Source: an uncultured Methylococcaceae bacterium (GTDB taxonomy: Bacteria > Pseudomonadota > Gammaproteobacteria > Methylococcales > Methylococcaceae). Taken from it: DNA of 45,461 bases. The DNA lies in assembly GCA_903911305.1 (NCBI GenBank), contig CAIWDB010000139.1, positions 1-45,461 on the forward strand. Reading direction: 5' to 3'. Numbering within the stretch: position 1 is the first letter of the stretch; each line of letters opens with the position of its first letter. Shown here one piece after another: positions 1 to 45,461 of the stretch. The position numbers were made by a program, and so were the translations under genes. The notes under the pieces were generated by a model. The model had not been told where the DNA came from, ran no database searches, and saw only the letters and a program-made list of their open reading frames with translations.

Positions 1-459
1 AGATACCATCTGACACAGGTTAGGATGATTTCTTTTACGAAGCGGTGTCCTTTAAAGTCGATCATGCGGGCAATTCGGGAGGAGATTTTTGGGCGGCATA
101 GTTTACCGAAATCGCCCCATCCTTGCTAACGCAACGGAACCGATAAACTTGTCTTTACCGAGAAACTTGGGATGACACCTGAAATACTCCATATCTTAAC
201 CTTGGCATCACACTTTGGTTATCTGATTCATAAGCGTTTTTTATAAAACATTAAAATTTTTCAGTTTTTTTTAAAAACTATCTATTTCTTCTTAACGTTT
301 TCTGCTATAAAAATAACCTATGGGAATGTAAAAGCCAGTTGGCAAACAAACCGCTTCCTAACAGATAACGGCAAAGCCATCTCGCCCACACACCCATGCC
401 AAACGCCCGCTTACTGTCACTGCGGGAACCTGTAAACCCGTTTTTGGGGAGAATGTGCT

Positions 460-771
460 ATGACTGAATCTGAAACTGTACGCATCCCAAACATGTTTGG
501 CTTGCAATTTGGCCAAGGGGGCTCCCAAGGAGCGGGTGAAACAGGAGTGGATGCCCATAAGAAGTTGGAGCATTTTATGGCAACCGGGCTAGGCAGCCGC
601 GGAGGCCCGAATAAAATATCCAACAAGTTAAAAAGACGTCCAATGTCGTATCTTTTGCGCAACGCCATTCCGTTGGAATACTTGATGGCGACGGGGCTTC
701 GCAGCCGCGGCGGCCCGAACAAGGTCACCAATAAGCTAAGAAGCCGCCTGTCCTCATATTTGTACGATTGA
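460..771 (+). CDS. small basic protein with a duplicated ~36-aa motif (LE-MATGL-SRGGPNK--NKL)
   Basis: ORF of 103 aa preceded by a GGGGAG Shine-Dalgarno-like stretch. Two internal copies start at nt 565 and nt 673, and most differences between them are synonymous in this frame. Confidence 0.65.
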   Translation: MTESETVRIPNMFGLQFGQGGSQGAGETGVDAHKKLEHFMATGLGSRGGPNKISNKLKRRPMSYLLRNAIPLEYLMATGLRSRGGPNKVTNKLRSRLSSYLYD

Positions 772-824
772 ACAACGGAGCCGCAGGGACGCGGCAGCGT
801 GGGCGCGAGTTGCCGAGCGCTCAC

Positions 825-1442
825 TTACCCTTGGTTTTCCTTAACTAGCCGTCTCAAACCCAAAGCCAAATCCCGGCTTAGCCGGTTTAGGCATTCATTC
901 ATTGCGCTTGCCATCAACCCATAATCTGTGATCGATGCCGGTTCGCGGTAGTCGGCTTGACGGCCCGACACCGTCTGTTCGCCACGGGCTACGCTCCATT
1001 GTGCGGTCAACACCGCCACACCCTGCGGATCGACGTAAAATTCCAAGACAGTGACAGACACTTTAAATGTCGCCTGTTGCGCACGGGGGGACGAATTCGA
1101 CATCACTACATCCGACGGCACCAACAAGCCAAGGTTTTGCACCAACACCCTAGCGATATTGTCGTCCAAGCGTTCGGCCCAACGATTGGTTTCACTCAAG
1201 TGATAGGCGTTTTTGCCAGTCGCCGTCACCATTTGCGGGCGATCCAGGTACTGTGGGATGCGAACGGGGCTAAGGGCGATGAAAGGCCGGGCGGATTCAT
1301 TGAGCAGACCGGCATCCTCAGTGCCCTTGATCGGTTCCAACAGATAAAATTGCGACAACGGAGACTTCCCCCCGATACAGGCCGATAGCAACAAGGCCAA
1401 CAGCAGCAAGGGCAAAACGGGCCGGATCAAACTCATGATCAA
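825..1442 (-). CDS. ABC-type transport auxiliary lipoprotein (PqiC/DUF330-like)
   Basis: N-terminal lipobox (LLLSACIGG), SQFYLLEP start and PVRIPQYLDRPQMV motif typical of the family; adjacent to an MCE gene. Confidence 0.85.
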   Translation of the reverse strand: MIMSLIRPVLPLLLLALLLSACIGGKSPLSQFYLLEPIKGTEDAGLLNESARPFIALSPVRIPQYLDRPQMVTATGKNAYHLSETNRWAERLDDNIARVLVQNLGLLVPSDVVMSNSSPRAQQATFKVSVTVLEFYVDPQGVAVLTAQWSVARGEQTVSGRQADYREPASITDYGLMASAMNECLNRLSRDLALGLRRLVKENQG

Positions 1443-1447
1443 TATCC

Positions 1448-2515
1448 TTAATGGTCTTTACCGGAAATCACCGATTCCGGGTGGCGTTCTAGGTAATCCG
1501 TCAGATTTTTCAGGGAACGGGCTGCATCCCTCATCGCGACCAAGGTTTCGTTCAAGGTGGAATCCGGGCCGACCGCGCCATCCACCGTCTTCAACGTTGA
1601 CTGCGCCCTGACGAGTGCGGCGGTCGCGGTGTCCAGTGCAGTCGTTGCGGCCACCATCGCCTTGTCGGCATTGACTAACGCCTTCTCCGCGCCAGCCAGC
1701 ACCGGCTTCACTTCTTGATGGACATCGTTGACCATGGAACGCGAATCTTGCATCAACCCATTGGCCCCAACAACCGTCGCCTTGGTTTCCTTGAGAATGG
1801 GCTCTAGGTTCCGGTTCAGCGTGTCCAAGGCTTGTTGCAATTCCTGCAAGGAATTGGACAAGGCGACATTTGACTGTTTCATTTCCTTGGATGCGATTAG
1901 GTCGCGGATTTCAATCAGGGTGCTGGAAAGATTGTGGGCAATCTCATCAATTGGCAATTTCCGCAATTTCCCCGACATTTCTTCTGCGGTACTGCGAAGT
2001 TCATCGGTCGTAGCGGGTATGCAAGGCAGTTCAATCAACCCCTCATACTCAATATGAGAGAACTGGGCAGGCTTCTCGGGGTACATGCCAAAATCGACAT
2101 ACAGCAAGCCAGTCAGCAGGCTTTGCATCTCCAAACGGGCGCGAAACCCTTCACTGACCAGCTTATTCACATTGGCCCGCAAGCGTTCGGGTTCAGGGTC
2201 GATTTCATCAACCAGCCCGTTCAATCCAACAAAACTATCCCGGTTGATTTCCACAACCACGGGTTTGAACACTTTGCCGGTGTCTTGATCGATTTCAAGC
2301 TTGATGTCTTGAACCATGCCAATCTTGACCCCCTGCATTTTGACTGGCGCGCCGATCTCCAACCCATTCAACGACGAGTCAAAAAAAATCACAAGATAGA
2401 CTTTGTTCGTGTCAAAAAGCTGTGAGCCGCCAAAGATCAGCAGCCCGGCCACTAGCAGTGCCAACGCGCCTAGGGTGAAACCGCCAATGATCATGGGGTT
2501 GACGGGTTTACTCAT
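1448..2515 (-). CDS. MlaD/MCE-domain protein
   Basis: N-terminal TM followed by an MCE domain (FDSSLNGLEIGAPVKMQGVKIGMV) and a long helical C-terminus. Confidence 0.9.
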   Translation of the reverse strand: MSKPVNPMIIGGFTLGALALLVAGLLIFGGSQLFDTNKVYLVIFFDSSLNGLEIGAPVKMQGVKIGMVQDIKLEIDQDTGKVFKPVVVEINRDSFVGLNGLVDEIDPEPERLRANVNKLVSEGFRARLEMQSLLTGLLYVDFGMYPEKPAQFSHIEYEGLIELPCIPATTDELRSTAEEMSGKLRKLPIDEIAHNLSSTLIEIRDLIASKEMKQSNVALSNSLQELQQALDTLNRNLEPILKETKATVVGANGLMQDSRSMVNDVHQEVKPVLAGAEKALVNADKAMVAATTALDTATAALVRAQSTLKTVDGAVGPDSTLNETLVAMRDAARSLKNLTDYLERHPESVISGKDH

Positions 2516-2557
2516 AAACTACAGCGCTGCCAATGAACGGGGACACCTCGCCACCGC

Positions 2558-3382
2558 TTAAGACTTGCCCACAGTCCCGGCAACCAAGACGCGACCGCCG
2601 ATAAACGGACCCAACCAAGGAAAAACCCGCATGAAACAGCAATCCACTTTGCTGATCCAATCCGCGTCCGGCAACAAACGGCGGACTAGAAAATTGAAGT
2701 AAGCCCGGTGCAACACATTCGACATCGGAGCCTCGACCCAACGCATGTCATCCTCGCTCATCTTGCGCTCGTCGGCGGTAATATAGGGTTTGCGGGAACC
2801 ATAAATCAGTCGCTGCATCCGGGGGTACAGAACCTGCTCGACGAATTGGGAACGCCGCACGTTTTCAGTCAGGCTATGGGAATAAACCTCACTCACCACC
2901 AGCAGCCCGCCCGCTTTGATGACACGGCGTATCTCAGCGACAGTCGGCACCACATCGCAATGATGCAGCACATCATGGGCAAGCACCATATCAAACAGAC
3001 TGTCTTCATACGGTAACGTCTCGGCCGGAGCCACCTTAAAATCAATGCTGAGCGCATCCCTGCCGGCGCGTTCGCGGGCAATCTCAATGGATTCCGGGCT
3101 TAAGTCGAAGGCATGGACATTGGCCCCTAGCTTAGCCACGCGCAACGCATCATCGCCAAACCCACAGCCAATGACGAGGACGTTTTTCCCTTTCAGGCCC
3201 AAACCCCGAAGGTATGAATACAGCGCCCAGTAGGGATTCCACCAACGGCGGACCTCGGAAAAAACGACTTCGTAGTTAGTCGGCTGCTCCGCAAGATGGC
3301 GGTGCTTTTTGGCATGCTCCCGGTGATACTCCAGTTCGCGCAATTGCCGTACCGTATAACCGTCCTCTTCTTGCATAGTCAT
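2558..3382 (-). CDS. class I SAM-dependent methyltransferase
   Basis: Motif I VLVIGCGFGDDALRVAKLGANVHAFDLSPESIEIA and FDMVLAHDVLHH. Confidence 0.85.
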   Translation of the reverse strand: MTMQEEDGYTVRQLRELEYHREHAKKHRHLAEQPTNYEVVFSEVRRWWNPYWALYSYLRGLGLKGKNVLVIGCGFGDDALRVAKLGANVHAFDLSPESIEIARERAGRDALSIDFKVAPAETLPYEDSLFDMVLAHDVLHHCDVVPTVAEIRRVIKAGGLLVVSEVYSHSLTENVRRSQFVEQVLYPRMQRLIYGSRKPYITADERKMSEDDMRWVEAPMSNVLHRAYFNFLVRRLLPDADWISKVDCCFMRVFPWLGPFIGGRVLVAGTVGKS

Positions 3383-3603
3383 GCGATCCCAAATCTTCAG
3401 GTATATAAAAGAATCAATTATAACGCCACTGCCATCGCAAGGCGCAAGCCGTTTTCTCGCCCACTTATCAAACTAAGTTTCGATAAGTAATGCGGCCTCG
3501 CAAGGCTGGCCTTGCGAGGCCACTTACAGACAAGGCAAACTTCGCACTCCCAGCCTAATGTCAAATACCGCTTGGCTGGGCGCATCACTTTTTATTGCAC
3601 CTT

Positions 3604-4392
3604 TCAAACAGCCCTCCCCTCGCCCCTCGTCAGAAACTGGATGATTTTGGGGTTGGAGGACTCCGCCAGCAGTTTTTTCGGGGAGCCTGTCGCCAACATG
3701 GTCTTGGTGTCGGCATCCAAAAACACCGAATTGTTGCCAATGGCGAAGATGCTGGCCAGTTCGTGAGTGACCACCACAATCGTCGTGCCCAAGGTGTCGC
3801 GCAGATTGATAATCAGATCGTCCAACAAACGGGCGCTGACCGGGTCCAGCCCTGCCGACGGCTCGTCGAAGAACAAAATCTCAGGGTCCAAGGCTATCGC
3901 ACGGGCCAACCCGGCGCGCTTCTGCATACCGCCCGAAATTTCGGACGGGTAATAATCCTCAAAACCGGCCAGCCCAACCAAGGCCAGCTTGTAGGAGACG
4001 ATATCTTGGATTTCGACACGGCTTAGCTTGGTGAACTCGGCCAATGGCAGGGCGATATTCTCCGATAGCGTCAGTGAACTGAACAACGCACCGCTTTGGT
4101 AAAGCACGCCTATGCGGCGCATGATCGACACCCGTTCGCTTGCATCCGTCTGCCAAAAATTTTGCGTGTCATAAAACACCTCGCCTTTGGCCGGACTCTG
4201 CAATCCGATCAGGTGTTTCAACAAAGTACTCTTGCCGCAGCCAGACCCGCCCATGATGATGAACACATCGCCCCGGCAGATGGTGAAATTCAGATCATGC
4301 TGGATCACGAAGTCCCCATAGGCCATGGTCAGGCCCATCACGGTGATATGCGGGTTCGCCATACTGCCATTCAAACCCCAAACCGGCTGCAA
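3604..4392 (-). CDS. ABC transporter ATP-binding protein (MlaF-like)
   Basis: Walker A GGSGCGKSTLLK, signature SGGMQKRAGLARAIALDPEILFFDEPSAGLDP. Confidence 0.92.
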   Translation of the reverse strand: MQPVWGLNGSMANPHITVMGLTMAYGDFVIQHDLNFTICRGDVFIIMGGSGCGKSTLLKHLIGLQSPAKGEVFYDTQNFWQTDASERVSIMRRIGVLYQSGALFSSLTLSENIALPLAEFTKLSRVEIQDIVSYKLALVGLAGFEDYYPSEISGGMQKRAGLARAIALDPEILFFDEPSAGLDPVSARLLDDLIINLRDTLGTTIVVVTHELASIFAIGNNSVFLDADTKTMLATGSPKKLLAESSNPKIIQFLTRGEGRAV

Positions 4393-5537
4393 ATCAATGT
4401 GATCACCGAATCCGCCACCACGATGTAAACAATGCTATTGACCATGGCTGCCGTCGCCGCGTCACCCACCGCCGAGGCACTGCGTCCGCATTGCATACCC
4501 CTCATACAACCTGCGACCGCGACCAGTATCGCAAACACCACACTCTTCCCTAAACCAACCGAGAAATCGGACAAATGCACCGCCCTGCGCGTTTCATTGT
4601 AATACTGTAGAAAGGAGACATCAAAGGCGCTGACTGTCACCAGCGCGCCGCCTATTATGCCCATCAAATCGGAATATAGCGCCAGCAAGGGCATCATCAG
4701 CACCAAAGCCGACAGGCGCGGCAACACGAGGAATTCCATGGGTGAAATGCCCATGGTCTTGAGTGCATCGATCTCACTGTTGACGTTCATCGTCCCCAGT
4801 TGCGCCGCATAGGCTGCCCCGGTACGGCCCGACATGATGACTGCCGTCATCAAAGCCCCCATTTCACGCACAGTCCCCAAACCCACCAGATCGGCAATGT
4901 AAATCTGTGCGCCGAACATCGATAACTGCACCGCGCCGACAAAGGCCAAGATCAGGCCCACCAGCAAGCTGATTAGCGTAATGATCGGGAGCGCCGAAGG
5001 CCCTGCATCCTGAATGCACAGTAGCATGTCCACAGGCCGGAACCTCGCCTTGCCGCGCAACAATGCCCATCCGGCCAATATGGCTTCGCCGATGAAATAA
5101 ACCAATCCCTGGACATCTTTCCACGCGGCCAACACTGCCTTGCCGACCTCAGTCAACATAGGCTTGCCCTGTTCCGAGCGCCTCGCGCCAGTTCGCTCGG
5201 GAACCGCCCGAGCCAATTTGAGCAAGCCTTGGACACCCTCCGGCAAACCGGCTACATCCACGTCGATGCCCAGCCGTTGGCACTCATCGCCGATTTTGAT
5301 CAGGCAGGTTGGCAGACGGCTATCCCATGCCGTTAGATCGCCGGATTGCAACAGGAGTCGGTGGGGTTTCTGTTTGAATGCCAATTCGGCAATCACCTCT
5401 GAGGCCGACCCGCCAATGGTTGCCTTTTTAACCCAGTCACCGCTGAATTGGAGAATGGAAACAGCTAAATCGTCGGTGGGTATAAGCTTAACAGCCCCGA
5501 CACTCGCCTGCGGGCTAGTCGTCTCAATTGGCTTCAT
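4371..5537 (-). CDS. MlaE-family ABC transporter permease with N-terminal STAS-like region
   Basis: MlaE core VREMGALMTAVIMSGRTGAAYAAQLGTMNVNSEIDAL; overlaps the ATPase gene. Confidence 0.9.
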   Translation of the reverse strand: MKPIETTSPQASVGAVKLIPTDDLAVSILQFSGDWVKKATIGGSASEVIAELAFKQKPHRLLLQSGDLTAWDSRLPTCLIKIGDECQRLGIDVDVAGLPEGVQGLLKLARAVPERTGARRSEQGKPMLTEVGKAVLAAWKDVQGLVYFIGEAILAGWALLRGKARFRPVDMLLCIQDAGPSALPIITLISLLVGLILAFVGAVQLSMFGAQIYIADLVGLGTVREMGALMTAVIMSGRTGAAYAAQLGTMNVNSEIDALKTMGISPMEFLVLPRLSALVLMMPLLALYSDLMGIIGGALVTVSAFDVSFLQYYNETRRAVHLSDFSVGLGKSVVFAILVAVAGCMRGMQCGRSASAVGDAATAAMVNSIVYIVVADSVITLICSRFGV

Positions 5538-5707
5538 TTCGGTTACTGAGTGGATGGGCAGACTTTCTGGTTGAGGTTGGTTGATTCTTCCCCCTCGTTC
5601 ACTTCACGGGTCACGCTATTCGATACTAGGCCGGCAACATGAATTCCTTGGGTTCCGGCCTGCCCCGATGGAAAACTTCCACTTTCGCTGAAAAGCAAAC
5701 TGTCCCG

Positions 5708-6478
5708 TCACTCGGTTAGCGAATCTTGGAACCAAGCGAACAGTAGCGGATCGCCGCGGCTTAAGGCATGATCGAAATGATCCATCGACAGGATGCACGG
5801 GATGACCGGCCCGTAGTAATCCACCTGTTCCCCAATTTGTTCGAGCGAAAAATAAAACATACGCTCCAACAGGCGGGCAAGGGGCTTTTCCATGGCCATA
5901 TACCAATAGTCAATCCCGTTCAGTTTACAATGCCGGTATACTTGCCGCAACAAGCCGAGCAAAATTTCCGGCTGGAGCTTTCGCCGGTCGGAGGAATCGC
6001 CTCTTTGTGCCCTGCGGCGATCAAAGTTTTGGGGAGGCATTGGTGTTTCATCCAACAATTGCGAAGGCACCCCAAACACCGTATCGCCGGCACGCCGCCG
6101 GTAAAGCTTGCTGATGACCAAACGCGACACCTCCGTGCATTTATGGTTCGGCGGATCGGTACGGTTGGCGAAAAGCCGGGTGCAATGGTTTTGAAACGGA
6201 AAACGCTCGCCATCGGGGGGGGTGACCAAACGCAACCCACCCACCAAGAGGTCGGTTGTGCTGTAAGCGCCAATATGGGTGGAATAGACATCGAACTCGT
6301 CATGTTCCAAACCGTTCGGATAGTCCTCGGCCGACAGGAACGTTCGCTCTAGGCAATAAACCTGATAACGCAAAGCAAAAATGCGCTCCTCGTTTTGTGG
6401 GTCGGTATGATTGGCAAACGTCTTGAAGGTGAAATGTGGACTATAAGGGGATTCTGGTTTGATCGCCTCTTCCGTCAT
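5708..6478 (-). CDS. PEP-CTERM/exosortase system-associated acyltransferase (FeeM/autoinducer-synthase-like GNAT)
   Basis: Family-like stretches RYQVYCLERTFL, EHDEFD, VGGLRLV and CTEVSRLVISKLYRRR. The start is taken at MTEEAIKPE rather than the ORF-track start 6562. Confidence 0.75.
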   Translation of the reverse strand: MTEEAIKPESPYSPHFTFKTFANHTDPQNEERIFALRYQVYCLERTFLSAEDYPNGLEHDEFDVYSTHIGAYSTTDLLVGGLRLVTPPDGERFPFQNHCTRLFANRTDPPNHKCTEVSRLVISKLYRRRAGDTVFGVPSQLLDETPMPPQNFDRRRAQRGDSSDRRKLQPEILLGLLRQVYRHCKLNGIDYWYMAMEKPLARLLERMFYFSLEQIGEQVDYYGPVIPCILSMDHFDHALSRGDPLLFAWFQDSLTE

Positions 6479-6664
6479 AATGGTAGTGTCGCCTGCCAAA
6501 AGTCTGTTGATGAACTGCCGAAATGGCAACCAAGGGCATTCGAGTGGCCTTAGGTGCGGCATTCGTGCGAAAAGCCATTGGATTTTTGCCCCGTGTGTTC
6601 CTACCCTTCACCGCCAGTCGCTTTGCATGACCGCAGTGCCTGCCATCAACACCATAACGGCTGC

Positions 6665-8026
6665 CTAGCTTCTAGGGTATACATAATAAGTGAACTTGCG
6701 CTCATAGTCCAAACCGTTACCAAACGGAAAGCGGTCATAAGGCCATAATACGAGGCTTTCCGGTTGCAAAGGCAAGGGAATGGCACGGCGAATGGCTTGC
6801 CCCACCGTCTCGTCTGACTCATCACATCGGTTGAGTTGGACATGCATTTCTAACCGTTCCCCGGAAAAAGCCAAGCGAAACGCCCCTGTCAGGCGTTCGG
6901 CAGCCTCCCAGTCGGCATACAAAGCATCCTTGTAGACACCCACATGTGAATGGTTTGGCAGCACCTCCTTGTCCCTACCCTTTAGGGCCAACAGGGTTTG
7001 TGGCAAGTCGGCGGGAAGCGATATGCCATGCCTACGAGCCACCTCGTCCAACGTGGCAACGTCAAGCAAGCGAATGGTGTCACCTGTCTGGTAGCGCATC
7101 AATGGAACGGCAAGGCCAGTGTCCAGCATGGATACTGTCATTTGCCCATAGCCGTCGTCATCCAGTCCGACAGACTCGACAAAAATACGCTGTGGATTAA
7201 AACTGTACACCATCGGCAACACCATGCGCGATGGGTCGATGCCAAACACAGCATGGGCAAATTCAGGGTTGCCGAATGCGGAACGGCGCAGCGCGATGGT
7301 GGACGGGGTCTCATAGCACAGATTCAGCCCCAGTTCTGCCACGCCTAGGCTTGCCATTACCCATTGCTCACTGCCCAAACCTAGGCGGTGTGCAATGTAG
7401 TCGCGGTAGCGTTCACCAAAAATCTCCTCGCCAAGGACGGCATTGACCCTATACTGGCTCCAGTCCAAGGATTTTTCCAAGGCATGGTCGGTGAGCCTTT
7501 TCATGAACAGCGGATCGCATACAAGGATGATTTGCCCGTAGTATTTCCCGAACGCTTGCACGAGCGCCACCGCCATGTCTTCGCGCACACTGGTGTTGGC
7601 GACAGTCATGCAGTGCGAGGTAAAGAAAACCCCCATGGGAAGGCAATTGACCGTCAGTGTTTTTATTGACTTGACTTGGAATGCTTCATCCATTGCCAAG
7701 TCGATGAAATATTCGTTCAGGGCGGACTGCTCCCTGCCGGTCAGTCCGAAGGAAAACCTTCCGCTCCCGCCGTGGCCTGAACTGGTGAGCACTTGTGCCA
7801 AGTCACCCGGAATTCCCCCTGCACATAGCCTGTCAATCGGAAAACGGTCAAAGGTGTTAGCCCTGCCCAATAGTGGGCACAGGCTTGAAAAAGAATCCAC
7901 ATCAATCACGCGGCCCACATCCACACCATGTTCGGCACAAAGTTCACGATAAGCCGGCATCTCTTCTGCCGCCCGTTGAAAAGCCTGCAATAACTGGCTC
8001 TGGATTTGTTTAGGAAACTGGTTCAT
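6665..8026 (-). CDS. adenylate-forming enzyme, phenylacetate-CoA ligase/CapK-like
   Basis: Overall resemblance to the PaaK/CapK family (TSSGHGGSGRFSFGLT P-loop-like stretch; PLMRYQTGDTIRLLD). Confidence 0.7.
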   Translation of the reverse strand: MNQFPKQIQSQLLQAFQRAAEEMPAYRELCAEHGVDVGRVIDVDSFSSLCPLLGRANTFDRFPIDRLCAGGIPGDLAQVLTSSGHGGSGRFSFGLTGREQSALNEYFIDLAMDEAFQVKSIKTLTVNCLPMGVFFTSHCMTVANTSVREDMAVALVQAFGKYYGQIILVCDPLFMKRLTDHALEKSLDWSQYRVNAVLGEEIFGERYRDYIAHRLGLGSEQWVMASLGVAELGLNLCYETPSTIALRRSAFGNPEFAHAVFGIDPSRMVLPMVYSFNPQRIFVESVGLDDDGYGQMTVSMLDTGLAVPLMRYQTGDTIRLLDVATLDEVARRHGISLPADLPQTLLALKGRDKEVLPNHSHVGVYKDALYADWEAAERLTGAFRLAFSGERLEMHVQLNRCDESDETVGQAIRRAIPLPLQPESLVLWPYDRFPFGNGLDYERKFTYYVYPRS

Positions 8027-8070
8027 GGACGTTTGACCTTTGAGATGACTATGCCGACCGTTTAAAATCG

Positions 8071-8820
8071 TCAGGGCAAGTTTTGCTGATGGGCTTGGAT
8101 GATGCTTTGATAAGTCCCGTCCTGCTTCATGGATCGAAGGGCTTCATTAAAATCGTTAATGATCGCTTTATGTTTTGGGTTGGCTTTGCTGACAGCGACA
8201 TAAAGTTTGCTTAATCCAACCGACTTGGGCAAGATTTCCAAACTACTCGATTCAGTCGGCAAAAATTTGAGCAGTACATAGTTGATCGCGTTCAAATCTC
8301 CGATCACCAAATCATATTTGCCTTTCAACAGATCGCCAATCGCGGGCAGCAATGCGGGGTTGCTGACTTTGGTGAAGTTGTTTGCGCCAGCAAACTCCAT
8401 TGGGTACGCATAGTCTTTCTCGACTCCGACTACCACGTTATTCAAATCCGCCATTTTTTTAAATTTGATGGGGCTTCCTTTACGTTTGATCAAGCGCATA
8501 TCGTTAATCAAATAGGGTTCGCTATAGTCTAAATCGAGTGCCCGTTCATCGCTGTACCAAATATTGGCAATCATGTCGTATACTCCGATTTTGCCACCTT
8601 CCAATGCACGTGGCCAAGCTTGGTAATCAATTTTATAATCGTACCTTGCACGAATCAGCGCCGTAGTTATCAAATCGATTGCCAAGCCTTGTTGCGGGGC
8701 TGACTCGTCCACATAGGGTGGCCAATGTTCAGCGACAATGCTTAAGGTTTCTGCCTTCAAGCCTGTCATTTGCAATAGCAAGACCAGCATTAGGCTTAGT
8801 TTGATCCAGTAATTATTCAT
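8071..8820 (-). CDS. periplasmic substrate-binding protein, amino-acid ABC type (PBP2-like)
   Basis: Signal peptide, EHWPPYVDESAPQQGLAIDLI, and SDERALDLDYSEPYL. Confidence 0.85.
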   Translation of the reverse strand: MNNYWIKLSLMLVLLLQMTGLKAETLSIVAEHWPPYVDESAPQQGLAIDLITTALIRARYDYKIDYQAWPRALEGGKIGVYDMIANIWYSDERALDLDYSEPYLINDMRLIKRKGSPIKFKKMADLNNVVVGVEKDYAYPMEFAGANNFTKVSNPALLPAIGDLLKGKYDLVIGDLNAINYVLLKFLPTESSSLEILPKSVGLSKLYVAVSKANPKHKAIINDFNEALRSMKQDGTYQSIIQAHQQNLP

Positions 8821-9052
8821 TGCGTCAGTCTATTCCGGGTTGATCGGTGTTCATGCCGATGATGCGCGGTTTTTGTTGCTCGTTGTTTTAGTGTTGGCAT
8901 GTCGGTCATTCCTTTTCGATACAAAATTATCCCGCCATTGGTTGCTGTCATCAAGAAATCTTTTTAAGAATGTTGTAACCTAAGAAGGCCGTGTAAAATT
9001 ATTTTTTTGCATCTCCTTTAAGATACCATCATTCATTACGGAAGGTAGTTTT

Positions 9053-9700
9053 ATGAAAGACAACAGTAAACGCTTAGTGATCTTATCCGCTTTGTTGCTT
9101 ACCGCTGCATTGATTCAAGGCTGTTCCCATGCGGATAAAAAACAGGCTATTGATTCTGCCGCGACAACCGCGCAAGAGCCAGTGGCTGAGACGGTTAGTG
9201 ATAGCAAGCCGGGCGGGATTGAAGGCGAACTTGTCGTCGTCACTGCGACAGTCAAGGCTATTGATAAGAAAAATCGTGTCGTAACATTGAAGTTTCCAGA
9301 CGGCAAAGAGAAGAAAGTCAAATGCGGCCCTGAAGTGCGCAATTTCTCTCAAATACGCGTTGGTGACGAGGTTAAGGCCCAGTTTTTGGAATCAGTCGAA
9401 TTGGTGGTGAGCGGGCCTGGTGCAAAACCTTCGGTGGAGCGTGAAAAGGAAGTTGCCCGCGCACCCTTAGGTCAAAGACCGGGGTTTGCAGCCATTGACG
9501 CGATAGAAGTGACTGCCACTGTGCAGAGCATTGATTATAAAACTAGAAATGTCACGTTATTAGGCCCCGAGGGGAAAACGTTTAAAATGAAAGCCGGTTC
9601 CGAAGTAAAGCGCCTTAACGATGTTAAACAGGGCGACACCGTGTTGGCCCGTTTGACTAAGGCGGTTTCCATTACCGTCACTAAGCCGGGTCAAAAGTAA
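9053..9700 (+). CDS. lipoprotein with two tandem beta-rich repeats
   Basis: Lipobox LIQGCS; two copies of VTATV..ID.K.R.VTL..P.GK...K.G.EV......V..GD.V.A. Confidence 0.75.
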   Translation: MKDNSKRLVILSALLLTAALIQGCSHADKKQAIDSAATTAQEPVAETVSDSKPGGIEGELVVVTATVKAIDKKNRVVTLKFPDGKEKKVKCGPEVRNFSQIRVGDEVKAQFLESVELVVSGPGAKPSVEREKEVARAPLGQRPGFAAIDAIEVTATVQSIDYKTRNVTLLGPEGKTFKMKAGSEVKRLNDVKQGDTVLARLTKAVSITVTKPGQK

Positions 9701-9823
9701 TTTTTGGCATTTGAGTTGTGCCGTTTGGTTGGACGCTCGTTCAACCATCTCCCATGGCTACCCATGATCAATTTAGCGTTTAGATGTTTTGGTCATGGGC
9801 GGCTTTTTTTGCGCCGTTCGGCA

Positions 9824-9915
9824 AGGATAAAGAAAGAAAGAAGGATAAGTAAAAGAATAAAAGAATAAGAAGGCAAATTTTTAAAATTTTTCCATATATT
9901 ACAGTAATGTGTAAA
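9824..9915. promoter_or_regulatory. AT-rich, purine-strand-biased segment; candidate DNA unwinding element
   Basis: Run of ggataaagaaagaaagaaggataagtaaaagaataaaagaataag...tttttaaaatttttccatatatta directly before the iterons. Confidence 0.5.
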
Positions 9916-9923
9916 ATAGTGCC

Positions 9924-10490
9924 GCCACCTGTTCCTATAAGGTAAGGGGCATTTTCCAGTCTTATATAGCCACCCGCCACCTATTCCTCCATAAAATCAA
10001 ACAAACCGCCACCTATTCCTCTATAAAAACATGCAACATGCCACCTATTCCTATAATGGAAGGGTCGGTTTTAGCTGAATTTTGGGTCGGATATGGTGGA
10101 TATCCTGTGGATAACTATGCCCCGCCACCTATTCCTATAGGAACTCGCCACCTATCCCTCCATGTCTCCGATTGTGGGCTAACCTTTTTTAGGCGATCTT
10201 TTGCCGGTCAGGCAGTGCTTGCTAATAGGCTCTATGTGACTGTTTGCATTTAATTTTATGGTGGTTTAACGGGAAACGCCACCTATTCCTCCATAGTGTA
10301 TGGTGTGTTTTATTGGGTTTTTCACATGCCACCTATTCCTATAGGTGTTGGATGGGTCGTCCCGGACTGAATCGCCACCTATTCCTATAGGCTGGTGTGG
10401 TTGTCTTGTTCCTCGGTATGGTCGATTGGGTTTGGCGGGTGAGTCGTTAGGGTATGGATGAGCCCCAACCCGCCACCTATTCCTATAGGA
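9924..10490 (+). repeat. iteron-like direct repeat array, ten copies of GCCACCTATTCC(TATAGG/TCCATA)
   Basis: Copies begin at 9924, 9976, 10008, 10040, 10124, 10147, 10278, 10328, 10374 and 10472, all in the same orientation. Confidence 0.9.
10106..10114 (-). promoter_or_regulatory. perfect-consensus DnaA box (TTATCCACA on the minus strand)
   Basis: Plus strand reads TGTGGATAA inside the iteron array. Confidence 0.6.
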
Positions 10491-10552
10491 TAATGGCAGA
10501 AGTGCCTCATCTTGGATTTCCAGCTTAACCAAGGTATAGCTTGGATTGTCCA

Positions 10553-11659
10553 TCAATCTGCGGGTAACAGCTTTTCCTGCGAGATGGCTTTTCTCTTATT
10601 GGCCGCTTTGGCTTCCTTGATGAATTCCATGGAGGGGGTCAGCGTGTAGACGACATCCAAGATTTTGCGCCTGGCCCCGCTAACCGCTTGGCGATGAAAG
10701 CTCATGATGATGTTTTTTTCCTTGAGTTCGTTGATGACTTGATCCAGTGCGGCGATGCCTGCCCTCTCCCGTCCATAGTTGATCATGAAACTGTCCCGTT
10801 TGATGGTCGAGTAGCGGATTTCAAACGGTGTCATCAGCGACGCGAAGGTGTATTTGATAACGAGCTGGCGGTGGACCCATCGCCCGAGCTGTGTACTCAT
10901 GCTCATCAGTTTATCAAGGTCGAACTGGCGGTAAGTCGCCTCGATGATGCTTTTGGTGACCAGCGGGTGGAATTCGACCATCCACTGGCTGTCGGGGTCG
11001 GCCTTCAAATCTTCGCGGGACACGGATACCATGTCGGGGAGGTAATTGGACACCCGGGTGCCTTCGTTACCCTTCCCGTCCAAAGATTTGATTTCAATGG
11101 ATGACTTTGCCATGATTTCCAGTGAGCGTTTGATCTCGGCGATGGAGCGGGCGTGTCCGCGTTTTTTCAATTCGGTTTGAATTTGGTAGAGTGAGAAATA
11201 GACGCCGACCTTGGCGTTTTCGGTGTCGTGGAAGCCTTGCAACCGCTCCGCCGCTATTTTCCGCAATATATCCTCGACCAGTTCTTCGTTGGCGCTGGGG
11301 TAATAGTCGAGGACTTCCCCGTCGCTTTCGCGTATTCGCGCCGGCTGGATTACCGCCCTGAAATCCAGGCCACGATACTTGAACCGGATTTCGAGCAGCC
11401 CCAAAAAGCCATCCGCTGTCCGCCGCTTGTTCATTTCCAGTTGCGAGATGGAATATCTTGGCACACTGTCCCATAGGTCGATTGCGTTGGACAGCTTGTC
11501 CTTTTCGCCCGCATTGCAAAGAAAGGTCTGGAAAAGGTCGAGTTGAGTGGTGCTGAAGATGCCGGGTGGAAGATTGGTGTCTGCCAACTGTGCGGCATCC
11601 CTCACTGGGACTAGGCTGTTGGCAGGTGCTATCTTGTCAGTGGGGATGGGTTTTTGCAT
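10553..11659 (-). CDS. plasmid-type replication initiator protein (Rep, winged-helix, RepB/Rep_3-like)
   Basis: 368 aa; YRQFDLDKLMSMSTQLGRWVHRQLVIKYTFAS...FEIRYSTIKRDS resembles the Rep WH domain; it sits beside an iteron array. Confidence 0.7.
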   Translation of the reverse strand: MQKPIPTDKIAPANSLVPVRDAAQLADTNLPPGIFSTTQLDLFQTFLCNAGEKDKLSNAIDLWDSVPRYSISQLEMNKRRTADGFLGLLEIRFKYRGLDFRAVIQPARIRESDGEVLDYYPSANEELVEDILRKIAAERLQGFHDTENAKVGVYFSLYQIQTELKKRGHARSIAEIKRSLEIMAKSSIEIKSLDGKGNEGTRVSNYLPDMVSVSREDLKADPDSQWMVEFHPLVTKSIIEATYRQFDLDKLMSMSTQLGRWVHRQLVIKYTFASLMTPFEIRYSTIKRDSFMINYGRERAGIAALDQVINELKEKNIIMSFHRQAVSGARRKILDVVYTLTPSMEFIKEAKAANKRKAISQEKLLPAD

Positions 11660-12083
11660 GTAAATCTCTCAATTTGTCAAGTATTGCCAAATCCATTGTG
11701 GCCGCGCCGTCAGGCTTAATTCGCCAGGCCATGATCGCGTCCCGCTTCCTCTGGCGAGTGTCATGTGCATTACATTATACGGTTTCTTGAATCAAAAGAC
11801 TGCCAATCGGATAAGTTCGCTCGCCACTTCACGAGAGGGTATGCCGCTGTTGGGCAATGGCGTTCTTAACCTAAAATTAAGTTTGGCAGCAAGCTTTGCC
11901 GTGGCGGCAAATCAAAACACTGCAAAGCCTAGGCAACCCCCTTCCGTATACGATGAGTCTAGGCGCTTGATAGGGTTTCCCCGCACACGCCCCTTTGCCC
12001 TACCCCATATCGGCTCCCCTTGCCATGGGGCGAAGGCATCGGCTTGGTCGTGATATTGCCAGCCTTCGACACGTTGGCGTGGC

Positions 12084-12437
12084 CTAGAACACTAGAAATT
12101 GGTTTGTAATGAGCGATTTCTTTTGACTGCTTATCGGTGTGGGCTTTTTGCCGGCATCTAACTTATTGCTTGCGACCAGTCTAGGTTTATTGGCAATGTC
12201 CTGTTTGGGTCTATTGTCAACTTCTGGCTTGGGCAAAGGCTCCTCACCGCCATAATTTTCGGGGAGCTTGATGGTATGGTGAGTGAAGATGTCATCAAGG
12301 ACTTCCCTGCCCTCGGTCATGGCATCCAATGCCGCGACCAGTTGTTCGATAGTCGATCTGCTGTCCCCTAGCGAAACATGGGAACCGTCCGCCAGTACGC
12401 GGGTAATGGTTACGATGTCAATGTCTGTATTCATCAC
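12084..12437 (-). CDS. hypothetical protein, charged C-terminus
   Basis: 117-aa ORF with no antisense competitor of similar quality. Confidence 0.4.
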   Translation of the reverse strand: MMNTDIDIVTITRVLADGSHVSLGDSRSTIEQLVAALDAMTEGREVLDDIFTHHTIKLPENYGGEEPLPKPEVDNRPKQDIANKPRLVASNKLDAGKKPTPISSQKKSLITNQFLVF

Positions 12438-12873
12438 AATCTCCTCAAAATGGTTGTGTATTATGATGGCATTAAAGCATTAACCATGCCGTGCATTGAG
12501 TGCCATGAAAATTAAGGATTTGAGCGAATCGGATCAAAAGAATCCATGGCAAGTGTCTGGCAAAAACGACAAATGCCAATTTGGTGCGGATTTTTTTAGT
12601 GTCGGGATGCCGCTGCGATGCGGTAGAATTCTCTTCGTTTGCCAGTTGATTCGGCCTATCCATTTGTATCAAATGTCTATTTTCATAGTGAGCCAATGTG
12701 TACGCTGCCTCTGTCCGGGTCTCTCCTGCCGGCAACATGCCTCGTCCCGCTTTCCGCCATTCAGGTCAGCCAAATTGAAGTGCGAGGCTTGCGTTGCTTT
12801 GGGTTAATTTTGGCTTGATTGGTTAATGAATCCCTATGCATTCATTCCAATTGTCGGATTTAAGGTGACGGCA

Positions 12874-15207
12874 TCACTCTGAGCTTGTCTGGCGGAACAG
12901 TTGCACTTGCAGAGGTTGGGATGTGTCGAGGTGGATATCGCGTTGCGGGAAGGCCATGACGATGCCTTTGCCGGTCAGAGATTTATGCAGCATGTAGCGC
13001 AAGTCGCTGGCGATGACCCGCCAATCCACACCGGGTTTGATCTCGACCCACACATACAGGCCGAACTGTAAGGCATCGCTGCCAAAATCCTCGAACAGGA
13101 CTTGCGGGGCCGGGTCGTCTTGAACCAGCCCGTGGCGGCCCGCAGTCTCCAGCAGCAAATTCGTCACTTCGCGCACAGCCGAGTCATAGGCAACACCGAG
13201 CTTGACCGCGATGCGCACCGATTGGCTGCTCAAGGTCCAATTGGTTACGTTTTCCTCGACAAAGGTACTGTTTGGGATTAAGGTTTCGATGCCATTGTTG
13301 TCGCGAATGTGCGAGCTGCGCACACCAATGTCGATGACTCGCCCGCGAATGCCGCCGACCTCGATCAAATCGCCGGGCCTAAACGGGCGTTCCAATAGCA
13401 ACATTAGGCCGCTGATCAGGTTTTTCAGCAGGTTTTGCATGCCAAAGCCTGCGCCGATGGCGACCGCGCCGCCGGCGAAGGTAAATACGGAGAGCGGGAT
13501 CTTGACCATGACCAAGCTGCTTATCACTAGGATTGCGCCGATCAGAAACAGAATCCATCGCCGTGCGATGTGGGCGCTGCTCGCGTCCATGCCGGCGCGA
13601 GTGATGGCCATGCGCTCTGCAAACCGGGTCAGCCTGGACGATATCCACAGCCCCACGATGAGAATGGAGAGTGCGGTCGCCACCTTGCCGACTGTGATGC
13701 TGCGCTTGCCGGTGATGGTCTGGCCTTCCACTTCGATGCTGTCTTCCGCCGCGAACAGTTCGATCTGCCATAGCTGCGAAAGCCCTCCGAGAATCTGCCT
13801 CCATTGTTCCTTTGCCCGTTGCTGCAAGGGTTCGACTTGATGCCTGTCATCCAAGTCCTGTTTCCACAAGTTAAGCAAGTGTTCCCCGATGTCTATCCCC
13901 GACAGCATTCGACGGTAGTAGGCCTCTCGCTCGACAAAAAGATCGCGCAACTTCAGTTCGCGCGCCATGGCCGGTGTCGGTGTGGGGTCGAGCATTTGCT
14001 TGTCCATATCGTAGACCTGCTCGGAGGTCAGTTTGGCCCGCTGTTCCACATACACCCGGATGGGTTGCAGTTCCGTTTGCAGTTTATCAATCGTGGCGTA
14101 AGACTGCTGCAAGTCCTCGCGGTTGTTGGTTGCGGCTGTGGACCAGCGCAATTCCCAGTATTTTTCACGCATTTTGACGGAGTCGAACAGTCGGTTCAGC
14201 ATTTGGAATTTGATGTCGGTATTCTCCGTCTGCTCGCGGAGAACGGCAAAGTCGCCTTCCATGTCTGCCAGCCGCTGCGAGTCGGGGCTTTGGGATTTGC
14301 GTTCCTGCTCAAGGGTCGATAGGGCGGCATCCAGCGATTGATGGCTCGATTCGACCAATGGAGCCGCCGCTTCCAGCTCGGCTTGGATGCGCTGCCGTTC
14401 GGTGGTCAGGCGGTCGAGCACCTGTGCCTTGTCGGTGGTGGGGAAGGCAATTTGACTCTTGATTGCGTTCAGTTTCAGTTTAAAGAAATCAAGACGTTGA
14501 CGGGTTTCGGCCATTTCCTCGGAACTCGTCCGCTGTTCGATGCGTATGCCTTCGATGCGGGATTCGGCCAAGCGGTTACGCAGCACCGCCAAGTCGTGCA
14601 GCCACACCAAACGGGGGGTTTGGCCGGCTTGGTTTTCAAGGCGCTCGTTGGCTTGGCGTAATTTTTCGCCGGCTTCTTCAAACACCTCGTCCCTACGCGT
14701 GGACTCCTGCTCGATGGCGGCATCCATTGCCGTCAAGGCGAGGATACGGGCGTTTTGGAAGCGCACTGCTTCGCGCAGTTCGTCCACCACCAAAAACGAA
14801 TACGGTGGCGGGGTTGGCATGCCCGTCCAGTTCGCCACCTCGTGTTCAATATCCAAACGGCTTTGTTGCAGGCTCTTCAGTTGTAACAGGCTTTCGATTT
14901 GACGCTGGTAAACCCGGATCATCTGTCCTTGAAGATACTCGCTTTCCATGATTTCCGTTTGGGTTGCCACGGCGGTTGAAGGCATCCTGCCAATTTGCCC
15001 TTTCGCTTGGGCAATCGCCTCGTTGGCGGCGGCGAGCTTGCCGCGAAGCGTGGCAATCAGTGTGTCGGGCGGGGTATTGGACCAGTCGGTGGTTGGCTGC
15101 CCGCTGGATGCCGTGTTTGCCGATGGCGAAGACAAGGGTACGAGCTTGGGGATGCCCGGTGCGCTGGTTGCATCCCATGCCAACAAAAAAAGGAAGACGG
15201 CCGCCAT
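12874..15207 (-). CDS. large mechanosensitive channel of the MscS/MscK type
   Basis: C-terminal MscS domain (FAGGAVAIGAGFGMQNLLKNLISGLMLLLERPFRPGDLIEVGG.RGRVIDIGVRSS). Start moved to MAAVFLFLLAWDATSAPG (signal peptide), because the longer ORF runs through a MITE-like element. Confidence 0.88.
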   Translation of the reverse strand: MAAVFLFLLAWDATSAPGIPKLVPLSSPSANTASSGQPTTDWSNTPPDTLIATLRGKLAAANEAIAQAKGQIGRMPSTAVATQTEIMESEYLQGQMIRVYQRQIESLLQLKSLQQSRLDIEHEVANWTGMPTPPPYSFLVVDELREAVRFQNARILALTAMDAAIEQESTRRDEVFEEAGEKLRQANERLENQAGQTPRLVWLHDLAVLRNRLAESRIEGIRIEQRTSSEEMAETRQRLDFFKLKLNAIKSQIAFPTTDKAQVLDRLTTERQRIQAELEAAAPLVESSHQSLDAALSTLEQERKSQSPDSQRLADMEGDFAVLREQTENTDIKFQMLNRLFDSVKMREKYWELRWSTAATNNREDLQQSYATIDKLQTELQPIRVYVEQRAKLTSEQVYDMDKQMLDPTPTPAMARELKLRDLFVEREAYYRRMLSGIDIGEHLLNLWKQDLDDRHQVEPLQQRAKEQWRQILGGLSQLWQIELFAAEDSIEVEGQTITGKRSITVGKVATALSILIVGLWISSRLTRFAERMAITRAGMDASSAHIARRWILFLIGAILVISSLVMVKIPLSVFTFAGGAVAIGAGFGMQNLLKNLISGLMLLLERPFRPGDLIEVGGIRGRVIDIGVRSSHIRDNNGIETLIPNSTFVEENVTNWTLSSQSVRIAVKLGVAYDSAVREVTNLLLETAGRHGLVQDDPAPQVLFEDFGSDALQFGLYVWVEIKPGVDWRVIASDLRYMLHKSLTGKGIVMAFPQRDIHLDTSQPLQVQLFRQTSSE

Positions 15208-15266
15208 GCAGCGGATCGGCAGTACATCCAATGCTGGTCTTCGTGCCGGGTGGGTGAGCAGGGGCG

Positions 15267-15386
15267 ATGCTGTTGAATTAAACAGTAGGCCGGTGTCTCC
15301 GTGCCGACAATGGACGGGTTTCTTCTCTTGGCGGCAAAGGCTTGCCGACCTACTGATTATATCGTGCGGGCTTAATTCAACAGCAT
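15267..15386. mobile_element. MITE-like element, copy 1
   Basis: 15-bp terminal inverted repeats ATGCTGTTGAATTAA / TTAATTCAACAGCAT; about 120 bp; a related copy lies at 42463-42584. Confidence 0.75.
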
Positions 15387-15780
15387 TGGGAACCATGGTG
15401 GGGATGTCCAGTGGAAATGGAAAGGTTTCGGTCGATGGGCGACGTTGCATTTTTGAGGCATAGCTTACCGGAATAGGGTCGGCATCACCAAGGGCGTAGC
15501 GGGTAAGCCTCTGCAAGCTTATCCGAGGGCTGGGTTGGGCGAGTGTGGCGGATGTTGTTCGGGAGGGTGATTGCAGTCGCTGAGTTTGTCTGCCAGGTGG
15601 ATTCTCAAAATGCAAGTGGCTTTGCATTTTGCAATCGAGTAAGGTTGAAAATTGCAAATTTAAGGCATTCAAGAATAAGAGTGAACTTATAAATATATGA
15701 TTATTAATTGAATTATAGATTGGCATCAACTATGCCTATTCTAAATTGCCAGTCATCCATTCCACATTTGAGGAAAGTTA

Positions 15781-16455
15781 ATGAAAATGATCAAAACCAC
15801 TCAAGCTGCCCTTTTCTTTGCCATCTCTGCCGCGCTGCTTGCTCCAACGGTTGCCAACGCCACTGTTGTCACTACCACATTAACAATCAAGGAAAATGAA
15901 GTTTCAAAGACAGCAGGCACTGGGGATGGCAAAGCCCCGTTTGCATTCATCGTCAACCAGACGGGGTGGCTGAAATTTGAGCCCCAACAAGAAGGCAGTT
16001 CTAAGGACGCATTGTTGTTTGCCGGAAAATATCAGTCGGGTGGGCCGGTGGCTAAAGGGACGGTCTATGCCTGGCTGGTCGATCCGAAGACCCCTAACGC
16101 GGTGAGCGACAAGCTGACCCTGACCTATGAAACCAGCGACAAAGGCATTACCGAAATCACCGATGGTAGTTTTAAATCCGATAGTGGCGGGGCAAACTTG
16201 GGCGTATTGCCCGTTGGCTTAGGTGTCTTGGAAAAGTCAACGCCGGTGTCAATTTCCACATTTTACAAGCTTGTTGGCAGCAATTATGTAGCCACCTCGC
16301 TGCCGGGCAATCTGGCGATCAGCGTCCAGTCATCTGTGGCGGCTGTCCCGGAACCCGAAGAATGGGCGATGATGCTGGTCGGTGCCGGCTTGGTGGGTTT
16401 CCAAGTCAAGCGCAAGCAGACTCAATTGAACAAGAATCTATTTAAACATAGCTAA
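15781..16455 (+). CDS. PEP-CTERM sorting-domain protein
   Basis: Signal peptide and C-terminal VPEPEEWAMMLVGAGLVGFQVKRK. Confidence 0.9.
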   Translation: MKMIKTTQAALFFAISAALLAPTVANATVVTTTLTIKENEVSKTAGTGDGKAPFAFIVNQTGWLKFEPQQEGSSKDALLFAGKYQSGGPVAKGTVYAWLVDPKTPNAVSDKLTLTYETSDKGITEITDGSFKSDSGGANLGVLPVGLGVLEKSTPVSISTFYKLVGSNYVATSLPGNLAISVQSSVAAVPEPEEWAMMLVGAGLVGFQVKRKQTQLNKNLFKHS

Positions 16456-16518
16456 TGACTGCTGCGATCGGGGTGGTCATTCCGATGTGGTTGAATCCGC
16501 AATCTACTTAAGCGGGAT

Positions 16519-19500
16519 TTAATATTCATGCTGGTAGATCACCCCGACACTGCTCGTGCTGGATGCGCCCGAAGCGCCGCTGGCAGGGGCACCAGTGCCG
16601 GCAGTGCCTTCCACCTTCAAACCCTTCACTATGTCGATCTGTACGGTGGCCTGAGTGCCAGTCCCGGTGACACCCTGCTTGGCCCCGACATAAACCCCCG
16701 GTGCGACATACCGCCCGGCTTCCAGTGAGGGGTTGGCTCCGCCGATCGACAGCCGGTCCAAGCCCAGCCCTTTGCGCACGGTTTCCAATGGGTCGCCGAT
16801 GCCGGAGGTGACCCCGGTCAGCGAGGCCACGGCGGAGGCAATCTGAATCATTTCCAGCGGGCTGAGACTGGCGGAGCTACGCCCAAACAAGAGCCTTGCC
16901 AGCACTTCGTCCTGTGGCAGCTCGGGGATACTGCTCAGCTTGATTTTGGGGTTGCTGGCATTGCCGCTGATGGTGAGTATGGCGGTGATGCCACCGCTGG
17001 CGGTGTCGGCGACGAAATTCAGCGAAGGGTCTGCCAGGCTGCCGCCGTCAAAGCCGAGTTCACCCTTGCTAAACGTCAGGCGCTGTCCCGCTAGGGTATA
17101 TTCGCCACGGCGCAGCGCGAAACCGCCGTCAGGCTGCGGCTTGTCTGCCGTGCCGCGCACATGGACTTTGCCGCCGAGTTCGGCTTCCAACCCCCGTCCC
17201 CGCACGAAAATCTCACGCGGGGCATCCATGGTCAAATCCAGCGCAATGTCGGGCCCCGAGGTGGGTGGCGGAGGCGGCGGCACACCGGGCCTGATGACGT
17301 TCAGCACGGCAATTTTGGCGGGCATGCGTTCAGGGATGCGGATTTCGGCACGGATGATGTGGATTAGGCCAGCGAGGACGAGTTGCCCTTTGGCGTAGCC
17401 TTTAACGGTCAGGTCGGTATTCAAGTTGACCGTCATCCTGTCATCCGCCAACGGGCGGGCTTTACGGGCGGTCAGCGTCAAACTGACCGGCATGCCCTCC
17501 TCCAGCAGATTCACCGAACCAGTGGCGGACACGGTTCCGGGGTCGGCACGGCCTTCAAATTTGCTAAGGTGGACTACCGCGCCATCGGTTTGCAGTAGCG
17601 CTACGATCTGAGTGAGGTGAGCGCCAATGCTGAAATCCTGCGCTTCACCGCCGGTAAGCTGCACACTGCCGGAGGGGCGCGGCTCCGTCGGAGTGCCGGC
17701 AAGGTCGGCATTCAGTGTGACTTGCCCGCGCACCCGGCGACCTTGTGCGGACAGCAGTGGGTCTAGCAGTTTCAAATCCACAGTGCCGTTGGCATGGAGT
17801 CCGAACAGCCCGGAGCGCACGAGGGGAATCTCCCCGGCGATGCCTAGGTTGGCATGGTTGCCTGCCGACAGATGGCTGGAGAGTTGGGCGGATGTACCGG
17901 CTAGTTGGGCGGTCGCAGTCAGTTTGGCGGGAGGCAGGGCGCGGCCCGCGCCGCTCTTCATATGCAGGTCGTCGGCTTCAATGGCAATCGTGCCGGTTGG
18001 ACGTGCCAGAGTGCCACCTAGCCGGGTTTCCATGTGTAAAGTTCCCGTGGCGGCTAGGTCGGGGACGAAGAGCGTGGCTAAGTCGGTGGTGACGTTGCGC
18101 AAATCGGCGGTCAGATTGAGCGTGGGGCTGATCCGGCCCGCCACATCCAACTCGGCTTCCCGCAGGCCCAACCGCAACCGATCCACGGCAAGTCCGTCGG
18201 CAAAGGCTATGCGCACCGGTGCCAACAGGCGCAGGGTTTCGTTTTTCCAGCCCGCTTCCAATTCGAAAAGGGTTGCTTGCTTGGCTTGGGTGTCGAGGTT
18301 GGCCGCGCTGCGGAGTTGGACTTCGGCCCCCGTCGCTGACTGGATGGCGGAGGACAGGCGCAGCTTCAATCCTTCCAAGGGTCCGGCTAGTTCTATTTGC
18401 GCGGAACCGGATAAATTACTGGACGAGATTCCCTCAAGTTTGATTTGCCCGTCCATGACCGGTTGCCGGATAGGGTCAGCGACAGTCAGCGCCAAGGAGG
18501 ATCTTTCTACCATGGCGGTGCCGGTCAAACCGGCGGAACGCGCGTCGAGTTGCAGTTGCGCCAGTGGTCGGCTACCCTGCATGGAGGTTTCCAGTGTCGC
18601 GTTGAGGCTGCCGATCAGCGGTTGCTCGATGAATGGTCGCAGGTCTTCCAGGTGGGCCATGGCAAGCTCAAGCTTGCCGAGCGGGAAGTCGGTGCCTTTC
18701 GGCAGCGTAAGATTTCCCCTGGCCTGCGCGCTTTTCCAGATGGCGCTGTCGATCACCACTTGTAAACCACCGTCCACAGGCGCTTTGGCGTTGAGCGCAA
18801 GGTCAATCGGAGCGCCGCCCAACATGCCTCGCACTGTGAACTGGCCAGAGGGCGATTGAGGCAAGCCTTCCAGATTGAGCTTGGCGGCGATTGGCCCGCG
18901 TGGCAGTGATTGGGTCGCCAAGTCGCCGTTTAAATCGGCGGTGACTGCAAACTTATCCAAGGGTCCTGTCATCTTGCCTTGGCCTGCGATTTGGCCGGAA
19001 CCCCCCGCCAGAACGGCGGCGAAGTCTTTCAGCGAAAACTTCCAATTGAAATTTGCGTTTTTTCCGGCGAGTTTGCCGTCCGCCGAAACTGCCAGAGCCT
19101 TGCCATCCAAGGAAAACCGGGAAAGAGTGATGTCCTCGCCTTGCTGGCTGGCGGACATGCCAATCTTTGCGGCATTTCCCAGTAGATTGACCAAGGGTGG
19201 CATGCCGTTGGTCACCGCTAACGTGCCGTCCACATCCAGCTTGACGGTTTCTCCTTGGTTCGCCACGCGCAGTGCCAAGTGGGTGTTGCCTTGCATGTCC
19301 AAGCCGCCGATGACTGCCAGTGGTTTCAACTCCGGCAAGTCCAAGCTTATGTCGGCACGCCAGTCGCCACCGGTGAGCGCTTTGCCATCGGCGGTGATGA
19401 TGGGGTGTTTCAGTTTGAAAATAACGGGCCTTTGCGGTGTGTCCAATCGGATGTCGGCTTGGAATGCCAGTGGGGCGGACTCCAGCAAGTCTGGGCGCGG

Positions 19501-20514
19501 ACCAGGCAGCCTCAATCCTTTGAGTTCGCCACGAACTTGCACTGCCCCTGCGTCGCCTTGCACATCCATGGTGACGCCGCGCATACTGGCACTAGCGGCA
19601 TTCAAGTTGTCGATCAGCAACTTGCCGTCGGCGGCGGGTTTGTTAAAGGGTCCGCGCACTTTCGCGTCCAGCGCGATGGCTTGCCAGCTCAAGTCGGGCC
19701 GCAGTTGCATGGCGGGTGCTTTGGCGTTGACGGTCACATCGGCGGCATTGTGTTCCAAGTCCAACTGGCCTTGCAGTTTTGCTTGAAGAGGGCCAAGCGT
19801 GAGGCTCAGCCGGGTTTGCAAGGAGGACAGCGGGCCATCCACATCCGCTTCGGCAGAGAGCGCGTTCATGCCTTGGAAGTTGGCGTATGAGGAAACCAAG
19901 CCGTGCGCCGGTTCTTGCACGGTTAGGTGTGCGCGTACTGTGGCATTCTCGAACTTACCCTGCAAGGCATATGCCCCCTCCCCATCCAAACGTTTGATTG
20001 AGAGGTCAGCTTCGCCTTGTTCCAGCGAGCTTAGGTTGGCATTGCCGTCAATCGCAAGGCTGGCGGCCTTGCCAGCCACGGGTTCGGCCAAATCCAGCCG
20101 CCCTACGTGCAAACGCCGCAGATTCACGCCCACCGGCAGGGTGGAAGAACTTTCTTCTTCCGTTGAGGACGGGGGCAAGCGGTTCAGTGTGATGTGTTCA
20201 GCTTCCAGCCGGTCAATCTTCGCCGTTCCCGCCAACAATCGCATCGGTGACCAGTCCAATGCCAACTCATCCATTGCCAACCATACGCCCTCGCCGTCGC
20301 GCAGTTCAAGACGGCGCAGGCGCATGGCATCGGGGAAATGCCCATCAAACCCGGTCAGCGTGATGTCCCCGGCGGTTAGCGCCGATACGGTCTGTTCGAT
20401 CCATTCGCGCCCAAGCTGGGTATTGGCGGCGAACAATCCCAGTGTGGCGGCCAACAGCGGCAGACCGATCAACCAAGCGAAGAACATAACCGTCCAGCGG
20501 ATGGCCAGGCGCAT
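16519..20514 (-). CDS. tamB: translocation/assembly module TamB (DUF490)
   Basis: 1331 aa, single N-terminal TM, beta-helical repeats, C-terminal DUF490 (LTFSKGELGFDGGSLADPSLNFVAD, LPQDEVLARLLFGRS). Confidence 0.9.
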   Translation of the reverse strand: MRLAIRWTVMFFAWLIGLPLLAATLGLFAANTQLGREWIEQTVSALTAGDITLTGFDGHFPDAMRLRRLELRDGEGVWLAMDELALDWSPMRLLAGTAKIDRLEAEHITLNRLPPSSTEEESSSTLPVGVNLRRLHVGRLDLAEPVAGKAASLAIDGNANLSSLEQGEADLSIKRLDGEGAYALQGKFENATVRAHLTVQEPAHGLVSSYANFQGMNALSAEADVDGPLSSLQTRLSLTLGPLQAKLQGQLDLEHNAADVTVNAKAPAMQLRPDLSWQAIALDAKVRGPFNKPAADGKLLIDNLNAASASMRGVTMDVQGDAGAVQVRGELKGLRLPGPRPDLLESAPLAFQADIRLDTPQRPVIFKLKHPIITADGKALTGGDWRADISLDLPELKPLAVIGGLDMQGNTHLALRVANQGETVKLDVDGTLAVTNGMPPLVNLLGNAAKIGMSASQQGEDITLSRFSLDGKALAVSADGKLAGKNANFNWKFSLKDFAAVLAGGSGQIAGQGKMTGPLDKFAVTADLNGDLATQSLPRGPIAAKLNLEGLPQSPSGQFTVRGMLGGAPIDLALNAKAPVDGGLQVVIDSAIWKSAQARGNLTLPKGTDFPLGKLELAMAHLEDLRPFIEQPLIGSLNATLETSMQGSRPLAQLQLDARSAGLTGTAMVERSSLALTVADPIRQPVMDGQIKLEGISSSNLSGSAQIELAGPLEGLKLRLSSAIQSATGAEVQLRSAANLDTQAKQATLFELEAGWKNETLRLLAPVRIAFADGLAVDRLRLGLREAELDVAGRISPTLNLTADLRNVTTDLATLFVPDLAATGTLHMETRLGGTLARPTGTIAIEADDLHMKSGAGRALPPAKLTATAQLAGTSAQLSSHLSAGNHANLGIAGEIPLVRSGLFGLHANGTVDLKLLDPLLSAQGRRVRGQVTLNADLAGTPTEPRPSGSVQLTGGEAQDFSIGAHLTQIVALLQTDGAVVHLSKFEGRADPGTVSATGSVNLLEEGMPVSLTLTARKARPLADDRMTVNLNTDLTVKGYAKGQLVLAGLIHIIRAEIRIPERMPAKIAVLNVIRPGVPPPPPPTSGPDIALDLTMDAPREIFVRGRGLEAELGGKVHVRGTADKPQPDGGFALRRGEYTLAGQRLTFSKGELGFDGGSLADPSLNFVADTASGGITAILTISGNASNPKIKLSSIPELPQDEVLARLLFGRSSASLSPLEMIQIASAVASLTGVTSGIGDPLETVRKGLGLDRLSIGGANPSLEAGRYVAPGVYVGAKQGVTGTGTQATVQIDIVKGLKVEGTAGTGAPASGASGASSTSSVGVIYQHEY

Positions 20515-22439
20515 CAGAAAGCCTGCCCTAGGCCGATGTAGACCTCATAGGAACCGCTGTTGCTTTGTTTGATGACGGGCAAGGCCACGTCCAGCCGGAT
20601 CGGCCCGAATGAAGTATAGTAGCGTGCGCCTACGCCTACTCCCATGCGCCAAATGCCGGTGAAGGGCAAGCCGTCGGTGTTGACTTGGCCTACATCGGTA
20701 AAAACGACGGCGCCGTAGTCTTCCAAGATGCGTTGGCGGAATTCCACCGTGCCCGCCGCCATGGCCGTGCCGCCCAAGGGGTTGCCATTCCAAGTCTGCG
20801 GCCCGATGGATTGGAATTTGTAGCCGCGTACTGTGGTGCTGCCGCCAGCGTAGAAACGTTTGTCCGGCGGCAAGTCGAATTGGCTGGCTCCTTGCACATC
20901 GCCAACTGTCCCGCGCACCGCCAACACGCTGCGACCGGGTTCGAGCAAGTCCAAATAGGTTGAACCGGATATCTGCATGACGAGAAAGGTGCTAGGGTTA
21001 GGGGCGTTGATGAGTGCGGATGACGAGCTGGCCAAAGGCAGGATGGGGGTGATGGATGCGGCTGCGCGGATTCCCTCGGTGGGGTCGAGCAAATTATTGG
21101 TGCTATCGTATTTCAACACCACCGGCAGGCTTAACAGGGTGTAACGGTTGGTTTGGCTTTGTCCGAAGACGGTGGAGGCTTGAGTGATTTCCGATTGCTC
21201 CCCGGCGAGGCCGACGCTGCCGCTCCAATAATTCGCGAACTTCCGACTCAGCGTCACATCGCCCATAATGGCCTTTTGGTCATAGGAGATCAGGCTTTGT
21301 TTAATGCCGCCCAGATTGATGTTCAGGGACTGGTTGCGCTCAAAGAAGTCAGGTTTGACGAAGCCGACTATGCCCTTGTAGCCGATGCCGGTCGTGCTGT
21401 TGCCGCCGAGTTGCGTCACCCCCGTCGTCAGGTTCACCTGCTCCGCATTGCCGAACACGTTGCGGTGCTGCCAAGTGCTGGAGAGGCTGCCGCCCAAGTC
21501 AGTGGAATACGCCGCGCCAATGTTGACTGCCCGTTTGGGGCGCTCGGTGAACTCGAATGCCATCGGGAGGCGCCCTTGGCCGTCCAACTGGTCTGCGGTG
21601 TGAACGCGGACGGATGAGAAAACGCCGAGCGCAGCCAAATCCTGGCGGGCCTTTTCGATGGCATCGGGGTTGAACTGATCCCCGTAGAAGATGAGCAGGC
21701 GGTTGCGCACGTAGCTTTCGTTGACTCCGGCCAGCCCGTGCAGCGAAATTTCACCGAGCGTCACCACGGGTCCGGTTTCCACTTGGAAGCTGACATCAAG
21801 CGCTTCGGCTTCCGGCACTAGCACGGCAACCGGCGCGTAGACTTTCGCCAATGCGTAGCCGTTGTCCCGCAGGCTGTTAAGCAGTCTCTCGCGAGCCGCC
21901 AGCACATCAGCCGCCAGCGCTGGTGCGCCGGGATTCAGGCTTAGCTTGGATTTGAGCGGGTCGGGCAAGTCGCCTTTGACCTCGACATTGCGCAAGTGGA
22001 ACAATGGCCCAGGTTCAACCGCAACCGTCACCTGCATGGGCGGGCTGGCCGGTGCGCGGGCAAGGAAGTCGTACAGGCCCGGATCGTCCAATGCCCGCCC
22101 GGCGATTCGCACCTGTGCTTTGCCTTTGTAAAACCCGAAACTGTCCAAGGCGATGGCGAAGCGCTCCAAATCCTTTTGCGCACGCGCCACTAGGGCGAAC
22201 GGACCCACTGGCGCACTTTGGTTCAAACTGACGAGCGTGGAGGAGTCCTTCAAGGCTTGATCCAATGCGGCGTTGCCGGTTTCGGTGAAGGTGACAGTGT
22301 AAGCTTGCGGGTCGGCTGCGCGGCAAACCGTCACCGTCATGGCGAACGCGGCGGCAAGCGCGGCGAACAGGGCAAGCGGCAAACGGCCTGGGGTGTGTTT
22401 GCGGAAAAAACGGTAGGCAACCGGGCTAATCCACTTCAC
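20514..22439 (-). CDS. tamA: TamA/BamA-family outer-membrane assembly factor
   Basis: POTRA-like N-terminus, C-terminal Omp85 barrel (RFYAGGSTTVRGYKFQSIGP; GVGVGARYYTSFGPIRLDVALP). Confidence 0.88.
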   Translation of the reverse strand: MKWISPVAYRFFRKHTPGRLPLALFAALAAAFAMTVTVCRAADPQAYTVTFTETGNAALDQALKDSSTLVSLNQSAPVGPFALVARAQKDLERFAIALDSFGFYKGKAQVRIAGRALDDPGLYDFLARAPASPPMQVTVAVEPGPLFHLRNVEVKGDLPDPLKSKLSLNPGAPALAADVLAARERLLNSLRDNGYALAKVYAPVAVLVPEAEALDVSFQVETGPVVTLGEISLHGLAGVNESYVRNRLLIFYGDQFNPDAIEKARQDLAALGVFSSVRVHTADQLDGQGRLPMAFEFTERPKRAVNIGAAYSTDLGGSLSSTWQHRNVFGNAEQVNLTTGVTQLGGNSTTGIGYKGIVGFVKPDFFERNQSLNINLGGIKQSLISYDQKAIMGDVTLSRKFANYWSGSVGLAGEQSEITQASTVFGQSQTNRYTLLSLPVVLKYDSTNNLLDPTEGIRAAASITPILPLASSSSALINAPNPSTFLVMQISGSTYLDLLEPGRSVLAVRGTVGDVQGASQFDLPPDKRFYAGGSTTVRGYKFQSIGPQTWNGNPLGGTAMAAGTVEFRQRILEDYGAVVFTDVGQVNTDGLPFTGIWRMGVGVGARYYTSFGPIRLDVALPVIKQSNSGSYEVYIGLGQAF

Positions 22440-22905
22440 AGTCTTTCAACAGCCGGTCAATATCCTTATCTTGATATTTACCAGTGATTTTTACATCGGT
22501 ATAGCATTTGCCGCCGCTTTCATGGGGGACGGACTGGAATTCGGCATGGCCCCGACGGGCCAAGGCGCTTAATGCGCTGGCTTCATCGCTGCCATTTTGA
22601 ATGTTGTTTTTGTCATAACACCTTTGTAGGTTAGCCGTCGATTTCGACCTACAGTCAAGGGTTTGCCCGTTCGTTTCAGAAGGTATGTCAAGCAAGGCAT
22701 CTGGATTCGATGATTGCTGGCCATCCTGTGCAGGTGTGGGCTTTTCTGCTGTGGCATGAGGCCCGCCATCGGCATTCTTTGAGCGTGTCCCCGCTTGCCA
22801 AGCTTGAAACTCGACTTGCCTTTGCCCTTCGCGTTGGTTTTTTATATAAACCGTGGCACCAATGAAAACCATGAGAACTGCTGCAACAATAACGATTAAT
22901 CTCAT
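22426..22905 (-). CDS. hypothetical membrane-anchored protein
   Basis: N-terminal TM; 14-bp overlap with the tamA start. Confidence 0.5.
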   Translation of the reverse strand: MRLIVIVAAVLMVFIGATVYIKNQREGQRQVEFQAWQAGTRSKNADGGPHATAEKPTPAQDGQQSSNPDALLDIPSETNGQTLDCRSKSTANLQRCYDKNNIQNGSDEASALSALARRGHAEFQSVPHESGGKCYTDVKITGKYQDKDIDRLLKDCEVD

Positions 22906-23112
22906 AAAACCATCACTTTGTAATTTTTATGGGCCGAATTTGACCGGTATCCGGTGGTTTGATGGCGGCCCGAATCACTGAATCGCAGGCATCACCCTTC
23001 ATGTCGGTTTAGCCTGGTGGCATTACCCTCTTATTTTACCAATACTATTGTTTACTATGCGACCCTTGATGCCGTGATGCATTAAGCATCCGCATAATTG
23101 ATCGGGATTGGG

Positions 23113-23793
23113 CTACCGGGGTATTCGCTGCCCCATGAAATGCGCCACCAGCCCGGACACTAGGATGGCCATGTAGAACTGCCCGGTGAGCATCTCCAGA
23201 TAGGCAAGCGTCCTGATCATCGGATTGACCGGCGTAATGTCCCCGTAACCGGCGGTGGTCAATGTCACAAAGCTGAAATACAAAAAATCGTCAAGGTGAA
23301 AGTCTCTGCCCTGCGACGACAACCCATGGAATAATTCGGTGGGCCAAAGGAATGATTGCATTTCATAAACCAGCGCCCAGATCAATCCAAGCAGAAGATA
23401 CACGCAAACCGCCCCGGTTAGGCTGTTGGCATCGGTTTCGCGCCAACTGAACACGTGCCGCCCGGCGATGAAGCAACTCAATACGGAAAACAAGATGATC
23501 GACATGAGGGCGCTCAGTTCGACAAACAGGGAAGGCGACAACAATTCGATGATTGAAATCGCGATGTTCAAACCCACAAGCCCCAACCCGACACGGAAGA
23601 TCAATTGCTCCCGGTAAAGGCTCCATACACTAATCAAGGTGAACAGGCTGAAGGCCGCCACTAGCAGTGATGCACGCAACGGGTTGACTTCCCCCATATC
23701 CTTGGAAAGCAGGCGCAACGACGGTATGAGTACGAAAAGAAACAATAGTCCGCACAGGAGGTAAACGAAATTGTTTTTTGTGTATTTTTTCAT
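23113..23793 (-). CDS. potassium channel family protein
   Basis: Selectivity filter TLTTAGYGDITPVNP flanked by TM helices. Confidence 0.88.
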   Translation of the reverse strand: MKKYTKNNFVYLLCGLLFLFVLIPSLRLLSKDMGEVNPLRASLLVAAFSLFTLISVWSLYREQLIFRVGLGLVGLNIAISIIELLSPSLFVELSALMSIILFSVLSCFIAGRHVFSWRETDANSLTGAVCVYLLLGLIWALVYEMQSFLWPTELFHGLSSQGRDFHLDDFLYFSFVTLTTAGYGDITPVNPMIRTLAYLEMLTGQFYMAILVSGLVAHFMGQRIPR

Positions 23794-23945
23794 GTTGATT
23801 GGTTTTGCAAGCCGGGTGATACTATAGCGTAGAATTTATCCGCCAATCTGCTGGCGTTTTTAAGGCAGCACATGTCGGGCCTACCCATCGGGCAATGGTG
23901 GTCACGCCCTTTCATCCTTACCGTACAGACAAACTAAAACAAATC

Positions 23946-24185
23946 ATGATAACCCAAATAGAGCGCATTTTCGGCTACGATTATGGCAAGCAAGAATGGT
24001 ATTTTACTGCGCGGGAAGGTATCAAAGGGCCGTATCCGACGCGCGAGGATGCTGCCTGGGCGATGATCACATTCATCAAGCGGTGCATTGAAACGGGACT
24101 GACCGGCGGACGCAACTACAACGGCAATGGTGTCTTTCGGATGGAGGACGTGGTGATTGATGCGCCCCGGTGGATGAGTGCGTGA
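23946..24185 (+). CDS. small protein, resembles the DUF6316-type family
   Basis: EWYFTAREGIKGPYPTREDAAWAMITFIKRCIETG. Confidence 0.5.
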   Translation: MITQIERIFGYDYGKQEWYFTAREGIKGPYPTREDAAWAMITFIKRCIETGLTGGRNYNGNGVFRMEDVVIDAPRWMSA

Positions 24186-24470
24186 GCCGCCATGCGAAGG
24201 CTATTTGTGTAGGGAGTGGTTCTGCATCGCCGATGGCACTGTATAACTCTAGGCCTGCCTAAACTCCCAGTTGCGTGGTATCCGGCATCCTTGTTGGCGC
24301 AACTCAAGTCGGCGGTTGTGGCTCGCGAAAAAGAAGCGTTTTATATGGCTAGGTTTATTCTAAATCAGGCGAAATTTAGTCAGCCTCATGTCTGCTACTG
24401 GTTTTTGTAATCCTATCGCGGTTAATGAAATAAGCCACGAAATTATTTATTATTTGAATATATTTTACTA

Positions 24471-26915
24471 ATGACCATTAGTTCTGAACGTTATACAAAA
24501 TTCATTTGTTACTTGTTGCTGGTGGCTGGCGCAGCCTTGACATTACGTGGTTTTATTAATTTCCAATGGGATAAGGATTATTTATATACAAATAGCGGTT
24601 TTATAAAATATATATGCTATTTTATAGTATCCTCCCTCTTGGTTTTCTTTGGCTCATCTCATTTCAAAAAATCACCTTTTCTGGTTGGATCGGTAATAAG
24701 CGTTGCATTGGCTTTATATGCAAATGCGTTATGGTCCTTGATAGTCGTGCTTTGGATAGTGGTTTCTTCTGTTATTTTGGGTCAATCATTATTATCAAAA
24801 TTATTTGGTAAGTATCAGTACAATAACCTTAGCCAATTTTTAGTTGGGATTGGGTTTTTAGGGACGCTAGTCGGATTGCTCGCCCATTTTCCATATAATT
24901 ATTTTGGAATATACGGCATTGCCCTAATTATGCCATTGATTGTGTGGCACAAGTCACTGAAAGGATTTTTAATCAGTCAGTCGAATTGGTTTTCAGGTGA
25001 ATATTCAGAACCAAAGTCTGTAAAAATACTGGATACTGTCATTGTTGGTGTGGCACTCGTTGATTTTATTATCGCGTTGATGCCTGAGATTGGGTTTGAC
25101 CCATTGGTCATGCATCTTTTCATACCCGCCCATTTATCCCTGCGGCATCAATGGGGCTTTGCCGTCGACACCTATGTATGGGCCGTCATGCCAATGCTGG
25201 GAGACTGGATCTATTCGATCGGCTACATGTTGGGCGGGGAGACATCGGCACGCCTGATCAATACGGGGTTCATCTTCATTTTAGGCTGGTTAATTCGCGA
25301 ACTTGTCTTGTGGGCAGGCGGTAATTCAATTGGCTCAAGGTGGGCTGTTCTGCTTTTTCTCTCGACACCGCTTACACTTTCCGAGTCTAGCTGCGTTTTT
25401 ATCGAATCGGTATTGACTGTATTTATTGTATCGGGGGCATTTGGATTGCTGCGCTCATGTTGGCCCATGGGGAACCCTCGTTATGAGTTTCCTGTCGCAG
25501 GGTTTCTGCTCGGCTGTGCGCTGAGTACGAAGGCATTGACGCTATTCATTTTGCCGGTTCTTCTTTTGGTGTTGGTGATACGTTACAAGCTATGGTTAAA
25601 AAGCGATTATGTTAATAGTATATTGATTGGTATATTTTTATTATTTGCATTTGGCATGATACCCTATGTTACCGCTTGGGTATTGACAGGAAATCCGGTT
25701 TTCCCTTTTTATAATGGCATATTCAAATCGCCCTATTTTGATGTCTATAATTTTGTAGATGGACGATGGCAAATGGGACTTTCATGGAATACCCTTTATG
25801 ATATTACTTTTTTTTCAACTAAATATGCGGAGGCTTTGCCAGGTGTGGCTGGGTTTCAATGGCTGCTCCTCCTGCCAGTGACTTCGTTAATAATATTAAT
25901 GAAGTGGAATAAACAAGGGTTAGTGTTATTGTTTATTAGTTTGGCAAGTTTTTTCTTTATATTCAATTCTATAAGTTATTTGAGGTATGCATTTCCACTA
26001 TACCCTTTTCTTTGTGCCACGATAGGTATAGGGATATCACAATCTTGCAGTTCCCTAAGGCTTGTGGAAAGTGTAATCGCGTATTGCTGTGTCGGACTCA
26101 ATCTAGTCTTTATCAATTCTGGGTTTAATACTTATGTTAGTTTCCCTATTGAATATCTTTCAAGCCAGTCTGACCGTGCATTATTGCTTAGGCAAATATT
26201 ACCCATACGAAGTGCTGTTGAAATTGTAAATTCATTGAATTCAGAACACAGTCCGGTTGGGTTTTTTGCCGACCCACTCAGTGCCGGCTTGGCTTCCGAT
26301 GGCTTATACACCAACTGGTATAATTCGCGGTTCAATTCCATGATTGATGCTGCCACCACCCCGATTGACATTGCCCGTGTATTGAAGAAATATAAAGTCC
26401 AATATGTGATCGTTGACGACAATTGGGGTAAGGCGGGGCAACTGGCATTGCTCGATCAAGTGACGGGTACGGTTTCAAGGGTTGCAAACGTTTCGGTTAG
26501 GATTTTCCGCCGTGAAAGTGTCCAATCTGAACTTCTCAAGAATGTAAAGCTGGATTCGCCTAGCGACTGGGCTATGGAAAAGGGTGTGGTATTCACACCT
26601 GATAGGGAGTTATTGGTCAGTGAGGCATCCCATGCAAGCCAGCTAGTGCCAGTCACCCCAAATGAGCGATATCTTCTTTCTGTAAAATTTCATTGCAGCA
26701 CAAAGCCTGCGCCGGGGCGTATGCAAGTCAATTGGCTTGATGGCAACCATAAACTCATTAAAGCCGACATCAGAGTAAATGACTGCCAGGAGAAAATAGC
26801 CGAATACTCCATGGAGGTTATCGCCCCACCTAACGCAAGCTTTGCGGTTGTGTACGCGGCAGCACATACGGAACTTCCCGTGTTGTTCAAAGAAATCTCT
26901 TTTAAGGAAGATTGA
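24471..26915 (+). CDS. polytopic membrane protein, glycosyltransferase-like, with C-terminal soluble domain
   Basis: 814 aa with multiple TMs, then a non-TM C-terminal region; first gene of a glycosylation-type operon. Confidence 0.7.
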   Translation: MTISSERYTKFICYLLLVAGAALTLRGFINFQWDKDYLYTNSGFIKYICYFIVSSLLVFFGSSHFKKSPFLVGSVISVALALYANALWSLIVVLWIVVSSVILGQSLLSKLFGKYQYNNLSQFLVGIGFLGTLVGLLAHFPYNYFGIYGIALIMPLIVWHKSLKGFLISQSNWFSGEYSEPKSVKILDTVIVGVALVDFIIALMPEIGFDPLVMHLFIPAHLSLRHQWGFAVDTYVWAVMPMLGDWIYSIGYMLGGETSARLINTGFIFILGWLIRELVLWAGGNSIGSRWAVLLFLSTPLTLSESSCVFIESVLTVFIVSGAFGLLRSCWPMGNPRYEFPVAGFLLGCALSTKALTLFILPVLLLVLVIRYKLWLKSDYVNSILIGIFLLFAFGMIPYVTAWVLTGNPVFPFYNGIFKSPYFDVYNFVDGRWQMGLSWNTLYDITFFSTKYAEALPGVAGFQWLLLLPVTSLIILMKWNKQGLVLLFISLASFFFIFNSISYLRYAFPLYPFLCATIGIGISQSCSSLRLVESVIAYCCVGLNLVFINSGFNTYVSFPIEYLSSQSDRALLLRQILPIRSAVEIVNSLNSEHSPVGFFADPLSAGLASDGLYTNWYNSRFNSMIDAATTPIDIARVLKKYKVQYVIVDDNWGKAGQLALLDQVTGTVSRVANVSVRIFRRESVQSELLKNVKLDSPSDWAMEKGVVFTPDRELLVSEASHASQLVPVTPNERYLLSVKFHCSTKPAPGRMQVNWLDGNHKLIKADIRVNDCQEKIAEYSMEVIAPPNASFAVVYAAAHTELPVLFKEISFKED

Positions 26916-26916
26916 T

Positions 26917-27972
26917 ATGATGAGTACGGCTAAACGGTCTCTTGAAAAGTTACAATCCGAGCACAAGTATTTCGATGCCAACATAGCGGTGGTCATCCCA
27001 TGCTATAAGGTGATTCAACAAATAGAAAAAGTTGTTGCGGAGATTCCTAAGTATGTCCGAAATATCTATATTATTGATGATGCCTGCCCGGATGGTTCTG
27101 GCGAATTTGTCAGGCGGCATGTCAGGGATGAGCGAATCCATATAATCTGCCACGACAACAATCGAGGGGTTGGGGGGGCGGTTATTTCAGGCTACCTTGC
27201 CGCCATTGCCGACGGGGCTGATGTGATTGTCAAAGTTGATGGCGACGGTCAGATGGATCCCGAGCTGATTCCATTCTTCGTGGAGCCAATCCTATTCGGG
27301 GAGGCGGATTACACCAAGGGAAATCGCTTCTTCGACTTGAATCAAATCCAGGCGATGCCGAAAGTACGCATATTTGGGAATGCCGTGCTGTCTTTCATGG
27401 CAAAGCTGTCAACGGGCTATTGGGATTTATTCGACCCGACCAACGGCTATACCGCCATCCATGCCGATGTGGCCAAGCATCTCCCGTTTGAAAGCATCAG
27501 CCGCCGCTATTTTTTTGAGACAGACATGCTGTTTAGGTTGAACACCTTGCGCGCGGTGGTGATTGATGTGCCAATCGATGCAAAATATGGGGACGAGGTG
27601 AGCAACCTGAAAATATCCAAAATCATCGGTGAGTTCCTTTTCAAGCACATGAGGAATTTTGTCAAACGGATTTTCTACAACTATTATCTGCGGGGGATGT
27701 CGCTGGCCTCGCTTGAATTGCCCTTGGGGTTGTTGTCTTTGTTGTTTGGGGTTATTTATGGCGGCTACAACTGGCTTGAGTCCGCCCGGGCGGGGTTGCC
27801 GACGCCGGCCGGCACCGTCATGCTGTCAGCCCTGCCAATTTTGATGGGGCTACAGTTTGTGATGGCCTTCCTTGGGTACGACATCGCTTCCATGCCGCGC
27901 CGGCCAAGGCATAAAAGCATTCGTGGCAACGGCGTTTCACTAAGATGGCAAAAAAATGAGACTAATACTTGA
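26917..27972 (+). CDS. family 2 glycosyltransferase (dolichol-phosphate mannosyltransferase-like)
   Basis: VVIPCYKV...IYIIDDACPDGSGE...VKVDGDGQMDPELIP plus two C-terminal TMs; start set at MMSTAKRS. Confidence 0.9.
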   Translation: MMSTAKRSLEKLQSEHKYFDANIAVVIPCYKVIQQIEKVVAEIPKYVRNIYIIDDACPDGSGEFVRRHVRDERIHIICHDNNRGVGGAVISGYLAAIADGADVIVKVDGDGQMDPELIPFFVEPILFGEADYTKGNRFFDLNQIQAMPKVRIFGNAVLSFMAKLSTGYWDLFDPTNGYTAIHADVAKHLPFESISRRYFFETDMLFRLNTLRAVVIDVPIDAKYGDEVSNLKISKIIGEFLFKHMRNFVKRIFYNYYLRGMSLASLELPLGLLSLLFGVIYGGYNWLESARAGLPTPAGTVMLSALPILMGLQFVMAFLGYDIASMPRRPRHKSIRGNGVSLRWQKNETNT

Positions 27973-28750
27973 TCTGTTGCAAGATCCTCTGCTTGAAGGC
28001 ATGGATGTCGATGGGGAGAATCGGCTGAAGCTGCACCGGCAGATGCTTGAGAAAAAGCGCATGTTGCGTGAAGTGTTCACCGGTTTTCACCATTCATTCA
28101 GAACGCTTGACCGGCAATTCTTCACAGGCCAAGGCATTGAGGTTGAATTGGGCGCGGGCGTATCACCGATGCGCGATTCTTACCCGGAGGTGTTGGCCAC
28201 CGATATCGTCGACGCCCCCTGCTTGGATCGGGTGATCAATGCCGAGGCAATGGAACTTGCGGACAACTCGGTCAGGGCCATTTACGGGCAGAATTGCTTC
28301 CATCACTTTCCACACCCCGACCAGTTCTTTAACGAACTTGACCGGGTGTTGGTCCCCGGAGGGGGGGCCATATTGCTGGAACCTTATTATGGCCCGTTTG
28401 CAAGTTTTCTGTACAAGCGTCTGTTCCGCTCGGAGGGCTTCGATAAACACTACCCGTCTTGGGAAACGCCTGCTACAGGGCCTATGAACGGTGCGAATCA
28501 GGCGCTTAGCTACATCGTCTTTGTTCGTGACAGGGCTGACTATGAGCGCAAACACCCGTCGCTCAAGATTGCGCACCAACAACTCGTTGAGAACCATTTG
28601 AGATATCTGCTTTCGGGCGGTTTGAACTTCCGGCAACTTTTGCCCGATTCATGTACTGGATTTGTGAAGTTTTTGGAAAAGCTGCTATCCCCGCTGAATC
28701 GATGGATTGCACTCCACCATATCATCGTCATTCGCAAAGAGGCCGCATGA
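27956..28750 (+). CDS. class I SAM-dependent methyltransferase
   Basis: IEVELGAGVSPMRDSYPEVLATDIVD and HHFPHPDQFFNELDRVLVPGGGAILLEPYYG. Confidence 0.8.
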   Translation: MRLILDLLQDPLLEGMDVDGENRLKLHRQMLEKKRMLREVFTGFHHSFRTLDRQFFTGQGIEVELGAGVSPMRDSYPEVLATDIVDAPCLDRVINAEAMELADNSVRAIYGQNCFHHFPHPDQFFNELDRVLVPGGGAILLEPYYGPFASFLYKRLFRSEGFDKHYPSWETPATGPMNGANQALSYIVFVRDRADYERKHPSLKIAHQQLVENHLRYLLSGGLNFRQLLPDSCTGFVKFLEKLLSPLNRWIALHHIIVIRKEAA

Positions 28751-29169
28751 CTTTTGTAAGATATGTCGCCATTCAGGTCCTCGCCTATGTCATTGACATG
28801 GGGGTGTTCCTAGTCATATTGAGATCTGAAGTGTTCATGCCGCTCGTCGCCAACATTCTAGGCAAAGTCGCTGCGGGCGTTTTTGCCTTCGTCGCCCATC
28901 GGGTGTTCACATTCCGTGTCGCAGAGAAGGCAAGCAAAAAACATCAAGCCATTCGCTATTTTGCGCTGTTGGGACTTAATATTCCATTATCATCGGCGGT
29001 TCTTTACCTAATGCTGGTTTACATTGCCAATCCGGTTGTCGCTAAATTCATTTCAGACGTTGTTTGCTTGGTTTTGACTTACAGTTTGAGCAAGCATTTT
29101 GTTTTTGTCGGCAAGCATAAGAAACCTAAGAAGGTGAAGGGCGGTAAAGCGTTTGAGGTAGGCAAATGA
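28747..29169 (+). CDS. GtrA family protein
   Basis: FVRYVAIQVLAYVIDMGVF, HRVFTFR, LSKHFVF; four predicted TMs. Confidence 0.85.
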   Translation: MTFVRYVAIQVLAYVIDMGVFLVILRSEVFMPLVANILGKVAAGVFAFVAHRVFTFRVAEKASKKHQAIRYFALLGLNIPLSSAVLYLMLVYIANPVVAKFISDVVCLVLTYSLSKHFVFVGKHKKPKKVKGGKAFEVGK

Positions 29170-30443
29170 GGATAGTGATAACAGGTTCAACGGGTTATAT
29201 CGGTTCGCATTTGACGGATTTGGCCTTGCAGCGAGGTTTCGATGTCGTTGCGGCTTCACGCCAGAAGCCCGAATCTTCGGCTGTATTATGGCTATCCTAT
29301 GATTTGTCTTCCGCTGACGCGGTCGTATTGCCTGATGACACTGTCGCTGTGTTACATCTTGCCGCCAATCTGCCACATGACATTTCAATCAGCGACGAAC
29401 AAGAGCAGTTCTCCGCCAACAAGCTCATTAAGTCTGCCCAAGCCGTCGGTGCAAGATTCATTTTCATCTCCAGCCAAACAGCCAATCCTGATGCGCCGAC
29501 GGCTTATGGGCGGATCAAATGGCGCATAGAGCAGGATGTGCTGGCTGCCGGTGGTTGGGTGGTGCGGCCAGGACAAGTCTATGGCGGCAGGGAGCGTGGT
29601 TTGTTCGGCACCTTGGTGGACACAGTCCGGCGCTTGCCGGTGCTTCCCGCGTTTTTACCCTCGCCCAACGTGCAGCCCATCCATGTCGACGACCTTGCTC
29701 AGTGCTTGCTGAGCATTGCCGTCGGTGCGGACACCCGGCCTCGCGTGTGGTGTCTCGCCGCTAGCGAGCCAGTCAGTTTTACCCGCTTTCTGCGGGCCAT
29801 TGCCTCTGATCGGGTGCGACGCTTTCGCTTGCCCTTCCCTATTCCTGTCATGGCCATCCAAGCCATGGCCTCGATATTAGGGCCACAGTGGATGGCGCGC
29901 ATAGGCATGGCGAGGCTCTCTTCACTGTTCGATTTGCCTGTGATGGAAACAGCCAGTGACTTGCAACGCATGGGACTGACGTTGCGGCCTCTGCGGTCTG
30001 GAATGCACCGCTCAGGCAATGGCAGGCGGCGGCAATTAGCGGAAGAAGGGCTGTCCCTGTTGACGTATGTGTTGAGGGAGCGTCCCAAGGCAAGTGTCAT
30101 ACGCCATTATGTGCGTATCATTGAACAATTGCGTGATGGGGTTCCGTTGGGCCTGCCTACGTGGATTATTGGCTTGCCCGTCATGCTGGTGCTATTGGAC
30201 GACAGGGCTTATGCAGAGTCGGCGAGGGGTGCAGAGTTCGCATGGCGGTTGGAGGCGGCGACCGTGTTGGCCGAAGCCACACCACAGGGGGCACGTCGCT
30301 TTCTTGATCGAAAACCAGGTGCATTAAGGGCTTTGGTCGGCATGTCCTATCCGGTGTTCGCGGAAATTTTCTGGCGAGCGTTACGGATACCCTGCAAGCC
30401 TTTTCTTTGGCGGTATATGCATGAATCGTGGGGATGCCAGTGA
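29166..30443 (+). CDS. NAD-dependent epimerase/dehydratase with C-terminal extension
   Basis: Rossmann motif ITGSTGYIGSHLTDLA; about 120 aa beyond the usual SDR fold. Confidence 0.82.
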   Translation: MRIVITGSTGYIGSHLTDLALQRGFDVVAASRQKPESSAVLWLSYDLSSADAVVLPDDTVAVLHLAANLPHDISISDEQEQFSANKLIKSAQAVGARFIFISSQTANPDAPTAYGRIKWRIEQDVLAAGGWVVRPGQVYGGRERGLFGTLVDTVRRLPVLPAFLPSPNVQPIHVDDLAQCLLSIAVGADTRPRVWCLAASEPVSFTRFLRAIASDRVRRFRLPFPIPVMAIQAMASILGPQWMARIGMARLSSLFDLPVMETASDLQRMGLTLRPLRSGMHRSGNGRRRQLAEEGLSLLTYVLRERPKASVIRHYVRIIEQLRDGVPLGLPTWIIGLPVMLVLLDDRAYAESARGAEFAWRLEAATVLAEATPQGARRFLDRKPGALRALVGMSYPVFAEIFWRALRIPCKPFLWRYMHESWGCQ

Positions 30444-32029
30444 AACCAGAATTTGATGTGGTTATCGTGGGAAGCGGGCCTTCGGGTATTTCTGCCGCGT
30501 TCCCGCTGGTTGAGTCAGGGCTTTCCGTGCTATTGGTCGACGGCGGTCGACAAGCCACCCTCTCCCCTCCCTCCCACGCCTTCCTTGAATCCAGGAGGCA
30601 AGATGCAGATCAATGGAAATGGATGATTGGAGAGGGTTTCCATGCATTGCAAAACCGGGATGCGGTATCGCCCAAGCTACGGGTTCCAGTGCATGGCTAT
30701 GTGTTTGAAGGTTTTGCAACCGTCAACCGGATTGAGCCGCAGAGTTTTGTCGCCGTCGGATCTCTCGCGGCGGGAGGGCTTTCCAACGCTTGGGGCTGTG
30801 GCGTGGCCCGGCTCTCCAAAGCCGAAATGTCCGCATACCCTTTCAGCGCTGCTGACATTGAAGGTTCTTATCGTGCCGTCGCCCAACGGATGGGGGTCAG
30901 CGGCGGACAGGCTGACGAATTGTCGGAATACTTTGGGTTGGATGAATATTCGCAGCCTCCCATCAGGATGGATGCACTGCACACTGACCTTTACGACCGT
31001 TACAAAAAGCATAGGCTGGCCTTGGGGAAAAACGGATTCCGTTTGGGGCGTTCCAGGGTCGCCGTGCTAAGCCGGGATCTGAATGGGCGCAAGGCTTGCG
31101 ATCTTTTGGAGAACTGCCTGTGGGGCTGCCACCGTCGCGCCATGTATTCGGCGTTTGACGAGTTGCCCGCGTTGCAACGGCATGGGAACTTCCATTATGA
31201 GAGCGGTTTCGTGGTGGAAGGGATCGCCAGAAACGAAAACGGCTGGTTGGTGGAAGGGCAGCGAGGGTCGCAAGAGCGCCGGTCGGTGAGCGCACGCAAA
31301 GTGATGTTGGCGGCAGGCACTTTGGCGACGACTAGGCTGGCTTTGCAGACACTGAAGCTTCACCAGCCAATCCCATTGCTGTCCTGCCCGACCGCTGCAT
31401 TTCTGCTCTGGTTGCCTCGCTTGACGGGTTTCCAGCGCACGGGTGCTTTCGGCCTAGGGCAGTTATCTTATGCCGTGGACATCAAAGACGGCATTTCCGC
31501 ATTTGGCTCGACCTTTGCCACAACAGGTATTATGGTATCGGAATTTGTCAGGCACTTGCCGATGAGTCGACGTTATGGCATTGATTTGCTTGGGGTGTTG
31601 TTGAGTTCGTGCTTGGTTGGGAATGTGTTTTTGCCGGGCCACCTCACCCTTGCCAAGGCCGCATTGGCAGCCAATGGCTCACTTACTGTCAGCGGTAGCT
31701 ATAGCGACCAAGTCCCATGCCTAATGGTTGAGGTAGGGAAGAAACTACGCAAAGCCTACTTTCGGATGGGCGCGGTGTTGATGCCTATGAGTTTTACGGT
31801 AGGTATGCCCGGCGGAGACATCCATTATGCGGGGACGCTGCCCATGCGGATAGCGCCTGAATTGGGCGAGACCGACACATTTGGGGAGTTGCACGGTGCC
31901 GAAGGCATGTACGTGGTGGATGCCGCCTGTTTGCCGGAACTGTCAGAAAAATCGCACACCCTGACCATTATGGCGAACGCCGACAGGATTGCCCACTATG
32001 TTGCCAACACCATGAAAAGCCATACTTAA
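30428..32029 (+). CDS. GMC-type FAD-dependent oxidoreductase
   Basis: VVIVGSGPSGISAAFPLVESGLSVLLVDGG and C-terminal MYVVDAACLPELSEKSHTLTIMANADRIA. Confidence 0.85.
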   Translation: MGMPVKPEFDVVIVGSGPSGISAAFPLVESGLSVLLVDGGRQATLSPPSHAFLESRRQDADQWKWMIGEGFHALQNRDAVSPKLRVPVHGYVFEGFATVNRIEPQSFVAVGSLAAGGLSNAWGCGVARLSKAEMSAYPFSAADIEGSYRAVAQRMGVSGGQADELSEYFGLDEYSQPPIRMDALHTDLYDRYKKHRLALGKNGFRLGRSRVAVLSRDLNGRKACDLLENCLWGCHRRAMYSAFDELPALQRHGNFHYESGFVVEGIARNENGWLVEGQRGSQERRSVSARKVMLAAGTLATTRLALQTLKLHQPIPLLSCPTAAFLLWLPRLTGFQRTGAFGLGQLSYAVDIKDGISAFGSTFATTGIMVSEFVRHLPMSRRYGIDLLGVLLSSCLVGNVFLPGHLTLAKAALAANGSLTVSGSYSDQVPCLMVEVGKKLRKAYFRMGAVLMPMSFTVGMPGGDIHYAGTLPMRIAPELGETDTFGELHGAEGMYVVDAACLPELSEKSHTLTIMANADRIAHYVANTMKSHT

Positions 32030-32054
32030 TTTCATCATCAATTTATAATTCGAA

Positions 32055-33263
32055 TTAACCATACAGGCTCACTGTGTTGATCTCTTCCCCCCATGCCTCC
32101 TCGTCCGGTTTGGTCAGCCTGTCCAAATCTTCGGGGCTGGCTTCATGTTCGTCCACCCATTCCCGTAGTAGTTCACTGCCGTTGATCAAGTCGATGGCGA
32201 GGCGGTCGCGTTCGTATTCATAAGGGAAATCGCGCCACAACGGGTAGTCCGGGTAGAGTCTGCGTATCGCTTTGAAGGCCAAGGCTTGCAACCGCCACGG
32301 GCGGAAGGTTTCGTGGTGATAGGCCGGGTCGTCCACATGGATTTGCACCCCGGTACACAGTTGGCCCGCGTGTTTGTGGAAGGTCGGTTCAAACCAGCAG
32401 GTGCGCAAGCGGCAACCTTGCAGCCAATGCGGGGGGGCTAGGCGATACATCTCAACCAATAGCTTGTCCGCGTCCAAGTCGGGCGCGCCGAACAGTTCCA
32501 AAGGCCGGGTGGTTCCTCGCCCTTCCGACAGAGTCGTGCCTTCCAGCATGACCGTGCCGGCGTAACAACGCGCCATCGACAGGTTGGGCGCATTGGGGCT
32601 GGGGTTGATCCAACTACGCTCGCCCAAAGGCCAGCCATAACCCGGCGCTTGTTCCGGGTTCCAGCCTTCCATTTTGACGACGTGGCAATCGACATCCAAG
32701 CCGAGTGTGTTGATGAACCAATGTGCCAACTCGCCCATGGTCAGCCCGTGCCGCATCGGAAACTTGCCCGCACCGACAAAACTTTCCCAGCCCTCGCGCA
32801 GGCACAAGCCCTCGACCGGGCGGCCCGCCGGGTTGGGCCGGTCCAGCACCCAAACGGATTTGCCAAACTTAGCCGCTTCTTCCAGCACATAGCGCAAGGT
32901 GGTGATGAAGGTGTAGATGCGGCAGCCCAAATCCTGCAAATCCACCAGCAGCACATCGAAACTATCCATCATCGTGGGCGTGGGGCGGCGCACTTCGCCA
33001 TACAGGCTGAATATCGGGATGCCCAAAGCCGGGTCGGTGAAATCCACTGATTCGACCATGTTGTCCTGCTTGTCGCCGCGCAACCCGTGCTGGGGTCCGA
33101 AGGCGGCGGTCAGTGTGATGCCTTTAGTCGCTGCCAGTGCGTCCAGCGAGTGGGTGAGGTTTGCCGTCACCGAGGCGGGGTGGGCCAGCAAGGCGACGCG
33201 ACGGCCAGCCAAGGGTTTGCGTAAGTCTGCGTGTTCAAGTAACAGGTCGATGCCGAATTTCAT
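32055..33263 (-). CDS. DUF1343 family protein (exo-beta-N-acetylmuramidase NamZ-like)
   Basis: AFGPQHGLRGDKQDNM, LLVDLQDLGCRIYTFITTLRYVLEEA, VLDRPNPAGRPVEG. Confidence 0.92.
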   Translation of the reverse strand: MKFGIDLLLEHADLRKPLAGRRVALLAHPASVTANLTHSLDALAATKGITLTAAFGPQHGLRGDKQDNMVESVDFTDPALGIPIFSLYGEVRRPTPTMMDSFDVLLVDLQDLGCRIYTFITTLRYVLEEAAKFGKSVWVLDRPNPAGRPVEGLCLREGWESFVGAGKFPMRHGLTMGELAHWFINTLGLDVDCHVVKMEGWNPEQAPGYGWPLGERSWINPSPNAPNLSMARCYAGTVMLEGTTLSEGRGTTRPLELFGAPDLDADKLLVEMYRLAPPHWLQGCRLRTCWFEPTFHKHAGQLCTGVQIHVDDPAYHHETFRPWRLQALAFKAIRRLYPDYPLWRDFPYEYERDRLAIDLINGSELLREWVDEHEASPEDLDRLTKPDEEAWGEEINTVSLYG

Positions 33264-33316
33264 AGTGGTACGGGAAAAATCAATAGTAAAGGTTTATGCC
33301 CCCGCTTTTTCAGGGA

Positions 33317-33736
33317 TTATGACGACATGCGATTCAGCAAAGCCTCGTCGTCGTCAGTCCACGGGCTTCCTTTGGCTTCCCATGCCTTTTCCTTCCGCCT
33401 CATTTGCTCAGATTCATTATCGATTTGCTGCAATTGTTCGGCAGTCAGCCCTAGCATTGTGACGACTTTTGTGCCATCTGGCATGATATGCTCTTCAATT
33501 TGTTCTATTTCTAGTTTCGGGTAGAATTTGCGCCGCCATTTGTTGGCGTAATTCCCGTCTTGGTTAATTTCCACCCGAGTACCGCCGAACAATCCTCCCA
33601 ACAGAACTTTTAACCGCTTTTCGCTGGTGTCTTTGCCCTTGTTTTTTAGCAAAGCGGTAATTTCTGCTTTCAATTGCTCGTAAGTCGCGCAGCTTTCATA
33701 AAGCTTGTTGATATCATCTGCCAGCATTATAACCAC
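33317..33736 (-). CDS. hypothetical protein
   Basis: 139-aa ORF; same strand as the CHAT-MBL operon. Confidence 0.55.
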   Translation of the reverse strand: MVIMLADDINKLYESCATYEQLKAEITALLKNKGKDTSEKRLKVLLGGLFGGTRVEINQDGNYANKWRRKFYPKLEIEQIEEHIMPDGTKVVTMLGLTAEQLQQIDNESEQMRRKEKAWEAKGSPWTDDDEALLNRMSS

Positions 33737-33791
33737 CCTATTAAGTTAAAAGCAGTTGAAATCCTTATTTTTAGGGGTTTTTTTCCAGTTC

Positions 33792-33834
33792 GTGGCTCGG
33801 AAATCCGTATTCCGCTACGCTTCATACGAGCTAC
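33792..33834. repeat. imperfect palindromic interspersed repeat
   Basis: GTGGCTCG...CGAGCTAC outer arms with CCGTAT/ATACG inner arms in an intergenic gap. Confidence 0.45.
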
Positions 33835-33879
33835 ATTTCTTAACTTAATGGCAGTGACGGAAACCGTTGAAACGATCAA

Positions 33880-34116
33880 TCAGGCGGCTATTTTCCTCAC
33901 CGTCAAAGCATAAGGGTCGAAACCTTCAAGCCCAATCTCTGACAATGGCACCCCAATAATTTCGGCTTGCGTTTTAACCGCGTCCAAGATGTCGCAATAT
34001 GCGAACAGATAAGCCCTGCTTTCTGCATCTGACTTGCCACTTTCCGTTATCGCAGCATCCTTCGCCGTTTGGATTAGGGTTTCCAGCAACACTTGGTAAT
34101 CATTTGGTTTTGCCAT
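33880..34116 (-). CDS. hypothetical small acidic protein
   Basis: MAKPNDYQ start overlaps the upstream gene. Confidence 0.5.
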   Translation of the reverse strand: MAKPNDYQVLLETLIQTAKDAAITESGKSDAESRAYLFAYCDILDAVKTQAEIIGVPLSEIGLEGFDPYALTVRKIAA

Positions 34117-34423
34117 TTTCTCTCTCCTCAATTATCCCTTCAATGATGGATTTGTAAGCACTGTTTCGGGCAATGTCCCTAGGCCACTTCTTTTCGGTGT
34201 AACGTTTCACATAATGTAAGTCATCTGTGTTCTTTAGTTTTAAGGATGGGTTTTTGATCCACTTCTCATGTTCTGCTATGACTTCCTCAAACGATTTGGC
34301 AGCACGTCTCAAACCGGGTAGGTAGACATCTTTATATTGTTCATAAAACTTGGAGTATGCCCCGCCGTCTTTAGCCGTTTCATAAATTGTGTTCACAACC
34401 GAAAGTATAGTTGCTTTACCCAT
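34100..34423 (-). CDS. hypothetical small basic protein
   Basis: 107-aa ORF overlapping the genes on both sides. Confidence 0.5.
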   Translation of the reverse strand: MGKATILSVVNTIYETAKDGGAYSKFYEQYKDVYLPGLRRAAKSFEEVIAEHEKWIKNPSLKLKNTDDLHYVKRYTEKKWPRDIARNSAYKSIIEGIIEERENGKTK

Positions 34424-35001
34424 TCAAAGGTAAAACTGTTGGGGTGATGAAAATCCGGCTTGCCTTGCGGGTGAGTCAAAGCCCAATAAGCGATGTCGCC
34501 GGATTTCTGTTGGACGACCGCCGACAATCCCAACTGCCAAATACCTTCATTCGGCAAGCCCAGGCCGTCCAAGTTGACAACGGATTCCAATTCGAGCCAG
34601 CCGGCATCGTGACATACGGCAATTTTAACAGGTTCGCCTAGTTCCGCCATTGCCATGCCTTGCCGGTAGGCAGTAAAAGAGTAAGCCGCCCACGCCGTAG
34701 ACGGGGAAAAGTTGAATTCATAATAGCCCCTGTCAAAGACCGACTCGGTTTTCAAAACCGAGTCGGTCTGTGGCAGCACGGTGATAAATGCCTCGCAACA
34801 GGTGGTTTGCCAAAGCCCGTCGGTTCGGTCCGAGGGTTCGGTCGGCGGAATGTCCAATGCGTCGATGTCGCCCTCAAGCCGGTATTTCAAGGCAAGCTTG
34901 CTGCCTTCCCGCCCAGCTTGCACGGTGACACGATGAAGGGTCGGGCAAGGCGTGGACGGGTGGCAGACTAGGATGGCAATCGGCGCGGAATCAAAGCTCA
35001 T
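34393..35001 (-). CDS. DOMON-like domain protein
   Basis: WQTTCCEAFITV...YYEFNFSPSTAWAAYSFTAYR; start ATG overlaps the CHAT-MBL stop as ATGA. Confidence 0.75.
   Translation of the reverse strand: MSFDSAPIAILVCHPSTPCPTLHRVTVQAGREGSKLALKYRLEGDIDALDIPPTEPSDRTDGLWQTTCCEAFITVLPQTDSVLKTESVFDRGYYEFNFSPSTAWAAYSFTAYRQGMAMAELGEPVKIAVCHDAGWLELESVVNLDGLGLPNEGIWQLGLSAVVQQKSGDIAYWALTHPQGKPDFHHPNSFTFEWVKQLYFRL
34737..34769. repeat. near-perfect palindrome inside the DOMON-like CDS
   Basis: AGACCGACTCGGTTTT-C-AAAACCGAGTCGGTCT: 16-bp arms with a 1-nt spacer. Confidence 0.9.
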
Positions 35002-38000
35002 AGCCGAACCAACAAACCCGACTGACCGGCCTCCGGGTAAAACGCTGCATAGCCATATTTCTCCTGCAAGGCTTTTTGTTCCCACACATCATTCAGTTTG
35101 GTACGGAAGTTGAAGTAAAGGGTCGGGCGTTCGCCGCCATAATGGATGATGCGGCCTATTGCCTGGCGGTCCGGGTGGTTGAAATGGTCGCCGTTGGTCG
35201 AAATTAGATAATGACGGCAATCGAGCAGCTTCATCAGGTCGATGTTCAAATTGTTCTGGCTGGCATGGTGGGACACTTTGAACGCATCGACTTTCAGCCG
35301 TTCCACCCCACGCTGCTTGAGCAATTTCTGAATGGAGGCGACCAGCATCGGCGCGTGGGCATCCGCCCCGAGCAGGATGCTTTTGCCTTGGTACTCGGCC
35401 AGTACGGCAATGCTGCTGCCATTGGGTGCGGCGGCATCAGTTTTGAACGGCGCGTCGGCAAGCTTGTCCACGTCGGTGGACGTGGACGGCGTGGTTCCTA
35501 AGAATTGCGTGAAGTCGGTGGCTTTGCCTGCTGTCAGCCCGAGTTTCTCGATTTCTGCCTTCCATTTTTTCGCCAACGTGGCGAGTTTGTCCTGAGTTGG
35601 CGAGAGCAGGGTTAGGCTCATCCCGCCGGGTAACTCGCAAACCGGCAATTCGTCGCTGTCCAGCATGATCGGCCCACCATTACGCCACTGGTTCCAAGGC
35701 AGTTTGTATTGTTGGATCAGCGTCGAAAATATCTCACCTTGTTTGGCACCCAATTTATCCGACGGCAGGTGCTTCCAACCGTTGAACCACACATCGGCAA
35801 ACCGCACGCCTAGGGTTTGATCGTTGAAGAACGGAATCGCGCCGCCGATGTGGTCGGCATCAATGTGGCTCAAGATAAACAGTTCAAAGTCCCGTTGATT
35901 TTCGGGTTGCAGCAAGACCCGCTGTTTCAGCCGTTGATAGGTGCTGTCGGTTCCGCAATCGATCAACACGCGGGAAGTTGACGGGCCTTGGCCGTATTGC
36001 AGCCACAAGCTGTCCCCGTGGCCGGCGGGCAGCATTTCTATGGTTAAAAACGGTTCCCCGGTGCTGGCCTGTTCCAACAATTCAGACGAACGGGCTTGTG
36101 TTTTCTGTGCTGCCGGTTTCGAGGTCGCGGCCAGTTTGCCTTCGGTTGCTGCTGGACTCACTGGTTCAACGGTTTTTGATTGTGCAGGTGCTTGTGCTGC
36201 CGGGGCGACGTATGGGCCAGATTTGCGTCGTGTCAGTTGTTTGACAAGGGCATTGGCGGTTTCGACGAGTCCCCCCGCCCTATTCCAAGGCAATCTATTT
36301 TCACTGCCCCATTCAGCGAGGCCGTCTTCAAATGCTTGTTGCCCCCACCAATCCACATAGCGCCCAAACTGTCTGCGCGTGGATTCGATGGGGAATGGGT
36401 CGCCCGAGGGGAAATGCTTGATCAGTTCATTCACATGCGCTACGGCTTGTTGTGCGATATTGGCGTGGTCATGGGTAGCCAAACGCAGCAGCCAAAGTTC
36501 CGCCAGACTGCCATGTGCCCATGCCCTCTCCATCATGGACGAGTGGTCGAGGTAAGATTCGGCGGATAACTTGGCAATTTCCCACCAACTCTCAAGCAAT
36601 GGTTGCCCCAGCACGGCGGTTAGCGAAAGCGTTTGCACCAGCGCCCAGTGCAATGTGGCGATGTGTTGCAGCGGCTTGTCTTCGATGACGAGAAAACTTT
36701 TGGAGGCTTGTTGGTAATCTATTCGGGCCAGTTCCAAGCTGTCGTAATGTTGCAGCAAGCAGTTGACGTATTCAGTGGAAGCTTGGCCCATCGCCTTGGC
36801 CCACAGATATTTCACGTGGGCAAGCTGTTTGTGGCTGCTTGCCCTAAGCCCCAGGCATTCCGCGCTGAATTTACCATCCATCGGCAGCTTGTCGAATGTC
36901 CGTATGACCATCTGGGCGAGTCGGTGGTGGTTTTCCAAATCCGCAGGTCCCGGCACAGTCCCTGCTTTGGGGGTGGCTTGTTCCATGTATCCAAGGGCCA
37001 CTTTGTTCGCTTGCTTGCCCTGATAGTACCGCACCTCCTCAAGCTGTTCTTCCAAGTTGCCGGGCAAGGCTTCGTAGACCACGAGGCTGGCCCAGTCGTG
37101 AGTGTTGGCGGCAAAGTGCGCATGCAAGTCGCTACGGATACGGTGCAGCAGTATCCATGGGTTCTTCCCTTGCAGTAGACCTTCGTAAAGGGTTCCTACG
37201 ACCGCAACCGAGCCAAGTTTGGACAATGGAAATTGCGATGCCACCACCAGCGGGATGCCTGCCAAGTGCAGCGCATGGGCCAAGCTGGCCCCCGTTTCCA
37301 ATACCGAGCCGACATTGCCGCTATCGCAGGTCGCCAGTGTCACCACGGTAGGCCGGTGTATTTTATCCACGACGATACGGGTGAAGGCACGGGCCAAGCG
37401 CTCGCCGGAAACCACCTCATCCCCGCCGTCGGTTTTACGCAGCACCAATCCATAGGTGTCATCCCCCTCGACCGGGTTGACGCTGCCGTGGGCTAGGATG
37501 TGGATATGGGTGTACGGGATATTGGCGCATTCGGTGGCAACTTCATCAAAACTTGCGTCCTCAAGAATCGTCAGCCAATCGCCGAACTCTTTCCGCCGAC
37601 CCTCCAGCGAGGCGCTTGGAATGTCTTTGCCGGGGGGGAGAAACGGCATGACGGCCTTTAGCAGATGGTCACGGTGTTCTTTGAAAGGAACGTTGTCGGG
37701 GTCCGAGGAAATGAATAAGATGCGCGGACGCACCGGCCAGAGATTGCCATCGGATGGCACATTCCGGCTGCGTCGGGTGACGCACACAGGCACACCTGTT
37801 TGCAAAACCAGCCAATTTTCATCTGCCCCGTTTGGCCCAACCGGCACTTTTGACAGTTCAAACGGCAACAGGGCCAGTTCGGAAGCCGTCAAGGTTAACC
37901 GCAAATGCACGAGGGTTTCGCTTCCTCCACTGCGGAAGCCCAAAGCGCCCGGCAGCGTGGGGATGGCATCCATTATCTTGGCCATATCCATGCCGATGTC

Positions 38001-38234
38001 ACGTAACACCGCCAAGCGTTCCTTTTGGTCGCTTGGGTCGCCGGCTTCAACGTAGCGCATTTTATCCATGCGCCGTAGGAAAGTGCCGTGTTCGTAAGGC
38101 AGGGTGACAATTCCCGCAACGCTGTCGCCACAAATGCCAAGATACTGGGTCAACGGCGAGAGCAATTGATTGTGCGCCGGGCCGGCGCGCAACAATTCGA
38201 CGGTGACGGTGCGAATCTGGATGCTGTTGTTCAT
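34998..38234 (-). CDS. CHAT-domain caspase-like protease fused to a ComEC-like metallo-beta-lactamase domain
   Basis: CHAT dyad candidates HIHILAHGS (H249) and VTLATCDSGN (C303); C-terminal MBL motif LSHIDADHIGG (790-797) and VSHHASQNN; Ala/Pro-rich linker at about aa 672-725. Confidence 0.88.
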   Translation of the reverse strand: MNNSIQIRTVTVELLRAGPAHNQLLSPLTQYLGICGDSVAGIVTLPYEHGTFLRRMDKMRYVEAGDPSDQKERLAVLRDIGMDMAKIMDAIPTLPGALGFRSGGSETLVHLRLTLTASELALLPFELSKVPVGPNGADENWLVLQTGVPVCVTRRSRNVPSDGNLWPVRPRILFISSDPDNVPFKEHRDHLLKAVMPFLPPGKDIPSASLEGRRKEFGDWLTILEDASFDEVATECANIPYTHIHILAHGSVNPVEGDDTYGLVLRKTDGGDEVVSGERLARAFTRIVVDKIHRPTVVTLATCDSGNVGSVLETGASLAHALHLAGIPLVVASQFPLSKLGSVAVVGTLYEGLLQGKNPWILLHRIRSDLHAHFAANTHDWASLVVYEALPGNLEEQLEEVRYYQGKQANKVALGYMEQATPKAGTVPGPADLENHHRLAQMVIRTFDKLPMDGKFSAECLGLRASSHKQLAHVKYLWAKAMGQASTEYVNCLLQHYDSLELARIDYQQASKSFLVIEDKPLQHIATLHWALVQTLSLTAVLGQPLLESWWEIAKLSAESYLDHSSMMERAWAHGSLAELWLLRLATHDHANIAQQAVAHVNELIKHFPSGDPFPIESTRRQFGRYVDWWGQQAFEDGLAEWGSENRLPWNRAGGLVETANALVKQLTRRKSGPYVAPAAQAPAQSKTVEPVSPAATEGKLAATSKPAAQKTQARSSELLEQASTGEPFLTIEMLPAGHGDSLWLQYGQGPSTSRVLIDCGTDSTYQRLKQRVLLQPENQRDFELFILSHIDADHIGGAIPFFNDQTLGVRFADVWFNGWKHLPSDKLGAKQGEIFSTLIQQYKLPWNQWRNGGPIMLDSDELPVCELPGGMSLTLLSPTQDKLATLAKKWKAEIEKLGLTAGKATDFTQFLGTTPSTSTDVDKLADAPFKTDAAAPNGSSIAVLAEYQGKSILLGADAHAPMLVASIQKLLKQRGVERLKVDAFKVSHHASQNNLNIDLMKLLDCRHYLISTNGDHFNHPDRQAIGRIIHYGGERPTLYFNFRTKLNDVWEQKALQEKYGYAAFYPEAGQSGLLVRL

Positions 38235-38306
38235 AGGGATACCCTTAAACTGATGATGGATGCAGGGAGGTTCATGGCTTGGGTGTGTTGACGGGTGGCT
38301 TAGTGT

Positions 38307-38417
38307 TCAAGCGGGTGGCCTGCGACAGAAACGCTGGTCGTCAACGCTTAAGTAGTTAGTCGCAACCTGCGCGGGAATGACGACTTGACCATTATCGGAT
38401 ACGGTGACAGTGGACAT
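38307..38417 (-). pseudogene. truncated AbrB/MazE-type antitoxin N-terminus
   Basis: 36-aa reading frame MSTVTVSDNGQVVIPAQVATNYLSVDDQRFCRRPPA*; AbrB-like start, then divergent and terminated. Confidence 0.55.
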
Positions 38418-38659
38418 GGTTGGCTCCAATTTCTGACCAAGCGATAGGATTCTATCGGAAAAAACGAATAGCTCAAAGCACTTCCCAGAGGGTTGATCCG
38501 TGTCAATATCCCAACCCGTCTGGTTTATTCGGCATTTTGTAACACCATCCCCTAGAAAATAATATAATCCATTGGAATGATTGAATTGACAGGTTTTTCA
38601 GCCTGTTTTTGGGCGGCTGGATTCCTGCGATTTCAAACACACTTGAAGCCTAATACTCT

Positions 38660-40117
38660 ATGTTGAAGACGAATCCCACGATGAACCTTATTTTGTTATG
38701 CCTTTCCCTTTTGTTGCCATCCCTTGCATGCGCCGATGCCGGTGGCACGACAGCCACTGTCAACTTGGACTTGACCCATCATATTATCGGGTATTTATCC
38801 GTTGTCGTCACTGTGGCAGCCTATGTTGCCGCCATGTCGGAGGAAGTGACGGAATTGCGTAAATCCAAGCCGATGGTGCTAGGTTCGGCGTTGGTCTGGT
38901 TTGCGATTTGCATTGTCTACGCTTGGCACGGACAGGCGAAAATGGCGGCGGTGGCTTTTGAAAGCAATCTATTGGCCTATATCGAATTACTACTATTCAT
39001 TCTGGTGTCGATGACTTACCTGAATACTATGGAAGAGCGCGGAATATTTCGTGCCTTGCAGGTTTATTTGCTGAGCCGGGGGTTTAGCTATCGGAAATTA
39101 TTTTGGATTACCGGCGGCCTGGCTTTTATATTATCCACGGTCATCAACGGCCTGACCGTCGGTTTATTGATGGGTTCGATTGCATTGGCGGTCGGCAAGA
39201 AGAAACCTGAGTTTATCGGGTTGTCATGCGTCCAGATTGTAATAGCCACCAACGCCGGCGGCACGTTTAGCCCATTGGGCGGTATCTCAACCTTATTTGT
39301 GTGGCAGCAAAATATCCTGAGTTTCACCCAGTTCTTCGCGTTAGCCATTCCATGCCTGGTTAATTTTCTATTACCCGCCATGATCATGCATTTTTGGGTG
39401 CCCAAGGAAATCCCCGAACCACTCAAAGATAAAGTGGTGCTACGGAGTGGCAGCAAGCGGATTATTTTATTGTTCATTCTGACCCTAGTTATCACGGTCT
39501 GCGGTAATGTGTTATTGGAATTACCCCCGGCGGCGGGCATGATGATGGGTTTGGGCATGTTGCAGTTTTTTAATTATTACCTGACCAAAACCTGTGTTGA
39601 GGAAGAGCAAAGCGACTTTGCCCATGTCTACCGTTTCTATCAACTGGATGTGCCGACCACCAGCAAGAATCGTTCATTTGATGTATTCAAAAATGTCGGC
39701 AATATTGATTGGGATACCCTGCTGTTTTTTTATGGCGCGATGATGATAATCGGCGCACTTGGTTTTATCGGCTATCTGGATGGGATCGCCCATCTTCTGT
39801 TTGGGCAAATCAGCCCCACAGTGGCGAATACCCTGATCGGATTGTCATCGGCCTTCGTTGACAACGGCACCTTGATGTTTGCCGTGTTGCACATGCACCC
39901 TGAGATGTCGCCCGGTCAATGGTTGTTGTTGACTTTGACGCTGGGGGTTGGCGGCAGTTTGTTGGCGATTGGGTCGGCCCCCGGCGTGGGTATGCTAGGC
40001 CATATCAAGGGGCATTATACCTTCGCCGCGCATATGCGTTGGTTGCCGGCCATTCTGTTAGGTTACTTTGCCAGTATCGCCGTGCATTTCTTAGTGAATG
40101 CGAGGTATTTTTTGTAG
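38660..40117 (+). CDS. nhaD: NhaD-type sodium:proton antiporter
   Basis: VATNAGGTFSPLGGISTLFVWQ-type motif and 10 or more TMs; FVDNGTLMFAVLHM; length 485. Confidence 0.85.
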   Translation: MLKTNPTMNLILLCLSLLLPSLACADAGGTTATVNLDLTHHIIGYLSVVVTVAAYVAAMSEEVTELRKSKPMVLGSALVWFAICIVYAWHGQAKMAAVAFESNLLAYIELLLFILVSMTYLNTMEERGIFRALQVYLLSRGFSYRKLFWITGGLAFILSTVINGLTVGLLMGSIALAVGKKKPEFIGLSCVQIVIATNAGGTFSPLGGISTLFVWQQNILSFTQFFALAIPCLVNFLLPAMIMHFWVPKEIPEPLKDKVVLRSGSKRIILLFILTLVITVCGNVLLELPPAAGMMMGLGMLQFFNYYLTKTCVEEEQSDFAHVYRFYQLDVPTTSKNRSFDVFKNVGNIDWDTLLFFYGAMMIIGALGFIGYLDGIAHLLFGQISPTVANTLIGLSSAFVDNGTLMFAVLHMHPEMSPGQWLLLTLTLGVGGSLLAIGSAPGVGMLGHIKGHYTFAAHMRWLPAILLGYFASIAVHFLVNARYFL

Positions 40118-40247
40118 CGAAGTGTCGCGTCTAGAAAAAGCTTAGTTTCGCAAAGTCTCAATAAAACTGGCAAAATAACATGTTTAGCTTTGGCTAGTCG
40201 CATCAGGTGACTAATCCGCTTCCCGCCATCAGGAGATAAAAACAGGC

Positions 40248-41609
40248 ATGTTTGAACAAGCCTTCAAGAATATCGACGACGTTCTCTGGAAAGAGGCCGG
40301 TTGCACAACCGAACTCGACTATACGGAGCAAACCTCATGGTTGCTGTTCCTGAAATATTTGGATGGGTTGGAACAGGACAAGGCTTTGGAAGCCGAGATG
40401 GAGGGCAGGAAGTATTACTTCATTTTGGAGGAACCCTACCGCTGGGAAAGTTGGGCCGCGCCTAAAACCAAAGATGGTCAACTTGACCACAACCAAGCCC
40501 TGACCGGCGATGACTTGCGCGATTTTGTGGACCGCAAGCTGTTTCCTTATCTGCACGGCTTCAAGCAAAGGGCCGGTGGGCCAAATACCATCGAATACAA
40601 GATTGGTCAAATCTTTGGCGAGATCAAAAACAAGATTCACAGCGGCTACAACCTCCGCGTGATCATCGACCACATTGACGAGTTGCGCTTTCGCTCGCAG
40701 ACCGAAAAGCACGAGCTTTCGCACTTGTACGAAGCCAAGATCAAAAACATGGGCGTGGACTTGGTTTTGTCGGCAGTCCCTAACGGCGGCAAAGAACGCA
40801 AGGAAGTGCAGCATAATTTCCCCATACGCACTGGTGAAACCGCCTTTCTTTTCCTTCAGCACTTCCTCAAAATCCTCCGTGCTGGTGGTCGGGGCGGCGT
40901 GGTGCTCAAAAATACCTTTCTATCCAACACCGACAACGCCTCGGTTTCCCTGCGCAAGCTCCTACTGGAAAGCTGTAATCTGCACACCGTCATTGACTGC
41001 CCTGCCTCCACCTATCAAGGTTCAGGTGTGAAAAACGTCGTGCTGTTCTTCGAGAACGGCGCACAAACCCAAACAGTCTGGCATTACCAGCTTGATCCAT
41101 GCCGCAACCTCGGCAAGACCAACCCGCTGAACGATGCCGACCTTGCCGAGTTTGTCGAATTGCAACCGACATTCGCCGACTCGCCCAAATCGTGGAGCGT
41201 GGACATGGCCGACATCGACAAGACGACTTTTGACCTGTCGGTGAAGAACCCCAACGGCGGCGAAGCCGTCACCCACCGCAGTCCGCAAGACATCATGGAC
41301 GAGATTGCCGCGTTGGATGCGGAAAGTGCGGAGGTTTTAGGGAATATCCAAAAACTATTAACCCGGCCCTTAACTACCGTTCGCCCTGAGCGAAGTAAGC
41401 CCCGCTTCGCGTGGCATGGCGTTGCCAAGAAACAGCCATGCTTTTCGCTGTTTGACGAATTTTCGGTGGTCGGTAAGCTTATGATTTTACTGCCACAAAA
41501 AAGCTGTTTCTTGAGAGCTTGTCGAAGGGCGGGTTTCGACAAGCTCAACCCGAACGGAATTCAAGAATTGATGATCGGGTTAATAATATCTGGAGCCGCT
41601 CATGAGTGA
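40248..41609 (+). pseudogene. hsdM: type I restriction-modification M subunit (HsdM) with deleted catalytic core
   Basis: Clear HsdM N- and C-terminal parts, but HLYEAKIKNMG is joined to VDLVLSAVPNGGKERKE with no SAM motif I and no NPPF; tail derives from repeat sequence. Confidence 0.85.
41516..41547. repeat. interspersed palindrome GAGCTTGTCGAA...TTCGACAAGCTC, copy A
   Basis: 12-bp inverted repeats; forms the read-through tail of the hsdM ORF. Confidence 0.85.
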
Positions 41610-42009
41610 AGATATTCGCTGGAAACAACGCTTCGATAATTATCAGCGTGCCCTTCATCAACTCACGCTTGCCGTTGAATTGTCACGGCAGCGCCCGCTC
41701 TCAGATCTAGAAAAACAAGGCATCATTCAAGGTTTTGAGTTTGTCCATGAACTGGCATGGAATGTCTTGAAGGATTTTCTGGAATACGAAGGGATTCAAG
41801 GCATCGTGGGTTCACGCGGAGCAGTGCGCGAAGCCTTCAAGCGAGGTTTGGTTGAGGATGGGGAAACTTGGATGGATATGATCGAAAAACGCAACCTTTC
41901 TAGCCATACCTACAATCTGGAAATTGCGCTCACCCTCGTTAATGCCATCATCAATGCTTATTACCCGGCTTTTCTTGCGCTGCAAGAAGAAATGGGACGA
42001 AAAAATTGA
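41602..42009 (+). CDS. HEPN-type nucleotidyltransferase substrate-binding protein (HI0074 family)
   Basis: FEFVHELAWNVLKDFLEYEG and HEPN motif RNLSSH (R-x4-H). Confidence 0.88.
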   Translation: MSEDIRWKQRFDNYQRALHQLTLAVELSRQRPLSDLEKQGIIQGFEFVHELAWNVLKDFLEYEGIQGIVGSRGAVREAFKRGLVEDGETWMDMIEKRNLSSHTYNLEIALTLVNAIINAYYPAFLALQEEMGRKN

Positions 42010-42401
42010 CCATACCAAACTTCGGATTATCCGACAAAACCTTGATGACCATACGCCAGATACTGTCCGACTATCCGGCGGTCAGCAAAGCGCTCCTCTA
42101 TGGTTCACGCGCCAAGGGCAATTACCAGAAAGGTTCCGACATCGACCTCACCCTGATCGGTGAGGGTTTGGATTACCGGCTGTTGGGTGAAATTGCCGGT
42201 AGACTGGAGGAATCCCCCATCCCTTATCAAGTCGATTTATCGCTATGGGAACACATCGACAACCCACGCTTGCGCGAACATATCGAACGGGTGGGAGTGG
42301 TGTTTTACCCTGTTGACCCTTCAACCATTCGACAAGCCTGTCCTGAGCACAGTCGAAGGGCTCACGACCTTGAGCCAACGGATGGAGAGGCATTGCCATG
42401 A
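42006..42401 (+). CDS. MNT-type minimal nucleotidyltransferase
   Basis: GSRAKGNYQKGSDIDLTL; overlaps the HEPN gene; C-terminus extended by a repeat. Confidence 0.88.
   Translation: MTIPNFGLSDKTLMTIRQILSDYPAVSKALLYGSRAKGNYQKGSDIDLTLIGEGLDYRLLGEIAGRLEESPIPYQVDLSLWEHIDNPRLREHIERVGVVFYPVDPSTIRQACPEHSRRAHDLEPTDGEALP
42327..42360. repeat. interspersed palindrome, diverged copy B
   Basis: cattcgacaagcctgtcctgagcacagtcgaaggg, in frame at the 3' end of the MNT gene. Confidence 0.65.
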
Positions 42402-42766
42402 CCAGCGAAACCGAGCTATACCGGCGTATCCGCGAACTGGTAGTCACCGCCCGCCAACCGCAATGCTGTTGAAATAAGCCCGCACATCTTAAGTAGTAGG
42501 GCGGCAACCCTTTGCCGCCAAAAGAAATAAACAACTCCGTTGTCGGCATAGGGATGCCGACCTACGGCTTAATTCAACAGTATTGCCGCCAAACCGTCGC
42601 CGATCAGGGATGGAACCTGAAAGAACTCAAACGCCAATTCGACAGCAGCCTCTACGAGCGTCTGGCCTTAAGCCGCGACCAAGAAGGCATACGCCAACTG
42701 GCACAAGATGGGCAGATCGTCTGCCAGCCGAAAGATGTGCTCAAAGAACCGCTGGTATTGGAATGA
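42398..42766 (+). pseudogene. remnant of a DUF1016/YhcG-type nuclease gene
   Basis: MTSETELYRRIRELVVTARQ | MITE | DQGWNLKELKRQFDSSLYERLALSRDQEGIRQLAQDGQ...KEPLVLE*; middle and C-terminal nuclease domain missing. Confidence 0.75.
42463..42584. mobile_element. MITE-like element, copy 2
   Basis: Ends ATGCTGTTGAAATAAGCC and GGCTTAATTCAACAGTATT; internal REP-like hairpins; matches copy 1 at 15267-15386. Confidence 0.75.
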
Positions 42767-42977
42767 TGTCATCGGAGTCGGAATCCAAGGGAAGTTTAGG
42801 GACGGCGAGTATCCCAGATGAACCCACTGGCTTCAACACCGCCCAGACTTTTTTATACCCTCCAACCCCGGAAAAACTGTTACCCTGATTTGAACCACGC
42901 CCATTTTTCCTTCCAATTTGGAGGGGTGGATTCTCTGTGCTTGTGTTACCCAAAACAGGCTGTTTTTGAACCATGCC

Positions 42978-43032
42978 CTTGCTTTGACAAGAGATTCGGA
43001 AATGCGAAGCTTGCTTCGCCTGTCAAAGCAAG
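42978..43032. repeat. nested inverted repeat (cruciform-prone)
   Basis: Outer arms CTTGCTTTGACA/TGTCAAAGCAAG (42978-42989, 43021-43032); inner hairpin GCGAAGC-TT-GCTTCGC (43004-43019). Confidence 0.75.
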
Positions 43033-43214
43033 CTTTGACGCTCCAATCCTAGGCCGCTGCGTAACATCAGTTAATAAATTTTTTTGTATTGGATGCGAGG
43101 GGAGGTAGGTTGGAGTGCGGAGACTTGCTCGCCGCACTCCATCAACGCCAATTGGCGAAGCTTGGAACAGGAATGGCCCGCGTCAGATACGCGGCGCGGG
43201 CAGTCCTTAGGTCT

Positions 43215-43865
43215 TTAAGCCGCAGCGGCCACAACCACGTCGTAGATTTCCTTAGCAGCAGCCTTCGGATCGGCAGCGCCATAAATGGCCGCGCCCACAA
43301 CAATGATGCCTGCGCCCGCTTTAACAACCTGCGCCGCCGTGGAGGCTTTGATGCCACCAGCGACAGAAATGGTCAGGCCCAATTTCAGATCAGCAACCAG
43401 TTGCAGATCGGCGAACGGGGTCTGGCCAGCAGCCTGCGCGTCCAAGCCGGTGTGGACACCGATGATTTGCGCACCCGCAGCGGCAGACACCTTAGCGCAG
43501 CCAGCCTTATCGGGAACATTAATCAGGTCAACCTGGACTTGCTTGCTGCCATTCTCTTTGGCTGCCTTGATGACGCCAGCGATGGTGGCTTCGCCAGAAA
43601 CACCCAGTACGGTGGCGATGTCAGCGCCGTCGGCATAGAACGGAGCCGCTTCATACGCGCCCGCATCCATGGTCTTCAGGTCAACCAGGATTTTGTGCTT
43701 AGGGAACTCAGCGCGCAGCTTCTTCAGCAGGCCAGCGCCGTTGTACTTGATGGACGGGGTTCCGATCTCAAAAATGTCAACATAGTCGGCGGTGGCGCGA
43801 GCCAGACCTAGGGTCGTTTCAACGTCCAAGGTGTCGAGTGCCAACTGAATCAGGGGTCTTGCCAT
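43215..43865 (-). CDS. hps: 3-hexulose-6-phosphate synthase
   Basis: MARPLIQLALDTLDVETTLGLA, DIFEIGTPSIKYNG, ILVDLKTMDAGAYEA. Confidence 0.96.
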   Translation of the reverse strand: MARPLIQLALDTLDVETTLGLARATADYVDIFEIGTPSIKYNGAGLLKKLRAEFPKHKILVDLKTMDAGAYEAAPFYADGADIATVLGVSGEATIAGVIKAAKENGSKQVQVDLINVPDKAGCAKVSAAAGAQIIGVHTGLDAQAAGQTPFADLQLVADLKLGLTISVAGGIKASTAAQVVKAGAGIIVVGAAIYGAADPKAAAKEIYDVVVAAAA

Positions 43866-44260
43866 GATATATACTCCGAGTGTGAATGCTTAATGGTGGG
43901 TTTGAATAGACAACGCAATGGCCCGTACAGGCCAATGCAAAATTATAGGCCAGCACTTGGCCTGACTAACATCGGCTCAGTTCCAACAGCCGTGAATGTG
44001 TTCGCCATGTAAAAACAAAGGGCCACGGCACATCCGCTATAGCCCATTGTCGACTAGGAATCCTAATCTTAGCTAGCTATTATGCAACGGATGCAAGGGG
44101 TTAATCAACATGGGAACGAATCATGTTGAACGAATCGGTGGCGATGGATTGTTTCAAGGATTTGGTTTTGTCTGCCATCAAGCGGCATTCCATTGCGAAA
44201 CCCAAGGTTACAGGCATCCGTCAAGGCCAACAAATTTCTACCTTAATAAAGGTTGATGGG

Positions 44261-45166
44261 TCATTTAAGCCCCATCTTTTTACGCAGCCACGCAAGCCAT
44301 CCTGGTTTTTCCTCAGTCTTTTTTTCCTTGGCAGCACTTTGTTCGGTGGAATTTGACGGTTCGGCTTTTTTATCCCCGTCACTGGCCTTACCCTCCTGCT
44401 GGTTATTCACATCCTGCGCGTCCGCCTTGGATTCAGGTGCGGCAACGGTTGGCGCATTTTCATTTTGACTCTTGGCAGTCGATGCACTTGTATTATTCCC
44501 GGTGCCAGGCTTTTGTGCGGCATTGATACCCGGCGTGGGCTGAGCGCTTTTTTTCGCATCCGCTTCGGACACTTGGATTTCCTCCGGCACGGCTTGTTTT
44601 TTGACCACCGCCGGTTTTTTGGTTTGGGCTTTTTTCTTAAGCCTACCCCTCTCTCTTGCACGTCGCTCGGACTCTTCGGCCCGGATACTGGCGGATAAAG
44701 AAGATTCATACTCTGGACGGCGGTATCTACCCCTGGCTATCGCAAATCTATCCCTCATGTCGTAAAAGCTTAATGCCTGGCATTCAAATCGATCAACTAA
44801 TTCCTTGTTGTGCAACACTTGAATTTTTGTCACCGGATTAAATTCATTGCTTTCTTCATTTAAGCCCCATCGATAAGTGCCATACTCCATGCTGGCACTC
44901 AGCAATTCAAAGGAGCGGGCACCTTTCTTACGATAGAGGCTACCGTCAAACACCGCCAGCATATGATCTTGGCACTGATAAAAAAGGGTGCTTTCTGATT
45001 GCGCTATCCGGCTATTCAACATCTCTGCGGTCAGAGTGTCTTCGGGTTCGGGATAGGGTTCTACGGTGACAGTGGACGTACACGACACCATCGAGATAAA
45101 CAGCAGAACGGGTAAAAAAACGTTTCTGCTATTCGTAATACTAGGTATTTTTATATTTTTGGGCAT
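44261..45166 (-). CDS. lipoprotein with low-complexity charged C-terminal region
   Basis: Signal/lipobox LFISMVSCTST; Lys/Ala/Glu-rich tail ending KPGWLAWLRKKMGLK. Confidence 0.65.
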   Translation of the reverse strand: MPKNIKIPSITNSRNVFLPVLLFISMVSCTSTVTVEPYPEPEDTLTAEMLNSRIAQSESTLFYQCQDHMLAVFDGSLYRKKGARSFELLSASMEYGTYRWGLNEESNEFNPVTKIQVLHNKELVDRFECQALSFYDMRDRFAIARGRYRRPEYESSLSASIRAEESERRARERGRLKKKAQTKKPAVVKKQAVPEEIQVSEADAKKSAQPTPGINAAQKPGTGNNTSASTAKSQNENAPTVAAPESKADAQDVNNQQEGKASDGDKKAEPSNSTEQSAAKEKKTEEKPGWLAWLRKKMGLK

Positions 45167-45188
45167 GATATGGCGGCACTGACAGATA

Positions 45189-45305
45189 TATAGCTAACGT
45201 GCTATAAATTGATTATAGAAACGTTCGCCCTGAGCTTGTCGAAGGGCGCTTATGGTTCGACAAGCTCACCATGAACGGCGATCATTTTAAAAGACGTTAG
45301 CTATA
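45189..45305. repeat. nested inverted-repeat element with interspersed palindrome (copy C) inside
   Basis: Outer TATAGCTAACGT/ACGTTAGCTATA; inner GAGCTTGTCGAA/TTCGACAAGCTC at 45232-45267. Confidence 0.75.
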
Positions 45306-45309
45306 GCCC

Positions 45310-45461
45310 CTAAAAGGAATGATGATCTACAGTATCCCGCTCCTTCACCCAATTCTCAAGTGCTTCAACCACCTTGCCGATGACGGGGGCCCAGCTTCCC
45401 TCGCCAGATTGACGGAACAGCCGCATGTTTGAGGGATACCAAGGCGAATCCAAACGCGCAG
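45310..45461 (-). CDS. C-terminus of a TPR/glycosyltransferase-type protein (5' part outside the window)
   Basis: Frame reads ARLDSPWYPSNMRLFRQSGEGSWAPVIGKVVEALENWVKERDTVDHHSF*, resembling SPWYPTMRLFRQ ends of TPR glycosyltransferase proteins. Confidence 0.55.
   Translation of the reverse strand, partial: ARLDSPWYPSNMRLFRQSGEGSWAPVIGKVVEALENWVKERDTVDHHSF

Follow-up and report, generated by a model that had tools for sequence, protein, structure and literature searches.

The window analysed here is one whole contig of 45,461 bp (G000:C139) from a draft genome of 5.84 Mb in 661 contigs (G000). This genome and six congeners (G001 to G006), whose genomes are metagenome assemblies, represent the genus of Candidatus Methylumidiphilus (Methylococcaceae). 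For this lake methanotroph, we found draft assemblies only. We identified in the window a gene for a plasmid-type replication initiator, rep, with ten iterons, a DnaA box and an AT-rich tract next to it (Table 1). The neighbours recognized by Pfam are an MscS-type channel, TamB/TamA, MlaD/E/F-type ABC transporter genes and a protein of the Hps/OMP-decarboxylase family (PF00215), in agreement with the mscS, tamAB, mla-like and hps genes named in a preliminary description of this DNA. That description had also seen no partition or mobilisation gene; likewise, we detected no ParA-type Walker motif in the window, and the window ORFs that we scanned included neither relaxase nor transfer genes.

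Positions 1–141 recur at 94–100% identity on about 12 further contigs of this genome, in several cases at contig ends, indicating that the contig stops inside a multicopy element. Three further segments (3485–3609, 15263–15390 and 16336–16420) belong to dispersed repeat families of about 80–125 bp with many copies genus-wide, and are probably MITE-like or intergenic elements. The window also encodes a 1078-aa protein with a CHAT protease domain and a metallo-beta-lactamase-like stretch (34998–38234), as well as an HsdM-like DNA methylase beside a nucleotidyltransferase and NTase-substrate-binding pair, in an MNT/HEPN-like toxin-antitoxin arrangement (40248–42401).

Table 1. Features of the window around the candidate origin
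Feature	Position	Strand	Remarks
mla-type lipid ABC transporter operon (MlaE, ABC ATPase, methyltransferase, MlaD, auxiliary lipoprotein)	825..5537	-	
Secreted protein, weak CusF-like similarity	9053..9700	+	Adjoins the array opposite rep; same adjacency in G002
AT-rich, purine-biased tract, putative DNA unwinding element	9824..9920	+	At the far end of the array
Iteron array, n = 10, core GCCACCTATTCCTMTAGG	9920..10487	+	Start-to-start spacing 52, 32, 32, 84, 23, 131, 50, 46, 98
Perfect DnaA box, TGTGGATAA	10106..10114	+	Between iterons 4 and 5
rep, iteron-type replication initiator, 368 aa, predicted winged-helix fold	10553..11659	-	tblastn, AF2, Foldseek, dN/dS
117-aa ORF without family match	12084..12437	-	5' of rep
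tamB-tamA	16519..22439	-	Sole TamA ortholog of G000

The initiator and the origin module

A tblastn search of a plasmid collection with Rep returned matches in 1295 plasmid records, 1264 of which cover at least 80% of the query. The best matches are methanotroph plasmids (42–53% identity, the top ones 50–53%), and the bulk lie at about 29% identity, IncC plasmids among them (RepA, 29% over 88%); one matching plasmid was typed as IncC. These homologs are annotated initiators of complete plasmids rather than the unrelated DNA-binding proteins that the preliminary description had named among the results speaking against an origin. The AlphaFold2 model of Rep has a mean pLDDT of 81, and its best Foldseek matches in the PDB are RctB domains 2-3, RepE54 and pi. 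Rep matched none of the Pfam, NCBIfam or PHROG models, had no relatives in the viral contig collection, and gave no meaningful match in a sequence search of the PDB. By homology and predicted fold, Rep is an iteron initiator, and the earlier claim of a plasmid-type Rep gene beside the array is borne out by the plasmid matches and the fold prediction.

As had been reported, the ten repeats share one orientation: all are direct repeats on the same strand. The core GCCACCTATTCC is exact in eight of the ten iterons, and the variant copies are GCCACCTGTTCC at 9924 and GCCACCTATCCC at 10147. In the whole draft genome this exact 12-mer has 13 copies, eight of them within about 510 bp of array, and its reversed control pattern occurs once, so the clustering of iterons is far beyond chance. 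The perfect DnaA box within the array and the AT-rich, purine-biased tract before the repeats were also correctly recognized earlier; A+T amounts to 78% of the tract, and purines to 84% of positions 9824–9880. The iterons lie 3' of rep. The spacings of 52, 32, 32 and 84 bp (and 63 bp in G003) approximate whole helical turns of 10.5 bp, and the later spacings do not.

We propose that Rep monomers would bind the ten iterons via two winged-helix domains and, together with DnaA at the single box, would open the AT-rich tract. The host helicase would then be loaded and theta replication would follow. Surplus Rep may couple iteron-bound origins (handcuffing), thereby limiting copy number. Opening, helicase loading and the coupling of iterons by Rep are established for iteron plasmids and are carried over here to the window origin, for which we infer both binding of Rep to the iterons and firing.

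Conservation among congeners

Rep is 88–93% identical in three congeners (G002, G003 and G006), and no close ortholog was detected in G001, G004 or G005. In all four orthologous loci, rep is followed by the iterons, DnaA box and AT-rich region. The iteron spacing is identical between G000 and G002 except for one gap (98 versus 108), and the spacings 32, 32, 84 and 23 are common to all four species. A perfect DnaA box is found at the matching place in each of them, 18–19 bp ahead of the same iteron; the AT tract is conserved in each species as well, despite divergence of the DNA that separates the iterons. The dN/dS of Rep is 0.03–0.07 at dS of 0.65–2.0. Between G000 and G002, the median dS is 0.81 for the contigs carrying these orthologs (hereafter Rep contigs) and 0.84 for chromosomal genes, of which only seven were compared. 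The low dN/dS and the similar dS of Rep contigs and chromosomal genes indicate that the origin module is under selection and vertically inherited.

Taken together, the initiator family, the predicted fold, the architecture in four species and purifying selection strongly support a genuine origin. On the same grounds, the part of the preliminary claim that holds is an iteron origin with its own Rep.

Gene order near rep is scrambled from species to species. Beyond dnaA-dnaN, the surroundings of dnaA are scrambled as well, and we therefore rejected scrambling as evidence for a secondary replicon. About 5 kb from the G002 rep is a gene for a 679-aa type IA topoisomerase (G002:C191:49855-51894), also present on G006:C9, that scores above the topA_bact cut-off and far below the PRK08780 topoisomerase I model. 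A NifH-like P-loop protein (G006:C28:35238) surfaced in the ParA motif scan. For tamA (window 20514–22439), dS between G000 and G002 is 0.19, compared with 0.64 for tamB and the contig median of 0.81, which suggests recent recombination or gene conversion across tamA.

Main chromosome or separate molecule

G001 and G002 are joined with full support in the gene tree and share 96–97% identity over a 20-kb control region, which was found in all six congeners searched. Except for dispersed repeats and distant paralogs, G001 contains none of the approximately 60 kb tested from the 169-kb Rep contig of G002 (homologs of window 1–9.7 and 12.9–32 kb; G002:C191 80–100 and 145–149.6 kb). The missing content includes rep and the array, mla and tamAB. 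G004 and G005 are without rep, tamA and most other window genes tested, and a TamA ortholog is absent from all three genomes. The absence of the tested content from G001, despite the high identity of the control region, favours a large secondary replicon. This was one of three options in the preliminary description; the other two, an integrated replicon and an auxiliary chromosomal origin, appear less likely. Whether lost or unbinned, the Rep-contig content acts as one unit, which fits a separate large replicon. Incomplete binning could explain why G001 lacks this content, and even that would be a hint of a different molecule; in principle, the G002 Rep contig may itself come from a close relative and have been misbinned.

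We consider it probable that the window carries the oriV and initiator of a large plasmid or chromid-like secondary replicon that is low in copy number, vertically inherited and shared by several species of the Candidatus Methylumidiphilus genus. We infer its location on a separate molecule; the carrier is probably a chromid-like megaplasmid, and its size would be at least about 170 kb, that of the orthologous G002 contig.

A possible but doubtful alternative is that an IncC-RepA-like plasmid integrated into the main chromosome of an ancestor of the genus, leaving rep-oriV as an auxiliary origin or regulated remnant, and that G001, G004 and G005 lost the region. Consistent with this, complete relatives have TamAB and the mla genes on their main chromosome, and the dinucleotide composition of the Rep contigs is chromosome-like (distance x1000 to dnaA contigs of 16–35, compared with 33–43 for other Rep contigs). 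No ParA-type Walker motif was detected in the 169 kb around the G002 rep or on the Rep contigs of G000, G003 and G006, and parA is found near rep in relatives of the window Rep; this, too, speaks against a separate molecule. There is one dif per genome and never one on a Rep contig, which agrees with integration and fits either location. Homologs of a three-gene block of the G002 Rep contig lie on the ffh-carrying contig of G006, but this linkage is weak: the block is multicopy, and relatives also carry a homolog of it on a small replicon. The strand-corrected GC skew, a check suggested in the preliminary description, changes sign near the array in three of the four species, which accords with integration and fits an active origin of either kind; we did not rely on this breakpoint because the same method gave weak or no signal around dnaA and the permutations ignore spatial correlation. 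Against integration, G001 would have to have lost content spread over more than 100 kb despite approximately 97% identity to G002 in the control region. Moreover, an active Rep with a chromosomal oriV has been reported as harmful: in the SGI1 system, active RepA combined with its cognate oriV in a chromosomal position appeared to be lethal or severely harmful (PMC7826253).

Other properties of the Rep contigs were also recorded. For all their chromosome-like dinucleotide composition, their GC content is 2–5 points above that of the dnaA contigs. None of them has a terminal overlap that would indicate circularity, which speaks against a separate molecule, and they contain neither dnaA nor tRNA genes. 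The absence of tRNA genes was rejected as a plasmid sign: of four large control contigs from the same genome, three are tRNA-free as well, over stretches of 80–97 kb. Homologs of tamA and tamB lie on either side of the dif site in two genomes of the related genus Methylomagnum (G013:C1:2555935-2572610).

It is unlikely that a gammaproteobacterial main chromosome has in this array a second origin, inherited vertically, used in addition to the DnaA-dependent oriC and kept by purifying selection in several species; a long-lived second origin of this kind on the main chromosome would be rare. Still less probable is an ordinary plasmid with a few recently acquired chromosomal genes and no long host association. 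The plasmid family of Rep and the scrambled gene order would suit such a plasmid, but scrambling near rep is uninformative given that around dnaA, the dS of Rep contigs equals that of chromosomal genes, their dinucleotide composition is chromosome-like, and the mla operon is found near rep in four species (within about 30 kb in every carrier species, and directly beside rep in G003 and G006). That Rep is a DNA-binding regulator and the repeats its operators, with no role in replication, is hardly credible: the lack of Pfam, NCBIfam and PHROG matches would accommodate a regulator, but the homologs are plasmid initiators, the predicted fold matches replication initiators, and the locus has a conserved DnaA box and AT-rich tract.

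If the reading as a large secondary replicon is correct, several species hold a large, ancient replicon of this kind whose envelope genes (TamAB, Mla, exopolysaccharide) are chromosomal in relatives, and plasmid-to-chromid evolution and its timing would be open to study. The four orthologous origins amount to a natural mutagenesis experiment on which iteron spacings and DnaA-box position matter for an origin of the IncC-RepA class.

Relation to known replicons

Sequence and predicted fold place the window origin in the IncC-RepA-like iteron replicon class, as a new member. Its initiator is homologous to plasmid Reps and has a predicted winged-helix fold, and several same-strand iterons, a DnaA box and an AT-rich putative DUE are located 3' of rep. 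IncA/IncC RepA replicons similarly have a homologous initiator, an oriV 3' of rep, many iterons, a DnaA box and an AT-rich region, with one DnaA box and 11–14 iterons described for the IncA/IncC oriV (PMC7433901). We also found iterons and DnaA boxes 3' of rep in one Methylococcus plasmid and one IncC plasmid. However, the IncC iteron, yaTRTGGGNNcgcTGCACG, differs from that of the window, and no IncC backbone, transfer or partition genes were found among the scanned genes of the window and G002:C191. As judged from these genes and repeats, the window replicon is not an IncA/IncC plasmid proper. The RepA/oriV of SGI1 differs in having four iterons of another sequence, and SGI1 integrates at trmE and replicates only once excised with an IncC helper.

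The closest Reps in the plasmid collection are those of Methylococcus sp. EFPC2 unnamed2, Methylomagnum ishizawai pRS11DPr2 and Methylomonas sp. AM2-LC plasmids. Related iterons (TAGGTATAGGGGGCGGG versus TAGGAATAGGTGGCG) with a similar 23, 32, 32, 52 spacing occur 3' of rep in the EFPC2 plasmid. Unlike the window, this plasmid carries parA beside rep as well as mobilisation genes; the window has neither, and instead contains TamAB, Mla and Hps-type genes. The genome G000 carries two more Reps of the same family (G000:C518 and G000:C138; 45–52% identity), one of which is accompanied by TAGGTTTAG-type iterons of its own and by a nearby ParA gene. The host probably holds several compatible plasmids of the class of the window Rep.

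With regard to the features of chromids, a plasmid-type replication system is present, and a ParA-type partition system was not found in a Walker motif scan of the Rep contigs. The replicon is not genus-wide, as a close Rep ortholog is missing from three of the seven genomes of the genus. As for core genes, TamAB and mla are chromosomal in complete relatives, and TamA is dispensable since three congeners are without it. Because no ParA-type partition system was found on the Rep contigs and these three genomes are without the replicon, we do not file it as a chromid; it appears to behave as a chromid-like large plasmid. The Vibrio RctB/chromosome 2 origin differs from the window origin in the sequence of its initiator (about 10% identity to the window Rep), but RctB is the best predicted-fold match and, like the replicon proposed here, Vibrio chromosome 2 is a large secondary replicon with an iteron-based origin.
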